Part shown: positions 1-64,000 of the stretch, in pieces | Layout of the letters: each line of letters begins with the position of its first letter | Numbering within the stretch: the first letter of the stretch is position 1 | Assembly (NCBI GenBank): GCA_947625355.1 | Contig: CANQOA010000006.1 | Coordinates: 1 to 64,000, forward strand | Reading direction: 5' to 3' | Source: an uncultured Oscillospiraceae bacterium | GTDB taxonomy: Bacteria; Bacillota; Clostridia; Oscillospirales; Oscillospiraceae | DNA length: 64,000 nucleotides | Notes under the pieces: generated by a model | Told to the model about the DNA's origin: nothing | What the model saw: only the letters and a program-made list of their open reading frames with translations | The model's database searches: none | Position numbers and translations under genes: made by a program

Positions 1-150
1 TCGGATAAGTCAATAGAGTCATTAAACAGAATCGCCGGTGGCGATTACTGGAAGCAAATCATTGCACGGTATAAGAGTGGTGAGATTGACGGTTATACGG
101 CGGAGGAATATTTCTCTCAGCAATACTGCCAACGGCTGGGGAAAAGCTAG
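1..150 (+). CDS. C-terminal 49 residues of an unrecognised protein (cut by window edge)
   Basis: Frame 1 is open from the first base to a TAG at 148-150 and encodes the end of a polar, tyrosine-rich protein (it includes the stretch YWKQIIARYKSGEIDGYTAE). I do not recognise the family. It lies just before a recombinase remnant and is AT-richer than the genes to the right, so it is probably part of the same decayed mobile element. The start lies outside the window. Confidence 0.35.
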   Translation, partial: SDKSIESLNRIAGGDYWKQIIARYKSGEIDGYTAEEYFSQQYCQRLGKS

Positions 151-252
151 CGACTATCAAAAAGTCAGCAATTCCAGCCCTGACCAAATACAACAGCTTG
201 AGCGCCATAGTCTTCGTATTATTGAAAAAATCAAGAAGTTTGGCAACTCCCC

Positions 253-660
253 TTGTATGAACAGCAGTTGAAAGAGGCGGAGACCGGCATCAACAACCTG
301 CTCAACGCCATCCAGCAGGGCATCCTGACACCATCGACCAAGAACCGCTTGGAGGAACTGGAGGCAGCGAAAGAGGACCTGGAGATCAGGATCGCCAACG
401 AGAAGCTGGCAAAGCCGAAGCTGACGGCAGAGTTCGTGACCATGTGGCTGGAACGGTTTCGGAAGCTGGACATGAGGAAGAAAGAACACCGGCAACAGCT
501 CATAGATACGTTCGTCAATTCGGTCTATTTGTTTGATGACAAGCTGACGCTGCACATCAACTATAAGGACGGGACAAAGACCGTCACCTTTGACGAGATG
601 AAAGCGGCACTGGATGAACAGGCCGCGGGTTCGGATTTGGATTGCCGTGGTGCACCAAAC
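253..660 (+). pseudogene. 3' remnant of a large serine recombinase (resolvase/integrase family)
   Basis: The frame from 253 encodes a coiled-coil-rich segment (KEAETGINNLLNAIQQGIL, then ELEAAKEDLEIRI) followed by the typical C-terminal signature around FVNSVYLFDDKLTLHINYKD and GTKTVTFDEM, ending near GSDLDCRGAPN. This matches the C-terminal part of Tn4451/TnpX-type large serine recombinases of Firmicutes. The N-terminal catalytic serine domain and the zinc ribbon are absent: upstream of 253 the same frame holds several stops (178-180, 193-195 and on) and unrelated sequence. The open frame runs past 660 into a hairpin terminator with no stop at the usual family end, so the true stop may also be lost. 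It is most likely an inert scar from an integrative element. Confidence 0.8.
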
Positions 661-696
661 CCGGAAGTACGTGTTTCCGTGCTTCCGGGATTTTTT
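660..696 (+). terminator. Rho-independent terminator after the recombinase remnant
   Basis: A stem of CCCGGAAG/CTTCCGGG extended by ACG/CGT-type pairs with a short loop is followed by a run of six T at about 691-696. It sits directly after the recognisable recombinase sequence and separates it from the next operon. Confidence 0.8.
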
Positions 697-768
697 GCGT
701 CTGTAAGGGCGTTCGTGGGTTTGTCAGGCGCGCTTTCGCAAAAAGTTAGTGAAATCAGCCGCCGAACG

Positions 769-777
769 TGGTATGAT
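769..777 (+). promoter_or_regulatory. Probable extended -10 promoter of the muropeptide-peptide operon
   Basis: TGgTATGAT at 769-777 is a good extended -10 element. No convincing -35 lies at the right distance. It is the best promoter candidate upstream of the NlpC/P60 gene that starts at 887. Confidence 0.45.
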
Positions 778-820
778 GGGTCCTGGAGCGGAAAGACCTT
801 TTTTTGGAAGGAAAGGGCCC

Positions 821-846
821 CGCGCCGCGCGGAAGGGCGCGGCGCG
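821..846 (+). other. Strong GC hairpin in the 5' leader
   Basis: CGCGCCGCGC at 821-830 and GCGCGGCGCG at 837-846 form a perfect 10-bp stem with a six-base loop (GGAAGG). It lies between the candidate promoter and the ribosome site at about 872. There is no T run, so it is not an intrinsic terminator; it may stabilise the transcript or affect translation. Confidence 0.5.
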
Positions 847-886
847 CTCTATCGCCATCGATGCGTATCTGCAAGGAGGGAACGCC

Positions 887-1696
887 ATGCGCGCCGTCGT
901 TTCATCCCCCATCTGTCCGCTGTATCTGCGGCCCAGCACCCAGTGCGAGCTGGCCGACGAGGCCCTGCTGGGCTGGACCGTGGAGCTGCTGGACGACACC
1001 GCCCCCGGCTGGTATCAGGTGCGGACCGACTACGGCTATACCGGCTACGCGCCCGCCGACGCCCTCACGGTGGGGGACGGCAACGCCGCCCGCTGGGAGG
1101 CGCTGGAGCATAAGACTGTTCTGCGGGGCGTGTGCTCGGTGCGTTCCGGGCCGCGGGTCCAGGGCTGGCAGATCGCCGGGCTGCTCCGGGGCGCTACGGT
1201 GGCCGTCCATGGCGCGCCCGACGCCGACGGCTGGCAGCGGGTATCCCTGCCCGACGGCCGGGAGGGGTACACCAAGACGGGCTTCCTCTTCGATATCGCC
1301 AGGCCGGACACGGAACAGGCCCTGCGGCAGCGCGTCGCGGCCATGGCGCTGCTCTATAAGGACGCCCATTACCTCTGGGGCGGCAAGACCCCTCTGGGCA
1401 TCGACTGCTCCGGGCTGGCCTTCATGGCCTACCGGCTCAGCGGCGTCACCATCTGGCGGGACGCCTCCATCCGGGAGGGCTACCCCATCCGCCCCATCGA
1501 GCGGGAGCGTCTGGGTCCCGGCGACCTGCTGTTCTTCCCCGGCCATGTGGCGGTGTACATGGGGGACGGCCTATACGTCCACTCCACCGCCAAGAACGGC
1601 AGCGACGGGGTGGTGGTCAACAGCCTGGACCCCGGCCACGCCAGCTTCCGGGCGGACCTGGCGGAGAAGATCACCGCCATAGGCAGTCTTTTTTGA
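887..1696 (+). CDS. NlpC/P60 endopeptidase with SH3-like domains (YkfC-like)
   Basis: 269 aa. Two SH3b-like segments fill roughly residues 1-140 and an NlpC/P60 papain-like domain fills 150-269. The catalytic set is visible: Cys174 in IDCSG, His220 in PGHVAVYMG and His232 in VHST. The layout matches Bacillus YkfC, which cuts gamma-D-Glu to meso-diaminopimelate bonds in free murein peptides with N-terminal L-Ala. No signal peptide is visible, which fits a cytoplasmic recycling enzyme rather than a secreted autolysin. ATG 887 was chosen over in-frame upstream starts because an AAGGAGGG site sits nine bases before it. It is the first gene of an operon that also has DppA-like and YkfB-like enzymes. 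Confidence 0.85.
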   Translation: MRAVVSSPICPLYLRPSTQCELADEALLGWTVELLDDTAPGWYQVRTDYGYTGYAPADALTVGDGNAARWEALEHKTVLRGVCSVRSGPRVQGWQIAGLLRGATVAVHGAPDADGWQRVSLPDGREGYTKTGFLFDIARPDTEQALRQRVAAMALLYKDAHYLWGGKTPLGIDCSGLAFMAYRLSGVTIWRDASIREGYPIRPIERERLGPGDLLFFPGHVAVYMGDGLYVHSTAKNGSDGVVVNSLDPGHASFRADLAEKITAIGSLF

Positions 1697-1729
1697 CCGG
1701 CATTTTCGCGGAAAGAGGCACATCTTACC

Positions 1730-2485
1730 ATGCGATTCACCATGATCGGCGACACCCGGCGCAATGACCATTACGCCGACAAGCCCAACGAGGACTTTTT
1801 CTGGTTCGACGAGGCCGCCGGCGCGGCGCTGGTGCTGGACGGCGTCACCCGGGACAGGGAGAACGGGGCCTATCCCGATCCCAGCCCCGCCCGGATCGCC
1901 ACAGAGCGGTTCGCCCAGGCCGCCGGCGCGGCGCTGACGGCGCCGGATGGGACGCCCAGGGAGCGGCTGCTGGCGGCGGTAAGGGCCGGCAATGCGGCCG
2001 TGGCCCGGGCCAACGCGGGTGCGCCCGCCGATTTCCTGCCCGGCACCGTGGGGGTGCTGGCGCTGGTGGAGGAGGGCTGGCTGCACTACGCCTATGTGGG
2101 GGACTCCAACGGCGTCGTGCTCTCCAAGGGGCGCGCGGCGGCCTTCACCGAGCCCCAGACCAGGGCCGTCCACGACCACAGAGGGGAATTCTCCGCCTAT
2201 GAGATCCGGGCACATATCTGCAACAACGCCCGCCATCCCTGCGGCTACGGCGTGTGGACGGGACAGGCCGGCGCCATGGACTTTCTGCGCACGGGCTCGA
2301 CGGTCCTGGCGCCGGGGGACAGGGTGCTGCTGTGCACGGACGGGCTGGACCCGTTCCTCTCCGACGCCGGGGAGGCGGCGCTCTGCGCCATGGACAGCGG
2401 GACCCTCCTGGCAAGGGCCATGGAGTTCCGGAAGCGCGAGGGCTGGATGGACGACCGGACCGCCGTCGTCATCGACGCGGTATGA
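1730..2485 (+). CDS. PP2C-family (PPM) serine/threonine phosphatase-like protein
   Basis: 251 aa, one domain. PPM-type motifs appear in order: NEDFF near residue 20, LVLDGVT (the Asp-Gly metal-binding motif), GTVGVLALV, YAYVGDSNG, GDRVLLCTDGL and a C-terminal DDRTAVV. These place metal-binding aspartates as in PP2C phosphatases, though the N-terminal part deviates from the usual sequence and no bacterial kinase gene is nearby. It lies 33 bases after the NlpC/P60 gene and 22 bases before dppA, so it is part of the operon. What a phosphatase does in muropeptide catabolism is not evident; it might act on a small phosphorylated metabolite or regulate the pathway. Confidence 0.7.
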   Translation: MRFTMIGDTRRNDHYADKPNEDFFWFDEAAGAALVLDGVTRDRENGAYPDPSPARIATERFAQAAGAALTAPDGTPRERLLAAVRAGNAAVARANAGAPADFLPGTVGVLALVEEGWLHYAYVGDSNGVVLSKGRAAAFTEPQTRAVHDHRGEFSAYEIRAHICNNARHPCGYGVWTGQAGAMDFLRTGSTVLAPGDRVLLCTDGLDPFLSDAGEAALCAMDSGTLLARAMEFRKREGWMDDRTAVVIDAV

Positions 2486-2507
2486 AAAAAGAAAGGGACT
2501 TAAAGGT

Positions 2508-3314
2508 ATGAAAGTATTCATCAGCGCGGACATCGAAGGCACCTGCGGCATCGCCAGCTGGGCGGAGACGGAGCGCTCCACCGCCATGGATTACACCCCC
2601 TTCCAGAAGCAGATGACCCGGGAAGTCCGGGCGGCATGCGACGGCGCGCTGGCCGCCGGGGCCGACGGGCTCCTGGTCCGGGACGCCCATGACTCCGCGC
2701 GGAACCTGGAGCCCGCCGCGCTGCCGGAATGCGCCCGCATCCTGCGGGGCTGGACGGGGGACCCGCTGAGCATGATGAGCGGCCTGGACCGGGACAGCTA
2801 CGACGCGGTGCTGTTCACCGGCTACCACGCCTGGGCCTCCAGCGGCGGCAATCCCCTGAGCCATACCATGAATCTGCGAAATGACTATGTGACCCTCAAC
2901 GGCGTGCGCATGAGCGAGTTTCTGATGAACGCGTACACCGCCGGGTACTACGGCGTACCGGTGGCGTTCCTGTCCGGGGACAGGACGCTGTGCGATTTCG
3001 CCCGGGAGCTGATCCCCGGCATCGTCACCGTGCCGGTCAACGAGGGGCTGGGCGGGGCCAGCCTCTCCATCCACCCCGACGCGGCCGTCAGGGCCATCCG
3101 GGAGGGGGCAGAGCGGGCCGTGCGCGGGGCGAAGGACTGTGCCGTGCCCATGCCGGACCGGTTCGAGATGGCGATCCGTTTCCGGGAGCACCAGACGGCC
3201 TATTCCAAGAGCTTCTATCCCGGCGCCCGGCTGGAGGACGAGAAGAATGTGGTGTTCGCCTCCGGCGACTGGTATGAGATGCTCCGCTTCGCCCACTTCG
3301 TGCTTTGCGACTGA
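2508..3314 (+). CDS. dppA: D-aminopeptidase, M55 family (DppA-like)
   Basis: 268 aa. Opens with KVFISADIEGTCGI, the hallmark of M55 peptidases. Likely zinc and catalytic residues fall where Bacillus subtilis DppA has them: Asp8, Glu10, His61, His107, His119 and Glu137. The B. subtilis enzyme is a decameric D-stereospecific aminopeptidase that releases D-Ala from D-Ala-D-Ala type peptides and is linked to peptide scavenging. The neighbours (NlpC/P60 endopeptidase before, L-Ala-D/L-Glu epimerase after) support breakdown of murein peptides. The start is ATG 2508, 22 bases after the preceding stop; the ribosome site (AAAGG) is weak. Confidence 0.88.
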   Translation: MKVFISADIEGTCGIASWAETERSTAMDYTPFQKQMTREVRAACDGALAAGADGLLVRDAHDSARNLEPAALPECARILRGWTGDPLSMMSGLDRDSYDAVLFTGYHAWASSGGNPLSHTMNLRNDYVTLNGVRMSEFLMNAYTAGYYGVPVAFLSGDRTLCDFARELIPGIVTVPVNEGLGGASLSIHPDAAVRAIREGAERAVRGAKDCAVPMPDRFEMAIRFREHQTAYSKSFYPGARLEDEKNVVFASGDWYEMLRFAHFVLCD

Positions 3315-3340
3315 ACACCGCCGCGATAAGGAGAACGACC

Positions 3341-4681
3341 ATGGGATGCAACGATTTCTTTTGTGATCTGAACGAGGGCCTGCCGGAGGACATCCGGCGG
3401 CGGAAGCTGTGGGGCGACCTGGACGGGGCCGTGCGGCTGATCGACCGGCGTCTGGCGGGGGACCTGCCCGAGGGCATGCGCCGCTGCCTCACCGTCCACC
3501 GGGAGCTGATCTGCCGGCTGCCGGCGGACTTCCCCTATACCCGCGCCCAGGCGCTGGCTATGACGCGGGAGCGTATCCCCGGCTTTACGGAGGCGGAGTT
3601 CGACGCCCTGACGGACGCCGGACAGATCCGCTGGATCTACGTGAACGGCGAGATGCGGTATTTCAACAGGTTTTTGGACTCCATCTGCAAGTCCCTGCCG
3701 GACATCGCCCGCCGGGCGGGGGAGGACGCGTCGAAGAGCGCGGAGCGGCTGGAGCGCTGCATGCGCCGGATGAAGGAGGAGGGCCAGGTCAGCACCCGTA
3801 TCCGCATCCGGGCGTCCCTGCGGCTGCACGACGGGCTCTTCGCCCCCGGCATGTTCGTGCGGGCCCATCTGCCCATCCCTCTGGAGAGCTGGGAGCAGAG
3901 CGACGTCCGGATCGAAAAGATATTTCCCGCCGGCGGGCTCGTGGCCCCGGCGGACGCGCCGCAGCGCACGGTGTGCTGGGAGGAGACCATGGCGGAGGAC
4001 CACGCGTTTTCCGTGGAGTATTCCTACACCCGCACCGCCCGCTATGGGGCGGCGGAGGGCCCGGTGGAGCCCGCCGACACGGCGGAGCAGGCCCCCCATA
4101 TCGTGTTCACCCCCACCATCCGCGCCCTGGCGGCGGAGCTGGCCGGGGACGTGGCGGACCCGCTGGAGAAGGCGCGGCGGTTTTATGACTACATCACCCT
4201 GCACATGCGCTATACCTACATGCCCGAGTACTTCTCCCTGGAGGACATCCCCACGGAGTGCGCCCGCAGCATGACCGGGGACTGCGGCGTGTTCGCGCTG
4301 CTGTTCATCACCCTGTGCCGGTGCGCGGGCATCCCCGCCCGGTGGGAGAGCGGCATGGGCGTGGAGCCGGACAGCTGCGGCTCCCATGACTGGGCCCGGT
4401 TCTACGATCCCGCCCAGGGCTGGCTGTTCGCCGACCCGTCCTATGGCGTGTCGGCGGCCCGCATCGGGAACGAGGAGGGGCGGCAGTTCTATTTCGGCTA
4501 CATGGACCCCTACCGCATGGCGGCCAACCGGGCGTTCCAGGCCCCCTTCACCGTGGACAAGGCCCATTGGCGGGCCGACCCCTATGACAACCAGTCCGGG
4601 GAGATGGAGACGGCGGACCGGGGACTGCGGTACGGCGAATATGAGCGGGACCGGCAGGTCCTCGCCTGGCAGGAGCTCTGA
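3341..4681 (+). CDS. Transglutaminase-like cysteine protease-fold protein
   Basis: 446 aa with no signal peptide. The C-terminal half carries a transglutaminase-like core: Cys315 in MTGDCGVFALL, His349 in GSHDWARFY and Asp365 in FADPSYG, the full Cys-His-Asp triad with normal spacing. The N-terminal 280 residues look like the beta-rich domain that often precedes such cores. Bacterial members are usually proteases or peptide-bond hydrolases rather than crosslinkers. Position between the D-aminopeptidase and the Ala-Glu epimerase suggests a cytoplasmic peptidase acting on murein-derived peptides, but no substrate can be read from the sequence. ATG 3341 has an AAGGAG site eight bases upstream. 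Confidence 0.75.
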   Translation: MGCNDFFCDLNEGLPEDIRRRKLWGDLDGAVRLIDRRLAGDLPEGMRRCLTVHRELICRLPADFPYTRAQALAMTRERIPGFTEAEFDALTDAGQIRWIYVNGEMRYFNRFLDSICKSLPDIARRAGEDASKSAERLERCMRRMKEEGQVSTRIRIRASLRLHDGLFAPGMFVRAHLPIPLESWEQSDVRIEKIFPAGGLVAPADAPQRTVCWEETMAEDHAFSVEYSYTRTARYGAAEGPVEPADTAEQAPHIVFTPTIRALAAELAGDVADPLEKARRFYDYITLHMRYTYMPEYFSLEDIPTECARSMTGDCGVFALLFITLCRCAGIPARWESGMGVEPDSCGSHDWARFYDPAQGWLFADPSYGVSAARIGNEEGRQFYFGYMDPYRMAANRAFQAPFTVDKAHWRADPYDNQSGEMETADRGLRYGEYERDRQVLAWQEL

Positions 4682-4703
4682 GCCAGGGAAAGGAGGAAGT
4701 TCT

Positions 4704-5795
4704 TTGAAGATCACAGAGGTGAGACTGGGCCGCATATCCGTCCCCCTGCGGGTGCCCTTCAAGACCGCGCTGCGGTCGGTGTCCAGCGTGGAGGACGTGA
4801 TCGTGGAGATCCATACCGATACCGGCGCGGTGGGCTATGGCGAGGCGCCCCCCACCGGGGCCATCACCGGGGACACCACCGGCGCCATCCTGGGCGCGCT
4901 CCGGGACCACATCATCAAGACCGTGACGGGCCGGGAGGTGGACGACTTGGAGGGCCTGACGGCGGCTGTGGACAAGTGTGTGGTGAAGAACACCAGCGCC
5001 AAGGCCGCCATGGATATGGCCCTGTGGGACCTTTATGGGCAGCTGCATAAGATCCCGGTCTATCAGCTGCTGGGCGGCGGCCGGAAGCGGATCGTCACCG
5101 ACATCACCATCAGCGTCAACGACCCGGAGACGATGGCCCGGGACACGGTGAACGCCGTGGAGCGGGGCTATGACACTTTGAAGGTAAAGGTGGGCGTGGA
5201 CCCGGCCCTGGATGTGGCGCGGCTGGCCGCCGTGCGCCAGGCCGCCGGTCCCGACGCGCGTATCCGCATCGACGCCAACCAGGCCTGGCAGCCCAAGCAG
5301 GCGGTGCGCATCCTGAACCGGATGCAGGACAAGGGGCTGGACATCGAGTTCGTGGAGCAGCCGGTGAAGGCCCACGACCTGGCCGGCCTGAAATACGTCA
5401 CCGAGCGGTCTTACGTGCCCGTGCTGGCGGATGAGAGCGTGTTCTCTCCCGCCGACGCGCTGACCATCATGCAGATGGGGGCCGCGGACCTGGTGAACAT
5501 CAAGCTGATGAAGTGCGGCGGCATCACCAACGCATTGCGGATCGCCTCGGCCGCCGAGGTCTACGGTGTGGAGTGCATGATCGGCTGCATGCTGGAGGCC
5601 AAGATCAGCGTCAACGCCGCCGTCCACGTGGCCTGCGCCCGGCAGATCGTCACCAAGATCGACCTGGACGGTCCGGTGCTGTGCAGCGAGGACCCCATCC
5701 TGGGCGGCGCGGTGTTCGACGAGCGGAACATCACCGTCTCCGACGATCCCGGCCTGGGCATCCACGGGGTGCAGGGGCTGGTATACCTGGACTGA
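4704..5795 (+). CDS. ykfB: L-Ala-D/L-Glu epimerase (enolase superfamily, YkfB-like)
   Basis: 363 aa from a TTG start eight bases after AGGAGG. This is an enolase-superfamily (muconate lactonizing subgroup) protein: capping domain to about residue 120, then a barrel with the KxK motif (LKVKVG), metal ligands in RIDANQAW, EQPVK and ADES, and the acid/base lysine in NIKLMKCGG. Dipeptide epimerases of this group convert L-Ala-D-Glu to L-Ala-L-Glu so that ordinary peptidases can finish degradation. The late CMLEAKISV segment resembles that of dipeptide epimerases. It is the last gene of the operon; a strong terminator follows 15 bases later. Confidence 0.85.
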   Translation: MKITEVRLGRISVPLRVPFKTALRSVSSVEDVIVEIHTDTGAVGYGEAPPTGAITGDTTGAILGALRDHIIKTVTGREVDDLEGLTAAVDKCVVKNTSAKAAMDMALWDLYGQLHKIPVYQLLGGGRKRIVTDITISVNDPETMARDTVNAVERGYDTLKVKVGVDPALDVARLAAVRQAAGPDARIRIDANQAWQPKQAVRILNRMQDKGLDIEFVEQPVKAHDLAGLKYVTERSYVPVLADESVFSPADALTIMQMGAADLVNIKLMKCGGITNALRIASAAEVYGVECMIGCMLEAKISVNAAVHVACARQIVTKIDLDGPVLCSEDPILGGAVFDERNITVSDDPGLGIHGVQGLVYLD

Positions 5796-5809
5796 GCCGG
5801 GGAGCGGAC

Positions 5810-5850
5810 AAAAGGCATGGCCGCCAGTGCGCTGGCGGCCATGCCTTTTT
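5810..5850 (+). terminator. Rho-independent terminator of the peptide-catabolic operon
   Basis: A perfect 17-bp stem (5811-5827 with 5832-5848, AAAGGCATGG... and its complement) with a four-base loop TGCG runs into five T. A flanking A run on the left makes it usable in both directions. Confidence 0.92.
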
Positions 5851-5877
5851 GCCGTCGGAGCGCCGTTTGCCCCTCGA

Positions 5878-5907
5878 TTGACAAAGCGCCGGACGGCAGT
5901 ATATAAT
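5878..5907 (+). promoter_or_regulatory. Consensus sigma-A promoter of the MurR-like gene
   Basis: TTGACA at 5878-5883 and TATAAT at 5902-5907 with an 18-bp spacer: both hexamers are perfect. The gene start is 40 bases downstream. Such a strong promoter on a regulator gene suggests it is held down by a repressor, possibly its own product. Confidence 0.9.
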
Positions 5908-5946
5908 TGGGTAAAAAAAGACAGACGGGAAAGAGAAGGGCGCTTT

Positions 5947-6909
5947 ATGGATATCGTGCGATCGGCCGCGGCGGGCGAAGGGGAAGGGCAGATGACCGGT
6001 GCCCATACAGGGGAGCGGGGGCAGAGCCTGTCCCAGACCAACATCGAACTGCGGATCCAGGGGATATACGATACCCTGAGCAATGCGGAGAAGAAGGCGG
6101 CGTCCTATTTTCTGAGCAATGTGGAGGACGTGTTCAACAAGCCCATCTCCCAGCTGGCCAGCGAGTCCGGCGCCAGCAAGGTGGCCTGGGTGAGGTTCTG
6201 CAAGTCCCTGGGGTTCGGCGGGCTGAAGGATCTGAAAAAGAGTCTTTTCAACGAGCTTTATCAGACCAAGGACAAAGAGGAGAACCACATCGTCTTCCCG
6301 GACATCCTCAAGTCGGAGCAGGACAGCATCGACCAGATGATCCTGAGCGTGCGCAACAACAGCATCTGCGCGATCCAGGACACGGCGAAGCTGCTGGACC
6401 CGGCCAGCGTGGAGCTGTCGGCCAGGAAGATCCTAGCGGCCCGGTCGGTCCGCATCTTTGGCATGGGGGCCTCCGCGCTGGTGGGGGAGGACCTGTATTC
6501 CAAGCTGCTGCGCATCGATCTGGACGTGCGGTTTTTCGTGGACTTTCACGGCCAGCTCACCTACGCCGCCAACATGACGCCGGAGGATGTGGCGATCATC
6601 ATCTCCACCTCCGGGCGGACCAAGGAGAGCCTGGAGATCCTGGACATCGCCAACCAGTGCGGCGCGCAGGTCATCGCGCTGACGTCCTTCAGCAAGAGCC
6701 CCCTGGCTCTGGGCTCCGATATCCAGCTTTACAGCTCCTCGCCGGAGGTCGCGCCCCGCAGTGCCGCCATGAGCAGCCGCATCGCCCAGATGCTGGCGGT
6801 GGACGTGCTGTTCTCCGCGGTGGCCCGGCTGGATTACGACCGGGCCGTGCCTACGCTGGAGAACAGTCTGAAGCGGACCCAGCCGCACCGGGAGCAGGGA
6901 TTATTCTGA
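5947..6909 (+). CDS. RpiR-family transcriptional regulator with SIS domain (MurR-like)
   Basis: 320 aa. An N-terminal RpiR-type helix-turn-helix spans roughly residues 30-110 (EKKAASYFLSN, then SQLASESGASKVAWVRFCKS) and a sugar-isomerase (SIS) phosphosugar-binding domain spans about 140-280 (RIFGMGASALVGEDLYSKL, IISTSGRTKESLEI). MurR regulators of this family sense MurNAc-6-phosphate and control murQ genes. Here the gene lies among murQ, namZ, nagZ and muropeptide enzymes, so a MurR role is likely. ATG 5947 follows AGAAGGG; a second ATG at 5991 is possible. The stop overlaps the convergent SGNH gene by nine bases with no terminator between them. Confidence 0.85.
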   Translation: MDIVRSAAAGEGEGQMTGAHTGERGQSLSQTNIELRIQGIYDTLSNAEKKAASYFLSNVEDVFNKPISQLASESGASKVAWVRFCKSLGFGGLKDLKKSLFNELYQTKDKEENHIVFPDILKSEQDSIDQMILSVRNNSICAIQDTAKLLDPASVELSARKILAARSVRIFGMGASALVGEDLYSKLLRIDLDVRFFVDFHGQLTYAANMTPEDVAIIISTSGRTKESLEILDIANQCGAQVIALTSFSKSPLALGSDIQLYSSSPEVAPRSAAMSSRIAQMLAVDVLFSAVARLDYDRAVPTLENSLKRTQPHREQGLF

Positions 6910-8001
6910 GTCGTCCCGCGCCTGGGTCAGGCAGCGCTCCACCGCCGCGCCGATCTTTTCCGCCATGCGGAAAAAGCCCAGGTCGTTGGGGTGGCATCCG
7001 TCCACGGTGCAGTCGGCTCTCGTCCCGTCCGGGGCCCAGAAGAGCTTCTCGCCGTCCACGAAAAATACGTTCTGATCGCCCTGCTTCTTAGCGCGGTCGT
7101 AGGTGTTCCAGATCACCTGCCGCCGCTGGGCGCTGAGGGGATCGTTCATGAAATCCGGCCGGGATACGATGATGATGGGAACGGCCGGATTTTTCGCGCG
7201 GTAAACGCGGTACAGCCGCTCATGGGTCTGCTCCAGCCACGCGGCGTCCGGCGCGTTGTGGTCGTAATCCATCACGAACACGCTGGCGCGCAGTCCCGCC
7301 AGGTGCTCCGCCATGGCCAGCTCGCCCTTTCCGCCGCCGGAGAAGCCCAGGTTGATATAGTCGCAGTCCAGCCGCCGGGAGATGAAGCCCTCATAGGAGT
7401 TGCCCGGCCGCGACGCGCAGCCGCCCTGGGTGATGGAGGAGCCGTAATAGAGCACCGGGACCTCGTACCGGTACCGGCGGCCCTCCGCCAGCAGCGCGCC
7501 TTTCTGGAGCCCGAACCACAGCTCCTCCACGCCGCTGTACAGCGGGAAATAGACGGTGATATCCCGCGGCCGCCTGTCCGGGAAGGCGATCATGCCCTCC
7601 AGAGGCTCCTGGGCCTCGGCGCCGTGCTCCGCCGCCGGGATGACGCTTTTGTAAAACAGGGGGACGCCCCTCTCGTCGTCCACGTACACCGCGAAGCCGC
7701 AGGAGCCCAGAAACGCCATATGCCCCATCCAGGCGCAGTCCGCCAGCACGGCCCGTATGACCAGGTAGGCGGAGTCTGTCCGAAAGCGCACGCGCCCGCC
7801 CGCCGTATGCCGGCTCAGCTGGCTCACGCCGGGACTCACGGCGTCCGCGACCTGCTGGGGCATCCGCCGGAAGGGGCCCTCGCTCCGGTAATCCCAGAGC
7901 CCGTAGCCGGCAAAAGGCCGCTGCCGGCTGTCATAAAACGTCACATCCTCCGGAAGGCTCAGACCTGTCCGGAAATTTTTGTCCCATTTTGTAATATCCA
8001 T
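6901..8001 (-). CDS. SGNH/GDSL-type hydrolase, possible peptidoglycan-sugar esterase
   Basis: 366 aa, no signal peptide. The C-terminal half is an SGNH hydrolase: block I YYGSSITQGG (nucleophile Ser), block II INLGFSGGGKGE (oxyanion Gly), block III VMDYDHNAPD (Asn) and block V DGCHPNDLG (Asp/His). The N-terminal 170 residues form the beta-rich extra domain seen before SGNH domains in carbohydrate esterases. The location next to murQ suggests removal of O-acetyl groups from MurNAc or muropeptides, which would otherwise block NagZ/NamZ, but this is inference from context. ATG has an AAGGAGC site. The gene is convergent with and overlaps murR by nine bases. Confidence 0.75.
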   Translation of the reverse strand: MDITKWDKNFRTGLSLPEDVTFYDSRQRPFAGYGLWDYRSEGPFRRMPQQVADAVSPGVSQLSRHTAGGRVRFRTDSAYLVIRAVLADCAWMGHMAFLGSCGFAVYVDDERGVPLFYKSVIPAAEHGAEAQEPLEGMIAFPDRRPRDITVYFPLYSGVEELWFGLQKGALLAEGRRYRYEVPVLYYGSSITQGGCASRPGNSYEGFISRRLDCDYINLGFSGGGKGELAMAEHLAGLRASVFVMDYDHNAPDAAWLEQTHERLYRVYRAKNPAVPIIIVSRPDFMNDPLSAQRRQVIWNTYDRAKKQGDQNVFFVDGEKLFWAPDGTRADCTVDGCHPNDLGFFRMAEKIGAAVERCLTQARDDSE

Positions 8002-8025
8002 GGCTGCTCCTTATGACGGTCAGAC

Positions 8026-8505
8026 TCAGCGGCCCATGCCGCCGAGAAAGTCCCGGTATATCCCCGGCGTGGAATCCGGGATCAGGATGGCTCCCACGCA
8101 CTTTTCATAAAACGCCTGGGGCCCCACGCCGCCGATGACGGCGTAGCCGTAGCCCTCGGCGCGCATGGCGGCCAGACTGCGCAGCAGCAGCGCCCGCCCG
8201 ATCCCCTTGCCCTGCTCCGACTCCAGCACCTTGGTGGGCCCGAAGAAATCCGGGGCGGTGGCGTCGTAGCAGGCATAGCCCACGATCTGGCATCCCCTTG
8301 TGGCGATGAAGCAGGAGACGGCCGGGTGGGAGAAGCACACGTCGCACTCGCCGGCGGCGGAGGGGCCGGTGTGCTCCCGGACCCATTCCACCACCCGGAA
8401 CTTGTCCGGGGCCATGGCGCGGCGGATCTGGACCCCCTCCGCCTCCGGCATGGCCGTCTCCGCCCCCGCGGGCAGGTCGTATAATCTTACCAACATATCC
8501 GGCAT
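8026..8505 (-). CDS. GNAT-family N-acetyltransferase
   Basis: 159 aa. The acetyl-CoA-binding signature EQGKGIGRALLLRSL (Q/RxxGxG/A) lies near residue 97-111, preceded by the usual beta strands (VSCFIATRGCQIVGYACYD) and followed by the typical FYEKCVGAILI. The substrate cannot be read. It sits 18 bases after murQ on the same strand with a GGAGGAG site, so it is co-transcribed with the amino-sugar genes; an amino sugar or a murein peptide amine is a reasonable guess only. Confidence 0.8.
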   Translation of the reverse strand: MPDMLVRLYDLPAGAETAMPEAEGVQIRRAMAPDKFRVVEWVREHTGPSAAGECDVCFSHPAVSCFIATRGCQIVGYACYDATAPDFFGPTKVLESEQGKGIGRALLLRSLAAMRAEGYGYAVIGGVGPQAFYEKCVGAILIPDSTPGIYRDFLGGMGR

Positions 8506-8523
8506 GGCTGTGCACTCCTCCCG

Positions 8524-9471
8524 TTACGGCTCCCGGAGCCGGCGGACGTAGGCGTCCTTACGCGCGCCGTCCTCCTGGGCCAGCACCACGTCCGCGATGC
8601 GCCCGTCCTTCTCCGCCAGGAGCTTGTCCGCCTGGCCGGCGTCCACGCCGCAAAGGAGCATGATGATGGCCGTTTTGACCGCGTAACCCGCTTTTTCCAG
8701 CGCCTGGACGGCCGTCTCCCGGTCGACCCCCGTGGCGGAGCATACGATGGTGGCGGCGCGGGCGTACAGCTTCTGGTTGGTGGCCTTCACGTCCACCATC
8801 AGGTTGCTGTATACCTTGCCCAAGCGGATCATGGCGCCGGTGGACAGCATGTTCAGCACCATTTTCTGCGCCGTGCCGCTCTTGAGGCGGGTGGAGCCGG
8901 TGATCACCTCCGGCCCTGGCTGGGGCGAGATGGCGATGTCCGCCGCGCGGTCCACCTTGGAGCCGGGGCAGCAGGTGACGCCGATCACGCCGGCGCCCAG
9001 GCTGCGGGCGTAGTCCATGGCCCCCAGGACATAGGGCGTCCGGCCGCTGGCCGCGATGCCCACCAGCACGTCCTTTTGGGTAAAGCCGATGTCCCGCAGG
9101 CTCTTTTCGCCCTCCTGCGCCATATCCTCCGCGCCCTCGATGGCCGTGGTCATGGCGGCGGGGCCGCCCGCGATGAGGGCCACGACCATGCCCGGATCGG
9201 CGCCGAAGGTGGGGGGACACTCCGATGCGTCCAGGATGCCCAGACGTCCGGAGGTGCCGCTGCCGCAGTAGACCAGCCGCCCCCCCTGGCTCATCTGCCG
9301 GGCGATCAGGTCGACGGCCTCGGCGATGCGGGGGAGCACCTGCTCCACCGCCGCGGCGACCTTCTTGTCCTCCGCGTTCATGAGCCGCACCAGCTCCAGG
9401 GTGTCCACACGGTCGATGTCCAGGGTGCTGGGGTTGCGCTGCTCGGTCTTTATGCTCTCTATCGTCTCCAC
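8524..9471 (-). CDS. murQ: N-acetylmuramic acid 6-phosphate etherase MurQ
   Basis: 315 aa from a GTG start with GAGGAGG upstream. Canonical MurQ throughout: TEQRNPSTLDID, the SIS core RLVYCGSGTSGRLGILDASE, CPPTFGADP, GIAASGRTPYVLGA and NLMVDVKATNQKL. The two catalytic glutamates match at Glu84 and Glu115. MurQ cleaves the D-lactyl ether of MurNAc-6-phosphate to give GlcNAc-6-phosphate and D-lactate in the cytoplasm. The usual PTS transporter MurP is absent from the window; a sugar kinase at 21743 could instead supply the 6-phosphate substrate from free MurNAc. Confidence 0.97.
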   Translation of the reverse strand: METIESIKTEQRNPSTLDIDRVDTLELVRLMNAEDKKVAAAVEQVLPRIAEAVDLIARQMSQGGRLVYCGSGTSGRLGILDASECPPTFGADPGMVVALIAGGPAAMTTAIEGAEDMAQEGEKSLRDIGFTQKDVLVGIAASGRTPYVLGAMDYARSLGAGVIGVTCCPGSKVDRAADIAISPQPGPEVITGSTRLKSGTAQKMVLNMLSTGAMIRLGKVYSNLMVDVKATNQKLYARAATIVCSATGVDRETAVQALEKAGYAVKTAIIMLLCGVDAGQADKLLAEKDGRIADVVLAQEDGARKDAYVRRLREP

Positions 9472-9506
9472 ACGAAATCCTCCTCGTTATCAGCTTGATG
9501 CGCCGG

Positions 9507-10664
9507 TCAGGGGTACAGCCGGACGTCGGCCGCGTACGCCTCGAATTCGGCGCGCTGGGCCGCCCACAGCTCCGACAGCTGCCGCTCGCTCACGCGGCCG
9601 GCCAGGTATCCCTCCGCCCAGCGGCCGCCGGAGAGAACGGTCAGACGGTTCTCTCCGCCGTCCTCGGGGATGCTTTGGAGCGCCGTCCTGTCGGGATAGC
9701 GGTCAAAAATGGCCTTCATGAGCCTCAGGGCTGTCGGCAGAAAATCGAAGTCCGGCCGCAGCGGGCAGAATTCCAGGCCGAAGCACAGCTCTCCCTTGTA
9801 TTTGCCGGCGCTGGGGACAAAGGACCGGCGCCGGAAAACGAGCGCCTCGTCCTGGGGCTGCGCCTTCATGTCCGCGTAGAGCGCGTCCATGTCGATGAAC
9901 GGCGCGCCATAGATCTGGAAGGGCTTGTCGCTGCCCCGGCCCTCGCTGATGTTCGTCGCCTCAAAAAGGCACCCGCCGCTGTAGCAGACCGTGCTGGCGA
10001 AGGTGGGCAGGGCGGGGGAGGGGGTGTTCCAGAGCAGCCCCTGGTCGGGGAACAGCATGTCCCTGGTGTAGTTTTCCAGCTCAATGACCGTCAGGTCGGC
10101 CCTGACGCCGGTGTATTTCAGATAGTACCGGGCCGTCTCGCCCGCCGTCAGGGCATAGCGCATGGGCAGCTCGTAGTCGCCCACGAAGCAGTGCAGCCCC
10201 GGGTCCATCCGCGCGCCGCTGACGAGCCGTCCCCCCAGCGGATCGGGCCGGTCCAGGACCACGAAGGGCAGTCCCGCGTCGGCCGCCGCCCGGAGGGAAT
10301 AGCACATGGTGTAGATGTATGTGTAGTAGCGCAGCCCCACGTCCTGGATGTCGTATACCAGCACGTCCAGGTCCGCCAGGTCCTCCGCTGCGGGAGCCCG
10401 GCGCTCCCCGTAGAGGGAGACCACCGGGATGCCCAGCTCAGGGTGGCGCATGTCCGCCACGGCCGAGCCGGCCTCGGCCCCGTAGAGCCCGTGCTCCGGG
10501 GTGAAGATGCGCGCCAGGTGATAGCCCGCGTCCGCCAAAAGATGGATGGTGTCCCGGGACCAGTCCGGCGTGATGCCGCTGAAATTGGTGATGAGGCCGA
10601 TGCGCCTGCCACGGAAAAGGCGGTCATACTTGGAAAGGCGCTCCGCGCCCAAGATGACTCTCAA
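9507..10664 (-). CDS. namZ: Exo-beta-N-acetylmuramidase NamZ family (DUF1343)
   Basis: 385 aa from a TTG start. Family signatures are clear: TPEHGLYG near residue 55, YDIQDVGLRYYTYIYTM near 105, LDRPDPLGG near 140 and SEGRGSDKPFQIYGAPF near 235. Bacillus NamZ (YbbC) removes single MurNAc residues from the non-reducing end of peptide-free glycan chains. The Bacillus protein is secreted, but this one begins MRVILGAERLSKYDRLFRGR without any hydrophobic leader, so it is probably cytoplasmic and acts on imported saccharides. It is followed 15 bases after nagZ in the same operon. Confidence 0.9.
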   Translation of the reverse strand: MRVILGAERLSKYDRLFRGRRIGLITNFSGITPDWSRDTIHLLADAGYHLARIFTPEHGLYGAEAGSAVADMRHPELGIPVVSLYGERRAPAAEDLADLDVLVYDIQDVGLRYYTYIYTMCYSLRAAADAGLPFVVLDRPDPLGGRLVSGARMDPGLHCFVGDYELPMRYALTAGETARYYLKYTGVRADLTVIELENYTRDMLFPDQGLLWNTPSPALPTFASTVCYSGGCLFEATNISEGRGSDKPFQIYGAPFIDMDALYADMKAQPQDEALVFRRRSFVPSAGKYKGELCFGLEFCPLRPDFDFLPTALRLMKAIFDRYPDRTALQSIPEDGGENRLTVLSGGRWAEGYLAGRVSERQLSELWAAQRAEFEAYAADVRLYP

Positions 10665-10679
10665 CTTGGCTGTCCCCCT

Positions 10680-12242
10680 TTACGCCAGGCGGACCGGGAT
10701 GCGCCCCGCGGCGCGCCGCTCGCCCGTCAGGACCGCGCGCACCGCCTCGATGCTCCGCTCTGTGTACTCCCAGGCCGCGAGGCCGGCCACGCCCGCCGGC
10801 GTGTCAGAGAGGTCATAGGGCAGGCCGAAGGCCACCACCAGCACCGGTACCTTCACCCGGTCCAGCCGTCCCAGCAGCACCCGCTGCCGCTCCTTCAGAT
10901 GGCCGTTGAAAGAGCCCAGCACCAGGGCGCTGTGGCGCTCCGCCGCCGCGAACAGCGCCTCGATCTCCTCGTCGGAGGGCGCCTGTCCCAGCGGCAGGCT
11001 GTCCCCGCCCAGGCACGCCGCCATGCGCTCGGCGAAGCTGAGCTTTTGCGCCTGCTCGTTGTTCACGATGGCGTTCCGATAGGAATAGCCCGAGGCGAAG
11101 AGCGGGCAGGGGCCGACGTCCGGGAGGCTCCCGCCGGGGAGCCGGTATCCGGCGAGGGACCGGCGCAACATCTCCTCCGCCGCAGCCATGTCCTGGGCGT
11201 TGTCGTACTCCGGCGGCTCCGCGCCGATGCGATAAGTCTCTTTGACGCGCAGGAGCCGCTCCGTGCTCGTCCGGAGGGCCTCGCGGTCGATGCGTCCCTC
11301 CCGCACGGCCGCCTCCGCCGCGCATATGGCCTCCTTCGCCGCGTCGGGGGTGTGGGAGACCAGGACCAGGTCGGCGCCGGCCTGGAGCGCGGCCACCGCG
11401 CCGCGGGCCGTGCCGTAATAGGCGGCGATGGCCGCCATCTCCATGCAGTCCGTCGTCACCAGGCCGTCGTAGCCCAGCTTTTCCCGCAGCAGGCCGGTGA
11501 TGATCCGCCGGGACATGGTGGCCGGGATCTCATCCGGCTCCAGCGCCGGGAAGAGGGCGTGGGCCGTCATGATGCCGGCCACGCCGGCCTCCACGGCCCT
11601 GGCGAAGGGGGGCAGCTCGGTCCTCTCCAGCATCCGGGCCGGCTTTGCCACCCGGGGAAGACCCACATGGGAGTCGGTGTTGGTGTCGCCGTGGCCGGGG
11701 AAGTGCTTGGCGCAGGCCAGCACCCCTTCCTCCTGGAGGCCCAGGAGCATCTCCGCGCCATAGGCGCTCACCTGCTCCGGCGTGTCGCCGTAGCTGCGCA
11801 CGCCGATGACCGGGTTGGCCGGGTCGCAGTTGACGTCCATGACCGGCGCGAAATCGAAATTCACGCCCAGCGCGCGCAGTTGCCGGCCGGTCATCCGGCC
11901 CGCCTCGCGGGCCAGCTCCGGTCCGCCGGCGGCGGCCACGGCCATGGCGCCGGGGACGTTGACGGCGTCCTCGCCCAGGCGGACGACAGAGCCGCCCTCC
12001 TGGTCGATGGCGATGAGGGCGCCGCGGCCGGTGTTCGCCAGTACACACCGCTGGATGTCGGCGCACAGCCGCCGGAGCTGGCCGTTGTCGCGCACATTGC
12101 GCTTAAAAAGGATGATGTTGCCGATCTTATATTCCGCCAGATACCGCTCCAGCTCCGGCGTCAGTTCCCAGCCGTCGAAGCCGGCCATGAAATGCTGGCC
12201 GATCTCCAGCCGGAGCTGTTCGGGTGTCTCTTGTTCCGTCAT
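10680..12242 (-). CDS. nagZ: Glycoside hydrolase family 3 beta-N-acetylglucosaminidase (NagZ)
   Basis: 520 aa. GH3 catalytic barrel in residues 1-340 with the NagZ motif KHFPGHGDTNTDSH: acid/base dyad Asp190/His192 with Lys179-His180 binding substrate, and nucleophile Asp265 in VTTDCMEMAA. A second domain (about 370-520) resembles the C-terminal alpha/beta/alpha domain of two-domain Gram-positive NagZ. It removes non-reducing GlcNAc from GlcNAc-MurNAc (peptides). No signal peptide is visible, unlike exported Bacillus NagZ. ATG follows AGGAGGG. In the order nagZ-namZ-murQ it mirrors the Bacillus ybb muropeptide-rescue operon. Confidence 0.93.
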   Translation of the reverse strand: MTEQETPEQLRLEIGQHFMAGFDGWELTPELERYLAEYKIGNIILFKRNVRDNGQLRRLCADIQRCVLANTGRGALIAIDQEGGSVVRLGEDAVNVPGAMAVAAAGGPELAREAGRMTGRQLRALGVNFDFAPVMDVNCDPANPVIGVRSYGDTPEQVSAYGAEMLLGLQEEGVLACAKHFPGHGDTNTDSHVGLPRVAKPARMLERTELPPFARAVEAGVAGIMTAHALFPALEPDEIPATMSRRIITGLLREKLGYDGLVTTDCMEMAAIAAYYGTARGAVAALQAGADLVLVSHTPDAAKEAICAAEAAVREGRIDREALRTSTERLLRVKETYRIGAEPPEYDNAQDMAAAEEMLRRSLAGYRLPGGSLPDVGPCPLFASGYSYRNAIVNNEQAQKLSFAERMAACLGGDSLPLGQAPSDEEIEALFAAAERHSALVLGSFNGHLKERQRVLLGRLDRVKVPVLVVAFGLPYDLSDTPAGVAGLAAWEYTERSIEAVRAVLTGERRAAGRIPVRLA

Positions 12243-12295
12243 GCCGCCCTCCTGATGATCGCTGATGTGGCGTTATTTTCCCGTTTTCCGGGGGC

Positions 12296-13228
12296 TCAAA
12301 GGGTCTCGCGGTAGTGCCGGATGGTCTCGTCGTCCGCCAGGAGCCAGTGGCCGGGCTCGATCTCGCCCCAGGTGTGGCCGTGCTCCCACTTGGAATATTT
12401 TTCGGGGTCGTATACGCGCAGCACCTTGTCCCGTTCCACCTCCGGGTTGGGCATGGGGATCGCGGACAGGAGCGCCCGGGTATAGGGGTGGATGGGGTGG
12501 GCGAACAGCTTTTCCGTCTCCGCCAGCTCCACGATGCGCCCCTTCTGGATCACGGCGATCCGGTCGCAGATGAACCGCATGACGGACAGGTCGTGGGCGA
12601 TGAACAGATAGGTCAGGCCGCGCCGCTCCTGCAGGTCCGACAGCAGGTTCAGCACCTGGGCGCGGATGGACACGTCCAGCGCGGAGATGGGCTCGTCGGC
12701 GATGATGAAGGAGGGCTCCATGATCAGTGCCCGGGCGATGCCGATGCGCTGGCGCTGACCGCCGGAGAACTCGTGGGGGAAGCGGCTGGAGAACTCCGGC
12801 AGCAGGCCCACCTCCAGCAGCACCTCGTCTACCCGCCGTTTGATCTCCTCCTTGCTGAGGCCCTTCTGGATGTTGAGCAGGCCCTCCGAGACGATGTAGC
12901 TGACCTTGGCCCGCTCGTTCAGGGAGGCCATGGGGTCCTGGAAGATCATCTGGATCTGCTGGATGACCTTTTTGTCCAGCTCCCGGGAGATCTTTCCGCT
13001 GATGCGCTCGCCGTTGTAGAGCACCTCGCCCTGGATGGGATACATGCGGATGATGGCGCGGCCGATGGTGGTCTTGCCGGAACCGGACTCGCCCACCAGG
13101 CCGAAGGTCTCGCCCTTGTAGATGTCGAAGCTGACGCCGTGGACGGCCTCGAAGGCCTTCCGGCCCCTGCCGAAGGTCACGCGCATGTCCTTGACGCTGA
13201 CCAGCACTTCCTTTTTCTCATTCTTCAC
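12296..13228 (-). CDS. Oligopeptide/muropeptide ABC transporter ATPase (OppF/DppF-like)
   Basis: About 310 aa. Walker A GESGSGKTT, Q-loop IFQDPMASL, signature FSGGQRQRIGIARAL, Walker B FIIADEPISALD and the H-loop IAHDLSVMRF are all present; the C-terminal oligopeptide-ABC extension (HPIHPYTRALLSAIP) marks it as OppF/DppF. GTG 13228 fits the GGGAGGT site better than GTG 13237. It overlaps the oppD-like gene by 11 bases, indicating translational coupling. Last gene of the transporter set, 54 bases before nagZ. Confidence 0.93.
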   Translation of the reverse strand: MKNEKKEVLVSVKDMRVTFGRGRKAFEAVHGVSFDIYKGETFGLVGESGSGKTTIGRAIIRMYPIQGEVLYNGERISGKISRELDKKVIQQIQMIFQDPMASLNERAKVSYIVSEGLLNIQKGLSKEEIKRRVDEVLLEVGLLPEFSSRFPHEFSGGQRQRIGIARALIMEPSFIIADEPISALDVSIRAQVLNLLSDLQERRGLTYLFIAHDLSVMRFICDRIAVIQKGRIVELAETEKLFAHPIHPYTRALLSAIPMPNPEVERDKVLRVYDPEKYSKWEHGHTWGEIEPGHWLLADDETIRHYRETL

Positions 13229-14273
13229 CCCAGTCACCTCCCAGCGCTTTCAGGTTCCTGATCTCCTTCAGTGCCGCCGGCGGCTCGATCTTCGGCGCGC
13301 GCTCGTCCAGCAGCCAGGTCTTTGCCTTGTGGGTGGGGCTGACGTCGAAGTAGGGCGGCCGGTAGAGGAAGTCCACGTCCAGGGCATAGGGGTTCCGGGG
13401 CGCGAAGGCGTCGCCCCGCACGGGCATGAACAGGTTGGGGGGCGTGCCGTGGATGGAGTAGAGCTTCTCGCCCGAGGTGGCGATCTGGGGCAGACTGGAC
13501 AGCAGCGCCCAGGTATAGGGGTGTTTGGGCTCGAAGAAGATCTCCCGGCAGGTGCCGATCTCCACGATGTCGCCGGCGTACATCACCGCCACCCGGTCGG
13601 CCACGTTGGCCACCACGCCCAGGTCGTGGGTGATATAGATGGTGGTCAGGTGGTATTTCTTCTGCAGGCCCTTGACCAGGTCCAGGATCTGGGCCTGGAT
13701 GGTCACGTCCAGGGCGGTGGTGGGCTCGTCGCACACCAGGATCCGGGGGTTGCAGGCGATGGCGATGGCGATGGCCACCCGCTGGCGCATGCCGCCGGAG
13801 AACTCATGGGGGTACTGGCTGTAGCGGCGCTTGGGGTCGTCGATGCCCACGTCCGCGAGCATCTCCAGCACCTTCTGCTTGGCCGCCTCGCCGGTCAGGT
13901 TTTGGTGGTACTTCAGGGACTCGCCGATCTGCCAGCCGATGGATTTGAGGGGGTTGAGGCTGGTCATGGGGTCCTGCATGACCATGGCGATCTGGCCGCC
14001 GCGGATCTTTTCCCAGTCCTTGCTCTTGGTGTAGGCGGCCAGGTCCTTGCCGTCATAGAGGATGGAGCCGGAGTCCACGTAGCCGTTTTTGTCCAAAAGG
14101 CCCATGCAGCTTTTCACCAGCACCGATTTGCCGGAGCCGGACTCGCCCACGATGGCCAGACATTCCCCGTCGTACAGGTCCAGGGACACGCCCCGGATGG
14201 CGTGCAGGATCTGGCCGCGGAGGGTGAATTTGATGTTCAGATCCTGAATGGATAAGATCACATTGTCGTTCAT
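13218..14273 (-). CDS. Oligopeptide/muropeptide ABC transporter ATPase (OppD/DppD-like)
   Basis: 351 aa. Walker A GESGSGKSV, Q-loop MVMQDPMTSLNPL, signature HEFSGGMRQRVAIAIAIA, Walker B ILVCDEPTTALD and H-loop ITHDLGVV are intact. The C-terminal segment HPYTWALLSSLPQ and the PPNL/FAPRNPYA region are typical of OppD/DppD subunits; the usual iron-sulfur-type CxxxxxC cluster near the end is not obvious. The start is ATG with an AAGGAGGG site. It pairs with the OppF-like ATPase to energise uptake through OppB/OppC. Confidence 0.93.
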   Translation of the reverse strand: MNDNVILSIQDLNIKFTLRGQILHAIRGVSLDLYDGECLAIVGESGSGKSVLVKSCMGLLDKNGYVDSGSILYDGKDLAAYTKSKDWEKIRGGQIAMVMQDPMTSLNPLKSIGWQIGESLKYHQNLTGEAAKQKVLEMLADVGIDDPKRRYSQYPHEFSGGMRQRVAIAIAIACNPRILVCDEPTTALDVTIQAQILDLVKGLQKKYHLTTIYITHDLGVVANVADRVAVMYAGDIVEIGTCREIFFEPKHPYTWALLSSLPQIATSGEKLYSIHGTPPNLFMPVRGDAFAPRNPYALDVDFLYRPPYFDVSPTHKAKTWLLDERAPKIEPPAALKEIRNLKALGGDWGEE

Positions 14274-14285
14274 GGCGAGCCCTCC

Positions 14286-15341
14286 TTACAGATGGTTCTT
14301 CGGGTCGGCCGCGTCGCCAAAGGCGTTGCCCACCATATAGAAGCACACCGTGATCACGGAAAGCACCAGAGCCGGATAGATCAGCTGATAGCGCAGGGAC
14401 GGGCTCATCAGCATGACGCGGCCGGCGTTGACCAGGTTGCCCAGGGACGGCGTCTCGATGGGCAGGCCCAGGCCGATATAGGTCATGAACACCTCGCTGC
14501 CGATGGCGGAGGGGATGGCCAGCGCCATGCGCAGCATGACCACCGACACGATGTGGGGCAGCAGGTTCTTCATCACCACCCGGCCCAGAGGCGTGCCCAG
14601 GCACCGGGAGGCCATGTTGAAGTCCCGGTCGCGGATGATCATCACCTGGGTACGGATATACTGGGCCACGCCCAGCCAGCCGGTGACGCACATGGCGAAG
14701 ATCATGGTCCAGATGCCCGGATTGAGGATATAGGAGGCCAGGATCAGGATGATGGTGGACGGGATGTTGGTCACCACGTTATAAAGCTCTGTGAAGAACA
14801 CATCCACGCTGCGCAGATAGCCCCAGATCATGCCCAGGGCGATGCCCACCACGGTCTGGATGACGGCCACGGTGAGGCCGATGAACATGCTCGTCCGGGT
14901 GCCGGCCCACAGCCGCGCCCAGAAATCCTGGCCGATGGCGTTGGTGCCCAGGAGGAACTGGCCGCCGGGCTGCTGGTTGATGATCTGCATGCCCGTGGCC
15001 GGGTCGTTGTTGATGTAGTTGGGGTCGTACTGCCCCGGCAGGTAGGGCTGGATCACCGAGAACAGCACCAGGCCCGCGGCGATCAGCAGCATCGCCACCG
15101 CCATCTTGTTTTTGAAGAACGCCCGCAGCGTGCTGCGCCAGTAGGAATAGTCGGAGTAGCCGGTCCGCTCCGCTTCCTCCTCGCTGTATTCCCGCCGGGA
15201 GAACAGCTTCGGGGGGAGAGCGTCGATCTGTTCCTTCGTCAGCACGTCCGGCAGCCGGCCCGCTTCCGCCAGGTCCTGTTCCGTCAGGCTCTTCTCCAGC
15301 TTCGCGGCGACGTTTTCAGACATGGAATACTTCGATGCCAT
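14286..15341 (-). CDS. Oligopeptide/muropeptide ABC transporter permease (OppC-like)
   Basis: 351 aa. An N-terminal cytoplasmic stretch of about 100 residues precedes the first membrane segment (MAVAMLLIAAGLVLFSVIQP), a long periplasm-facing loop follows (IINQQPGGQFLLGTNAIGQD), then the permease core with the EAA-type loop and FMTYIGLGLP near the end. This is the OppC/DppC layout, with an unusually long N-terminal tail. The start overlaps the oppB stop in a TGATG junction. Confidence 0.92.
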   Translation of the reverse strand: MASKYSMSENVAAKLEKSLTEQDLAEAGRLPDVLTKEQIDALPPKLFSRREYSEEEAERTGYSDYSYWRSTLRAFFKNKMAVAMLLIAAGLVLFSVIQPYLPGQYDPNYINNDPATGMQIINQQPGGQFLLGTNAIGQDFWARLWAGTRTSMFIGLTVAVIQTVVGIALGMIWGYLRSVDVFFTELYNVVTNIPSTIILILASYILNPGIWTMIFAMCVTGWLGVAQYIRTQVMIIRDRDFNMASRCLGTPLGRVVMKNLLPHIVSVVMLRMALAIPSAIGSEVFMTYIGLGLPIETPSLGNLVNAGRVMLMSPSLRYQLIYPALVLSVITVCFYMVGNAFGDAADPKNHL

Positions 15342-16282
15342 CAGCGAGCTCCCTCCTTCTTCGTGAGACTGATCCGCGGGTCCACAAGGGCCATCAGGAT
15401 ATCGCCCATCAGCAGGCCGATGATGCCCAGAGCGGCGTACACGATGACCAGCGCCTGCACCATGGAGTTGTCCTGCATCTTGATGACCTCCACCAGCAGG
15501 CCGCCCATGCCCGGGATGGAATAGAGGGACTCCACATAGATGGAGCCGGAGATGGTCAGCAGCAGAGACGAGGGGATGCCATGGATCAGGGGCACGATGG
15601 CGTTGCGGAACACGTGGTTGAAGCCGATGGCCCGCTCGGGCACGCCCTTGGCCCGGGCCATGCGGATATAATCCCGGTTCTCCTCATCCACCATGTACCG
15701 CCGCAGCCACATGGCGTACCAGGCGATGGAGGGCAGAGCCAGGGATACCACCGGCAGGATGATGCTGGACGGGATGCTCTTGTTGTACAGGATGTTCAGC
15801 CCCGTCCAGCTGCTGCCGTAAATTTGCAGCATCAGATAATATACGGCCGCGGGCACCGCCTGCATAAGGACAACGTATCCCGTGCCTATGCGGTCGATGA
15901 GGCCGTTGCGGTGCCGGCTCATCAATACGCCCAGCAGCAGGCCCAAGGGCAGGCTGATGAGCATGGCCAGCAGGCCGAATTTGATGGAGATCGGCGCTTT
16001 TTTCGCCAGGATCTTCATGATGGGATAGTCCACCCGGTATCGGTTGGAGACGCCCATGTCCCCGTGGAGCAGCTGCACGTAAAACTTGCCCAGCTGCACC
16101 GGCACCGGGTCGTTCAGCCCCAGCTTCTCCTTGGCGTTGTAAAGCTGGATCTCCGTCATATCGTCCAGGTTCGGGAAGTAGCTGTCGATAGGCATCAGCC
16201 GCAGCAGGCAGAACACCACGGCGATGATGATGATCAGGCTGATACAGGCCCGCATGATCCGCTTCAGGCAGTATTTCAGCAT
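15341..16282 (-). CDS. Oligopeptide/muropeptide ABC transporter permease (OppB-like)
   Basis: 313 aa. Classic OppB opening (LKYCLKRIMRACISLIIIIAVVFCLLRLMP), six predicted membrane spans, and the EAA loop (RYMVDEENRDYIRMARAKG) followed by NAIVPLIHGIP. The protein forms the translocation pore with OppC. A GGAGGAG site precedes the ATG. A hairpin lies between this gene and the binding-protein gene upstream, which may set a lower expression level for the permeases. Confidence 0.92.
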   Translation of the reverse strand: MLKYCLKRIMRACISLIIIIAVVFCLLRLMPIDSYFPNLDDMTEIQLYNAKEKLGLNDPVPVQLGKFYVQLLHGDMGVSNRYRVDYPIMKILAKKAPISIKFGLLAMLISLPLGLLLGVLMSRHRNGLIDRIGTGYVVLMQAVPAAVYYLMLQIYGSSWTGLNILYNKSIPSSIILPVVSLALPSIAWYAMWLRRYMVDEENRDYIRMARAKGVPERAIGFNHVFRNAIVPLIHGIPSSLLLTISGSIYVESLYSIPGMGGLLVEVIKMQDNSMVQALVIVYAALGIIGLLMGDILMALVDPRISLTKKEGAR

Positions 16283-16362
16283 GTTACCGTTCTCTCCTCC
16301 TTCCTTCCATTGCCGAATGTCCCCTCGCGGGGAGGATGGTATTTACCGCTTCTTAATCCAAG

Positions 16363-16394
16363 AGGCTGGCTATCGGAGACCCGATAGCCAGCCT
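16363..16394 (-). terminator. Intercistronic hairpin between oppA and oppB (attenuator-like)
   Basis: A 14-bp perfect stem (16363-16376 with 16381-16394; AGGCTGGCTATCGG and complement) with a four-base loop lies directly after the stop of the second binding protein. On the minus strand it is followed by CTTGGATT rather than a strong T run, so partial termination or RNA stabilisation is more likely than full termination. Confidence 0.6.
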
Positions 16395-16416
16395 TTGGCG
16401 TTTTTCCCCGTTTAAC

Positions 16417-18264
16417 TTATTTGATGGACTCAGCGCGCGCGATCAGCCAGTCGGCATAGCAGGCGTTGTACTGCTCCACGGTCATGGGCTCGGCCATCAC
16501 CCGGGCGTACTTCCAGCCGCCGTCGCTGTTGTGCATCTTCTCGAAGGGGTTGACCTTCGTGGCCGTGTAGCCGGTGGTATCCGAGGAGAACGGGATCACC
16601 AGCGCGTGCTCCAGCAGGAAGGTCTCGGCCTTGGCGAAAGCCTCATAGCGCTCAGTGGACAGGGAGGTGATGGACTTGGCCTCGTTGAGCAGCTTCAGAT
16701 ACTCCTGGGCCAGCGCCTGGACGTTGGGGCCGACGGCCTTGTCCAGGAAAGTCCAGTTGTTGTCCTCGGAGAAGGCCACGGTCCAGGCCTGGGGATCGTA
16801 GTCGGAGGCGCCGTTGTTCAGCTTCATGAAGCTGAACTTGCCGGGGCGGCGCACGTCAGCCAAGAAGCCCGTGGAGGGGCCGGCCTCGATGGTGATGTCC
16901 AGATAGTCGGGCCCGAACAGCTCCTCCAGCTGCTGCTTGACGATCAGGATCTCCTGATCCCAGCCGGTGACGGTGGGGTTATAGGGCATGTAGACCTTGA
17001 TGGGGAAGGTGACGCCCTCGGCGGTCAGCTCTTCCACGGCCTTCTCCTTGTACTCCAGGGCCTTGTCGGCATCGAAGGAGAAGTTCTCCCGGTGGGTGAT
17101 CTCCGCGATGGGCTCCATCTCCGTGTAGTCGGTGCCGTCGATGCTGCACCAGCTCACCGGAGTGATGGTGGTGATCAGGAAGTTCTCGGTGTTGAAGGGC
17201 ATCACGGCCTTGCCGGCCTTGATGCGGTCGATGCCCCAGTACAAGGACTGACGGAAGTTCTCGTTGTCGATGGCCTTTATCCAGGTGTCGGGATCGTACT
17301 TCTCGTCGATGTTGGGCACGTAGTTGAAGCCGTAGTAGTAGGTGTAGGTGGGATCGGGCTGCGGCGGCAGGGTGATGTCCTTGGTGTCGTCGGCGGTCAT
17401 CCACTCGGACACGATGGCGGCGGTGATGGTGGCCTCGTCGATGTCACCGCGCTTGAACAGCTCGGGAGCCAGAGCGTCGGCCTCGGCGTTGTAGGTCATC
17501 TCGACCCGCTGGATATGTACGTTGTCCGCGTCCCAATAGCTCTCGTTCTTCTCATAGACTCTGCTCATCTGGGGCTCGAACTCCACCAGACGGTAGGGCC
17601 CGATGTACCACAGGGACTCGGGGTCCATGCCGTAGCTGGAGCCCAGCTCGGTGAAGTAGCTGGTGGGCACGGGGATGATGTGGCCGCCGTAGCCGTAGAA
17701 GTAGGGCACAGGCTTGGCCAGGGTGATCTCCAGGGTGTGGTCGTCGATGGCCTTCACGCCCAGAGTGCTGAAATCGGTGGTCTGGCTGCTGAGCAGCTCC
17801 GTGGCGCCGGCCACGATGTCCTGATAGTAGGACGCGGCGCCGGAGGCGTTGGCGGGATCGCAGACGTACTGAGCGGCGGTGACGAAGTCCTGGGCGGTCA
17901 GCTCGTCCATCTCGTTGCCTTCCCAGTCCACCCAGTGGACGCCCTCACGGATGTGATAGGTGTAGACCAGGCCGTCGTCGCTGATCTCGGGGTCCTCGGC
18001 CAGGCCGGGGATGAAGTTGCCGTACTGGTCCACGCTGGTCAGGCCCTCGCACAGGTTGGAGATGGCCTGCCAGGTGCCGGCGCCGTTGCTGCCGGAGTAG
18101 GGATGGAGGGTCTCCGCCTCGGTGGAATACACCAGGTGGAGGGTCTGATCCTCCGCGTACTGGATGCCGTGAGGTCCTTCGGTGACACCGTCGTCCGCCA
18201 GCGCCATGGCCGACAGGGACAGCACCATGACCAGGGCAAGCAGCAAGGAAATAGCTCTCTTCAT
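16417..18264 (-). CDS. Extracellular oligopeptide-binding protein, SBP family 5 (second of two)
   Basis: 615 aa. The signal peptide is MKRAISLLLALVMVLSLSAM followed by ALA-DDG, a type I cleavage site with no lipobox cysteine. The mature part is an SBP_bac_5 (OppA/DppA/MppA) protein, with TLHPYSGSNGAGTWQAISN and YTYHIREGVHWVDWEGNE in the N-terminal lobe. It is closely related to the gene at 18358, so the two arose by tandem duplication. Gram-positive binding proteins are normally lipid-anchored; here both copies lack the cysteine, so retention must depend on something else. The murein-gene context suggests muropeptide binding. Confidence 0.9.
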   Translation of the reverse strand: MKRAISLLLALVMVLSLSAMALADDGVTEGPHGIQYAEDQTLHLVYSTEAETLHPYSGSNGAGTWQAISNLCEGLTSVDQYGNFIPGLAEDPEISDDGLVYTYHIREGVHWVDWEGNEMDELTAQDFVTAAQYVCDPANASGAASYYQDIVAGATELLSSQTTDFSTLGVKAIDDHTLEITLAKPVPYFYGYGGHIIPVPTSYFTELGSSYGMDPESLWYIGPYRLVEFEPQMSRVYEKNESYWDADNVHIQRVEMTYNAEADALAPELFKRGDIDEATITAAIVSEWMTADDTKDITLPPQPDPTYTYYYGFNYVPNIDEKYDPDTWIKAIDNENFRQSLYWGIDRIKAGKAVMPFNTENFLITTITPVSWCSIDGTDYTEMEPIAEITHRENFSFDADKALEYKEKAVEELTAEGVTFPIKVYMPYNPTVTGWDQEILIVKQQLEELFGPDYLDITIEAGPSTGFLADVRRPGKFSFMKLNNGASDYDPQAWTVAFSEDNNWTFLDKAVGPNVQALAQEYLKLLNEAKSITSLSTERYEAFAKAETFLLEHALVIPFSSDTTGYTATKVNPFEKMHNSDGGWKYARVMAEPMTVEQYNACYADWLIARAESIK

Positions 18265-18300
18265 GTGTTCGTTCCCCTTTTTGAAATAGATTTATTAGCT

Positions 18301-18330
18301 CCGCGTGCATGCCGCAGGACATGCACGCGG
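18301..18330 (-). other. Intercistronic hairpin between the two binding-protein genes
   Basis: CCGCGTGCATG (18301-18311) pairs perfectly with CATGCACGCGG (18320-18330) around an eight-base loop. No T run follows on the minus strand. It may protect the upstream transcript or reduce read-through into the second binding-protein gene. Confidence 0.55.
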
Positions 18331-18357
18331 GAACCCACGCTTAACGATCGTCCGGGC

Positions 18358-20202
18358 TTATTTGCGGGACTCTTCCCGGGCCACGAGCCAGTCGGCGTAG
18401 ATCTGGTCGTACTGCTCCACGGTCAGGGGCTCGGCCAGCAGGTGGTAATACTTGTAACTGCCGTCGGTGTTGTGCATGCCCTCCAGGGGGTTCAGCTTCG
18501 TGACCATGTAGCCGGTGGAATCCGCGCTGACGGGGATCACCAGGGCGTGGTTGATGAGGTACGCCTCCGCCTCGGCAAAGGCCTCGTAGCGCTCCATGGA
18601 GTTGGTGGTGATGGCTCTGGCCTTCTCCAGCAGGGCCTCGTACTCATCCGCCTGGGCCTTCACGTTGGGGCCGACAGCCTGATCCAGGAAGCACCAGTTG
18701 CTGCCCTTCTCAAACGCGATGGTCCACTTTTCCGGATCGAACTCCGCGGCGCCGTTGCGGCTCTTGAGCATGCCGTAGTTGCCCGCGCGGCGGACGGAAT
18801 CCAGGAAGCCGGTGGAGGGACCGGTCTCGATCTGGATGGTGATGTAATCCGTGCCCAGCAGCTCCTCCAGCTGCTGCTTGACCACCTGGGTCTCCATGTC
18901 CAGGTTCATGGTGGTGGGATCATAGGGCAGATAGATCTCGATGGGGAAGCTGATGCCGGCGGCGGTCAGTTCCTCGATGGCCTTATCCCGGTACTCGATG
19001 GCCTTGTCGGGATCGAAGCCCCAGTTCTCGCGGTGGGTGATGTCCTTCATGGGGCCGATCTCGGTGAAGTCCACACCGTCCACGGAGCACCAGCCCACCG
19101 GCGTGATGGAGTTGGACAGGAACAGCTCGGGATCGTAGGGCTCCTGGGCCATCTTCGCCTTCACACGGTCCAGAGCGTAGAAGATGGACTGGCGGAAGTT
19201 CTCGTTGTCCACCACGGCGTTCCACTTCTCCTGCTCCGCCTCGGTGCCAAAGGCGGGCTTGTAGTTGAACAGGTAGTAGTACATATAGGTGCCGTCAGGC
19301 TGGCCGGGGATGGTGATATTCGCGGTCTCCTCGCTGCTCAGCCACTCGGACACGATGTCGGCGCTGATCTTCGCCTGGTCGATCTCGCCGCGCCGGAACA
19401 GCTCCGGCGCCAAAGTGGACGCCTCGGCGTTATAGGTGGCGATGACCTTTTCGATATGTACGTTGTCCGCGTCCCAGTAGCTGTAGTTCTTCTCATAGAC
19501 TCTCTGGCTCTGGGGGTCGAACTCGGTCAGGCGATAGGGCCCGATGTAGTACAGGGACTCATTGTCCATGCCGTAGCTGTCGCCCAGCTCCTCATAGAGG
19601 GCCGTGCACATGGGCAGGAAGTGCCCGCCGTAGTCGCCGAAGTAGGGCACCTGCTGCTCCAGGGTGATCTCCAGCGTGTAGTCGTCCAGCGCCTTCACGC
19701 CCAGGGCGTCCATATCGGTCTCCTCGCCGGACAGGATCGCGGTGGCGCCCTTGACGATGCCGTCGTAGTAATCCACGGAGCCGGCGGCGTTGGCCGGGGT
19801 GCAGACATACTGCGCGGCGGTGACGAAGTCCTGAGCCGTCAGCTCATCCTTTTCGTTGCCTTCCCAGTCCACCCAGTGCACGCCCTGGCGGATGTGGTAG
19901 GTGTACGTAAGCTCGTCCTCGCTGATCTCGATGCTCTCCGCCAGACCGGGGATGTAGTTGCCGTACTGATCCACGGTCTGCAGGCCCTCGGTCAGGTTGG
20001 AGATGGCCACCCAGGTGCCCGCGGAGCTGTCGCCCTTATAGGGGTGCAGGGTAGACGCTTCCAGGTTGTACACGGTGTGCAGCGTCTGGTCCTCAGCGTA
20101 CACGAGGCCATAGGGATTGTCGGCCTCGCCGTCCGCCATCGCCACGGCTGTCAGGGACAGCAGCATGACCAGCGCCAGCAGCAGGGATATGACCTTTTTC
20201 AT
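18358..20202 (-). CDS. Extracellular oligopeptide-binding protein, SBP family 5 (first of two)
   Basis: 614 aa. ATG 20202 was chosen because GGAGG precedes it and it opens directly into a signal peptide (MKKVISLLLALVMLLSLTAV, then AMA-DGE); longer in-frame starts would destroy this. As in its paralogue the leader has a type I site and no lipobox. SBP_bac_5 fold: TLHPYKGDSSAGTWVAISN, YTYHIRQGVHWVDWEGNE and a C-terminal MHNTDGSYKYYHLLAEPLT. It is the first gene of the transporter unit opp-nagZ-namZ-murQ, with a consensus promoter about 95 bases upstream of the start. Confidence 0.9.
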   Translation of the reverse strand: MKKVISLLLALVMLLSLTAVAMADGEADNPYGLVYAEDQTLHTVYNLEASTLHPYKGDSSAGTWVAISNLTEGLQTVDQYGNYIPGLAESIEISEDELTYTYHIRQGVHWVDWEGNEKDELTAQDFVTAAQYVCTPANAAGSVDYYDGIVKGATAILSGEETDMDALGVKALDDYTLEITLEQQVPYFGDYGGHFLPMCTALYEELGDSYGMDNESLYYIGPYRLTEFDPQSQRVYEKNYSYWDADNVHIEKVIATYNAEASTLAPELFRRGEIDQAKISADIVSEWLSSEETANITIPGQPDGTYMYYYLFNYKPAFGTEAEQEKWNAVVDNENFRQSIFYALDRVKAKMAQEPYDPELFLSNSITPVGWCSVDGVDFTEIGPMKDITHRENWGFDPDKAIEYRDKAIEELTAAGISFPIEIYLPYDPTTMNLDMETQVVKQQLEELLGTDYITIQIETGPSTGFLDSVRRAGNYGMLKSRNGAAEFDPEKWTIAFEKGSNWCFLDQAVGPNVKAQADEYEALLEKARAITTNSMERYEAFAEAEAYLINHALVIPVSADSTGYMVTKLNPLEGMHNTDGSYKYYHLLAEPLTVEQYDQIYADWLVAREESRK

Positions 20203-20294
20203 GCTTTTTTCCTCCTTCATAATGTTCGTAGTGGATCGACGGTCTGATGGAACTTTTTCCCGGAAATACAACTGCGCATAGAAACTTTTAGTTA

Positions 20295-20323
20295 ATTTTA
20301 TGGTTTTTTGCTCAATTTGTCAA
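20295..20323 (-). promoter_or_regulatory. Sigma-A promoter of the transporter/nagZ/namZ/murQ operon
   Basis: On the minus strand TTGACA (20318-20323) and TAAAAT (20295-20300) are separated by exactly 17 bp. The region is AT-rich compared with its surroundings and leaves a leader of roughly 85 bases before ATG 20202. Confidence 0.85.
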
Positions 20324-20385
20324 TATGTAATGGAGATTTCTTTTTGAAAACTATGAATTTCGCACAGGAAAGACAAAATGGCCTA

Positions 20386-20434
20386 AAAAGTCCCCCCACG
20401 GTGGAGTGCCATAGCGGCGCCCGATCGCGGGGGG
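20386..20434 (-). terminator. Probable terminator after the amidase-like gene
   Basis: On the minus strand CCCCCCGCG pairs with CGTGGGGGG (one G-U) across a long loop of about 26 bases and is followed by ACTTTTTAGG. It lies immediately after the stop at 20440. The long loop makes it less certain than others here. Confidence 0.5.
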
Positions 20435-20439
20435 CATTG

Positions 20440-21546
20440 TCATGTGGAAGGCTTTTGGGCTGTGATGCGCGCGTATTCGATGGCGGCCTGGGTGTGCACC
20501 AGCCGGCGCAGCCGCAGGTTGCCGCTGTCCCGGGTCCGGTCCGGATGCACCCGGTTGTTGAGCAGCACCACATACAGCCCGGTCTCCGGCGACACCAGCA
20601 TATGGGGCCCGGTGAACCCGGTGTGGCCGAAGGCGCTCTGGTCGAAAAACAGACCCGAATAGCTGAAGTGGCCGTTGGCCAGGTGGAAGCCCAGGCCCCG
20701 GTTCTCGTCCATGCCCGGCGTGTAGTTTTGGATGGCCCGGTCAAAGATGATCCGCGGGATCAGCTCCACGCCCTCCAGGGTCCCGCGGCCGGCCAGCATC
20801 CGGGCGAAGCGGACGCAGTCCTCCAGGTCGGAAAAGACGCCCGCGTTGCCGGACACGCCGTTCTGGAACCGGGCGTTCTCGTCGTGCACCCGGCCCACCA
20901 GCCATTCACCGGTCAGGTGGTCCCGCTCGGTGTAGGCGGTGTTGGACGGGTCGATGGGCCTATCCAGCCGGTGGTATCCGGTGCGGGCCATGCCCAGGGG
21001 CTCGAACACCAGCCGCCGGGCCAGCTCGTCCAAGGACTGCCCGCCGACGCGCTCCAGGGCCTTGGCCAGGAGGATGAAGCCCATGCAGCTGTATTCCACC
21101 CGGCTGCCCGGCGCATAGGCCAGCGGCGCGTGGAGCAGGAAATCCGCCACGTCGTCCCCGGGCTTTAAAAATCGCTCCAGCCGGATCTCCGCCGGGAAGC
21201 CGGAGGTATGGGTCAGCAGCTGGAACAGGGTGATCTCCGCCTTGTCCGGGGGCACCATGTCCCCGAAATAGACCGGCAGCATGTCGGCCAGGTCCATCCG
21301 CCCGTCCGCGATGAAGCGGAGGGCGACCATGGTGGTGGACATGATCTTGGTGACGGAGGCCATGTCGTAGAGGGTGCGGCTGTCCACCGGCGTGCTGTCG
21401 CCGGTGAGCTCCGGAAAGGATGTGCGGCCGAAAGTCTCCTGCACATAGAGCCGGTCCCGGTCGCCGATGGCCAGGGCCGCGCCCGCGAGCTTTCCGCCGT
21501 CTACCGCCTGCCGTACCAGGTCGATCGTTTTCTTAAATGGTCTCAC
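20440..21546 (-). CDS. Beta-lactamase-fold serine hydrolase, AmiE/YbbE-like muropeptide amidase candidate
   Basis: 368 aa from GTG 21546. Class C beta-lactamase/esterase fold: SVTK (the SxxK nucleophile motif) in MASVTKIMSTTMVALR, LLTHTSGFP, YSCMGFILLAKAL in place of YxN, and HTGFTG in place of KTG. In Bacillus the ybb muropeptide operon contains AmiE (YbbE), an N-acetylmuramyl-L-alanine amidase of this fold, next to nagZ and namZ; this gene has the same context. No signal peptide is visible, so it would act inside the cell. Other serine hydrolases of the family are D,D-peptidases or esterases, so the amidase assignment rests on context. Confidence 0.75.
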   Translation of the reverse strand: MRPFKKTIDLVRQAVDGGKLAGAALAIGDRDRLYVQETFGRTSFPELTGDSTPVDSRTLYDMASVTKIMSTTMVALRFIADGRMDLADMLPVYFGDMVPPDKAEITLFQLLTHTSGFPAEIRLERFLKPGDDVADFLLHAPLAYAPGSRVEYSCMGFILLAKALERVGGQSLDELARRLVFEPLGMARTGYHRLDRPIDPSNTAYTERDHLTGEWLVGRVHDENARFQNGVSGNAGVFSDLEDCVRFARMLAGRGTLEGVELIPRIIFDRAIQNYTPGMDENRGLGFHLANGHFSYSGLFFDQSAFGHTGFTGPHMLVSPETGLYVVLLNNRVHPDRTRDSGNLRLRRLVHTQAAIEYARITAQKPST

Positions 21547-21603
21547 CGTAGAAACGCCCTCTTTCCCCGTTCGGATGCCGGAGACGGCCCCGATGCTGCG
21601 GCC

Positions 21604-21633
21604 AGTATAGCAGGGGAGGGCGGGGATTGTCAA
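21604..21633 (-). promoter_or_regulatory. Sigma-A promoter of the amidase-like gene
   Basis: On the minus strand TTGACA (21628-21633) and TATACT (21604-21609) with an 18-bp spacer, about 50 bases upstream of the GTG start. It is back to back with the promoter of the sugar kinase gene. Confidence 0.85.
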
Positions 21634-21678
21634 CCGGCGCGGGGCAAGGGGGCCATGCCGGGACCTCGCCTCGGCGGC

Positions 21679-21707
21679 TTGCTTTTTCCCGGACGGGCGG
21701 TTATACT
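21679..21707 (+). promoter_or_regulatory. Sigma-A promoter of the MurK-like kinase gene
   Basis: TTGCTT at 21679-21684 and TATACT at 21702-21707 with a 17-bp spacer, 36 bases before the ATG. The 46 bases between this and the opposing promoter are the natural place for a shared operator, though I see no clear palindrome there. Confidence 0.7.
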
Positions 21708-21742
21708 GAGCGCATACGGGTCATGGAAAGGAGACGGCGCCC

Positions 21743-22657
21743 ATGGAGTACCTTCTCGGCATGGACGGCGGCGGCACCGCCACGAAGATATGCGTAACGG
21801 ACAGCGGGGGGAACGTGCTGGCCCGCCATACCGCCGGACCGCTGAACGTCAACGGCCAGAGCCCGGCCCAGTTCCGCCGGACCATCGCGGAGACGCTGGA
21901 ATGGCTGCTGGCCGCAGGCTTCCCGCCCGGGGACTGCGGCGGCGTGGCCGTCGGGGCGGCCGGCGTCAGCAATCCCAGCGCCAGACAGCTTCTGGCGGAG
22001 GCCTTTGCCGACGGGGGATACCGGGCGGCGGTGCACACCTATTCCGACGGGGAGACCGCCCTGGCGGCGGCGTTTCCCGCCTGCCACGGGGTGATCCTCA
22101 TCGCGGGCACCGGCTCCATCTGCCTGGGCCGCAGGGAGAACGGCGAGACTGTGCGCGCCGGCGGATACGGCCACCTGATCGACGACGGCGGCAGCGCCTA
22201 TGCCATCGCCATCGCCATCCTGTCGGCGGTGGCGCGGGCGGAGGACGGCCGGACCGGCCCCACGGTCCTGCGCCGCCTGGCCATGGAGAGGCTGGGCGCC
22301 GCCGGTATAGAAGAGGTGGTCGGGTATCTCTACGCGCCGGGCCGGACCAAGCGGGAGATCGCGTCGCTGGCGGTGGTGCTGGACCAGGCGGCCGCGGCGG
22401 GGGACGGGGCCGCTTTGGAGATCGTGAAAAGCAGCGCCGGGGAGCTGGGACTGCTGGCGGAGACCGTGCTCTCGCGCATGCCGGAGCATCACGAGCTCGC
22501 CCTGGCCGGCAGCGTGCTCTTGAAAAACCAGCCGATCCGGGACGAGGTGTGCCGGTACATCCGCCAGCGGCGGCCGGACGTGCGCATCGTGCCGGCGGCA
22601 CAGGACGCCTCGGAAGGGGCCGTCAGGCTGCTGCGGCGCGAGAGGGGACAGCCGTGA
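21743..22657 (+). CDS. murK: BadF/BadG-family amino sugar kinase (MurK-like)
   Basis: 304 aa. ASKHA fold of the BadF/BadG/BcrA/BcrD ATPase family: phosphate-1 loop LLGMDGGGTATK at the N-terminus, phosphate-2 loop ILIAGTGSICLG near residue 120, the GGYGHLIDDGGSAY segment typical of N-acetylglucosamine kinases, and the adenosine motif ALAGSVLLKN near 255. Clostridium acetobutylicum MurK, of this family, phosphorylates both MurNAc and GlcNAc at C6. In this context it would supply MurNAc-6-P for MurQ and GlcNAc-6-P directly, replacing a PTS. AAAGGAGA precedes the ATG. It is monocistronic and divergent from the amidase gene. Confidence 0.85.
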   Translation: MEYLLGMDGGGTATKICVTDSGGNVLARHTAGPLNVNGQSPAQFRRTIAETLEWLLAAGFPPGDCGGVAVGAAGVSNPSARQLLAEAFADGGYRAAVHTYSDGETALAAAFPACHGVILIAGTGSICLGRRENGETVRAGGYGHLIDDGGSAYAIAIAILSAVARAEDGRTGPTVLRRLAMERLGAAGIEEVVGYLYAPGRTKREIASLAVVLDQAAAAGDGAALEIVKSSAGELGLLAETVLSRMPEHHELALAGSVLLKNQPIRDEVCRYIRQRRPDVRIVPAAQDASEGAVRLLRRERGQP

Positions 22658-22683
22658 CGCCGCGTCCGGGAGAGAAACAAGAT

Positions 22684-22716
22684 CGGCCGGCCCGCTCGGG
22701 ATGAGCGGGCCGGCCG
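22684..22716 (+). terminator. Strong hairpin after the MurK-like gene
   Basis: A perfect 14-bp GC stem (22684-22697 with 22703-22716) and a five-base loop lie 27 bases after the stop. Only a weak T tract follows (TCTCTT), so termination is probable but not textbook. Confidence 0.65.
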
Positions 22717-22841
22717 CGCGTCTCTTGGGGAAAATAGGGAGTGTGTGACCAATTGTATGCTTTAGACCAAGAACGGCCTTCGGAGATGAGAATCTTTTAA
22801 CATTTTTATTTCCAGAAATTTATGTAATTTACATTTTCCTG

Positions 22842-22850
22842 TGTTATAAT
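22842..22850 (+). promoter_or_regulatory. Extended -10 promoter of the transketolase operon
   Basis: TGtTATAAT at 22842-22850 is a perfect extended -10 in an AT-rich 60-base stretch; no good -35 is present. The ATG lies 38 bases downstream. Confidence 0.7.
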
Positions 22851-22887
22851 CAGAGTGACATGAAAGCTGCGCAAAGGAGGCGTTGTC

Positions 22888-23733
22888 ATGCCAGTCACCC
22901 CTGAGGAGGACCGCCGGCTGCGCCAGATCGCCAAGGAACTGCGTCTGACTGTGGTGGACGTGATGGCCTGGGCGGGCGGGGCCCATATCGGCGGCTCGCT
23001 GAGCTGTCTGGATCTGCTGACAGCTCTGTATTTCAAATATCTCAAGATCGATCCGGAGCGGCCGGACTGGGAGGAGAGGGACCGGTTCATCCTCTCCAAG
23101 GGCCACGCCGCGGCGGGGTATATCCCGGTGCTGTCCAAGCGGGGATATTTCCCCCATGACCTTTTAAAGACCTTCAACCACTTCGGCAGCCCCTTCGCCA
23201 TGCATCCGGACAGCAACAAGGTGGTGGGCTGCGACGTGTCCGCCGGGAGCCTGGGCCACGGACTGCCCATCGCCTTCGGTATGGGCCTGGGCTTCAAGTA
23301 CCAGGGCCGGGACAACAAGGTGGTGTGCCTGATGGGCGACGGGGAGAGCTGCGAGGGCAGCATCTGGGAGGCGGCCATGGCCATCGCCCACTATAAGCTC
23401 ACCAACGTGATCCCCATCGTGGACCGCAACGGGCTGATGATCGACGGCACCACCGAGCAGGTGATGGCGCTGGAGCCCTTCGCGGACAAGTGGCGCGCCT
23501 TCGGCTTCGACCCCGTCGAGATCGACGGCCACGACTTCGTGCAGATCGGCGGGGCGCTGGACAGAGCGTGGGCGGCGAAGGACCGGCCTGTGGTCATCAT
23601 CGCCCGCACGGTGAAGGGCAAAGGCGTGGACTTCATGGAGAACCAGATCCCCTACCACTACGCCGCCGGGGATTCGGTGCTGTGCGCCCGCGCCAAGGAA
23701 TCCATCGAGCGGGCTTATAAGGAGGTGGGCTGA
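22888..23733 (+). CDS. Transketolase, N-terminal (thiamine-diphosphate-binding) subunit
   Basis: 281 aa, the usual size of the split N-terminal subunit. Motifs: GAHIGGSLSCLDLLTALYF, RDRFILSKGHAAAGYIP, AGSLGHGLPIAFGMGLGFK and the ThDP/Mg motif GDGESCEGSIWEA followed about 20 residues later by PIVDRNG. With the next gene it forms a complete two-subunit transketolase that moves two-carbon units between sugar phosphates. AAAGGAGG precedes the ATG. Being in an operon with an SCP2-like protein and an alcohol dehydrogenase rather than pentose-phosphate genes suggests a specialised carbon source. Confidence 0.92.
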   Translation: MPVTPEEDRRLRQIAKELRLTVVDVMAWAGGAHIGGSLSCLDLLTALYFKYLKIDPERPDWEERDRFILSKGHAAAGYIPVLSKRGYFPHDLLKTFNHFGSPFAMHPDSNKVVGCDVSAGSLGHGLPIAFGMGLGFKYQGRDNKVVCLMGDGESCEGSIWEAAMAIAHYKLTNVIPIVDRNGLMIDGTTEQVMALEPFADKWRAFGFDPVEIDGHDFVQIGGALDRAWAAKDRPVVIIARTVKGKGVDFMENQIPYHYAAGDSVLCARAKESIERAYKEVG

Positions 23734-23734
23734 C

Positions 23735-24751
23735 ATGGCGGACAGCGCTGTCACCGGCACCAACTGGACGTGCTATGACTCCAGCACCATGACCAGCCGG
23801 GAGATCTACGGCCGGACCCTGGCGGAGCTGGCCAAGGAGGACAAGCGGATCGTGGCCCTCACGGCGGACCTGGAGAAATCCACCGCCCTCAACAAGTTCG
23901 GCGAGGTGTTCCCGGACCGGATCTTCAACGTGGGCATCGCGGAGCAGGATCTGTTCGGCGCGGCGGCGGGCATGGCCAAGACGGGGCTCATCCCCTTCGC
24001 CAGCACCTTCGCCATCTTCGCCTGCCTGCGGGCGGGGGAGCAGATCCGCACCGACATCGCCTATCAGAACCTGCCGGTGAAGATCATCGCCACCCACGGC
24101 GGCATGAGCTTCGGCCACGCGGGCACCACCCACCACTGCACCGAGGACTTCGCCGTCATGCGCGCCATCGCGAACATGACGGTCATCTGCCCGGTGGACG
24201 GCATCGAGACCAGCCGGGCCGTCCGGGCCTGCCTGGACGTGCCGGGCCCAGTGTACATGCGCATCGGCCGGGGCTTCGAGCCGCCCTGCTATGAGGACGA
24301 GAGCTACGACTTCGCCATCGGCAAGGCGGTGACCATGCGGCCGGGCAAAGACATGACCATCATCGCCTGCGGCATCGGCGTGCTGCAGAGCCTGAACGCC
24401 GCCAGGACCCTGGAGGCGGAGGGCATCGACGTGCGGGTGGTGAACATGCACACCCTCAAGCCCCTGGACCGGGAGGCGGTGATCGCCGCGGCCCGGGAGA
24501 CCGGCCATATCCTCACGGTGGAGGAGCACAACATCATCGGCGGTCTGGGCGACGCGGTGGCCAGCGTGCTGGCCGAGGAGGGCATCGGCTGCAAGTTCCA
24601 CAAGCACGGCGTCAAGGACATCTTCGCCGAGATCGGCTACGCCGAGGACCTGTACGCCTATTACGGCCTGGACGCCAACGGCATCGCCGACGAGGCCCGG
24701 CGCATGATGGGCATCGACACCCCGGAAGACGACAACTGGGAGGACGAATGA
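23735..24751 (+). CDS. Transketolase, C-terminal subunit
   Basis: 338 aa: pyrimidine-binding domain (residues about 20-180) with the catalytic glutamate in FNVGIAEQDLFGAAAGM, HGGMSFGHAGTTHHCTED and the C-terminal transketolase domain (TIIACGIGVLQSLNAA, VEEHNIIGGLGDAVA). It starts one base after the stop of the first subunit, so production of the two is coupled. The C-terminal tail DTPEDDNWEDE is acidic. Confidence 0.92.
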   Translation: MADSAVTGTNWTCYDSSTMTSREIYGRTLAELAKEDKRIVALTADLEKSTALNKFGEVFPDRIFNVGIAEQDLFGAAAGMAKTGLIPFASTFAIFACLRAGEQIRTDIAYQNLPVKIIATHGGMSFGHAGTTHHCTEDFAVMRAIANMTVICPVDGIETSRAVRACLDVPGPVYMRIGRGFEPPCYEDESYDFAIGKAVTMRPGKDMTIIACGIGVLQSLNAARTLEAEGIDVRVVNMHTLKPLDREAVIAAARETGHILTVEEHNIIGGLGDAVASVLAEEGIGCKFHKHGVKDIFAEIGYAEDLYAYYGLDANGIADEARRMMGIDTPEDDNWEDE

Positions 24752-24752
24752 T

Positions 24753-25529
24753 ATGGCCACTGAACAGGAGATCATGACCGCGAAGCTGTTCCTGAACGCG
24801 GCCATGCCCGTGCTGCAGGTGCTCATGGACGAGAGCCCCAAGCTCAAGGGAAAGAAGTTCAACCATGTGATCCAGTTCGGCGCGAAAAACGGCGAGGAGC
24901 TGATCTGCTGCACCATGACCTTCCGGGACGGCCATCTGGACGTGGTCCAGGGGCCCTCCGGGGACGCAGACATCGTGATGACCTTCTCCAGCGTGGAGAA
25001 GATGAACGCCCTTCTGAAGGGCACGGGCACCCATCTGCCCGCCATCCGGGGCAACGTGGCCGTGGCGTTCTACTTTTTGCTGACCTATCTGATGGGGCTG
25101 AAGGTGATGACGAAAAAGCCCCAGAATGACCTGGAGAAGTATCTGAAGGTCAAGTGCTCCCTGTACATGATCTGCCGGGCCATGAGTACATACAACAAGC
25201 TGGGCGACCCGGACTTCCACGAGTTCTGCCACCGCCAGCCGGACCGCATCTATCAGTTCCGGGTGGAGGAGGACGGCGACCCGGCCAGGATCGCCTGCTA
25301 TCTGCGGGTGTGCCAGGGCAAGAGCAAGTCCGGCCACGGCGTTTATGCCCGCCGGACGCCCTTCGTGCTGTTCCGGTTCACCAGCGTGGACGGGGCGCTG
25401 AAGGTGCTGGACAAGGAGGTCGAGTTCGTGGCCGCCGAGGAACAGGGCTATGTGGAGCTGGTGGGCAGCCCGGAATACGCCTGCCTCTTGAACGACTACA
25501 TGGCCATCATCCAGGCAATGGTGACCTGA
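24753..25529 (+). CDS. SCP2-like domain protein of unknown function
   Basis: 258 aa, soluble. The segment from about residue 40 to 120 (FNHVIQFGAKNGEELICCTM, DADIVMTFSSVEKMNALLKG, IRGNVAVAFYFLLTYL) resembles sterol-carrier-protein-2-like folds, which bind hydrophobic ligands. The C-terminal half, rich in conserved-looking charged residues and cysteines, is not recognised. It starts one base after the transketolase stop and ends one base before an alcohol dehydrogenase, so it belongs to the same pathway; no reaction can be assigned. Confidence 0.55.
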   Translation: MATEQEIMTAKLFLNAAMPVLQVLMDESPKLKGKKFNHVIQFGAKNGEELICCTMTFRDGHLDVVQGPSGDADIVMTFSSVEKMNALLKGTGTHLPAIRGNVAVAFYFLLTYLMGLKVMTKKPQNDLEKYLKVKCSLYMICRAMSTYNKLGDPDFHEFCHRQPDRIYQFRVEEDGDPARIACYLRVCQGKSKSGHGVYARRTPFVLFRFTSVDGALKVLDKEVEFVAAEEQGYVELVGSPEYACLLNDYMAIIQAMVT

Positions 25530-25530
25530 G

Positions 25531-26757
25531 ATGCTGCTGCTCGATAAGCTCTATATCGGCGCGAACCGCGTCTATCACGGCGGCTTCGCCCTGGTGAAGG
25601 CGGCCATCCACTGGCGCCATCCGGCGCTGGTGACCGGGGCGGGGAGCATCGGCCGCATCCCGTTTTTGCTGAGCTCCGCCAAACTGAGGCACCCCCTGAT
25701 CGTCACCGACCCGTTCCTGCGGGAGGCACTGGCCCCCCGGCTGACGGCCCTGCTGGACGAGGCGGGCATCGACTATACCGTTTTCTCCGACGTGGAGCCC
25801 AACCCCACCTCCGCCAACTGCGAGGCATGCCGGGACGCCTATCTGGCGGCCGGGTGCGACAGCTTCATCGGCCTGGGCGGCGGCGCGCCCATGGACACCG
25901 CCAAGGCGGCGGCCTGCCTGCTGGTGCGGCCGGACAAGACCGTGGCCCAGATGAACGGCATCCTCCGGGTGTGGAAGAAGCTCCCGGTGCTCATCGCCGT
26001 GCCCACCACCGCCGGCACCGGCAGCGAGACCACCATCGCCGCCGTCATCGTGGACGAAAAGACCCGCCACAAGGCGGCCATCATGGACCCGGTGCTCATG
26101 CCCCGGTACGCGGTGCTGGACCCGGAGCTGACCGAGGGCCTGCCGCCGGCGGTCACCGCGTCCACCGGCATGGACGCGCTGGTCCACGCCCTGGAGGCGT
26201 ATTTCTCCCGCAGCAACAACACCAAGGAGACCAAAAAGCTGGCGGAGGACGCGGTGTGCCTCATCTTCCAGTATTTGGAGCGGGCCTACCGGGACGGCTC
26301 GGATATGGAGGCCCGGGAGCAGATGCAGCTCGCGGCCTATAAGGCGGGCTTTGCCTTCTCTCGGGTGGGCGTGGGCAACGTGCACGCCATCGCCCACACC
26401 CTGGGCGGGCTCTACAACACTCCCCACGGCCTGGCCAACGCCGTGATCCTGCCCCACGTGCTGCGGGATTACGGGCCCGTGGTCCACAAGCGCCTGGGCC
26501 ACCTGGCGGAGCTGACCGGCGTGCTCACCGGCGGCACCGACGAGGACCGGGCCAACGCCATGATCCAGGAGATCGACCTGATGAACCAGCGCATGGGCAT
26601 CCCCACGGGCTTCAACTTCATCCGGGACGAGGACATCGACCAGATGATCACCTGGGCCATGCATGAGGCCAACCCCGTCTATCCGGTGCCCCAGGTGTTC
26701 ACCCGGGAGCACTTCCGCCAGGTCATCGAGAAGATCCGGCTGCCGAAAGGGTCCTGA
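25531..26757 (+). CDS. Iron-containing alcohol dehydrogenase (group III)
   Basis: 408 aa. Nucleotide motif FIGLGGGAPMDTAKAAA, PTTAGTGSETT, and the metal ligands Asp and His in GMDALVHALEAY plus two His in VHAIAHTLGGLYNTPHG. Family members reduce short aldehydes or ketones or oxidise alcohols and diols with NAD(P). Coupled to the split transketolase and SCP2-like genes, it may reduce an aldehyde product released by the transketolase. It is the last gene of the operon; a strong terminator follows 22 bases later. Confidence 0.9.
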   Translation: MLLLDKLYIGANRVYHGGFALVKAAIHWRHPALVTGAGSIGRIPFLLSSAKLRHPLIVTDPFLREALAPRLTALLDEAGIDYTVFSDVEPNPTSANCEACRDAYLAAGCDSFIGLGGGAPMDTAKAAACLLVRPDKTVAQMNGILRVWKKLPVLIAVPTTAGTGSETTIAAVIVDEKTRHKAAIMDPVLMPRYAVLDPELTEGLPPAVTASTGMDALVHALEAYFSRSNNTKETKKLAEDAVCLIFQYLERAYRDGSDMEAREQMQLAAYKAGFAFSRVGVGNVHAIAHTLGGLYNTPHGLANAVILPHVLRDYGPVVHKRLGHLAELTGVLTGGTDEDRANAMIQEIDLMNQRMGIPTGFNFIRDEDIDQMITWAMHEANPVYPVPQVFTREHFRQVIEKIRLPKGS

Positions 26758-26778
26758 ACCAAAGACCGCAAAATATAG

Positions 26779-26815
26779 GTCCTCCCGCCTTTCCTCGGAA
26801 AGGCGGGAGGACTTT
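26779..26815. terminator. Bidirectional Rho-independent terminator
   Basis: A 15-bp perfect stem (26779-26793 with 26798-26812) with loop CTCG, TTTT on the right and an A-rich left flank. It lies between the dehydrogenase stop and the stop of the convergent transporter gene and can serve both. Confidence 0.9.
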
Positions 26816-26840
26816 TGCTTTTGGGGCGCTGTCAGGCCGC

Positions 26841-27953
26841 TCACAGGATGAGGGCCGCCATCAGGGACAGGAGCAGCAGCAGCGCCAGGTTCACCGCCGT
26901 GAACAGGAGCAGGAACTTCCCCGTATGGGCGCCCTCGCTCCGGGCGTAGAGCTTCAGGCCGATGAGGCTGGCCAGGCTGGCGATGGGCGTGCCCAGGCCG
27001 CCCACGTTCACCCCCAGCAGCAGGGCGCGGGCGTTGTCGGTGAAGCCGGACAGCAGCAGCGCCGCCGGCACGTTGCTGATGACCTGGCTGGTGAGAAGGC
27101 CGGTCAGATACTCCCGGCCGGTGAGCAGCGCCTTGAGGAGCCGGTCCACCGCCTCGATGCGGGCCAGGTTCCCGGCGAAAATGAAAAAGGCCACGAAGGT
27201 CAATAGCAGCATGAAGTCCGCCTTGAGCAGGGTGCCCCGGTCGAAAAGCAGCACCGCCGCGACCACCCCCGCCAGCATGATGGGCCACGCCAGCACCCGC
27301 AGCACCGTCGTCAGGCACAGGCAGAAAAGCGCCGCGTAGACCGCCAGGGCGCGCTTGTCCACCTGGGGGCCCTCGCCCAACTGGTGCCGGATGGCGTCGC
27401 CGGACAGTGTCATGCAGCAGCCGCCGATCAGCACCAGGGACGCGGCCCAGATCGGCCCGGTGGCGCCGAAGAAATCGGCGGCGGACATGTCATAATAGGA
27501 GTGGAGATACAGGTTCTGGGGGTTGCCCACCGGCGTGAGCATGCTGCCCAGATTGGCCGCCACGGTCTGCAGCACCACCACCCGGATCAGGTCCTGCCGG
27601 CGGTCCGCCATGGTGAGCACCACCACCGCGAAGGGCACGAAGGTCAGCAGCGCCACGTCGTTGGTGATGAGCATGGAGCTGAAAAAGCACAGCCTCACCA
27701 GCATCAGGCCGATGGCGCGCATGCTCCCGGCCCGGCCGCAGAGACCGTGGGCCAGGGCGGTGAACGCGTTGGCCTTGCCCAGGCCCGCCACCACCGTCAT
27801 CAGCGCGTACAGCAACGCCAGGGTCCGAAAGTCGATGTAACCGAGATAGGCCCCGTCCGGCGGCACGAAAAAGCAGCTCACCGCCGCGGCGATCGCCGCG
27901 ATGGTCAGCACCGGCTCCCGCCGGACGAAGGCGCGGATATGTTCCATGGCCAA
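26841..27953 (-). CDS. Ion-transporter-superfamily membrane permease (ArsB/CitM/SLC13-like)
   Basis: 370 aa with about ten hydrophobic segments. The two inverted-repeat signatures of the superfamily are visible: MLITNDVALLTFVPFAVV followed by ANLGSMLTPVGNPQNLYL in the first half, and FIFAGNLARIEAVD with SQVISNVPAALLLSGF in the second. Members move dicarboxylates, citrate, arsenite or Na+. The protein is shorter than SLC13 carriers and closest in layout to the CitM/ArsB group; the substrate is unknown. It is divergent from the M1 peptidase gene. Confidence 0.8.
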   Translation of the reverse strand: MAMEHIRAFVRREPVLTIAAIAAAVSCFFVPPDGAYLGYIDFRTLALLYALMTVVAGLGKANAFTALAHGLCGRAGSMRAIGLMLVRLCFFSSMLITNDVALLTFVPFAVVVLTMADRRQDLIRVVVLQTVAANLGSMLTPVGNPQNLYLHSYYDMSAADFFGATGPIWAASLVLIGGCCMTLSGDAIRHQLGEGPQVDKRALAVYAALFCLCLTTVLRVLAWPIMLAGVVAAVLLFDRGTLLKADFMLLLTFVAFFIFAGNLARIEAVDRLLKALLTGREYLTGLLTSQVISNVPAALLLSGFTDNARALLLGVNVGGLGTPIASLASLIGLKLYARSEGAHTGKFLLLFTAVNLALLLLLSLMAALIL

Positions 27954-28028
27954 CTACCTCTTAAGGGGATTTGCGCTCCCGCGCCGGGCTATTGTACCAC
28001 CGCCGGCAGGGGAGCGCAACAGTTTTCC

Positions 28029-28057
28029 TTGACAGAGGGAGGCGGATGTGATATGTT
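28029..28057 (+). promoter_or_regulatory. Sigma-A promoter of the M1-like lipoprotein gene
   Basis: TTGACA at 28029-28034 and TATGTT at 28052-28057 with a 17-bp spacer. The -10 overlaps the left arm of a concentric palindrome, as expected for repressor control. Confidence 0.75.
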
Positions 28058-28089
28058 CTATTACGATAGAAATTCTATCAAAATAGAAC
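28055..28089. promoter_or_regulatory. Concentric palindrome, likely repressor operator
   Basis: Two nested inverted repeats share one centre at 28072: inner GATAGAA (28065-28071) with TTCTATC (28073-28079) and outer GTTCTATT (28055-28062) with AATAGAAC (28082-28089). Only two bases break the 35-bp symmetry. The site covers the end of the -10 box and the transcription start, ahead of the GGGAGGG ribosome site. The binding protein is not encoded next to it. Confidence 0.75.
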
Positions 28090-28105
28090 ATCGGGAGGGA
28101 TACGG

Positions 28106-29503
28106 ATGAAGCGGGCGATGCTTCTGTGTCTGCTGGCCCTGGCGCTGACGGCACTGGCCGGCTGCGGCGGGCGGGCGGACCTGGCCTTTGAGGAGCGCTA
28201 TGCCATCGACGGGGACCTGGACCCGGCGGGCCGGACCATGACCTATACCCAGCGGGCGGAGATCACCAACACCGGCACGGACGAGACGAAGGAGCTGTGG
28301 TTCCACCTGTACGCCAACATGTATAAGGGCCTTTTCCAGACCGAGGACGGAGACGTGGCCGTCACGTCCGTCACCGACGGAGCGGGGGCGCCGCTGCGCT
28401 ATGAGCGCAGCCAGGAGGGCGTGCTGTACTGGGTGGAGCTGGCCGTGCCGCTGGCGCCGGGGGAGACGGCGGTGGTCGTGTTCGGCTGCGAGGTGACGAT
28501 CCCGGACCTGGCGCAGAAATACGGTGTGTCCAAAGCGGGGGACTTGCAGCTGCCGGGGTTCAACCTGCAGCTGGCGGTATACGATGAGAACGGCTGGGAC
28601 ACGGACCCGCTCCAGGAGGAGGGGGACGGCCGCTATGCCCGGACGGCGGACTATGACGTGACGGTGCGGGCGCCGGAGGGATATGCCCTGGCCTGCAACG
28701 GGGACGAGCTGGCCGTGACCGACCTGGCGGGCGTGACGGAGTACCGGTACCGGTGTCTGGACCGGCGGGACCTGGTCCTCATCGCCAGCAAGGGCTATGT
28801 GCGCCGGGAGCGGCAGGCGGGGGACGTCCGGGTGCTGGGGTACTTCGATCCCAACACTGCCATGGTGACGGAGACGGCCATGGACCAGGTGATGGACGCC
28901 GCGGCCTTTGCGCTTCAGTATTTCGGGGAGCTGTTCGGGCCCTATCCCCACCAAACGCTGGTGGTCACCAACGCCGCCCTGGGCACCAATTTTGCCGTGA
29001 GCATGGAGTATTCCGGGCTCATCACCGTCTATTTTGACGGGGACGGGTCCACGTCCGGCAAGGAGATGGTCACCTATCATGAGGTGGCCCACCAGTGGTT
29101 CTATGCCGCCGTGGGCAGCGACGAGAACAGGGAGCCCTGGCTGGACGAGGCCTTCGCCGAGTTCGCCGGATACCTGTGCCTGGAGGCGGCGGGGAGCGAC
29201 TGGCCCTGCTGGGAGATCGCCGCCAACGCCGCCGGCGCGGAGCAGGTGAAGGACGACAAGGTGGACCTGCCCGCCGACGAGCACCCGGTCTACCAGTGGG
29301 GCGTCTATGACCGGGGGTGCCTGTGCCTGAAGGAACTGATGGACGCCATGGGCCGGGACGCGTTCCTCGCCGTGCTGCGGGGGTACTGCCAGGACCACTG
29401 GATGGGCATCGCCGCCACGGCGGACTTCACGGCGGCGGTGCGGGCGGCGGCCGGATCGGACGGGGCCGTGGAGGATATCCTGGCCAAATATATCCAGAAT
29501 TAG
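28106..29503 (+). CDS. M1-family (gluzincin) metallopeptidase lipoprotein
   Basis: 465 aa. Lipoprotein signal peptide with lipobox ALAGC (Cys near residue 19). The aminopeptidase-N-type catalytic motif HEVAHQWF (His325, Glu326, His329) is followed by Glu348 in WLDEAFAEF, the exact HExxH-18-E spacing of M1 peptidases. The N-terminal 280 residues form the beta-rich domain of the family. The enzyme should sit on the outer face of the membrane and cleave peptides from N-termini. It is alone on its transcript. Confidence 0.88.
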   Translation: MKRAMLLCLLALALTALAGCGGRADLAFEERYAIDGDLDPAGRTMTYTQRAEITNTGTDETKELWFHLYANMYKGLFQTEDGDVAVTSVTDGAGAPLRYERSQEGVLYWVELAVPLAPGETAVVVFGCEVTIPDLAQKYGVSKAGDLQLPGFNLQLAVYDENGWDTDPLQEEGDGRYARTADYDVTVRAPEGYALACNGDELAVTDLAGVTEYRYRCLDRRDLVLIASKGYVRRERQAGDVRVLGYFDPNTAMVTETAMDQVMDAAAFALQYFGELFGPYPHQTLVVTNAALGTNFAVSMEYSGLITVYFDGDGSTSGKEMVTYHEVAHQWFYAAVGSDENREPWLDEAFAEFAGYLCLEAAGSDWPCWEIAANAAGAEQVKDDKVDLPADEHPVYQWGVYDRGCLCLKELMDAMGRDAFLAVLRGYCQDHWMGIAATADFTAAVRAAAGSDGAVEDILAKYIQN

Positions 29504-29513
29504 ATATAAACCC

Positions 29514-29542
29514 TTGCCATAGGGGAGGAAATATGGTACCAT
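29514..29542 (+). promoter_or_regulatory. Probable promoter of the zinc alcohol dehydrogenase gene
   Basis: TTGCCA at 29514-29519 and TACCAT at 29537-29542, spacer 17 bp, directly after the M1 gene stop. The -10 is weak. Confidence 0.5.
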
Positions 29543-29575
29543 CGCCCTGACAATACCTGCGGGAAGAGGCGCGAC

Positions 29576-30802
29576 ATGAAGACCATCTATTTCGACAAGG
29601 ACATCCCCCGGGTGCTGGCCACCAAGGGCGCGGCCCGGTTCAAGGCTACCAGGGGACTGCTGTTCACCGGCATCAACGCCGTGAAGTACGCCAAGGACAT
29701 CCCCGACCCGCCGCTGCCGGCGGACAACTGGGTCCGGGTGAAGAACATCGCCTGCGGGCTCTGCGGCACGGACGTGAGCTTTTTCAAGGCCACCACCGGC
29801 ACCAACTCCGCCCTGGAGCCCATCCCCGCCAGCAAAAAGACCTTTCTGGGCCATGAGAACGTGGGCGTGGTGGTGGAGGCCGGCCCCGCCGTCACCCAGG
29901 TTCAGGTGGGCGACCGGGTGGGCATCCGGGCCTACATGGCCGGGTGCGACAACAAGGACCTGCCCCGGTGCCCCAACTGCGCGGCGGGCAACTACAGCAT
30001 CTGCACCAACTATGGCGCTAAGCCCCGGTTCGACTTGGAGTGGACCGGCGCGGGCTGGTCCGACAGCTTCATCGCCCCCCAGCAGCAGCTCTATAAGATC
30101 CTGCCGGAGCTGACGTTGGAGCAGGCGGTGATGATCGAACCGGCCAGCGTGGCGGTGCACGCGGTGCTGATGGCCCCGCCCAAGGCGGGGGAGAAGGTGC
30201 TGGTCATGGGCTGCGGGGTCATCGGTCTGGCCATCATCCAGGCGCTGAAGGTGATCCAGCCGGAGTGCGAGGTCTGGGCCATGAGCCGGACCCGGGACAA
30301 GCTGGACTTCGCCATGCGCCTGGGGGCGGACCATGTGCTCTCGGGCGACGCGCTGGAGGCGGCCTCCAACGCCTGCGGCGGTAGCCCGGTCTACAAGGGC
30401 ATGAGCAAGAAGAACCGCTTCTTCTTCGGCGGCTTCGACCGGGCCTTCGACTGCATCGGCGGCGGCTGGGCCAACACCATGGGCGTGCGGCTGCTGCGGG
30501 CCCGGGGCACCTTCGTGAAGGTGGGCCACCACATGAACGCGGTGAAGTACGACGAGACGCCGGTCTGGTGGCAGGAGCTGACGGTGATCGGCATCGACTC
30601 CCACGGCATGGAGGAGTGGGAGGGCCGGCGGCTGTACACCTTCGACCTGGTCCAGGAGTGGATCCGGGACGGGAAGTACACCGTGGACGGCTTCGTGAGC
30701 CACACCTTCAAGCTGGACGACTACAAGGAGGCGTTCCGGCTGGCGCTGCGCAATCCCCCAGGCGTGTTCAAGATCGTGCTGGACTGCGCCTCGGATACAT
30801 AA
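29576..30802 (+). CDS. Zinc-dependent medium-chain alcohol/polyol dehydrogenase
   Basis: 408 aa MDR protein. Catalytic zinc ligands are in ACGLCGTD and GHEN; the structural zinc lobe has four cysteines (AGCDNK, RCPNCAAGNYSIC). The Rossmann motif is VLVMGCGVIGLAIIQALK, with an insertion after the nucleotide fold (KGMSKKNRFFFGGFDRAFDC). It resembles threonine/sorbitol/glucose dehydrogenase-like proteins, but I cannot name the substrate. It is monocistronic, with its own weak promoter and a terminator 10 bases after the stop. Confidence 0.85.
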   Translation: MKTIYFDKDIPRVLATKGAARFKATRGLLFTGINAVKYAKDIPDPPLPADNWVRVKNIACGLCGTDVSFFKATTGTNSALEPIPASKKTFLGHENVGVVVEAGPAVTQVQVGDRVGIRAYMAGCDNKDLPRCPNCAAGNYSICTNYGAKPRFDLEWTGAGWSDSFIAPQQQLYKILPELTLEQAVMIEPASVAVHAVLMAPPKAGEKVLVMGCGVIGLAIIQALKVIQPECEVWAMSRTRDKLDFAMRLGADHVLSGDALEAASNACGGSPVYKGMSKKNRFFFGGFDRAFDCIGGGWANTMGVRLLRARGTFVKVGHHMNAVKYDETPVWWQELTVIGIDSHGMEEWEGRRLYTFDLVQEWIRDGKYTVDGFVSHTFKLDDYKEAFRLALRNPPGVFKIVLDCASDT

Positions 30803-30811
30803 TGAAATAGG

Positions 30812-30845
30812 AAAACGAGGACCCGCCGGTGCGGGTCCTCGTTTT
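30812..30845. terminator. Bidirectional Rho-independent terminator
   Basis: AAAACGAGGACCCGC and its complement form a 15-bp stem around loop CGGT, with T and A runs built into the stem ends. It separates the dehydrogenase from the convergent murA-to-DUF1002 operon and can end both. Confidence 0.92.
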
Positions 30846-30859
30846 ATGCGGTGTGTTTG

Positions 30860-31723
30860 TCAGCTGAACAGGCTCTGGAAAAATGCCACGACGCTCTCCA
30901 CGACGCCGGCCACCTTTTGCCCGAAGCTCTGGACCTGCTGGGCGTACTGGGTGACGGTAGAGAGGGTGGCCTTGAACTGCTCCACCTTGCTCTGCAGATC
31001 ATCGGTGGACAGTCCCTCCAGCCGGCGGCACAGGCCGATGAGCTCATCCACCATGCCGGGGTCCAGGGTGTAGCCGTACTGGGAGGCGATGTCGTTGACC
31101 TGGGAACGGAGGGAGTCGTCGGACATGGTCTGGGTCTCGTCCAGCAGCAGCTTCAGATCCGCCACGATGGCCACGGCGTCGATGTCGTCGATCTGGTCGG
31201 CCAGCTCCGCCGTGACCACCAGCTCGTCGGCGGCGGTCTGCTTGGCCTGCTGCTGCAGCGGCGCGCCGGTGATGCTCTCGTAGGCCTTGTAGATGCCCGT
31301 GAGGGCGGCGGTGCCGGACACGCCGAAGGGGGCGGTGACCTTCACCTCGGCGTCGTAGATGCCGGCGGTCAGGAGCGCGGACTTATACATGTCCTGGGTG
31401 CACCAGGTGATGTTGTTGGTCCACACGGTGAGGCCGGTGCCGGGGGCCAGGGTCCGGATGTACACGCAGGAGATGCTGTTGTGGCCGATGATGCTCTCGT
31501 CCACCAGCCCCTCCAGGTAATCCCGCTCCTCGGCGTTGGTGACATACAGCTCCGTCACCGCGCCGCGGGTCAGGCCGAATTGGCTGTATACGGTCTCCAC
31601 CTGCTCCTGGGTCAGGTCCGCGCCGATGACCACCCGCTCCTGCCCCTCGGTCAGGGCCAGGGCCGGCGCCGCCGCGGACAGGAGGACGGCAAGGGCGAGA
31701 AGGAGGCTGAGGATTCTTTTCAT
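30860..31723 (-). CDS. Secreted DUF1002 protein
   Basis: 287 aa. Signal peptide MKRILSLLLALAVLLSAAAP then ALA-LTEG. The mature protein matches DUF1002 by its ERVVIGADLTQEQ, VTNAEERDYLEGL and HNSISCVYI segments. A C-terminal amphipathic region (KVAGVVESVVAFFQSLF) could touch a membrane. Function is unknown. It is the last gene of the operon, 12 bases after the phosphosugar mutase. Confidence 0.85.
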   Translation of the reverse strand: MKRILSLLLALAVLLSAAAPALALTEGQERVVIGADLTQEQVETVYSQFGLTRGAVTELYVTNAEERDYLEGLVDESIIGHNSISCVYIRTLAPGTGLTVWTNNITWCTQDMYKSALLTAGIYDAEVKVTAPFGVSGTAALTGIYKAYESITGAPLQQQAKQTAADELVVTAELADQIDDIDAVAIVADLKLLLDETQTMSDDSLRSQVNDIASQYGYTLDPGMVDELIGLCRRLEGLSTDDLQSKVEQFKATLSTVTQYAQQVQSFGQKVAGVVESVVAFFQSLFS

Positions 31724-31735
31724 GAAGAGGGGGCC

Positions 31736-33472
31736 TTATTCCTTTCCCAGCGCTTCCGCCGCGGCGGCGCAGGCAGCTGTCTTGGCCAGGCACTCCGCCT
31801 TCTCCTTTCCGCTGACCAGGATATAGATCTTGATCTTCGGCTCGGTGCCGGAGGGCCGGATGATGAAGCTGGTGTCGCTCTCCAGCTCGAAATAGAGCAC
31901 GTTGGACCCGGAGATGGGGGTGCGCCCCACGGTGCCCAGGCCGGGGACGGAGACGGTGCCGTCCCGGTAGTCCCGCATGCGGACCACCCGCTGGCCGGCG
32001 AACTGGGCGGGGGTGTTCTCCCGCAGCCGGGCCATCAGGGCCGCCATGCGCTCGGGGCCGTCCACCCCTTCCATGTAGATGTTGATGGTCTTTTCGGAGA
32101 AGAAGCCGTATTTCTCATAGAGGGCGTCCAGGGCGTCCAGCAGGGTCATGCCCTGCTTATAGTAGTGGGCGGCCATCTCGGCGATCATCATGGAGGCGGT
32201 GACGGCGTCCTTGTCCCGGACATAGTCGCCCATCATGTAGCCGTAGCTCTCCTCAAAGGCCAGCAGGTATTCCTCGCCGGTGTGGGCGGCGGCGTAGCCG
32301 CTGAGCCGCTCGGCCATGAATTTGAAGCCGGTGAAGGTCTCCCCATAGGCGACGCCATTGGCCTCGCAGATGGCCTTCGTCATGGAGGTGGACACGATGG
32401 TGGACAGGATCACCGGTTTGGCAGGCATGGAGCCGGCTCGCTGGCGGGCGGTGATCACATAGTCGGCCAGCAGCGCGCCCATCTGGTTGCCGGTGATGGT
32501 GTGGTAATCCCCGTCCTTGCCCCGGGCCATGACGCCCACCCGGTCGGAGTCCGGGTCGGTGCCGATGATCAGGTCGCTTCCCACCTTCCGGGCCAGGTCC
32601 ACCGCCAGGTAGAACCCCTCGGGGTTCTCCGGGTTGGGGCTCTCCACCGTGGGGAAGTGCCCGTCGATGACCATCTGCTCGGGGACGGGATGGATGTGCT
32701 TCAGACCCAGGCGTTTGAGCGCCTCGGGCACCAGGATGTGGCCGGCCCCGTGGAAGGGGGTGTAGACCACCTGGAACTCGTCGGCCACCTCCCGGACGGC
32801 CGCGGGATCGATGGCCTGGCCCAGCACGTTCTCCAGGAAGGCCTCGTCGGTCTCGGCGCCGATGGTCTCGATCAGGCCCTTGGCCACGGCCTCGTCATAG
32901 TCCATGGCGGAGGGGCCGGTGAAAACGTCGATGGCGGCCATGTTCTTGGCCACGACCTCGGCGTGGTGGGGGGGCAGCTGCGCCCCGTCGGACCAGTAGA
33001 CCTTATAGCCGTTGTAGGCGCTGGGGTTGTGGCTGGCGGTGATGTTGATGCCAGCGGTGGCGCCGTAGTGCAGCACGGCAAAGCTCAGCTCCGGGGTGGG
33101 GCGCAGCGCGTCGAAGATGCGCACATGGATGCCGTTGGCCGCGCATACGCAGGCCGCTTCCCGGGAGAACTCGGGGCTGTTGATGCGGCAGTCGTGGGCG
33201 ATGACGACGCCCTTATGGCGGGCCTCGTCGCCCTCGGCCACGATCAGCGAGGCGAAAGCCTGGGTGGCCCAGCGCACCACGTGCACGTTCATCCGGGCCA
33301 GGCCGGCGCCCATCACGCCCCGCAGACCGGCGGTGCCGAATTCCAGCGGGCCGCGGAAGCGGCTCTTGATCTCGTCGTCATCGTCCCGGATGGCGTCCAG
33401 CTCATGCCACTCCTCGTTGGACAGAGCGGGACTGTCCAGCCAGCGCTCATATTCCTTCCTGTAATCCATCAT
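31736..33472 (-). CDS. Alpha-D-phosphohexomutase (PgcA-type phosphoglucomutase/phosphomannomutase)
   Basis: 578 aa. Active-site phosphoserine Ser147 in NITASHNPSAYNG, the metal loop IGTDPDSDRVG, the sugar-binding loop EESYGYM and the phosphate loop RPSGTEPKIKIY are all present, in the four-domain order of long phosphohexomutases. It interconverts hexose 1- and 6-phosphates for cell-envelope sugar nucleotides. Its ribosome site (AAGGAGA) lies inside the DUF2007 gene, which it overlaps by 26 bases. Confidence 0.92.
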   Translation of the reverse strand: MMDYRKEYERWLDSPALSNEEWHELDAIRDDDDEIKSRFRGPLEFGTAGLRGVMGAGLARMNVHVVRWATQAFASLIVAEGDEARHKGVVIAHDCRINSPEFSREAACVCAANGIHVRIFDALRPTPELSFAVLHYGATAGINITASHNPSAYNGYKVYWSDGAQLPPHHAEVVAKNMAAIDVFTGPSAMDYDEAVAKGLIETIGAETDEAFLENVLGQAIDPAAVREVADEFQVVYTPFHGAGHILVPEALKRLGLKHIHPVPEQMVIDGHFPTVESPNPENPEGFYLAVDLARKVGSDLIIGTDPDSDRVGVMARGKDGDYHTITGNQMGALLADYVITARQRAGSMPAKPVILSTIVSTSMTKAICEANGVAYGETFTGFKFMAERLSGYAAAHTGEEYLLAFEESYGYMMGDYVRDKDAVTASMMIAEMAAHYYKQGMTLLDALDALYEKYGFFSEKTINIYMEGVDGPERMAALMARLRENTPAQFAGQRVVRMRDYRDGTVSVPGLGTVGRTPISGSNVLYFELESDTSFIIRPSGTEPKIKIYILVSGKEKAECLAKTAACAAAAEALGKE

Positions 33473-33764
33473 CTTCAGGCTCTCCTTTCAAAAGCTCCTT
33501 GGCGTCGGCCAGCATACTGGCGGGCACGTAGATATCCGCGCCGCTGCCGCTCAGGCCGAGCATGACCTTCCCGAAAGCTCCGTCTCCGGGATAGCGCAGG
33601 ACACTTGGTATACCGAATGCTTTCAGCATAGAACGGACCATATCCGCCTCCATATCCAGCGGCGAGCAGTGGACAAGGAAGGCCGCTTCCTCCGGGCTGT
33701 CCCCGGCCGTCCTGGGCCAGGCGTCGTGATTCTCGCCGTGTTTATGCAGTCCCCAATTCGACAT
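33447..33764 (-). CDS. DUF2007-like small protein
   Basis: 105 aa. The core LVHCSPLDMEADMVRSMLKAFGIPSVLR and DIYVPASMLADAKELLKGE fit the DUF2007 (putative signal-transducing) ferredoxin-like fold. Its N-terminal 25 residues are polar and unfamiliar. It is translationally coupled to the phosphohexomutase by overlap and lies 15 bases after rlmH. Confidence 0.7.
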   Translation of the reverse strand: MSNWGLHKHGENHDAWPRTAGDSPEEAAFLVHCSPLDMEADMVRSMLKAFGIPSVLRYPGDGAFGKVMLGLSGSGADIYVPASMLADAKELLKGEPEDDGLQEGI

Positions 33765-33779
33765 GGCAGAGACCCCTTT

Positions 33780-34205
33780 TTATTTATGGTACTTTGTTCC
33801 CGCGGCGATGGTGAAAGCCCGGTAGAGCTGCTCCAGGACCATCACGCGGGCCAGATGATGCGGAAAAGTCATGTCCGACATGGACAGGCGGAAGTCCGCC
33901 AGGCGCTTTGCATCCTCCGGCAGGCCCTCGGACCCGCCGATGAGAAAGCACAGATGGCTGCGGCCCAGGCTGGCCTGCTTTTCCAGCAGCGCCGCGAGAG
34001 CGGGGCTGGAGAGCTTTGTCCCCTCGATGCACAGCGCGGCCGTCCAGGCCCCCTTGGGGATGCGGCTGACGATGGGGCCGTCCTCGGCCAGCTCGATGAC
34101 CTCGGGCCGGCAATAGGCGCCCAGGCGCTTGAGATATTCCCGGCAGGCGTCCGCGTAATACGGCTCCTTCAGCCGGCCCTGGCACAGCACGGTCACACGC
34201 AGCAC
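33780..34205 (-). CDS. rlmH: 23S rRNA pseudouridine-1915 N3-methyltransferase RlmH
   Basis: 141 aa from GTG 34205, chosen because GGAGG lies seven bases upstream and the sequence LRVTVLCQGRLKEPYY begins there. SPOUT-class features: FLIGGSEGLPEDAKRLADF and the C-terminal SMSDMTFPHHLARVMVLEQLYRAFTI end with the conserved YHK. It methylates pseudouridine 1915 of 23S rRNA. Slightly shorter than the usual 155-159 aa. It overlaps walJ by 13 bases. Confidence 0.93.
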   Translation of the reverse strand: MLRVTVLCQGRLKEPYYADACREYLKRLGAYCRPEVIELAEDGPIVSRIPKGAWTAALCIEGTKLSSPALAALLEKQASLGRSHLCFLIGGSEGLPEDAKRLADFRLSMSDMTFPHHLARVMVLEQLYRAFTIAAGTKYHK

Positions 34206-34972
34206 GGCGATACCTCCAACGCCAGACGGCCGGACTCCGGCGCCACATAGAGCTCCGCGCCGGTGCCCTCCAGCGCCCGGCATACGGTCCGCCGGGCCAG
34301 GCCGGGCAGGTTGTTGTTCTTGGAGATGTGCCCCAGGACGATCTTGCCCGTGCCCTGCCGGGCCAGCACCGCGGCCAGCCAGGTGCACTCGGCGTTGGAC
34401 AGATGGCCCCGGTCGGAGAGGATGCGCCGCTTCAGATAGGCGGGGTAGGGGCCGCGGCGCAGCATATCCAGATCATGGTTGGCCTCGATGAGGGCCGCGT
34501 CCGCGCCGGCGAACAGGCGCAGCATCCCGTCGGTGACGCAGCCGGTGTCGGTGGCGGTCGCCAGCACGGCCCCGTCCGCTTCGAAGCGGTAGCCCACGCT
34601 GGCGGCGGCGTCATGAGGGGTGGAGAAAGCGGTGACGGTCATGCAGCCCAGACTGACCGGCTGCTCCGGCGTGACCGTTCGGATGAGGTGCGCGTGCTCC
34701 GGCAGGGACAGGCGCAGCGCGTCCGCGGCCCCGCCGGGCGCAAAGACAGGCAGGGGATGCCGCTTCAGGAACACCGCCAGGCCGGACACGTGGTCCGCGT
34801 GTTCGTGGGTGATGAAAACGCCGTCCAGATCCTCGGGGACCATTTCCTCGGCGGCCAGACTCTCGCAGATCCGCCTGGCGGAGATGCCCGCGTCCAGCAG
34901 CACACTGCGGCCGCCGCCCCGGATCAGGGCGCAGTTGCCGGTGGAGCCGCTGGCGAAGATGATCAGCCGCAT
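34193..34972 (-). CDS. walJ: Metallo-beta-lactamase-fold protein WalJ (YycJ)
   Basis: 259 aa. Metal-binding motif THEHADH (His56, His58, Asp60, His61), then STPHDAAASVGYRF, ATDTGCVTDGM and LGHISKNNN, all typical of the YycJ/WalJ exonuclease-like group. In Bacillus it belongs to the walRK operon and affects cell division/wall control; here walRK are absent and it is coupled to murA by a TGATG junction. Confidence 0.9.
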   Translation of the reverse strand: MRLIIFASGSTGNCALIRGGGRSVLLDAGISARRICESLAAEEMVPEDLDGVFITHEHADHVSGLAVFLKRHPLPVFAPGGAADALRLSLPEHAHLIRTVTPEQPVSLGCMTVTAFSTPHDAAASVGYRFEADGAVLATATDTGCVTDGMLRLFAGADAALIEANHDLDMLRRGPYPAYLKRRILSDRGHLSNAECTWLAAVLARQGTGKIVLGHISKNNNLPGLARRTVCRALEGTGAELYVAPESGRLALEVSPCCV

Positions 34973-36288
34973 CAGCCGGCGATCCAGCCCAGAGTCCGCT
35001 CGCCGGGCAGGTCCGGCTCGTCGACGCAGCAGATGTCCGCGCCCAGAGCGCGGAATTTTCCTACAAGGTTTTGGTAACCGCGCTCGATGTAGTTGATGTC
35101 CTCCACCACGGTGGTGCCCTCGGCCGCGAGGCCCGCGATCACCACCGCCGCCCCGGCCCGCAGGTCGCAGGCGCGGACCACGGCCCCGGTGAGCCGTCTG
35201 CCGCCCTGGACGAAGGCGGATTGCTCCTCCACCTGGATGTCGGCGCCCATTTTGCGCAGCTCACCCACGTATTTGAACCGGCCGCTGCTCCACACGCCCT
35301 CGGTCATGACGCTCCTGCCGGGGGCGCAGCACAGCACGGCGGTCATCTGCGGGTGCATGTCGGTGGGGAAGCCGGGATAGGGCATGGTCTTGATGTCGGC
35401 CGCCCGCAGGGGCTCGGCCCGGCGGACCAGGACATAATCGTCGCCCTCTTCCACCTCCACGTTCATCTCCCGCAGCTTGGAGGAGATGCATTCCAAGTGC
35501 TTGGGGATCACGTTGGAGACCCGGACGGCCCCGCCGACGGCGGCCACCGCCGCCATGTAGGTGCCGGCCTCGATCTGGTCGGGGATGAGGGCGTAGGTGC
35601 CGCCGTGCAGCTGCCGCACGCCCCGGATCTTGATCACGTTGGTGCCCGCGCCGCGCACGTCGGCGCCCATGGAGTTCAAAAAGTTGGCCAGGTCCACGAT
35701 GTGAGGCTCCCGGGCCACGTTCTCGATGACGGTGCGGCCCTCCGCCGTGGCGGCGGCGATCATGATGTTGATCGTGGCGCCGACGGAGACTTTATCCAAA
35801 TAGACGGTGTTGCCCCGCAGGCGCCCGCCGCCGGCCTCGGCCCGGATGAAGCCGCCGGACACGTCCATGTCCGCGCCCAGAGCGGTCAGGCCCTTGATGT
35901 GCTGGTCGATGGGCCGCACGCCGAAGTTGCAGCCGCCGGGCATGGTGCTGCAGGCGCGGCCGAACCGGCCCAGCATCGCGCCGACGAGATAATAGCTGGC
36001 CCGGATCTTCCGGGTCAGGGACCACATCTCCTCCGGCAGGCAGTCCATCTGCACGTCGGTGCAGTCCACCTCCACGGTGGTGCGGTTGATGGCGTTCACC
36101 CTCGCGCCCATATAAGTGAGGATATGCAGGAGGGTATCGGTATCGCTGATCTGGGGAAGGTTCTCCAGCCGGCAGACGCCGCGGACCATGATGGCCGCGG
36201 GGATGATGGCTACCGCCGCGTTTTTCGCGCCGGATATCTCTACCTCACCGTGCAGAGGCTTTCCTCCGTGTATCACGTACTTTTCCAT
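34972..36288 (-). CDS. murA: UDP-N-acetylglucosamine 1-carboxyvinyltransferase MurA
   Basis: 438 aa. Lys22 in SGAKNAAVA and the phosphoenolpyruvate-binding Cys120 in MPGGCNFGVRPIDQHI mark an active, fosfomycin-type MurA; RAGAAVVIAGLAAEGTTVVE lies near the end. It catalyses the first committed step of peptidoglycan synthesis. First gene of a six-gene minus-strand operon with a promoter 80-100 bases upstream. Two MurA paralogues are common in Firmicutes; which one this is cannot be told. Confidence 0.95.
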   Translation of the reverse strand: MEKYVIHGGKPLHGEVEISGAKNAAVAIIPAAIMVRGVCRLENLPQISDTDTLLHILTYMGARVNAINRTTVEVDCTDVQMDCLPEEMWSLTRKIRASYYLVGAMLGRFGRACSTMPGGCNFGVRPIDQHIKGLTALGADMDVSGGFIRAEAGGGRLRGNTVYLDKVSVGATINIMIAAATAEGRTVIENVAREPHIVDLANFLNSMGADVRGAGTNVIKIRGVRQLHGGTYALIPDQIEAGTYMAAVAAVGGAVRVSNVIPKHLECISSKLREMNVEVEEGDDYVLVRRAEPLRAADIKTMPYPGFPTDMHPQMTAVLCCAPGRSVMTEGVWSSGRFKYVGELRKMGADIQVEEQSAFVQGGRRLTGAVVRACDLRAGAAVVIAGLAAEGTTVVEDINYIERGYQNLVGKFRALGADICCVDEPDLPGERTLGWIAG

Positions 36289-36365
36289 AAAAACTCCCGT
36301 TGATATGTAATGGTCGACAGACCGCGGGACGGCCGCCGGATGTTATATGGCAAATATGTCTGAAC

Positions 36366-36394
36366 AGTATACCATGGATGCGCGGAAAAATCAA
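36366..36394 (-). promoter_or_regulatory. Sigma-A promoter of the murA operon
   Basis: On the minus strand TTGATT (36389-36394) and TATACT (36366-36371) with a 17-bp spacer. The -35 overlaps the stop codon of the Nudix gene. Confidence 0.75.
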
Positions 36395-36930
36395 TTGTCA
36401 GCCAGCCAGGCGGCCGCCTTCAGGGCCCCCACCACGGTCTTGGCGTCCCGGACGCCGCCGTCCAGGACCATTTTCACCAGCTCCTTCAGGGGCATGCGCT
36501 CCACATCCAAAAACTCATTGGGATCGGGATGGGCCCGCCCCTGGCGCAGGTCCGTTGCCAGATATAGGTGCAGCGTCTCCGTGGAGATGCCGGGGGAGAC
36601 ATAGATGGGGCCAAGGGCGACCCATTTTTCCGCCTCCAGGCCGGTCTCCTCGCTCAGCTCCCGCCGGACGGCCTCGTCCGGGTCCTCGTCCTTTTCCAGC
36701 TTCCCGGCCGGCAGCTCCAGCAGCACCCTCCCGAAGGGATAGCGGTACTGGCGCACCAGCGCCACCATGCCGTCGCTGTCCAGCGCCACCACGCATACGC
36801 CCCCCGGATGGTGTACCACCTCCCGGACGGACGTGGCGCCGTTGGGCAGCTGGACGATGTCCTCCGTCAGCTCCACCACTACGCCCCGGTAGGTGCTCAC
36901 CCGCCGGAGCGGCCTTTCCGTCAGTTCCAT
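36391..36930 (-). CDS. Nudix hydrolase, ADP-ribose pyrophosphatase type
   Basis: 179 aa from ATG 36930 (AAGGGGG upstream); a longer in-frame start exists but lacks a site. The Nudix box is complete: GKLEKDEDPDEAVRRELSEE then TGLE (GX5EX7REUXEEXGU), followed by YVSPGISTETLHLYLA as in ADP-ribose pyrophosphatases. It hydrolyses ADP-ribose or related nucleotide sugars to AMP and sugar phosphate. Confidence 0.9.
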   Translation of the reverse strand: MELTERPLRRVSTYRGVVVELTEDIVQLPNGATSVREVVHHPGGVCVVALDSDGMVALVRQYRYPFGRVLLELPAGKLEKDEDPDEAVRRELSEETGLEAEKWVALGPIYVSPGISTETLHLYLATDLRQGRAHPDPNEFLDVERMPLKELVKMVLDGGVRDAKTVVGALKAAAWLADN

Positions 36931-36992
36931 CGAATGCCCCCTTTGGATCGAAAACCCGTGCGGACAGGTTACATAATACCAAAATCTCACTC

Positions 36993-37001
36993 AGTATAAC
37001 A
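36993..37001 (-). promoter_or_regulatory. Extended -10 promoter of the Nudix gene
   Basis: Minus-strand TGtTATACT (-10 at 36993-36998, TG at 37000-37001). No good -35 is seen. The start codon is about 63 bases downstream. Confidence 0.55.
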
Positions 37002-37100
37002 CGTTCTCTCGGAAATTACCACATTTTTATTCTATACGCGGACCGTTTCTTTGCATTATAATCAGAAAGCGGACCATTTGTGCCGGGAGGACGAGTAGAT

Positions 37101-37568
37101 ATGAGGACTGTACAGGCCACAGACAGGCTGGTATCCATCTGGATCGACAGGGAGGAGGCGCCCACCCGGGAGCAGATGCTCTGCCTGGTGCGCCAGGCGC
37201 TGGCGGACCGGGGGCTGACCCCGTGGCCCCAGACGGAGGCGGAGTGCTTCGCCGCCGGGGAGGAGACGCTGCTCATCGCCCGTCCGGGCCCCGGACGCCG
37301 CCTGGCCTTCTATTTCGGGGACCTGGAGGCGCTGCTGGAGGCGGCGCGGGCGCTGCCGGACGGAGAGAGCAGCTTATATACATACGGAGACGGCTACGTG
37401 CTGACGCTGCCGGAGGAGGCGGGCCGGGCGGCCCTTTGGGAATATGGACGGGCCCTGGGACCGGGCGGGGAGTGGGAGCTCCATGTCCGGGAACAGGGCG
37501 GATGCCTGCTGGACGGGGACGCGCTGGAGAGGCTGCGGCGGGTGTTTCATCTGGAAAGCGGCATGTGA
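37101..37568 (+). CDS. MecA-like ClpC adaptor protein, diverged
   Basis: 155 aa. Resembles MecA in overall plan: an N-terminal part with QTEAECFAAGEETLLIARP where MecA has its FPSKDGGCELFVTK region, then LAFYFGDLEALLEAARAL, SSLYTYGDGYVLTLP and a C-terminal LWEYG...LHVREQGGCLLDGDALERLRRVF, matching the MecA C-terminal domain that binds ClpC. It is shorter than Bacillus MecA (about 218 aa) and lacks the long acidic linker. If correct, it delivers proteins to ClpCP; it stands next to smpB/ssrA, another quality-control system. GGGAGG lies ten bases before the ATG. Confidence 0.6.
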   Translation: MRTVQATDRLVSIWIDREEAPTREQMLCLVRQALADRGLTPWPQTEAECFAAGEETLLIARPGPGRRLAFYFGDLEALLEAARALPDGESSLYTYGDGYVLTLPEEAGRAALWEYGRALGPGGEWELHVREQGGCLLDGDALERLRRVFHLESGM

Positions 37569-37606
37569 CAGGAATGTAAACTTTTTTCACGCCGGGTAGG
37601 TTATAA

Positions 37607-37635
37607 TTGCGAAAAGCCGGGGATTGTTGTATAAT
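37607..37635 (+). promoter_or_regulatory. Sigma-A promoter of smpB
   Basis: TTGCGA at 37607-37612 and TATAAT at 37630-37635, spacer 17 bp. A further TATAAT at 37602-37607 overlaps its -35 and may be a second start. Confidence 0.7.
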
Positions 37636-37703
37636 CGGACCATAGACCGGTCCCTGGCCGCCGTGAGGCAGCCGGGCCGATGGGAAGGAAGGCGGTGGAC
37701 GCT

Positions 37704-38174
37704 ATGGCGGCGCGGGGCAGCGGGACAAAGCTGATCGCGGAGAATCGGAAGGCCCGCCACGACTATTTCGTCCTGGACCGCTTTGAGGCGGGCATCGAGC
37801 TGACCGGCACGGAGGTGAAATCCGTCCGGGCCGGGACCCTGAATCTGAAGGACTGCTATGCCCGGGTGAAAAACGGCGAGCTGTGGGTGCGGGGGATGCA
37901 CATCAGCCCCTATAAACAGGGCAGCTACTTCAACGCCGACCCGGACAGGGACCGCCGCCTTCTCATGCACAAGCGGGAGATCGTCCGCCTGGGGGCGAAG
38001 GTGCAGCAGGAGGGCCTGGCCCTGGTGCCGCTGAGCCTTTACTTCAAGGACAGTCTCGTGAAGGTGGAGCTGGGCCTGTGCAAGGGCAAGAAGCTCTACG
38101 ACAAGCGGGACGACGCGGCGGAAAAGAGCGCCCGCCGGGAAATGGACCGGAAATTCAAGGAGGCAAACGCATGA
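37704..38174 (+). CDS. smpB: SsrA-binding protein SmpB
   Basis: 156 aa from ATG 37704 (in-frame ATG 37680 and GTG 37695 are possible). Canonical: [60 protein letters not shown] and the basic C-terminal tail [20 protein letters not shown] that enters the ribosomal A site. It delivers tmRNA to stalled ribosomes. The tmRNA gene is 670 bases downstream. Confidence 0.97.
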
Positions 38175-38701
38175 ACATTCCTGTGAAGAACCCTATCGTG
38201 ACCATCCGCATGTTTGACGGCGGCGTCATCAAGGCGGAGCTGTACCCGGATATCGCGCCCAATACGGTGAACAATTTCCTCTCTCTGGTGCAGAAGGGGT
38301 TTTATAACGGCCTGATCTTCCACCGGGTGATCCCCGGCTTCATGATCCAGGGCGGAGACCCCCAGGGCAACGGCACCGGCGGTCCGGGCTACTCCATCCC
38401 CGGCGAGTTCACCGCCAACGGCTATCCCAACGACCTGCGCCACACCCGCGGGGTGCTCTCCATGGCCCGGGCCATGGACCCGGATTCCGCCGGGAGCCAG
38501 TTTTTCATCATGCATGAGGACGCCCCCCATCTGGACGGCCAGTACGCGGCCTTCGGCCAGGTGCTGGAGGGCATGGACGAGGTGGACAAGATCGCCGCCG
38601 CCAAGACCGGCTGGGGCGATAAGCCCCTGACCCCCCAGATCATGCAGAAGGTCACCGCCGAGACCTTCGGCCAGACCTACCCAGAGCCAAAAAAAGCGTA
38701 A
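38171..38701 (+). CDS. Cyclophilin-type peptidyl-prolyl cis-trans isomerase
   Basis: 176 aa, cytoplasmic (no leader). Cyclophilin core: [20 protein letters not shown] (catalytic Arg), [19 protein letters not shown], the FTANG[16 protein letters not shown] stretch, SAGSQFFI and [10 protein letters not shown]. It overlaps smpB by four bases (ATGA), so expression is coupled. It assists proline isomerisation during folding. Confidence 0.95.
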
Positions 38702-38723
38702 TTTAAATCGTTCTCACATGATT

Positions 38724-38774
38724 CCTCCTCTTCAAACCGCAGCCCAGCGAAGCGGGTGCGGTTTGAAGAGGAGG
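38724..38774. other. Long perfect inverted repeat between the cyclophilin gene and ssrA
   Basis: CCTCCTCTTCAAACCGCA (38724-38741) and its exact complement (38757-38774) form an 18-bp stem with a 15-base loop that can itself pair (CCC/GGG). A second hairpin, CTTTCCCGCC/GGCGGGAAAG, follows at 38793-38814. Neither has a T run. They may be processing signals for a smpB-to-ssrA transcript, since no clear promoter for ssrA is visible, or copies of a dispersed repeat. Confidence 0.65.
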
Positions 38775-38840
38775 AGCCGGGCCGCTTTCGAGCTTTCCCG
38801 CCTTGGCGGGAAAGGGAGGCCGCGGCCCGTGCTCCGACGA

Positions 38841-39202
38841 GGGGCTGCAATGGTTTCGACGGGGGCGTGGGGGCGGAATAAGCGGGCGGATGACCCGGAC
38901 ATCCTTAAAACTGGGAACCTTTCAAATTAACTGAGAACGATAATCTCGCTCTGGCCGCCGCTTAAGGCAGGCCCGTCCAGCCCGGGAGCGCTGCGGCCCG
39001 GGACCTGGGCGTCGATCAGCAGCGTCCGTGCGTGCGCAAAGCTTTGAGCGCACCATGCATCATGAAGCTACCTGACCCGTACCGCGTGACGGCTTGCGCC
39101 GGGAAGGGGAAAAGCGCGTGAGCGCAAAATAACCGTCTGCGCCCGGAGAAAGTTCCGCTGAAGTGCTTTCGGACAGGGGTTCGATCCCCCTCAGCTCCAC
39201 CA
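38841..39202 (+). ncRNA. ssrA: Transfer-messenger RNA (tmRNA)
   Basis: Starts with GGGGCTGCAATGGTTTCGAC and ends with GGGTTCGATCCCCCTCAGCT then CCACCA-type 3' end; the 5' GGGGCTG pairs with 3' CAGCTCC to form the acceptor arm and the TTCGATC T-loop is intact. The tag frame reads GAG AAC GAT AAT CTC GCT CTG GCC GCC GCT TAA at 38933-38965, giving a tag ending ENDNLALAAA; the resume codon could be this GAG or the ACT before it. The tag has three terminal alanines instead of the usual LAA/VAA/IAA. smpB is upstream. Confidence 0.97.
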
Positions 39203-39243
39203 TTCCCGGTGGTCTTGGAAGTCAAGACCGCCGGGAATTTTTT
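39203..39243 (+). terminator. Rho-independent terminator of ssrA
   Basis: TTCCCGGTGGTCTTG pairs with CAAGACCGCCGGGAA (one G-U) around loop GAAGT and runs into six T, starting at the tmRNA 3' end. Confidence 0.95.
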
Positions 39244-39261
39244 GCCGTTTCAAAGTCTCGC

Positions 39262-39271
39262 GGGGGGGGGG
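39262..39271. repeat. G10 homopolymer in the ssrA-pel intergenic region
   Basis: A run of ten G. Mononucleotide runs of this length can slip and are also frequent sequencing errors. It is about 100 bases upstream of the pel promoter and inside no gene. Confidence 0.6.
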
Positions 39272-39309
39272 TATTTTCATGCCGGCGCGCGGCCCGCTCC
39301 GGGGGCCGC

Positions 39310-39341
39310 TTTGACGCGAATGGCCACGATTTTGACGCAAA
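39310..39341. promoter_or_regulatory. Tandem 11-bp repeats upstream of the pel promoter
   Basis: TTTGACGCGAA (39310-39320) and TTTGACGCAAA (39331-39341) differ at one base and start 21 bp apart, two helical turns, so they face the same side of DNA. They lie 28 bp upstream of the -35 box, a normal place for an activator site. Confidence 0.6.
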
Positions 39342-39368
39342 AAGTAGAGATTGTGATCCACAGTGATA

Positions 39369-39397
39369 TTGAATTTTGTAATTGTATATGTTACACT
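39369..39397 (+). promoter_or_regulatory. Probable sigma-A promoter of the pel-like operon
   Basis: TTGAAT at 39369-39374 and TACACT at 39392-39397, spacer 17 bp, in the only AT-rich stretch of the region. It implies a leader of about 245 bases before the first gene. Confidence 0.65.
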
Positions 39398-39437
39398 CAA
39401 TAGGTCTGATTAGATGACTTTTCCCATATGATTTCAC

Positions 39438-39480
39438 CCCGGGAAAAACCTTTAACATGAATTTCCAATTCATTCCCGGG
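39438..39480 (+). promoter_or_regulatory. Structured leader RNA of the pel-like operon
   Basis: Nested hairpin: outer CCCGGGA (39438-39444) with TCCCGGG (39474-39480) and inner ATGAATT (39457-39463) with AATTCAT (39467-39473), loop TCC. The remaining leader to 39647 is GC-rich and also able to fold. I do not recognise a known riboswitch; the c-di-GMP-I/II consensus is not evident. Confidence 0.5.
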
Positions 39481-39647
39481 CGGCAGCGCCCGGGCGGGTG
39501 CTGGCGTCCGGGGCGGCCGGAGCGCCGTCCATGGCGGGACGGGCGTCTTGCGTTTTGAGGTCTTGCGCCGATGATCCGGGCGGGAGCGGACGCTCCCCAT
39601 GGCGGGCCGTCGTGCGCTGTGTATGTCGGCGGGAACGAGGAAAGGAT

Positions 39648-41789
39648 GTGAGCGGTCAATTCATGGCAACGGTACTGATCGCGGGAAATACTGGTCTATT
39701 CACGCAGGAGGCATTGGAGCGCGTCGCCGCGGACAACACCGTAGTGCTGGCGGGCAGCGATGCCGCCTACGATGGCAAGCTGCGCAATATCCGCGTCTAT
39801 GAGACGACCCCGATGGAGGAGAGCTTCGCCCAGCTGTTCGACGTATACGCCTTTGAGGCGCTCTGGTATGTCAGCGGCTATGTGGACGGCGGCGAAGGGG
39901 CCTTCGGCGAGGTGCAGATGCTGGAGCGGGCCCTGAACGAGAGCGCCAACGCGAAGCTGGAGAAGTTCGTTCTCCTGTCCACGATCGAGACCCAGAACTA
40001 TTCGGTCCGCTACAGTGCCTCCGGGGGCATGGCGGAGCGCTCCTATCCCGACAGCCGCGTCTTCAGCGCCGCCCAGATGGAAGCGCTGGGCCGTTTTTTC
40101 GCGGACAAGACCGGTATGAAGGTCATCACCCTGTGGCTGCCTCACGTGGCCGACCGGCTCAACGACAAGAACTTTCTCGGCCAGGTGTTCCGGAAGATGC
40201 ACCGCAAGGAGCCGGTGACGTTCCCCCACAGCCGGGACGACCGGGTCGACATCCTGTCCGCCTCCGATCTGACGGACCTGCTGCTGCAGATCACGGACGA
40301 GACGGACGACGATACGGCCAGCTACTTTGCCGTCAGCGGATACCTCTATACATACGGACAGCTGGAGGACGCCCTCCGCCAGGCGGAGCCGACAGTGCAG
40401 GTGGATTATGAGAACCGGCCCGACGATATCCGCTGGCCGGACTATCCGGCGCAGCTGCGCCGGCGGTACGGCTTCGTGCCGCTGGACTTCGTGCCGGAAA
40501 GGATCGGGGAATACTATAAATATTTTGTGGACGAGGTCTACGCCTCCGAGGAGGGCTTCCTGCGCCGCTTCCTGCGGCGGCTGGGCAGCGGCGTGTTCAA
40601 GTACTTTGAGCTCATCGTGGTGTTCCTGCTGACGGAGCTCATCGCCCAGTATACCTCCGAGTCCGTCTATTTCCGGTTCGTGGACGTGCGTCTGGCGTTC
40701 ATCGTCATCATGGGCACGGTCCACGGCATGCGCTTGGGCATCGTCGCGTCCATCCTGGAAGGACTGGTGCTGGTGGGCCAATACATGAAGATCGGCATGA
40801 GCGGGACGCTGCTGTTCTACAACATCGAAAACTGGATCCCCTTCGTGATCTATCTGATGGCCGGGTCCATCCCCGGCTATGTGCGGGATAAGGCCACGGA
40901 GGAGATCTCCTTTGGCAAAAAGGAATATGACCTGCTGCGCAATAAGTACGTATTCCTCACCAACGTCTACCACGGCGCCATCCAGAACAAGGGCGACTTC
41001 AAGCGCCAGATCCTGGGCTTCAAGGACAGCTTCGGCAAGATCTTCGACGCGGTCCAGAAGCTGGACAGCGAGCTGCCCCAGAGCGTGTTCCTGGAAGGGC
41101 TGAAGGTGATGGAGGAGATCATGGAGAACCACACCGTGGCCATCTATACGGTGGACGCCTGGCAGCGGTTCGCCCGGCTGGTGGCCTGCTCCGGCAGCCT
41201 GCTCAGCCGTCTGACCGTGTCCATGCGGCTGGAGGAGTACGCCCGGATGTTCGAGACGGTGAAGGGCGGCGGCGTGTGGCGCAACGTGGAGCTGCTGCCC
41301 GACATGCCCATGTATGCCTGCGGCGTTTTCCAGGACGGCGAGGTCGTGATGATGGTGCTGCTGTGGGAGGCGAGCCCGGAGCAGTACGGCACGCATTACA
41401 CCAATATCTTCCAGATCCTCTGCGGACTGGTCCAGACCTCCTTCCTGCGCGCCATGGAGTATGAGCAGCTGCGCCACGACCAGACCACCGTGCCCGGCAC
41501 GCGGGCCGTGACGCCGGAGCGGCTGGATCAGATCCTGGCGGTCCAGGAGGAGATGCGGCAGGCGGGCGCGGCGGAATATCTGCTGCTGCGGTTCGAGGAC
41601 CGCGACCCGGTGCATGTCAGCGAGGCGCTGACCGGCATGGTCCGCGGCAGCGACACCCTGGGCCAGGGCAGCGACGGGTGCATGTATCTGCTGCTGACCC
41701 AGATGACGGAGAAGAACTTCGGCATCGTGGGGCAGCGTCTGGCGGACAAGGGCATCGGATACCAGATCGTGGAGAAGGTGGGCGTATGA
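39648..41789 (+). CDS. pelD: PelD-like c-di-GMP receptor with an N-terminal NAD-epimerase-like domain
   Basis: 713 aa from GTG 39648 (GAGG seven bases upstream) or 708 aa from ATG 39663. Domains: residues about 5-300 resemble an SDR/NAD-epimerase fold (TVLIAGNTGLFTQEALERV; VLLSTIETQNYSV), 320-440 hold four hydrophobic segments, 460-600 look like a GAF domain, and the end is a degenerate GGDEF domain. Codons 41643-41654 give RGSD, exactly five residues before SDGCM, which replaces GGDEF: an intact c-di-GMP inhibitory-site motif (RxxD) with a dead active site, as in PelD. Binding of c-di-GMP should switch on polymer synthesis. First gene of the operon; four-base overlap with pelE. Confidence 0.85.
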   Translation: MSGQFMATVLIAGNTGLFTQEALERVAADNTVVLAGSDAAYDGKLRNIRVYETTPMEESFAQLFDVYAFEALWYVSGYVDGGEGAFGEVQMLERALNESANAKLEKFVLLSTIETQNYSVRYSASGGMAERSYPDSRVFSAAQMEALGRFFADKTGMKVITLWLPHVADRLNDKNFLGQVFRKMHRKEPVTFPHSRDDRVDILSASDLTDLLLQITDETDDDTASYFAVSGYLYTYGQLEDALRQAEPTVQVDYENRPDDIRWPDYPAQLRRRYGFVPLDFVPERIGEYYKYFVDEVYASEEGFLRRFLRRLGSGVFKYFELIVVFLLTELIAQYTSESVYFRFVDVRLAFIVIMGTVHGMRLGIVASILEGLVLVGQYMKIGMSGTLLFYNIENWIPFVIYLMAGSIPGYVRDKATEEISFGKKEYDLLRNKYVFLTNVYHGAIQNKGDFKRQILGFKDSFGKIFDAVQKLDSELPQSVFLEGLKVMEEIMENHTVAIYTVDAWQRFARLVACSGSLLSRLTVSMRLEEYARMFETVKGGGVWRNVELLPDMPMYACGVFQDGEVVMMVLLWEASPEQYGTHYTNIFQILCGLVQTSFLRAMEYEQLRHDQTTVPGTRAVTPERLDQILAVQEEMRQAGAAEYLLLRFEDRDPVHVSEALTGMVRGSDTLGQGSDGCMYLLLTQMTEKNFGIVGQRLADKGIGYQIVEKVGV

Positions 41790-42727
41790 GCCTGGCGGTG
41801 CTGCTGCTCCTGATCCACCTGGCGGTGTGCCTGGTGGTGTACATATTGGAGAAGCTGGGCGCGCTGCGGGCCAGCCAGCTGTCTATGTCCATCGTGGTGC
41901 TGGTCCCCGTATGGGGGATGCTGTGCCTGCTGGTGCAGGAGATCCGCGCGCGGCTCCATGCCGACCCCAGCAAGGATGTGGGCATCGAAAAGCTGCTGAT
42001 CGACGATGAGATCCAGCGGAGCATCGTGGTGGACGAGGACGCGGACGCGGAGAGCGTGGTGCCTCTGGAGGAGGCGCTGCTGGTCAACGACGTCTCCACC
42101 CGGCGGGGGCTGATGATGGAGGTCATGTACGCCGATCCCGGCGACTACGTGACCCAGCTGCAGGCCGCCCGTATGAACGACGACACGGAGGTGGTCCACT
42201 ACGCCGTGACGGCGCTGGTGGAGCTGCAGAAGGAATACGACCTGCAGTTCCAGCGCCTGGAGCGGATCGTGGCCCTGAATCCGGACGACGACGGGGCGCT
42301 GAACGAGGAGATCTCGCTGATGGAGCGGTATCTGGGCAGCGGCCTGCTGGAGGGCAATGCCCGCATCATGCAGCTGCGCAGCTACAGCGACCTTCTGGCG
42401 CAGCGCCTCGCCAAGGGCGAGACGGCGTCTCTTTGGGCGCGGAAGGTGGATACGGACCTGAAGCTGGGGGAGTACGACAAAGCGGACGAGGGCATCCGGC
42501 GGATGCTGGAGCAGTGGCCCCAGGATGAGCGCGGATACCTGTTCCTCATCCGGTATCACGCCCAGGTGAAGGATCGGGAGGGCATCGACCGGGCCTTGGA
42601 TCTGATCCGGGAGAAGAATGTGTATCTCTCTCCCAACGGCCGGTCCGAGGTGCTGTTCTGGGGCGGCGAGGTCGACTGGAACGCCGGGAGCCCGAAGGAG
42701 GCTGAGATCGCGGAGGTCACGGTATGA
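41786..42727 (+). CDS. pelE: PelE-like membrane protein with TPR-type region
   Basis: 313 aa. Two N-terminal membrane segments (LAVLLLLIHLAVCLVVYILE; LSMSIVVLVPVWGMLCLLVQ) precede a cytoplasmic helical region; from about residue 140 the spacing resembles TPR repeats (YAVTALVELQKEYDLQFQRL, YDKADEGIRRMLEQWPQDER). This is the layout of PelE, which bridges PelD to the glycosyltransferase in the Pel complex. It is coupled to both neighbours by ATGA overlaps. Confidence 0.8.
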   Translation: MSLAVLLLLIHLAVCLVVYILEKLGALRASQLSMSIVVLVPVWGMLCLLVQEIRARLHADPSKDVGIEKLLIDDEIQRSIVVDEDADAESVVPLEEALLVNDVSTRRGLMMEVMYADPGDYVTQLQAARMNDDTEVVHYAVTALVELQKEYDLQFQRLERIVALNPDDDGALNEEISLMERYLGSGLLEGNARIMQLRSYSDLLAQRLAKGETASLWARKVDTDLKLGEYDKADEGIRRMLEQWPQDERGYLFLIRYHAQVKDREGIDRALDLIREKNVYLSPNGRSEVLFWGGEVDWNAGSPKEAEIAEVTV

Positions 42728-44580
42728 AGAGAGAACACGCCGCCGGCGGCGCGGAGCGGCAGCGGCTCAATTTCAAGCGGATGCAGATCGTGATCGTGCT
42801 GTTCGTGCTGCTGACGATCGTGCTGTATCTGGTGCAGAAAAGCGTGTCCTATCGGTCGCAGGGCACCAGTCAGCTGGAGCTGCTGGCGCCGGAGACGCTG
42901 GCCGCGGCGGCCGCGGAGACGGCCGAGCAGGAGCCTGTCTGCCTTCTTCTGTGGCAGGACGACCCCCACGGCCGGGCCGGCAGGGACCTGATGGAGGATG
43001 TGCTGGACCAGACGAAGGTCCCCTATGTCAGCCAGGAGGCGAGCACCTCGGCGGCGGAGGAGCTGGACCGGTACCAGACGGTGGTGCTGGCGGTGGACGA
43101 TCTGAGCGTGCTGGGCGAGAGCGTGATCGATATCATGGATTGGGCTTCGTCCGGCGGCGGTCTGATGCTGTTCGACATCCCCTCCCGGAGCGGGTATCTG
43201 GATCTGCTGTTCGCGCAGATCGGCGTCGCGGGGATGCGCGACGATTATGTGGTGGTGAGAGGGCTGCATTTCTGCCGCCCGTTCATGCTGGGAGGCGAGC
43301 TGCGGGATTACGGCATCACGGACCCCTATGAGTCCTCCGTGCCGGTGCTGCTGGACAGCCAGAGCGAGGTGTATATCCAGTCTACCGGCAGCGATCCGGT
43401 GCCGATCCTGTGGCGGCGTCCCCTGGGAGAGGGGACGGTAGTGGTGTCCAATCTGGACTTCGCCGACAAGATCTACCGGGGCTTTTACGCGGCCGCGTAC
43501 AGCCTGCTGGGAGATGGCTTCGCCTGGCCGGTGATCAACGGCGCCACATTTTATATCGACGACTTCCCCGCCCCGGTGCCCCAGGGGGACGACAAGCATA
43601 TCTCCAAGGATTACAACATGTCCGTGAAGGATTTCATGACCCAGGTGTGGTGGCCGGACGTGCAGCAAATGGCGCTGGAGCACGGGGTCCGCTACACCGG
43701 GCTGGTGATAGAGCTGTATTCCGACGAGACGGAAGCGCCTGTGCCCGCCAATGACGATCTGAACCGATACCAGTATTTCGGCCGGAGCCTGCTGAATATG
43801 GGCGGGGAGATCGGCTTTCACGGCTATAACCACATGCCGCTGGTGCTGAAGAACTTCGATTACCGGGGCGAATACGACGAGTATAAGGCCTGGGGCAGCG
43901 TGGCGGACATGGTCGCGGGGGTGGCGGAGCTGGACCGGTTCTGCGCGTCCCTGTTTCCCGGGGAGAAGTTCCAGGTCTATGTGCCGCCCTCCAACATCCT
44001 GTCAGACGAGGGGCGGGCCATGCTCCATGAGAGTTTCCCCCAGATCAAGGCCGTGGCCAGCACCTATCTGGCGGACGGCGTCTGCTATGACCAGGAGTTC
44101 GAGGTGGCAGAGGACGGAGTCGTGGAAACGCCGCGTGTCATCTCCGGGTATATCATGAGCGACTTTATGTATCTGTCCGCCGTGGCGGAGCTGAACTACC
44201 GCTTCGTGAGCACCCATTTCCAGCACCCGGACGACGTGCTGGACGAGGACCGCGGCGCGGCGCTGGGCTGGGCGGAGATGAGCCGGCGGCTGGACGGCTA
44301 TATGGATTGGCTGTATACCTCCGCGCCGGACATCCGCAACCTGACCGGTACGGAGCTGGCCGCGGCGGTCCAGCGGTATGACAATGTCCGGGTGGACCGC
44401 GAGCTGACGGAGGACGCCATGACGCTGACGCTGGGCGGCTTCGTGGACGAGGCGTGGCTGATGGTGCGGCTCAACGGCCGCCAGCCCGGCCAGGTCCAGG
44501 GCGGCGAGCTGACTGAGCTGCTGGATGGGCTGTATCTGCTGCGGGCGGACGAGAGCCGCGTGGTGATCGGGCTGGACTGA
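42724..44580 (+). CDS. DUF2194 protein, putative Pel polysaccharide deacetylase (first copy)
   Basis: 618 aa. One N-terminal membrane span (about residues 20-38), then an extracytoplasmic part. Residues 70-265 form an alpha/beta domain of unknown role; from about 270 a deacetylase-like barrel begins: YIDDFPAPVP (Asp279, Asp280) and GEIGFHGYNHMPL (His366, His370) fit the Asp and His metal ligands of NodB-type polysaccharide deacetylases, and VYVPPSNILSDEGR and VISTHFQHPDDVLDED-like segments follow. In Gram-positive Pel clusters a PelA deacetylase protein occupies this place. N-deacetylation of the GalNAc-rich polymer is the likely role. Overlaps pelE by four bases. Confidence 0.78.
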   Translation: MKREHAAGGAERQRLNFKRMQIVIVLFVLLTIVLYLVQKSVSYRSQGTSQLELLAPETLAAAAAETAEQEPVCLLLWQDDPHGRAGRDLMEDVLDQTKVPYVSQEASTSAAEELDRYQTVVLAVDDLSVLGESVIDIMDWASSGGGLMLFDIPSRSGYLDLLFAQIGVAGMRDDYVVVRGLHFCRPFMLGGELRDYGITDPYESSVPVLLDSQSEVYIQSTGSDPVPILWRRPLGEGTVVVSNLDFADKIYRGFYAAAYSLLGDGFAWPVINGATFYIDDFPAPVPQGDDKHISKDYNMSVKDFMTQVWWPDVQQMALEHGVRYTGLVIELYSDETEAPVPANDDLNRYQYFGRSLLNMGGEIGFHGYNHMPLVLKNFDYRGEYDEYKAWGSVADMVAGVAELDRFCASLFPGEKFQVYVPPSNILSDEGRAMLHESFPQIKAVASTYLADGVCYDQEFEVAEDGVVETPRVISGYIMSDFMYLSAVAELNYRFVSTHFQHPDDVLDEDRGAALGWAEMSRRLDGYMDWLYTSAPDIRNLTGTELAAAVQRYDNVRVDRELTEDAMTLTLGGFVDEAWLMVRLNGRQPGQVQGGELTELLDGLYLLRADESRVVIGLD

Positions 44581-44600
44581 CCGACCTGGGAGGATAGGCG

Positions 44601-46442
44601 ATGAGGATCAAAAAGTTAGGACTGCTCTACCGGGGCATCATCTATCTGTTTGCCGCGTTTCTGCTGCTGGTGATCGCGCTGCTGGGCCGGGAGCTGCTGT
44701 GGAAGAGGCCGGTGGGATCGGCGCCAAAGCTGCCGCTGCTGGACGGACCGCAATGGGAACAGCTGGACGCCGTGAGCCAGGAGCAGTGGACAGACAGAGC
44801 GGAATGCCTGCTCATTTACGATGAGGCCCCCCAGTCCCTGCTGGGGGAGGAGATGATGCGCTCCGCCCTGGAGCAGATGAAGGTCAGCGTCCGGCCCATG
44901 CCCCAGGAGACGTTTCGCCCAGTGTATCTCGACCAGTGTGGCACAGTCTTACTGGATCTGGTCGAGCTGGACGGCCTGGGCGAGAACCTGCCGGATCTGA
45001 TGGATTGGGTGAAGGCCGGCGGGAGCCTGATGCTCCTGAGCCTTCCCACAAAGGACGTCTATACGGAACTGATCTTTGGGGAGCTCGGCATCCTCAGTAT
45101 GGATGAACGGCTTTCCGTCGTACACGGGCTCCGGTGCGTCAAGCCGTTCATGATCGGGGGAGACCAGGACTATTTCATCACGGACCCCTATGAGTCCTCT
45201 ATCGACGTGCTGCTGGACGATCAGTGCGAGGTATATATGGAATCCACCGGGGACGAACACATCCCCCTGATATGGCGCAGGAAACTGGGCGACGGTGCCG
45301 TGGTGGTGTGTAACCTGGGGTTCTATGACAAGATCTACCGGGGGCTGTATGCAGCGGCATACAGCCTGCTGGACGACTGGTTCGCCTGGCCGGTGATCAA
45401 CGGGTCCGCGTTTTTCCTGGACGATTTTCCCGCGCCGGTCCCCTTTGGGAACGACGAATATGTGACGGCGGACTACGGCGTCTCGGTAGGTGATTTCCTC
45501 GTCCGGAACTGGTGGCAGGACCTGAAGGAGCTGGCGCAGAAGCACGGGTTCAGCTACACGGGCATGGTCATCGAGCAGTATTCCAACGTGACGGAAGCGC
45601 CCTTTGAGAAGAATCTCAACGTGAACCGGTACGACTATTTTGGCTACGATCTGCTGGGCGACGGCGGAGAGATCGGTTTCCACGGCTATAACCACATGCC
45701 CCTGGTACTGGGAAATTTCGAATACGACGATGAGTATAGGGAATACGTCCCCTGGGCCAGCGAGGCGGACATGGAGGCCGGACTCACGGAGCTGGACGAA
45801 TTCTGTACGGACCTGTTCGGCGAGAGAGATTTTCGGGTCTACGTGCCGCCGTCCAACATCCTCTCCGAGGAGGGACGGGCGCTGATCGCGGCGCGTTTCC
45901 CCCAGATCAGAGTCATCGCCAGCACCTATCTGGATGACGCCAACGCCTATGTCCAGGAATTCCAGGTGGCGGAGGACGGCGTCGTCGAAATGCCGCGGGT
46001 GATATCCGGGTGCATATTGGATGAGTTCTCCTATCTCTCGGCGTTTGCGGAGCTGAATTTCCACTTTGTGAACACCCATTTCCAGCACCCGGACGACGTG
46101 CTGGACGAGGACCGGGGCGCGGACCTGGGCTGGGCGGAGATGTACCGGCGGCTGTGCGGATACGCCGACTGGCTGTATGCCACCGTGCCCACGATCCGCA
46201 ATATGACCGCCAGCGAGCTGGCGGCGGCAGTGCAGCGCTATGACGCGGTCACGGTGCGCCGGACGCTGGAGGATGACCGGATGGTGCTGGAGCTGGGCAA
46301 CTTCGTGGACGAGGCGTGGTTTTTGGTGCGGCTCAACGGCCATGAGCCCGGAGCCGTGGAAGGCGGCACGCTGGAGGAACAGCTGGACGGCCTCTATCTG
46401 CTGAAGGCGGAGAGCGACCGGGTGACCATCGAATTGGACTGA
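44601..46442 (+). CDS. DUF2194 protein, putative Pel polysaccharide deacetylase (second copy)
   Basis: 613 aa, a tandem paralogue of the preceding gene with the same plan: membrane span near residues 10-31, FLDDFPAPVPFGNDEY, GEIGFHGYNHMPLVLGNFEY, VYVPPSNILSEEGR and NTHFQHPDDVLDEDRGADLG. The candidate metal ligands are kept in both copies, so both are probably active or form a heteromer. N-terminal domains have diverged more than the catalytic regions. GGGAGGAT precedes the ATG, 20 bases after the first copy. Confidence 0.78.
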   Translation: MRIKKLGLLYRGIIYLFAAFLLLVIALLGRELLWKRPVGSAPKLPLLDGPQWEQLDAVSQEQWTDRAECLLIYDEAPQSLLGEEMMRSALEQMKVSVRPMPQETFRPVYLDQCGTVLLDLVELDGLGENLPDLMDWVKAGGSLMLLSLPTKDVYTELIFGELGILSMDERLSVVHGLRCVKPFMIGGDQDYFITDPYESSIDVLLDDQCEVYMESTGDEHIPLIWRRKLGDGAVVVCNLGFYDKIYRGLYAAAYSLLDDWFAWPVINGSAFFLDDFPAPVPFGNDEYVTADYGVSVGDFLVRNWWQDLKELAQKHGFSYTGMVIEQYSNVTEAPFEKNLNVNRYDYFGYDLLGDGGEIGFHGYNHMPLVLGNFEYDDEYREYVPWASEADMEAGLTELDEFCTDLFGERDFRVYVPPSNILSEEGRALIAARFPQIRVIASTYLDDANAYVQEFQVAEDGVVEMPRVISGCILDEFSYLSAFAELNFHFVNTHFQHPDDVLDEDRGADLGWAEMYRRLCGYADWLYATVPTIRNMTASELAAAVQRYDAVTVRRTLEDDRMVLELGNFVDEAWFLVRLNGHEPGAVEGGTLEEQLDGLYLLKAESDRVTIELD

Positions 46443-46464
46443 CGGACGGGAAGGAGGAAAAGCC

Positions 46465-47889
46465 GTGCGGATATGCGTGATACTGGAAGGGTGCTACCCC
46501 TATGTGACCGGCGGCGTGTCTTCCTGGATGCATCAGTATATACAGGCCATGCCGCAGCACGAATTCGTGCTGTGGACCATCGGGGCCAACTCCAAGGACC
46601 AGGGCAAGTTCAAATACACCCTGCCGGAGAACGTGGTGGAGGTAAAGGAGCTGTTTTTGAACGACGCCCTCACCATGAGCTTCCGCAAGCAGCGGTATAA
46701 GTTCAATGACGAGGAGCAGGAGCAGCTGCGACAGTTCATCGAGTGCGGCAGCCCGGACTGGGACGTGCTGTACCACATCTACCACGACAAGGGCGTCTCG
46801 CCCATCGCGTTCCTGATGAGCGAGGATTTTCTCAACATCCTCACCCGCATCTGCCGGGAGGACTACCCCTATACGGCGTTCTCGGACCTGTTCCACACGG
46901 TCCGGTCCATGATGCTGCCGGTGCTGTACACCATCCAGTCGGAGGTGCCCAAGGCGGACATATACCACGCCATCGCCACCGGCTATGCCGGCGTCCTGGC
47001 CCGGCTGGGCAGCTACGTCAACCATGTGCCCTATATGCTCACCGAGCACGGCATCTATACCCGTGAGCGGGAGGAGGAGATCATCCGGGCCAAGTGGGTG
47101 CTGCCGGCGTTCAAGCGGATGTGGGTGCGGTTCTTCTACATGCTGTCCGCCGGCGCCTATGCCAAGGCCACCATGATCACCAGCCTTTTCGAGCGGGCCG
47201 AGCAGCTGCAGATCGGCATGGGCTGCCAGCCGGACCGGTGCCGGTATATCGTCAACGGGGTCCACTTCGACCGGTTCAAGGACATCCCCTACAAGAAGCC
47301 GGACGGCTGGGTGGACATCGGGGCGGTGCTGCGCATCGCGCCCATCAAGGACGTCAAGACCATGCTGTACGCCTTCGCGGATCTGAAAAGACGGATCCCC
47401 AACGCGCGGCTGCATGTCTGCGGACCGGAGGACGACCCGGAGTACGCCCAGGAGTGCTATGACCTGGCGAAGCAGCTGCGGTTGGAGGACGTGGAGTTCC
47501 CCGGCACGGTGAACGTGATCGAGAAGATGGAGCAGTTCGACTTCACCATCCTCACCAGCATCTCCGAGGGACAGCCGCTGTCGGTGCTGGAGTCCTTCGC
47601 CGCGGGGCGGCCCTGCGTGACGACGGACGTGGGCTGCTGCAAGGAGCTGATCGGCGGCATGACCGGCGACGATCTGGGCGCGGCGGGGCTGTGCGTGCCG
47701 CCCATGCACCGGGAGGCAATCAGCAGCGCCATGGAGTATTTGTGTACGCACCCGGAGGAGCGGTACCAAATGGGGCGCGTGGGAAAAGAGCGCGTCCGGC
47801 GGTATTTCCTCCACGAAGATATGGTCACGAACTATCTGGAAGCCTATGAGGAGGTCCTGACCAGATGGCAGGCATCGGATTCAGTTTAA
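46465..47889 (+). CDS. pelF: Pel polysaccharide glycosyltransferase PelF
   Basis: 474 aa from GTG 46465 with AAGGAGG upstream. GT4-type (GT-B) transferase with the PelF hallmark N-terminus (CVILEGCYPYVTGGVSSWMH), VPYMLTEHGIYTREREEEI in the middle and the donor-site region ILTSISEGQPLSVLESFAAG with RPCVTTDVGCC. PelF uses UDP-GalNAc/GlcNAc-type donors to polymerise Pel in the cytoplasm and works with PelD, PelE and PelG. It overlaps pelG by 25 bases. This is one of the best identified genes of the operon. Confidence 0.93.
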   Translation: MRICVILEGCYPYVTGGVSSWMHQYIQAMPQHEFVLWTIGANSKDQGKFKYTLPENVVEVKELFLNDALTMSFRKQRYKFNDEEQEQLRQFIECGSPDWDVLYHIYHDKGVSPIAFLMSEDFLNILTRICREDYPYTAFSDLFHTVRSMMLPVLYTIQSEVPKADIYHAIATGYAGVLARLGSYVNHVPYMLTEHGIYTREREEEIIRAKWVLPAFKRMWVRFFYMLSAGAYAKATMITSLFERAEQLQIGMGCQPDRCRYIVNGVHFDRFKDIPYKKPDGWVDIGAVLRIAPIKDVKTMLYAFADLKRRIPNARLHVCGPEDDPEYAQECYDLAKQLRLEDVEFPGTVNVIEKMEQFDFTILTSISEGQPLSVLESFAAGRPCVTTDVGCCKELIGGMTGDDLGAAGLCVPPMHREAISSAMEYLCTHPEERYQMGRVGKERVRRYFLHEDMVTNYLEAYEEVLTRWQASDSV

Positions 47890-49427
47890 AACGGCTGTTC
47901 TCCCAAAAGGGCGTGCTGGCGCTGTGCCGGGCCTACGGCTATGCGGGAGTCGTCTGCGCCGGGCCCATGGTGCTGGGCGTGATCCTGCTGACGGGCATGG
48001 CCCTGATCGCCCGGCTGGCGGGCGTCAGCGGCCACGACCGGGAGCTGATGAACAGCATGCTCACATACAGCCTTCTCTGGTCCCTGACGGTGACCAGCTG
48101 GTTCAACATGGTGGTGACCCGGTATACCTCCGACATGCTCTACGAGGAAAAGCCGGAGACGATCATGCCCTCCTTCTATGGGAGCCTGTCCATCATGCTG
48201 ACCATCGTCACCATCACCTACGGCATCTTCCTGCACTTCTCCGGGGTGCGGCTGGTGTACCAGCTGGAGTGCCTGTGGTTCTCGCTGGTGCTGGTGGTGG
48301 TCTGGACGGAGACGGTGTATCTGACGGCCATCAAGGATTATAAGGGCATCGTGCTGGCCTTTGCCATCTCCCTGATGATCGGGTTCATCCTGTCGCTGAT
48401 CCTGGTGATCCTGGGCATAGCCACCATCGCGACGCTGATGCTGTGCGTGATCGTGGCCTACGGCATTTTGATGACCTGGTACTATAAGCTGCTGCTGGAC
48501 TATTTCCCGAACAGCAGGCAGAGCAAATTCGCCTTCCTGCGCTGGGCGGACAAATACAGGAGCCTGTCTTTGATCGGCGGGTTCGTGAACGTGGGGCTTT
48601 TCGCCCATCTGGTGATCATGTATTTCGGCCCGCTGCGGGTGCAGGTGGAGGGGCTTTTCTACGGCGCGCCGCTGCACGACGTGCCGGCGCTGGTGGCGTT
48701 CTTCTCCATCCTGATCACCACCGTGAACTTCGTCACCTCCGTGGAGGTGCGCTTCTATCCCAAGTACCGCAACTACTACAGCCTGTTCAACGACAACGGC
48801 TCCATCCGGGACATCGAGCAGGCGGGGCGGGAGATGGTGAGCGTGCTGCGCCAGGAGCTGACCTATGCCGGCCACAAGCAGTTCCTCTGCACGGTGCTGT
48901 TCGTGGTGCTGGGGTCGTATCTGCTGGAGCGGACCGAGCTGGGCTTCAGCGACCTGGCCCTCAGCATCTTCCGGTTCCTGTGCGCGGGCTATGGCGTGTA
49001 TGCCATCAGCAACTCCCTCATGCTGATCCTCCTGTACTTCGAGGACTATACCGGCGCGCTGCTGGGCACGTTCGCTTTTGCCGCCGTCAGCGTGGGCGCC
49101 ACGATCTATTCCATTTTGTATGTGCCGGTGAACTACTACGGCCTGGGCTTTTTCGCCGGCGGCCTCTGCTTCTATTTCATCGTGTGGATACGGCTGGAGT
49201 GGTATATCCGGCGGCTGCCCTATTTCCTGCTGTGCCGCCAGGCGGTGGTGCCGGGTCTGGACCATGGGCCGCTCATTGCCCTGTGCGACCGGCTGGACGC
49301 CCGGCAGGAGCGGATGGAGGCCAAGCGGCAGGCAAAGCAGGACGCCAAGGCGGACAGACGCCGGGCCAAACGCATGGAAAAGCTGGGCGAGACGGAGCAG
49401 GCCGCGGCCGCGGATGGGAGCAACTGA
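47865..49427 (+). CDS. pelG: Pel polysaccharide export membrane protein PelG
   Basis: 520 aa. Opens MAGIGFSLKRLFSQKGVL, the PelG hallmark, and has about twelve membrane spans of the MOP/flippase type; VEVRFYPKYRNYYSLFNDNG lies in a cytoplasmic loop. The last 40 residues are charged and lysine/arginine-rich (RQAKQDAKADRRRAKRMEK), a cytoplasmic tail. PelG moves the growing polymer across the membrane. GAGGAGG inside the end of pelF serves its ATG. Confidence 0.92.
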   Translation: MAGIGFSLKRLFSQKGVLALCRAYGYAGVVCAGPMVLGVILLTGMALIARLAGVSGHDRELMNSMLTYSLLWSLTVTSWFNMVVTRYTSDMLYEEKPETIMPSFYGSLSIMLTIVTITYGIFLHFSGVRLVYQLECLWFSLVLVVVWTETVYLTAIKDYKGIVLAFAISLMIGFILSLILVILGIATIATLMLCVIVAYGILMTWYYKLLLDYFPNSRQSKFAFLRWADKYRSLSLIGGFVNVGLFAHLVIMYFGPLRVQVEGLFYGAPLHDVPALVAFFSILITTVNFVTSVEVRFYPKYRNYYSLFNDNGSIRDIEQAGREMVSVLRQELTYAGHKQFLCTVLFVVLGSYLLERTELGFSDLALSIFRFLCAGYGVYAISNSLMLILLYFEDYTGALLGTFAFAAVSVGATIYSILYVPVNYYGLGFFAGGLCFYFIVWIRLEWYIRRLPYFLLCRQAVVPGLDHGPLIALCDRLDARQERMEAKRQAKQDAKADRRRAKRMEKLGETEQAAAADGSN

Positions 49428-49430
49428 CAG

Positions 49431-51278
49431 ATGAAAAGGCCCGTAAGAAAAAAGAAAAGGCATGTGATGGCGCCGGTGGTGATCCTGCTCGCGGCGCTGG
49501 CTCTGGGCGTGGGGACCACTTGGCTTTTGTCCCGCCGGTCCGACGCGGAGAGGGAGCCGGGGCCCAGCCCCACGCCCGAACCCACCCCCCGGGTGGGGGA
49601 CGTGGCCACGAAAGAGCCGGAGCCGGAAGAAGAGCACCTGCGGGAGGATAAGAGCGTCTACGCCGACACCTCGGAGTTCGACCAGGTGGTGACCATGTAC
49701 CTGACGGTGCGGCCCGGCAACGCCGAGGACAGCACCGACCACACCTGGACCGAGATCAACTCCCACGACACCTACTATTACTCCGACCGGAAGATCGACC
49801 GCTACGCCTGCGAGGCCATTTTGCAGGTGGGGGACGAGAACGGCCCCGTGGAGGGGGAGTTCGGCTACGGGGAGACCGTCCCCAACGCCACGGTGTGCGT
49901 CCGGGGCCAGACGTCGTCGCTGGCAGAGCAAAAAAACTACAAGATCCGCATCAAGGACGGCATGGGCACCTATAAGGATATGCAGACCATACCTCTCAAC
50001 AAAGGTGTATACGATTCTCTGCGTTTTCGGAACAAGCTGGTGTTCGATCTGTATCAGGAAGTGCCCCAGCTGACGTCCATCCGCACCCAGTTCGTGCACC
50101 TGTACGTGAAGGACGAGACCGAGGGCGGCAGCGGGGAATTTGAGGATTACGGCCTCTACACCCGGCTGGAGCAGATGAACAAGGACTACCTGGAGAACCA
50201 CGGCCTGGACAGCAAGGGCCATTTCTACAAGATGGTCGTGTTTGAGTTTTTGCTCTATGAGCCGCTGATGATGGCGGGGACTAACCAGGATTTCGACGAA
50301 TGGGCGTTCGAGGAGATCCTGAAACCCAAGGGGGACACCGACAACACCAAGCTCCGGGAGATGCTGGAGGCGGTGAATAACTACGCCGTCCCCATCGAGA
50401 GCATCGTGGAGAAGTACTTCGACGTGGAGAACATATCCTACTTCCTGGCGGCGAATATCTTGGTCGGCAACTACGACTGCGGGCCCCGGAACGAGTATCT
50501 CTACAGTCCCCTCAACTCCGACAAGTGGTACTTCCTGTCCTGGGACTGCGACGCCGGCTTCCAACGGACGGAGAACAGTTTGACGAATTATAATGAGGGA
50601 TCATCCTGGGAAAGAGGGCTGACGCAGTTCGTGGTTTCGGTGCTGTTCAACCGGATGTACAGGGTGGAGGCGTACCGGGATGCGCTGACCATGGCGGTGG
50701 AGGACCTGCGGAGCAATTATTTTACGAAGGAACGGATCAAAGAGTACGTGGATACTTACTCCGAGCTTGTTTTCCCCTATCTTGTCAGCGAACCGGATGT
50801 TATCAAATGGAGCGGGGATGAAGAAAAGTTCAATTACATCGCAAACGCACTTCCCGGCGAGATCGACTTGAACTACCAATACTATCTGGAAAGCCTGGAA
50901 AAACCATGGCCATTTTATGTGGGACTGCCGGAGGAGACGGAGGATGGGCTGCGCGTCAACTGGGACGTGGCCTACGACATGGACGGGGAGGCCATCACCT
51001 ATACCTGTATCCTGGCCAACGACCCAGGCTTCACCGACGTGATCGCCCGGGCCGACGGCATGCGGGTCCCGTCGTGCTATCTCGACGCGGACCTGGAGCC
51101 CGGGGAGTACTATATCCGGGTCCAGGCCACCAACGAGTCCGGGTATACCCAGGACTGCTTTGACTATACGAACCTGGACGAGACGATCGAAGGTAAGCGA
51201 TACGGCTGCTATACGTTCATGAAGAACGAGGACGGGACGTTTACGGCTGTTGGGAAAGTTGCAGGAGAGCAGGGATGA
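49431..51278 (+). CDS. CotH kinase-domain protein, membrane-anchored
   Basis: 615 aa. A basic start and one membrane span (VMAPVVILLAALALGVGTTW) are followed by a Pro/Glu-rich linker and a CotH domain: YGETVPNATVCVRGQTS, KNYKIRIKDG, FRNKLVFDLYQ, a FVHLYVKDETEG-EDYGLYTRLEQMNK stretch and KWYFLSWDCDAGF near residue 365. CotH proteins are atypical secreted kinases; Bacillus CotH phosphorylates spore-coat proteins. The C-terminus (about 500-600) looks like a fibronectin-type beta domain. It begins three bases after pelG, so the kinase is part of the same transcript; a matrix protein or polymer could be the target. Confidence 0.85.
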   Translation: MKRPVRKKKRHVMAPVVILLAALALGVGTTWLLSRRSDAEREPGPSPTPEPTPRVGDVATKEPEPEEEHLREDKSVYADTSEFDQVVTMYLTVRPGNAEDSTDHTWTEINSHDTYYYSDRKIDRYACEAILQVGDENGPVEGEFGYGETVPNATVCVRGQTSSLAEQKNYKIRIKDGMGTYKDMQTIPLNKGVYDSLRFRNKLVFDLYQEVPQLTSIRTQFVHLYVKDETEGGSGEFEDYGLYTRLEQMNKDYLENHGLDSKGHFYKMVVFEFLLYEPLMMAGTNQDFDEWAFEEILKPKGDTDNTKLREMLEAVNNYAVPIESIVEKYFDVENISYFLAANILVGNYDCGPRNEYLYSPLNSDKWYFLSWDCDAGFQRTENSLTNYNEGSSWERGLTQFVVSVLFNRMYRVEAYRDALTMAVEDLRSNYFTKERIKEYVDTYSELVFPYLVSEPDVIKWSGDEEKFNYIANALPGEIDLNYQYYLESLEKPWPFYVGLPEETEDGLRVNWDVAYDMDGEAITYTCILANDPGFTDVIARADGMRVPSCYLDADLEPGEYYIRVQATNESGYTQDCFDYTNLDETIEGKRYGCYTFMKNEDGTFTAVGKVAGEQG

Positions 51279-53056
51279 GGATGAAAACTGTATTCCGCCG
51301 GGCCGGCGCGGTGGTGCTGGTCCTGGCCATGGTCCTGGGCCTGACGGGCTGCACGGACCCCATCGGCGAGGGCATAGCCACGCTCCTGCGCCCGGACGAG
51401 ACATATGAAAAGAGCTCCCACGCCGACCTTTACGATGTGAAGGACGACAAGGAGATCTACGCGGACCTGGCCGACGACGGCGTCATCACCATGTACCTGA
51501 CCGTAGGCCAGGGGGCAGCCTCCGACGGCACAGACCACACCTGGACCGAGGTGAACGCCCATCCTCTGAGCTACTATGAGAGCCTGGGCGTGGAGCCTTA
51601 TAAGTGCGAGGCGCTGCTGCAGGTGGGCGACGAGATCGGCCCCCTGTCCGGCCAGTTCGGCTACGGGGAGCTTACCGCCAACGCCACCGTGCGCCTGCGG
51701 GGCGCGGGGGCCTCGGAGCAGGCCCAGAAGAGCTACCGCATCGACATCAAGACCGGCAAGGGCTCCTGGGAGGACCAGAAGGTGGTGGTGCTCAACAAGC
51801 ACGCGGCCGATCCCACCAAGTTCCGCAACAAGCTGGCCTATGACCTGATGGCGGAGATCCCCACGATGTTCAGCGCCCGGACCTGGTTCGTGCACCTGTA
51901 CGTGAAGGATCGGACCGAGGGCAAGGACGGCCAGTTCGAGGATTACGGGCTGTATACCGCCGTGGAGCAGATCAACAAGCGCTATCTGAAAAACCGGGGC
52001 CTGGACTCCGGCGGCAGCCTCTATAAGGCCGGGACCTTTGACTGGCGGCCCCATGAGGACGCGCTGACGCTGGCCACCTCGGCGGACTATGACCAGGCCG
52101 CCTTCGAGGCGCTGCTGGAGGTCAAGGGCGACGTGGACCACTCCAAGCTGCTGTCGCTGCTCTCGGCAGTGGACGACGAGAGCCAGGACATCTGGACGGT
52201 GGTCCGCAGGTATTTCGACGAGGACAATCTCTTTTACTGGATGGCGTTCCATATCCTCATGGGCAACCGGGATGTGGAGCAGAGCAACTACTATCTCTAC
52301 AGCCCCCAGGGGACGGAGAAATGGTACATCCTCAGCTGGGACAACGACGGCATCCTGCCGGAGGCCTACGCGCGGCTGCGCGACGCCGATTATGACCCCT
52401 CCTGGAACCATGGCATCTTCACCCTGGTCAGCGCCCGGCTCTATGAGCGGATGCTGAAGGACGAGCGGTGCCGGGCGGCCCTGGACGAGGCGGTGGAGAA
52501 CGTGTTGGGCGGCTGGCTGACAGATGACGAGCTGAACGAGCGGACGGAGCGGTATGCCGAGCTCATCAAGGACCTGGTCTACGACATGCCCGACGAGATG
52601 TACCAGCGGGTGTCCAGCGCCAACTATGACCGGCTGGTGCGGGCCATCCCCGACGAGATCGAGAGCAACTATGAGGCCTATAAGGCCAGCCTCAATGAGC
52701 CCTGGCCCTTCCATATCCTGGCCCCGGAGGTTCAGGGGAAGAAGCTGACGCTCCAGTGGGAGCCGTCCTATCTCTATCCGGGGGACGCGCCGGTGTACTC
52801 TGTGGAGCTGAGCCGCGACCCCAACTTTACCGACAAGCTGGTGGACGTGGACAGCCAGACGGAGACGAGCTTGGAGACGGAACTGCTGCCCGAGGGACAG
52901 TATTTCCTGCGGGTCCGGGCCGGCGACGGCCAGGGGTCCTGGCAGGACGCCTATGAATATTACCTCACGGAGACGGACCGGACCATCCACAGCACGCTGT
53001 GCTTCTATGTGCTGGCCGACGGCTCCGTGCAGGCGAACGAGTACATCGAGGAGTGA
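51275..53056 (+). CDS. CotH kinase-domain lipoprotein
   Basis: 593 aa, paralogue of the preceding protein. Lipoprotein leader with lipobox LTGC (Cys near residue 25). CotH domain: GYGELTANATVRLRGAGASE, QKSYRIDIKTGKG, FRNKLAYDLMAEIPT, DYGLYTAVEQINKRYL, and KWYILSWDNDGILPEAY as the counterpart of the DxD-like site. A C-terminal fibronectin-like domain (VYSVELSRDPNFTDKLV; QYFLRVRAGDG) ends the protein. It overlaps the first CotH gene by four bases. Two differently anchored kinases side by side suggest distinct positions on the cell surface. Confidence 0.85.
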   Translation: MRMKTVFRRAGAVVLVLAMVLGLTGCTDPIGEGIATLLRPDETYEKSSHADLYDVKDDKEIYADLADDGVITMYLTVGQGAASDGTDHTWTEVNAHPLSYYESLGVEPYKCEALLQVGDEIGPLSGQFGYGELTANATVRLRGAGASEQAQKSYRIDIKTGKGSWEDQKVVVLNKHAADPTKFRNKLAYDLMAEIPTMFSARTWFVHLYVKDRTEGKDGQFEDYGLYTAVEQINKRYLKNRGLDSGGSLYKAGTFDWRPHEDALTLATSADYDQAAFEALLEVKGDVDHSKLLSLLSAVDDESQDIWTVVRRYFDEDNLFYWMAFHILMGNRDVEQSNYYLYSPQGTEKWYILSWDNDGILPEAYARLRDADYDPSWNHGIFTLVSARLYERMLKDERCRAALDEAVENVLGGWLTDDELNERTERYAELIKDLVYDMPDEMYQRVSSANYDRLVRAIPDEIESNYEAYKASLNEPWPFHILAPEVQGKKLTLQWEPSYLYPGDAPVYSVELSRDPNFTDKLVDVDSQTETSLETELLPEGQYFLRVRAGDGQGSWQDAYEYYLTETDRTIHSTLCFYVLADGSVQANEYIEE

Positions 53057-53061
53057 GCGGC

Positions 53062-53826
53062 ATGAAAGAGCAAGACGCGCTGTCGCCGCCCCGGCTGAAA
53101 TTCCGGAACGAGTGGAAGTACCTGATCTCGGAGTGGGAGGCGTTCACCCTCTGCCAGCGGCTGGAGCCGTTCATGCGCCACGACAGCCACGCCGAAAATG
53201 GGACCTATATGATCCGCAGCCTCTACTTCGACGACATGTGGGACTCGTCCTACAACGAGAAGCTGATGGGCGTGGAGGACCGGTGCAAGTGGCGCATCCG
53301 GTGCTATAACTGCTCCGACGCGTCCATCAAGCTGGAGCGGAAGCTGAAGCGCGGCGCGTACATCCACAAGGACTCCGCCACGATCACCCGTCAGGAGACG
53401 GAGGACATCACCGCCGGCCGGGTCGATTTCCTGCTGGAGCATCCGGCCCAGCTGTGCCGGGAGTTCTATTACGAGTGCCGCACCAAGCTCTTCCGGCCCA
53501 AGGTGATCGTGGACTATGACCGGGAGCCGCTGATCCTGCCGGAGGGAGATGTGCGCATCACCTTCGACCGGAACGTGCGGGCCGCCATTGGAAGCTTTGA
53601 TATGTTCGACCCGGCGCTGCCCACTCTGGAGACCCTTCCGGAGGGGATGCTGGTGCTGGAAGTCAAATTCACGGAATTCCTGCCGGCGCTGATCCATAAG
53701 CTGCTGCCGCTGGACGGCCAGCAGTTCACCGCCGTCAGCAAATATACCCTCTGCTACGAGCAGGCGTTCCACCTATCGGACCCGTTGGCCGGTGTGGTCA
53801 AGACAAACAGGAGGAGAAGAGTATGA
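53062..53826 (+). CDS. VTC-domain polyphosphate polymerase-like protein
   Basis: 254 aa from ATG 53062 (GAGGAG upstream). VTC-type tunnel fold: LKFRNEWKYLISEWEAFTLC, YMIRSLYFDDMWDSSYNEKL, KWRIRCYN, IKLERKLKRG, FRPKVIVDYDREPLI and EVKFTEFLPALI, with the basic residues (Arg/Lys) and the glutamate that line the tunnel of triphosphate-tunnel enzymes. Yeast Vtc4 makes polyphosphate from ATP. Bacterial relatives are regularly next to DUF4956 and CotH genes, as here. It would be cytoplasmic. Four-base overlap with the next gene. Confidence 0.85.
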   Translation: MKEQDALSPPRLKFRNEWKYLISEWEAFTLCQRLEPFMRHDSHAENGTYMIRSLYFDDMWDSSYNEKLMGVEDRCKWRIRCYNCSDASIKLERKLKRGAYIHKDSATITRQETEDITAGRVDFLLEHPAQLCREFYYECRTKLFRPKVIVDYDREPLILPEGDVRITFDRNVRAAIGSFDMFDPALPTLETLPEGMLVLEVKFTEFLPALIHKLLPLDGQQFTAVSKYTLCYEQAFHLSDPLAGVVKTNRRRRV

Positions 53827-54506
53827 GCATAAGCGACTATTTCAAGGACTCGGTCTGGGAGAGCTTCATGAGCGGCCAGGGGCTGACCCTGGATTTCGCC
53901 ATCCAGGCCGGCATCTCCATGGTGCTGGCGGTGATCCTGGGCATGCTGATCTATAAGGTCTACGGCCATTATTACGGCGGCGTCGTCTTTTCCAGTTCCT
54001 TCGCCACCACCCTGGTGGGCATGACCGTGCTGACCACCACGCTGACGCTGGCCATCAGCAGCAACGTCATCATCTCCCTCGGTATGGTGGGCGCGCTGTC
54101 TATCGTCCGTTACCGTACCGCCATCAAGGACCCGATGGACCTGTTCTATCTGTTCTGGGCCATCTCCGTGGGCATCACATTGGGCGCGGGACTGTATGTG
54201 CTGGCCATCATCACCTTCCCGGTGATCATCTTCGTGGTCCATGTGTTCTATCACCGGCGCAAGCGCGGCGCCATCTTCATCCTGGTCGTGCACTACTCCG
54301 ACGAGCGGGCCGGGGACGAGATCATGCGCATCCTGGGCAAGATGAAGGTGCAGCTGAAGTCCAAGACCATCCGGGACGGCGTCACGGAGATGACGCTGGA
54401 GGTGCTGTGCCGGAACAACAATACGGTGTTCCTGGAGAAGATCCAGGAGCAGGAGGGCGTGCGCGACGCCACTTTGATCCAGTATAACGGTGAGTACCAT
54501 GGCTGA
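53823..54506 (+). CDS. DUF4956 membrane protein
   Basis: 227 aa. Four hydrophobic segments between residues 20 and 145 (QAGISMVLAVILGMLIY; SNVIISLGMVGALSIVRYRT; LGAGLYVLAIITFPVIIFVV) and a C-terminal cytoplasmic domain of about 85 residues with a ferredoxin-like pattern. GMVGALSIVRYRTAIKDP is a typical DUF4956 signature. It is the usual partner of VTC-domain proteins and may pass the polymer or phosphate product across the membrane, which is not proven. Confidence 0.85.
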   Translation: MSISDYFKDSVWESFMSGQGLTLDFAIQAGISMVLAVILGMLIYKVYGHYYGGVVFSSSFATTLVGMTVLTTTLTLAISSNVIISLGMVGALSIVRYRTAIKDPMDLFYLFWAISVGITLGAGLYVLAIITFPVIIFVVHVFYHRRKRGAIFILVVHYSDERAGDEIMRILGKMKVQLKSKTIRDGVTEMTLEVLCRNNNTVFLEKIQEQEGVRDATLIQYNGEYHG

Positions 54507-55890
54507 GCGTCCTCCCAAGCACAGTACCGCGCCCTATGTGGTGATCATCGTCCTGGGCCTCATCCTCATCGGACTGCTGCTGTACATCGTCCCCTTCCGC
54601 TACGGGCTGAATGCCTCTGTGGATTACTCCGCCTCCGACGAGCCTTTGAATAACCCTCTGATCGGCTTTGCCCCCTGGGCGGAGAAGGTGGAGGAATGCG
54701 AGGACAGCCAGCTGGTCTATATCGAGCTCCGCTGGGCCGACTGGGAGCCCACGATGGACAGCTTTGACCTCGAAGGGCTGATCGAGCGCTGCCATATCGA
54801 GCGCTGGAAAGAGGAAGGGAAAAACGCCGTGCTCCGGTTCGTGTGCGATATGCCGGGGGACGAGCGGCATATGGATATCCCTGACTGGCTGTATATGCGC
54901 ACCGGCGACGGCGCGTTCTATGACGGCGAATACGGCAAGGGCTACTGCCCGGATTACAGCAACGAGTTCTTCCGGGAGCGCCATGCCCTGGCCATCCGGG
55001 CGCTGGCGGAATACTGCAACCAGGACGAGTTCGTGGCCTATGTGGAGTTGGGCAGCCTGGGCCACTGGGGCGAGTGGCATACCAACGAGGAGGGCGGCGC
55101 GCTGCCCATGCCGGACGCGGAGATCTGCGGCCAGTATGTGCTGGACTACTCCGATGCCTTTACAAACGCCCTGCTGCTGACCCGCAGAAACTATTCCATC
55201 GCCGTGGAAGGCGGCCTGGGCCTGTATCACGACATGACGGGCGACCCGGACGAGACCGAGGAATGGCTGGACTGGCTGAAAAACGGCGGGGTCCAGGAGA
55301 CGGACGGCGAGGCGCTGGAGCTGGTCCCGGTGGAGCATTTCTGGGATGACGCCCCCGTGGGCGGCGAATTCGGCGGCGACCGCACCGACGAGGAGATGCT
55401 CGGCCGCTGGAAGGACGAGACCATGGAGTGCGTGGAGAGCACCCATATGTCCTTCATCGGGCCGCATTGCCCCTCGGGAGAGCTGAAAGACAGCCAGGCG
55501 GCCCAGGAGCTGCGGGAGCGGCTGGGTTACCGGCTGTATGTCTCTCACCTGGAGACGTCGTATGTCTTTGGCAAGAGCCAGCTGGAAGTGCGCATGACCT
55601 GGGGCAACGTGGGGCTGGCGCCGCTGTACTGGGACTGGCCGGTGACGATGTACGTCTATGACAACACCGGCAAGGCGATCTACTGGGAGACGGTGGACAT
55701 CGACCTGCGGAAGCTGACGCCGGGAGAGAACATCGAGACGGTGTCCCATATCCCGTTCACGGACGTGTTCCGCCAGGGGTTCCAGATCGGCATCGGCATC
55801 GAGTCGCCGGATCTGACCCAGCATATCATGCTGGCGATGGAGGGAGAGGACCGAGACGGCGCGAGGGTCATCTACACCTTCGAGTCGTGA
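54499..55890 (+). CDS. Membrane-anchored DUF4832 TIM-barrel-like protein
   Basis: 463 aa from ATG 54499; GTG 54490 is also possible. One N-terminal span (VVIIVLGLILIGLLLYIVPF) and then an extracytoplasmic glycosidase-like part: NPLIGFAPWA, VYIELRWADWEP, VLRFVCDMPGDERHM, VAYVELGSLGHWGEWHTNEE (a glutamate at a beta-strand end) and HMSFIGPHCPSGEL; a beta-sandwich ends the protein. This is the DUF4832 family, related in fold to (beta/alpha)8 glycosidases. Classical PelA carries a hydrolase domain that is otherwise missing here, so this protein may trim the polymer. Last gene of the operon, overlapping DUF4956 by eight bases. Confidence 0.75.
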   Translation: MAERPPKHSTAPYVVIIVLGLILIGLLLYIVPFRYGLNASVDYSASDEPLNNPLIGFAPWAEKVEECEDSQLVYIELRWADWEPTMDSFDLEGLIERCHIERWKEEGKNAVLRFVCDMPGDERHMDIPDWLYMRTGDGAFYDGEYGKGYCPDYSNEFFRERHALAIRALAEYCNQDEFVAYVELGSLGHWGEWHTNEEGGALPMPDAEICGQYVLDYSDAFTNALLLTRRNYSIAVEGGLGLYHDMTGDPDETEEWLDWLKNGGVQETDGEALELVPVEHFWDDAPVGGEFGGDRTDEEMLGRWKDETMECVESTHMSFIGPHCPSGELKDSQAAQELRERLGYRLYVSHLETSYVFGKSQLEVRMTWGNVGLAPLYWDWPVTMYVYDNTGKAIYWETVDIDLRKLTPGENIETVSHIPFTDVFRQGFQIGIGIESPDLTQHIMLAMEGEDRDGARVIYTFES

Positions 55891-55921
55891 CGGCCGCAGC
55901 CTGCGAACGGACTGAAAAGAT

Positions 55922-55960
55922 CCCGGAGACCTTGAAGATCAAGGCCTCCGGGAGTTTTTT
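55922..55960 (+). terminator. Rho-independent terminator of the pel-like operon
   Basis: CCCGGAG-A-CCTTGA pairs with TCAAGG-C-CTCCGGG around loop AGA, with one internal mismatch, followed by AG and six T. Confidence 0.9.
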
Positions 55961-55983
55961 ATCCTAATTCGCATGGCCGGCGC

Positions 55984-57501
55984 TCAGCACAGGGGGCAGA
56001 AGATGCGCAGCACGCCGTCCACGATCCAGTGCCAGAAGCCCCTGTCGATGTTGTCCAACGTCCGCTCCTGGCTCTTGGCCTGGGTGGCCAGAAAGTCCGC
56101 CTTCAGATCCTGGAGCAGGGACGCCTTATAAAACAGGGAGTTGTTCTCGAAGTGCAGGAACAGGCTCCGGTAATCCAGGTTGACCGTGCCCACCGTGCCC
56201 ATCACGTCGTCCACCACGCTGGCTTTGGCGTGGACGAAGCCGGGGGTATATTCGTAGATCTTCACGCCCGCCTCCAGCAGCACGGGATAGAAGCTGCGGC
56301 CCATGCGGTAGACCAGTTTTTTGTCCGGGATGCCGGGCATGATGATCCGCACGTCCACGCCCCGGCGGGCGGCCCGGGTGAAGGCCCCCAGCAGCGCGTC
56401 GCCGGGCATGAGATAGGGCGTATAGAACCAGGCGTAGCGCTTGGCCTGGCTGAGCAGGTCGATGAAGAGCTCGTTGCTGACGGCGTAGCTCTCCAGAGGG
56501 GAGTCGTAGTAGCTCAATACCATGCCGTCGCTGGGCGCGCCCGCCGGCGGGGCCTGGGGCGGGGTCAGGAATGCGTCGGGGACCGGGTCGTCATGGGCGA
56601 AAGCGTTCCAGAAGGCGGCGAACATGCGGATATAGTTTTCCACGGCCTCGCCGGTGAGCTTGAAGCCGATGTCCTTCCAGTGGCCGAAGCGCTCGATGTG
56701 GTTGATGTACTCGTCCGCCAGGTTCACGCCGCCGGAGAAGGCCACCTTCCCGTCGATGATGAGCATTTTTCGGTGGTCCCGGCAGTTGAGGGTGCCCTTG
56801 ACGAACAGCAGCGGGTTGAAGGGGGCGATGCGGATGCCCTTTTTCGCCAGGTCATCGGCGTTTTTCCAGGAGTAAGTGCCGATGCTGCCCAGATCGTCGT
56901 AGAGCACCCGCACGTCCACGCCCTGGGCGGCCTTGCGAGCCATGATGTCCACCATGGAGTCCCACATGAGCCCGTCCTCCAGGATGAAGTACTCTACGAA
57001 GATGAACTTCTCCGCCTTCTCCAGCTCCTGGAGCATCACGGGGAACATGTCGTCCCCCAGGGGATAATAGACCGCCTCCCGGTTGGGGCGCAGGGAAAAG
57101 CCGGTGGCGGCCTGCACCGTATGGAAGGTCTGGGCGGCGCGCGCGTCCTCGCCGGCCAGGGCCTCATAGAGCGGGGCGGTGTCGTCCTTAAGGTCCGGCA
57201 GGGGCTTGGCCTCCGCCAGCTTTTTCCGCAGGGGCTTGGTGGTGCGCTTGTTGCCGAAGATGAGGTACACCAGCGCGCCGGGCAGCGGGAAGGTGAGGAT
57301 CAGCAGCAGCCATATGATCTTGTATGTGCCCTCGTCCTGCTTGGTGATGATATACAGGACGAAGATGAACGCGGATATGGACAGCACCGCGTTGATGGCC
57401 GCCGCCCAGGGCGCCAGCCAGGAGAAGAGGAGCGCCAGCCATGCCAGCTGGAGCAGCACGGCCGGAAGGATGGTCAAAACGCGCCGGATGATCTTGTTCA
57501 T
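55984..57501 (-). CDS. cls: Cardiolipin synthase (phospholipase D family)
   Basis: 505 aa. Two N-terminal membrane spans with an Nt-type PLDc_N domain (LLILTFPLPGALVYLIFGNK) and two HKD motifs: His243-Lys245-Asp250 in RDHRKMLIID and His423-Lys425-Asp430 in FVHAKASVVDD. It condenses two phosphatidylglycerols to cardiolipin. It is alone on its transcript and convergent with the pel-like operon, sharing the terminator region. Confidence 0.95.
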   Translation of the reverse strand: MNKIIRRVLTILPAVLLQLAWLALLFSWLAPWAAAINAVLSISAFIFVLYIITKQDEGTYKIIWLLLILTFPLPGALVYLIFGNKRTTKPLRKKLAEAKPLPDLKDDTAPLYEALAGEDARAAQTFHTVQAATGFSLRPNREAVYYPLGDDMFPVMLQELEKAEKFIFVEYFILEDGLMWDSMVDIMARKAAQGVDVRVLYDDLGSIGTYSWKNADDLAKKGIRIAPFNPLLFVKGTLNCRDHRKMLIIDGKVAFSGGVNLADEYINHIERFGHWKDIGFKLTGEAVENYIRMFAAFWNAFAHDDPVPDAFLTPPQAPPAGAPSDGMVLSYYDSPLESYAVSNELFIDLLSQAKRYAWFYTPYLMPGDALLGAFTRAARRGVDVRIIMPGIPDKKLVYRMGRSFYPVLLEAGVKIYEYTPGFVHAKASVVDDVMGTVGTVNLDYRSLFLHFENNSLFYKASLLQDLKADFLATQAKSQERTLDNIDRGFWHWIVDGVLRIFCPLC

Positions 57502-57600
57502 GATATCGCCTCGGTCCTTTTTGCTTTTTGTATCTCCATTTTACCCCTTCCCGGGCCTGCTGGCAAGAGGCGGCCCGGACAGGGAGAAATGCGAAGAAAA

Positions 57601-57632
57601 ACAGTGACACTGTCTGTCCGGTGTGGTAAGAT
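57601..57632 (+). promoter_or_regulatory. Promoter of the DUF1349 gene with overlapping palindrome
   Basis: GTGACA (57604-57609) and TAAGAT (57627-57632) with a 17-bp spacer. The -35 is inside a perfect palindrome, ACAGTG-A-CACTGT at 57601-57613, which could be an operator. Confidence 0.5.
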
Positions 57633-57700
57633 GTGGTAGGATAAAGAAAACCGCCGCGGGAAGAGAACGGCGCAAACGCGGCAGCTGGAGGGAAAACGGC

Positions 57701-58309
57701 ATGTTTGACGTGAGCAGGCTGGAGTGGACGAGGGAGCCGGCGTCCTATTCCATCGGGGACGGCCGGATCGAGATCGTCACGAGCCCCCATACGGACCTGT
57801 GGCAGCGCACCTATTACCATTTCAGGAACGACAACGCCCCGGTCCTGCAGATGCGGACGGGGGAGAAGTATTTTTCCTTCACGGTAAAGACGGAGTTCGA
57901 GAGCAAACACCGCTTCGACCAGTGCGGCGTGGTACTGTATCTGGACAGCGAGAACTGGCTCAAGGGCTCCATTGAATATGAGACCGACGCCTATCAGCAC
58001 ATGGGCAGCGTGGTCACCAATCACGGCTATTCCGACTGGGCCACCACCGCCATCGACGCCTCTGTCAAGTCCATGTGGTACCGCCTGAGCCGGCGGGAGG
58101 ACGATTTCTGCATCGAGAACTCGACGGACGGCGTGGTTTTTTCCCAGATGCGCGTGTGTCATATGTGGGAGGCCGCCGGCGAGGTCCGCTTCGGCGTCTA
58201 TGCCTGCAGCCCGGAGGATTCGTCCTTCAAGGCGGTGTTCACCCACATGGAGCTGTCCGAATGCAAGTGGCCGGCCCATGACGGCCAGCAGCCGGACGAG
58301 GACGCCTGA
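57701..58309 (+). CDS. DUF1349 (concanavalin-like) protein
   Basis: 202 aa. Matches the DUF1349 family by WQRTYYHFRNDNAPVLQM, FSFTVKTEFESKHRFDQCGV, YLDSENWLKGSIEYE, SDWATTAI, WYRLSRREDDFCIENS and VRFGVYACSP. The fold is a lectin/glucanase-like beta sandwich. Related yeast and bacterial proteins are regarded as regulators or sugar binders; no catalytic residue can be named. CTGGAGGG precedes the ATG. Confidence 0.85.
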   Translation: MFDVSRLEWTREPASYSIGDGRIEIVTSPHTDLWQRTYYHFRNDNAPVLQMRTGEKYFSFTVKTEFESKHRFDQCGVVLYLDSENWLKGSIEYETDAYQHMGSVVTNHGYSDWATTAIDASVKSMWYRLSRREDDFCIENSTDGVVFSQMRVCHMWEAAGEVRFGVYACSPEDSSFKAVFTHMELSECKWPAHDGQQPDEDA

Positions 58310-58333
58310 CCCAGGAGCGGGGCGCGGCCGGGC

Positions 58334-58888
58334 TCACTTCGTTTTCTGGCCGGATAAAAGGGCGCGGGCCTGCTTTCGGGCCCGGGACAGCTGGACCTTG
58401 ACGGTGTCCGCCCGGAGCTGCAGACTGTCGGCGATCTCCTGGGTGGACATGCCCAGGATATACCGGGCCTCCAGCAGGTATCGGGCCTTCTCCCCCAGCT
58501 GGGGCCAAAGCTCCGCCATGCGGCGGGCCTGCTCCCGGCCCAGCACGGTGTCCTCCGCCGAGGGGCTGCCCTGCAGGGCGGCGTCGTCGAACCAGTCGTC
58601 GTCCACGGAGGGCCCGGCGTCCTTTTCCATCCGGCGCAGGTGGGAGATGGCGTTGTGCCTGGCGGCGGTGGCGACGTAGCTGACCAGCCGTTTGGGCTCC
58701 ATGTCCCGCAGCGTGTCGACGTGGGCGATGAGCTTTTCCAGCGTGGTCTGGAACACGTCGTCGGCGTCCCAGCGGTCGCTGACCAGCTTTCGGATCTCCG
58801 CGAGCATCAGCCGGCCGTACTGTTCATACAGCGCCGTGATGAACGCGCGGTCGTTCTCTTCCTCGGGAGAAAGGATCGCGATGGGCAC
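58334..58888 (-). CDS. ECF RNA polymerase sigma factor
   Basis: 184 aa from GTG 58888, selected because AAGGAGGT lies ten bases upstream (an earlier GTG at 58939 has no site). Sigma region 2: LYEQYGRLMLAEIRKLVSDR then DADDVFQTTLEKLIAH; region 4: YILGMSTQEIADSLQLRADT then VKVQLSRARKQAR. It faces a putative anti-sigma gene across a 215-base divergent region that contains a housekeeping promoter for the sigma gene and an ECF-type promoter for the anti-sigma gene. Confidence 0.93.
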   Translation of the reverse strand: MPIAILSPEEENDRAFITALYEQYGRLMLAEIRKLVSDRWDADDVFQTTLEKLIAHVDTLRDMEPKRLVSYVATAARHNAISHLRRMEKDAGPSVDDDWFDDAALQGSPSAEDTVLGREQARRMAELWPQLGEKARYLLEARYILGMSTQEIADSLQLRADTVKVQLSRARKQARALLSGQKTK

Positions 58889-58939
58889 CCTGCAGGACCT
58901 CCTTTTCCGCGGCCCGCGCCGCTGGTTTGGGACAAGCAC

Positions 58940-58968
58940 ATTGTACTACAGCCCCGCGGCGGGGGCAA
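58940..58968 (-). promoter_or_regulatory. Sigma-A promoter of the ECF sigma gene
   Basis: Minus-strand TTGCCC (58963-58968) and TACAAT (58940-58945), spacer 17 bp, 45-50 bases before the GTG start. Confidence 0.75.
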
Positions 58969-59024
58969 GCGCGAAAAGGCGTATCGGGCCGTTTTTTCAG
59001 AGATCGATTTTTTCGGGAAAACCA

Positions 59025-59050
59025 TGTAACTTTTTCCGGAAAAGCGCGTC
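59025..59050 (+). promoter_or_regulatory. ECF-type promoter of the anti-sigma-like gene
   Basis: TGTAAC (59025-59030), 16 bp, CGTC (59047-59050): the form of Bacillus SigX/W/M-type promoters (TGwAAC-N16-CGwm). The spacer holds the palindrome TTTTCCGGAAAA. It points at the gene starting at 59104 and is probably read by the sigma factor encoded next door. Confidence 0.75.
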
Positions 59051-59103
59051 TATATAGACAGATAGGAAAAAGCCGCGCCGATGGGATCGAGGACGAGGAC
59101 GAT

Positions 59104-60423
59104 ATGACGGATCGGGAAAAACTGGAAGAAAATTTTGAGGACGCCCTGTTCGCGCTGCTGATGGACGACATCGCCAGAGAGGAGGGCGAGCGGCTGCTGC
59201 GGGAAAACGAGGCGCTGCAGGCCGATCCCAACGCCCCCAGGCCGGACGAGGAGCGCTGCATGCGGACCATCCGGCGCGCCGCCGCCCGGCACAAAATGGC
59301 CGCGGCGGCCCGAAAGCTGGGCAAGGCGTCCGGCCGGGCCGCGGCGGCAGTGCTCGTGTTCGTGATGCTGGCCGCGGGGGCCTATAGCCTCTCGCCGGGG
59401 CTTCGGGCGGGCACGGTGGACCTGCTGCAGGGCATGGACCGGCGGGTGGAGGTGCGCCAGAGCGCGGAGGCTGGGCCGACCCAGCCGCCTGCCCCGGAGG
59501 ACGCGCTTTTGCCCCCGGCGGCGACGGACGCGCCCATGCCCGCCACGGCCGTTCCTCTTGAGACGGACGCGCCGACGGCGACCGAGATCCCGGCGACGGA
59601 GCCGCCCCAGAGCGGCGCGGCGGGCCCCACGGCTCCCCCGGCGGCGACGGACGAGCCAATAAAAGCCGCTGTTGCGCCTTCGGCCGCGGCCCAGACCCCG
59701 GCGAAAGAGGAGAAGCGGTCCGCGCTGCCAGAGCCGACCGCGCCGGCGAGCATCGCCGTGACCCCGGAGCCGGTCATACCGGCGGAAGAGGATATGCCCG
59801 TGGCCGTCGGCCTCACACCGGCGGCGACGCCGGAGCTGCCCCCGGTCCCGGCGGAGGATGAAGCGCCGCCCGTGACGCCGGAGCCCCCGGCCCCGGAAGA
59901 GTCGGCCGCGCCGCCGGAAGAGACCCAGGAGCCGGTCGTACCGGAGGAAGAGGACGTGCCCACGGCCATCGGCCTCACGATGGAGGATCGGTCCGAAGCA
60001 CCCGACGCCGCGGCGGAGGACGGGACCGAGCCCACGCCCGCCCCGGAGCAGGAGGGCCTGGATTTTGACCCGGAAAAGCATGTCCCGGAGGGCTATGCCC
60101 TGGCCGCGCCGGAGGGTGAGCCCTCGCCCGCGCCGGTCCCCGGCCGGCTGGAGGTGCTGTATACGGGCCCGGAGGGGGAGACGGTACGGCTGGAGCTGAC
60201 CGCCGTCACGGACGGGACGGCCCCTGACCGCGGCCCGTCGGACGCAGATCCGGGCGAGGCAGTCGCCGTGGGCCGGTCGCTGGCGACCCTGACGGACAAA
60301 GACGGCGAGCGCCGCATCTGCTGGCTGGACGAGACGCGGCAATTGTGGGTGTGCATCACGGCCTCGGACATGACCCGTGAGCAGCTCATCGCCTACGCCG
60401 GCGGGCTGTTCCCCGCGGCGTGA
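59104..60423 (+). CDS. Putative anti-sigma factor with Pro/Glu-rich stalk and DUF4367-like end
   Basis: 439 aa. Residues 1-75 form a soluble, charged, helical domain (no HxxxCxxC zinc motif), 79-96 are one membrane span (AAAVLVFVMLAAGAYSL), 110-345 are an extended Pro/Ala/Glu/Thr-rich stalk with two imperfect copies of PEPVIPAEEDMPVAVGLT / QEPVVPEEEDVPTAIGLT, and the final 90 residues resemble DUF4367 (RRICWLDETRQLWVCITASD, MTREQLIAYAGGLF). Divergence from the ECF sigma gene and an ECF promoter in front argue for an anti-sigma role. The external end could sense wall or surface signals. Annotation by context; sequence identity to known anti-sigma factors cannot be judged. Confidence 0.65.
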   Translation: MTDREKLEENFEDALFALLMDDIAREEGERLLRENEALQADPNAPRPDEERCMRTIRRAAARHKMAAAARKLGKASGRAAAAVLVFVMLAAGAYSLSPGLRAGTVDLLQGMDRRVEVRQSAEAGPTQPPAPEDALLPPAATDAPMPATAVPLETDAPTATEIPATEPPQSGAAGPTAPPAATDEPIKAAVAPSAAAQTPAKEEKRSALPEPTAPASIAVTPEPVIPAEEDMPVAVGLTPAATPELPPVPAEDEAPPVTPEPPAPEESAAPPEETQEPVVPEEEDVPTAIGLTMEDRSEAPDAAAEDGTEPTPAPEQEGLDFDPEKHVPEGYALAAPEGEPSPAPVPGRLEVLYTGPEGETVRLELTAVTDGTAPDRGPSDADPGEAVAVGRSLATLTDKDGERRICWLDETRQLWVCITASDMTREQLIAYAGGLFPAA

Positions 60424-60520
60424 GGCTGGCGCGGCAAGACGCGCCTGATGACAGTGAGATCGCCGCGTGAGCGGCAACAAAGATAAAAGCGAAAGGCATA
60501 ACGAGAAAGGAGCGATCACC

Positions 60521-62887
60521 ATGCAAAAGCATTTGGCCCGATCCATCAGCGTTTTCCTGGTCGCCGTGCTGGCCCTGGCGGGGCTTGCCGCCATGCCGGC
60601 CCTGGCGATGGAAGAACCGACGCCGTATATCCCCGGGACCCCGCCGGAGCCCATGGAGTGGGAGGCGGAGGACCCGGCAGAGTCGACGGCCCCCGCGGAG
60701 GGCACCGGCTGGAGCGAGAACCACCACTACTATTATGACCGCGGCTTGCTCCTGACCGGCGCGCAGGTCATCGACGGCGAGCGGTACTATTTCTCCGAGA
60801 CGGAGCCTCGGGGGCGGGTCTACACCGACACCATCTATTACGATAAGGCCGAGAAGAAGTACTACTGCGCGGATCTGGACGGCGCGGCGCGCAGGAACAG
60901 CTGGTACTGCGTCGAGGACCTGGCGGAGGAGCCCTGGTACTACTTCGGCCCGGACGGCGCCATGGTCACCGGCTGGCAGCAGATCGGCGATACGTGGTAC
61001 TACTTCGACGAGCAAAAGGGCACGTACGACGAGTCGCTCGACATGTGGCTCAATCCCACCCTGGGCCAGCGGCAGTATGGCTGGCTCTGGAAGGATAAGA
61101 ACTGGTATTTCCTGGACCCGGACACGGGCGCGATGGCCACCGGTCTGTACATGGTGGGCAACCGGGGATACTACTACTTCAGCGAGGAGCATGACGGCTC
61201 CTTCGGCGTCATGCGCAGCGGCTGGATCCTGCTGGGCGACGAGTACTGCTACTTCGACAAGGACGACGGCCTGATCACCTCCGGCTGGGTCTGGGATGGC
61301 AAGAAGTGGTACTATGTGGACAGCGAGGGCCACCCCCTGTCCGGCTGGCAGCAGATCGGCAGCAAGACGTTCTACTTCAACGAGAAGCATGACGGCTCCT
61401 TCGGCGCCATGTGCAGCGGCGCGGTGAAGGTGGGCGACGAGTACTTCTTCCTGGACAAGGACAACGGCCTCGTGAAGTCCGGCTGGGGCAGCTACAAGAA
61501 CGGCTGGTACTATGTGGACGACGAGGGCCATCCCCTGACCGGCTGGCGGCTCATCGACGGCGAAACCTATTACTTCCAGCCCCGCCAGACCAGCGCCTAT
61601 GGCAGAGCGCTGACCGGCTGGCAGCAGATCGGCGGATACTGGTACTATTTCAACCCCCTTCACAACGGCCATTTCGGCGCTCTGATGACCGGATGGGTGA
61701 CCGTGGACGGCGAGAAGTTCTATCTGGACCCGGCGACGGGGCGGATGACCTATGGCATGCAGACCATCGGCAATGAGCAGTACTATTTCAGCGAGCAGCA
61801 TGACGGCTCCTTCGGCGTGATGCAGACCGGCTGGGTGCTGCTGAACGACGGGTATTACTACTTCAAGGAGGACGGCGCGCTGCTCAGGGGCGTTACCTTC
61901 CAGGACGCCGGCAGGGAGTATACCGTGAACTTCAAGGGCCGGCTGGTATCCGGCTGGGCGCCTGACGGGGCCAGCTATTTCGTCAACGGCATGGCCGTGT
62001 CCGGCATGCGCCTGATCGACGGCGACTTGTACTATTTCGACGAGCATGCCCCGCTGGGCGGCAAGTACGTCAACAAGTCCTTTGAGGACCCCAGCACGGG
62101 AGCCACCTATTTCGCCGGCGCGGACGGCGCCGCGATCAAGGATACCTGGCGGCGCACGCAGTGGCCCGACGGCGACGGATGGGAGTACTATGGCTCCGAC
62201 GGCGCCAGAGCCGCCGGCTGGACCGAGATCGGCGGTTACCGGTACTACTTCTATGACGGCGAGGGCAAGCCGCCCCAGCTGAGCGGCGTGTGGCACCGTC
62301 CCGCGCTGGGCCAGATGGTCACCGGCTGGATGGAGCTGGAGGACGGCACGTATTATCTGGAGGACGACACCGGCCGGCTGGCCGTCGGCGTGCGGTACGT
62401 GGGCGAGGAGCTCTATAACTTCGGCAGCGACGGAAAGCTGCAGGAGGACTGGCAGCCTGGCGAGGATCTGAAGCCCTCCGGCCGCTGGCTCACCGACGGG
62501 ACCTGGCGCTGGTACGACCCCAAGACCGGCATGCAGATGGATGGATTCGTCCGCCTGGAGGACCAGCTCTACTATACCGATCCCGCCGCTGAGGAGGCGC
62601 TGGTCGGCTGGGTGGAGGTCGACGGCGAGACCTATTACATCCATCCCGAGACCGGCCATGTGCTCACCGGCTGCCGCCTGATCGACGGCGCGTGGTACTG
62701 CTTCGATGAGCGGACCGGCGCTCTGGTCACCGGATGGATGGACGTGGAGCAGGTGGGCTGCCGCTACTTCCAGCCCAAGACCGGCGCGATGGCGGTGGAC
62801 GCGGAGCTGAGCATCGACGGCAAGACGGTCCGGTTCGACGAGACCGGCGAGGCCTTTGACAGGGCCGGCTCTCCCCTCTATCAGTAA
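60521..62887 (+). CDS. Secreted protein made of choline/glucan-binding-type repeats
   Basis: 788 aa. Signal peptide (ARSISVFLVAVLALAGLAAM then PALA-ME), a short acidic Pro-rich segment, then more than twenty cell-wall-binding repeats of about 20-24 residues with the pattern TGWQQIGDTWYYFDE / SGWVWDGKKWYYVDSEGHPL. No catalytic domain is visible between the repeats. Such repeats bind choline on teichoic acids or alpha-glucans. A role as surface coat, adhesin or wall-bound scaffold is likely. AAAGGAG precedes the ATG. It follows the anti-sigma-like gene by 97 bases on the same strand with no terminator, so it may be in the ECF regulon. Confidence 0.85.
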   Translation: MQKHLARSISVFLVAVLALAGLAAMPALAMEEPTPYIPGTPPEPMEWEAEDPAESTAPAEGTGWSENHHYYYDRGLLLTGAQVIDGERYYFSETEPRGRVYTDTIYYDKAEKKYYCADLDGAARRNSWYCVEDLAEEPWYYFGPDGAMVTGWQQIGDTWYYFDEQKGTYDESLDMWLNPTLGQRQYGWLWKDKNWYFLDPDTGAMATGLYMVGNRGYYYFSEEHDGSFGVMRSGWILLGDEYCYFDKDDGLITSGWVWDGKKWYYVDSEGHPLSGWQQIGSKTFYFNEKHDGSFGAMCSGAVKVGDEYFFLDKDNGLVKSGWGSYKNGWYYVDDEGHPLTGWRLIDGETYYFQPRQTSAYGRALTGWQQIGGYWYYFNPLHNGHFGALMTGWVTVDGEKFYLDPATGRMTYGMQTIGNEQYYFSEQHDGSFGVMQTGWVLLNDGYYYFKEDGALLRGVTFQDAGREYTVNFKGRLVSGWAPDGASYFVNGMAVSGMRLIDGDLYYFDEHAPLGGKYVNKSFEDPSTGATYFAGADGAAIKDTWRRTQWPDGDGWEYYGSDGARAAGWTEIGGYRYYFYDGEGKPPQLSGVWHRPALGQMVTGWMELEDGTYYLEDDTGRLAVGVRYVGEELYNFGSDGKLQEDWQPGEDLKPSGRWLTDGTWRWYDPKTGMQMDGFVRLEDQLYYTDPAAEEALVGWVEVDGETYYIHPETGHVLTGCRLIDGAWYCFDERTGALVTGWMDVEQVGCRYFQPKTGAMAVDAELSIDGKTVRFDETGEAFDRAGSPLYQ

Positions 62888-62900
62888 AAGACATACATAC

Positions 62901-62942
62901 AGCGCCCCGGGACTGAGGTCCCGGGGCGCTTTCCGGTTTTTA
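62901..62942. terminator. Terminator after the repeat protein gene
   Basis: AGCGCCCCGGGAC pairs perfectly with GTCCCGGGGCGCT (13 bp) around loop TGAG, followed by TTCCGGTTTTTA. It also lies at the end of the convergent UPF0340 gene. Confidence 0.85.
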
Positions 62943-63491
62943 TCTCAATTTTGCGTCGTAGACCGCCCGGTCGCCGCCGATGAATTTGGGCCGGGTCCGG
63001 GCCGCCAGGACCATGGCCTGGCCGATGGCGCTGTTTTGCAGCTGGACGGGCACGGCGACCTCCTTCAGGTGCATCCCGATGAGCACACCGCCGATGTCCA
63101 GGCCCGCGTCGGCCCGGATGTGCTCCAGGACCACCGCGTTGGGAAGGCAGGCGTAGGCCGCCGTAGCGAAGCTGCCGCCGGCCTTGGGGCGGGGGACTAC
63201 ATTGACGATGTCCAGCCCCGAGGCGGCCTTGGCCTCCACGATCAGAGCCCGGTTCAGGTGCTCGCAGCACTGAGCGGCCAGATAGATGCCCATGGGGTAG
63301 AGCACGTTGTGGATGCCCTCAAAAATGACCTGGCCGATCTCGGGGGCGGAGGCCTGGCCGATACGGCTGCCGGTGACGGCGCTGGTGCTGCATCCCACCA
63401 CCAGGATCTGGCCCCGCCGCAGGCCAGCCGCCTGGACCAGCTCCTCCGCGGCCGCCGCCGCCTGGTCCCGGTAGAGTTCAAGTTCCTTCAT
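62940..63491 (-). CDS. UPF0340 / DUF436 (TIGR01440, YwlG-like) protein
   Basis: 183 aa. Family signatures: QILVVGCSTSAVTGSRIG, QVIFEGIHNVLYPMGIYLAA, QCCEHLNRALIVE, GLDIVNVVPRPKAGGSFATA and IGMHLKEVAVPVQ. Function is unknown in all organisms I know of. A ribosome site lies in the AGAAACGACT upstream region only weakly; GAAAGGAG occurs 10 bases before the ATG. Monocistronic and convergent with the repeat protein gene. Confidence 0.9.
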   Translation of the reverse strand: MKELELYRDQAAAAAEELVQAAGLRRGQILVVGCSTSAVTGSRIGQASAPEIGQVIFEGIHNVLYPMGIYLAAQCCEHLNRALIVEAKAASGLDIVNVVPRPKAGGSFATAAYACLPNAVVLEHIRADAGLDIGGVLIGMHLKEVAVPVQLQNSAIGQAMVLAARTRPKFIGGDRAVYDAKLR

Positions 63492-63619
63492 AGTCGTTTC
63501 TCCTTTCCGCCCGGAGGGTGCGCGTTTTTTATTTTTCTTGTGATACTTTTATATTTTAAATCATTTTTTTCAAAATTACAAGCCCCGGACCGGGACAGGG
63601 GCGGGATGCGAATTTTAGG

Positions 63620-63648
63620 TTGACAGCGCATCACAATTTTTATATAAT
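63620..63648 (+). promoter_or_regulatory. Consensus sigma-A promoter of rpmH
   Basis: TTGACA (63620-63625) and TATAAT (63643-63648) with a 17-bp spacer: a perfect promoter, in a 225-base intergenic region whose left part (63526-63580) is very AT-rich. I see no DnaA boxes there. Confidence 0.93.
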
Positions 63649-63716
63649 GGTGCAGTTGCCAACTACGGCGGTTTGCACCGCTGATGAGTAATACGAAAAG
63701 AAAGGACGATACGAAA

Positions 63717-63851
63717 ATGCTGCGTACCTATCAGCCCAAGAAGCGCCATGCCCAGAAGGAGCACGGCTTCCGCAAGCGCATGAGCACCCGCAACGGCCGC
63801 AAGGTCCTGTCCGCGCGCCGCGCCAAGGGCCGCAAGAGACTGAGCTACTGA
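63717..63851 (+). CDS. rpmH: 50S ribosomal protein L34
   Basis: 44 aa: [20 protein letters not shown] followed by [20 protein letters not shown] and RLSY, a textbook L34. AAAGGA precedes the ATG. It is followed 21 bases later by rnpA, the conserved order in nearly all bacteria. Confidence 0.98.
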
Positions 63852-63872
63852 GAGCGGAACGAGTGGGGAGCC

Positions 63873-64000
63873 GTGAGATTTACCACGTCCCTGAAAAAAA
63901 ACGGTGATTTTCGCCGCGTCTACCGCAAGGGGACAAGCGCCGTGCGCCCGTGTCTTGTGGTCTATGCCCGCCGGACCGGGCGGGAGGAGAACCGCCTTGG
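63873..64000 (+). CDS. rnpA: Ribonuclease P protein component (5' part, cut by window edge)
   Basis: Starts at GTG 63873 with GGGGAG upstream. The visible 42 residues, including RFTTSLKKNGDFRRVYRKGT and RPCLVVYARR, match the N-terminus of RnpA. It binds M1 RNA to process tRNA 5' ends. The rest lies beyond the window. Confidence 0.95.
   Translation, partial: MRFTTSLKKNGDFRRVYRKGTSAVRPCLVVYARRTGREENRL

Follow-up and report, generated by a model that had tools for sequence, protein, structure and literature searches.

In streptococci and clostridia, genes for CotH, a polyphosphate polymerase, DUF4956 and DUF4832 were described as an accessory group that is contiguous with pelDEADAFG and linked to an epimerase domain on PelD, and a regulation through CotH phosphorylation was proposed (Whitfield et al. 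2020, PMC7112168). In S. intermedius this set corresponds to SIR_1591-1594, and a study of 2025 found each of the four genes to be dispensable for Pel production (PMC12345266). Deletion of the DUF4956 gene raised the Pel signal and that of cotH lowered it, aggregation in sputum medium being weaker in both mutants, and no effect on Pel or aggregation was reported for deletion of the VTC gene, encoding the polyphosphate polymerase. The DUF4832 protein SIR_1591 is an active glycoside hydrolase, and the accessory arrangement was stated to be absent outside Pel loci (PMC12345266). Recent papers in the literature searched assign bacterial polyphosphate synthesis to PPK1 and PPK2 and treat VTC as a eukaryotic enzyme. 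We found no earlier report of a near-constant pairing of DUF4956 with VTC in this literature, in which DUF4956 is seldom mentioned and whose scope excluded subscription journals and preprints.

We analysed a stretch of 64,000 nucleotides from an uncultured Oscillospiraceae bacterium (GCA_947625355.1, contig CANQOA010000006.1, positions 1 to 64,000), referred to as the window, on the forward strand of which open reading frames combined with Pfam and NCBIfam matches delineate an operon from PelD at 39498 to a DUF4832 protein ending at 55890. It is flanked by terminator-like hairpins at 39202-39238 and 55921-55953, the latter closing the operon, both from a pattern scan only. The first two genes encode a PelD-like protein with an N-terminal epimerase-like region (39498-41789, start codon uncertain; weak Pfam Epimerase match, 9e-4), homologues of which stand beside PelE, PelF and PelG in other loci, and a PelE-like TPR protein (41678-42727; TPR_14, 7.9e-6), which precedes DUF2194 in Pel loci and has its true start probably 3' of the listed GTG; both were assigned by position and weak domain matches. 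They are followed, in the order of a Gram-positive Pel operon, by two DUF2194 proteins (42724-44580, PF09960 2e-145, in the position of the PelA deacetylase-like gene; 44601-46442, PF09960 4e-143) and, by curated models, the glycosyltransferase PelF (46465-47889; 351 bits against an NCBIfam cut-off of 100) and the exporter PelG (47865-49427; PF16933, 6.9e-128). The tandem DUF2194 genes occupy 42724-46442 where a single PelA-deacetylase-like gene is usual, and the same doubling was seen in loci L144 and L145 of the survey described below.

Contiguous with PelG on its 3' side lie CotH1 (49431-51278; PF08757, 4.5e-62), CotH2 (51275-53056; PF08757, 9.6e-59), VTC (53062-53826; PF09359, 3e-35) and DUF4956 (53823-54506; PF16316, 1.2e-8), exactly as the first-pass annotation had read 49431-54506, and the Pfam matches of all four exceed the curated cut-offs. 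The operon is thus longer than that earlier unit and continues into the membrane-anchored DUF4832 protein (54499-55890; PF16116, 2.9e-14), which its S. intermedius counterpart SIR_1591 marks as a putative glycoside hydrolase. The gene junctions from PelG through DUF4956 measure 3, -4, 5 and -4 bp, so that these genes look translationally coupled. The window operon is a further case of the published arrangement, and the Pel accessory gene set itself is not new; what is new is that VTC and DUF4956 are near-inseparable across many bacteria, usually without Pel. Outside the operon, its immediate 5' neighbour is a tmRNA gene (tag ENDNLALAAA) that comes with a strong hairpin (38841-39238) and has SmpB nearby (37680-38174), and on the 3' side a large protein with choline-binding repeats is encoded (60467-62887), which matches a cell-wall hydrolase weakly.

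The relation between the four families was examined in 147 genomes of the order and in 134 non-redundant loci with their flanks, the latter enriched for relatives of the window; conclusions on loci use HMM match lists, and the genome-contig profile was built from nine closer VTC sequences. Within the order, VTC occurs in 99 genomes, DUF4956 in 96, CotH in 85 and PelG above cut-off in 2. Nearly every DUF4956 gene (125 of 129) stands within 500 bp of a VTC gene, and in the locus sample the two are adjacent in 133 of the 134 cases, the sole exception being a Pel locus of Collinsella ihumii (L198, 9980-13000) where CotH and VTC were present and no DUF4956 was detected after VTC. CotH lies at most 3 kb from at least 44 of the 133 VTC genes in the 147 genomes, compared to about 0.4% expected at random, and VTC was present in 74 of the 77 CotH genomes among the matches listed versus 25 of the 70 others. 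The clustering of CotH with VTC is no chance assembly, and these counts bear out the earlier proposal that the four families co-occur as a unit.

The core of this unit is VTC-DUF4956, and it is not tied to Pel. PelG was found nearby in 26 of the 134 loci and not near the other 108, and in 62 loci CotH, VTC and DUF4956 occur together with no PelG within 6 kb, which contradicts the claim of 2025 that the arrangement is restricted to Pel loci. Beside VTC-DUF4956 stands CotH in 87 loci or a Cthe_2159-type carbohydrate-binding protein in 27, never both; some loci, such as L138, L157 and L158, have the pair with no CotH nearby. Examples with the secreted carbohydrate-binding protein are L063 (2829-7172), where this protein is followed by a response regulator and a histidine kinase, L066 (5302-7230) and L080 (9505-13580). 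In L170 (8298-14227) and L196 (8278-13223), CotH-VTC-DUF4956 is followed by a PelF-like glycosyltransferase and no PelG was found; L170 also has an NAD-dependent epimerase, and perhaps these loci represent another exopolysaccharide system that uses the module. CotH is encoded either 5' of VTC or 3' of DUF4956, depending on the lineage. The gene order kinase, kinase, polymerase, membrane protein, from which the first-pass annotation had read a chain of events, carries no such information since this placement varies, and gene order was rejected as pathway evidence.

In a phylogenetic tree of VTC, two clades separate with 100/100 support, one of 36 members, in most of which the partner is a carbohydrate-binding protein, and one of 97, in most of which it is CotH, though the bootstrap values of the tree are not fully settled. 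DUF4956 follows the same division in 133 of 133 cases, and the distance matrices of VTC and DUF4956 correlate with r 0.91 (permutation maximum 0.08), shared ancestry contributing both to this value and to the agreement of the clades. Pel-linked VTCs form separate groups inside the CotH-type clade of 97, one mainly clostridial and including Abiotrophia and Collinsella, the other with Paenibacillus, Bacillaceae, Clostridium and Trichococcus. Given the branches with good support, the Pel label must have changed at least five times, a count in which gains and losses are not distinguished. The nearest relatives of the window are L143 and L144, both Pel loci.

The window VTC (254 aa, ATG start) scores 122 bits with PF09359 (cut-off 23). 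Its model (mean pLDDT 91.6) has yeast Vtc4 with AppNHp (3g3r) as best structural match (Z 18.6, rmsd 3.2 over 225 residues), and VTC chains take the top eight ranks of the fold matches before the first other triphosphate-tunnel enzyme at Z 15.3, with the exception of one lower Vtc4 entry that is interleaved with other tunnel families. A phmmer search of the PDB with the single window sequence returned noise only, whereas a profile search found Vtc4 at 1e-20. The positions of Vtc4 R196, K200, R264, R266, K281, K294, Y359, R361, R373 and D377 are invariant in 133 of 133 bacterial VTCs, and E200, K202 and K227 of the window protein, likewise invariant, align to Vtc4 E426, K428 and K455 by the HMMER alignment combined with column invariance. 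The active-site lysine, arginine and glutamate set of Vtc4 is thus present, and the protein is predicted to be a cytosolic triphosphate-tunnel polymerase that would make polyphosphate from ATP, judged from its residues and fold. In line with the earlier claim that VTC works inside on ATP, the protein keeps all polymerase residues, the activity itself being a prediction. As the protein consists of the VTC domain alone, with neither an SPX nor a transmembrane domain found in it, we file it as VTC-domain only and not as a subunit of a eukaryotic VTC complex.

PPK1, PPK2 and Ppx/GppA were not found in the host genome (96.75% complete). VTC is therefore the only recognised candidate polymerase of this host, which is no proof that polyphosphate is produced. 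In the 147 genomes PPK1 is equally frequent with VTC (32 of 99) and without it (17 of 48); a role of VTC as PPK1 replacement was considered and is unsupported, since these frequencies show that VTC does not simply replace PPK1.

The DUF4956 protein (PF16316, 35.4 bits, cut-off 30.6) is a membrane protein, as had been supposed, with four to five helices in the membrane and, at its C-terminus, a cytosolic domain that resembles ACT domains. Its model (mean pLDDT 87.5) contains five helices of membrane length, two of which are short (81-97 and 104-121) and less certain, followed by a ferredoxin-like domain that matches ACT domains and the C-terminal domain of Mycobacterium tuberculosis MgtC (2lqj). 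R98 shows no variation and R96 almost none (K in 2 of 133), and K102 and D106 are also invariant within the CotH-type clade; charges at this place, beside the short helices in the membrane, would fit a protein that contacts a polyanion. No solved homologue of the membrane part was obtained by sequence search or among the fold matches, which cover residues 148-226 only; this lack of a match does not show a new fold.

Both CotH proteins carry the CotH kinase domain, with 210.9 (CotH1) and 199.9 bits (CotH2) compared to a curated cut-off of 23.8. Their proposed tethering was confirmed: the N-terminus of CotH1, MKRPVRKKKRHVMAPVVILLAALALGVGTTWLL, is a membrane span with no lipobox cysteine, and CotH2 has the lipobox LGLTGC of a predicted lipoprotein, placing both outside the cell by sequence. 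The fibronectin-like ends held for CotH2, whose tail scanned alone reaches 25.6 bits with fn3 (cut-off 25), and in part for CotH1, whose tail is homologous to that of CotH2 (36% identity, 1e-18) but stays below the cut-off at 16.8 bits. Bacillus CotH requires D228 and D251 and is distantly related to Fam20C (PMC7821199). In an alignment to B. cereus CotH (5jd9) and in the family alignment, these aspartates correspond to NYD and WDCD in CotH1 (Asp 349 and Asp 372) and to NRD and WDND in CotH2, so that both residues, on whose loss a refutation had been staked beforehand, are retained in both copies, and kinase activity is predicted.

Among the CotH proteins of the surveyed loci, 96 of 100 have both catalytic aspartates and 98 of 100 a hydrophobic N-terminus. 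Of the four proteins lacking the pair, three are the second CotH of a Pel locus, as though an extra copy were free to give up catalysis; tandem CotH genes occur in 12 of the 29 PelG loci sampled. In the second CotH of L217 (8312-9970), L216 (11378-13141) and L154 (3318-5111), all Pel loci, the first aspartate is replaced by E or K, and these are likely pseudokinases. A single open frame of about 1,090 codons encodes PelG and the first CotH in the complete genome of Claveliimonas bilis and in a MAG of Mediterraneibacter (L145, 4898-8164; L146, 4883-8176); between the two parts lie a basic linker and a span that bears a lipobox. Since CotH has start candidates and a lipobox of its own, the frame may yield two proteins and not one; in both cases, PelG and CotH are made together.

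We propose that a VTC-DUF4956 module was recruited to the end of a Pel operon together with two extracytoplasmic enzymes of the CotH kinase fold. VTC would elongate polyphosphate from ATP at the inner membrane face, like yeast Vtc4, a step that its residues, fold and analogy to the yeast enzyme render probable. DUF4956 would anchor VTC at the membrane and sense a ligand via its ACT-like domain, and it may pass the chain outward like the membrane part of yeast Vtc1/3/4. Tight pairing and co-evolution with VTC are observed, docking and export are drawn from the analogy, and sequence and fold searches gave no solved structure matching the membrane part; we consider export doubtful. CotH1 and CotH2, tethered outside beside PelG, could transfer phosphate to emerging Pel or to a surface protein; their location and catalytic residues agree with this, the donor and the acceptor are assumed, and we rate the step as possible at best. 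The DUF4832 hydrolase would finally trim Pel, as was shown for its S. intermedius counterpart. The DUF4832 protein had also been named as a possible phosphorylated substrate, a candidate we rejected as unlikely in view of the hydrolase activity of SIR_1591.

A functional VTC-DUF4956 polyphosphate module combined with CotH acting outside on Pel-related material is the reading we prefer, at slightly under an even chance. It draws on the adjacency counts (133/134 and 125/129), the r of 0.91, the invariant Vtc4 residues, the fold ranking, a host lacking PPK, the CotH aspartates, the mutual exclusion of the two partners, the joint PelG-CotH frame and the effects of the CotH and DUF4956 deletions in S. 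intermedius. The whole chain with polyphosphate as the phosphate donor of CotH is improbable. What speaks most strongly against a simple chain is the lack of a phenotype in the published VTC deletion: a strict sequence from VTC over DUF4956 to CotH, as first drawn, conflicts with the phenotypes of the other two deletions. The missing VTC phenotype could be due to the conditions of the assay, to a further polymerase of that strain or to a VTC-independent role of DUF4956. The earlier interpretation is, overall, partly supported.

The same deletions would suit a reading in which VTC-DUF4956 is a regulator in cytosol and membrane that tunes Pel, through MgtC-like phosphate or ATP homeostasis or as a triphosphate or polyphosphate sensor, with CotH as a separate kinase of a Pel-system or envelope protein and no export, as loss of DUF4956 raises the Pel signal and loss of VTC does not. 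The resemblance of its C-terminal domain to ACT sensors and to that of MgtC (2lqj), the weak match to the NCBIfam MgtC model and the regulation proposed by Whitfield et al. point the same way, but a purely cytosolic regulator leaves unexplained why, away from Pel, the pair is usually accompanied by a CotH or carbohydrate-binding protein that is secreted, and the polymerase site is fully conserved; we regard this explanation as unlikely. That intact site would equally serve exported polyphosphate acting as a polyanion that cross-links partly deacetylated, cationic Pel, with CotH holding or attaching it and having no kinase role. PelA-type deacetylase-like genes lie within the operon, and more Pel signal with weaker aggregation after DUF4956 deletion is what a lost cross-linker should give. 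Aggregation was however not reduced by VTC deletion, the polymer of S. intermedius, which is said to be mostly rich in GalNAc, may have a low positive charge, and both catalytic aspartates are kept in CotH; we hold cross-linking to be the most improbable of these explanations.

FAM20-type secretory kinases act on glycans. In the same way, CotH1 and CotH2 could be sugar or polymer kinases on Pel, independent of a VTC that serves another envelope function and travels along by module inheritance. The distant relationship of CotH to Fam20C, the joint PelG-CotH frame, the lowered Pel after CotH deletion and the loci with VTC-DUF4956 and no CotH nearby (L138, L157, L158) agree with such independence, while the near-constant presence of VTC in CotH genomes (74 of 77 among the matches listed) speaks against it. 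To our knowledge, moreover, ATP is not expected outside the cell, and the donor for CotH is therefore problematic, in the preferred reading as well, unless polyphosphate or another donor is supplied; we take independent Pel kinases to be quite unlikely. Returning to the preferred module, it may be extended to a bacterial VTC-type machine in which soluble VTC is docked on DUF4956 and DUF4956 takes the growing chain across the membrane to an outside partner, either CotH, with polyphosphate as donor, or the Cthe_2159 protein. Pel operons would have recruited this machine more than once to phosphorylate or cross-link the polymer; this extension is rather unlikely.

A bacterial VTC that is common, intact in its catalytic site and tied to one membrane partner would give gut Clostridia, Paenibacillus and Collinsella an extra polymerase, possibly with export, and would offer an answer to the general puzzle of the phosphate donor for a kinase outside the cell. 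The host genome, lacking PPK1, PPK2 and Ppx, makes the polymerase question directly testable, and it is the wider VTC-DUF4956 finding that deserves to be pursued.

Compared to the Gram-positive pelDEADAFG operon with its accessory set, the window has the same gene set and order, contiguous with PelG, and differs in having two CotH and two DUF2194 genes. NELoc-2 of Clostridium perfringens (PMC2879425, PMC11677781) likewise brings VTC genes, CotH and a glycosyltransferase together, yet is not described in those papers as a Pel operon; the proteins of 222-226 aa annotated next to them as 'tubulin/FtsZ GTPase' are, from their size and position, probably DUF4956. The window CotH proteins share the kinase fold family and the counterparts of D228 and D251 with the Bacillus spore-coat kinase (5jd9), but are tethered outside the membrane, belong to an exopolysaccharide operon and have FN3-like tails. 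DUF4956 shares with MgtC/SapB proteins an architecture of membrane helices that lead into an ACT-like domain at the C-terminus; its 20.9 bits are far below the 214 for the curated NCBIfam MgtC model and its membrane part is unmatched, which sets it apart from that family. The yeast VTC complex (Vtc4/Vtc3/Vtc1; 3g3q, 7ytj, 8i6v), in which the tunnel exit of Vtc4 faces a membrane channel (PMC12526157), the model for the proposed passage through DUF4956, differs from the window pair in that the bacterial VTC has no SPX and no membrane domain of its own, and DUF4956 has no sequence match to Vtc1 and carries an ACT-like domain. Conversely, both share the tunnel polymerase domain, all active-site residues and the association with a membrane protein. 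The near-constant pairing of VTC with DUF4956 across many bacteria, usually without Pel, suggests that the two are a bacterial equivalent of this yeast machinery for polyphosphate synthesis and export.
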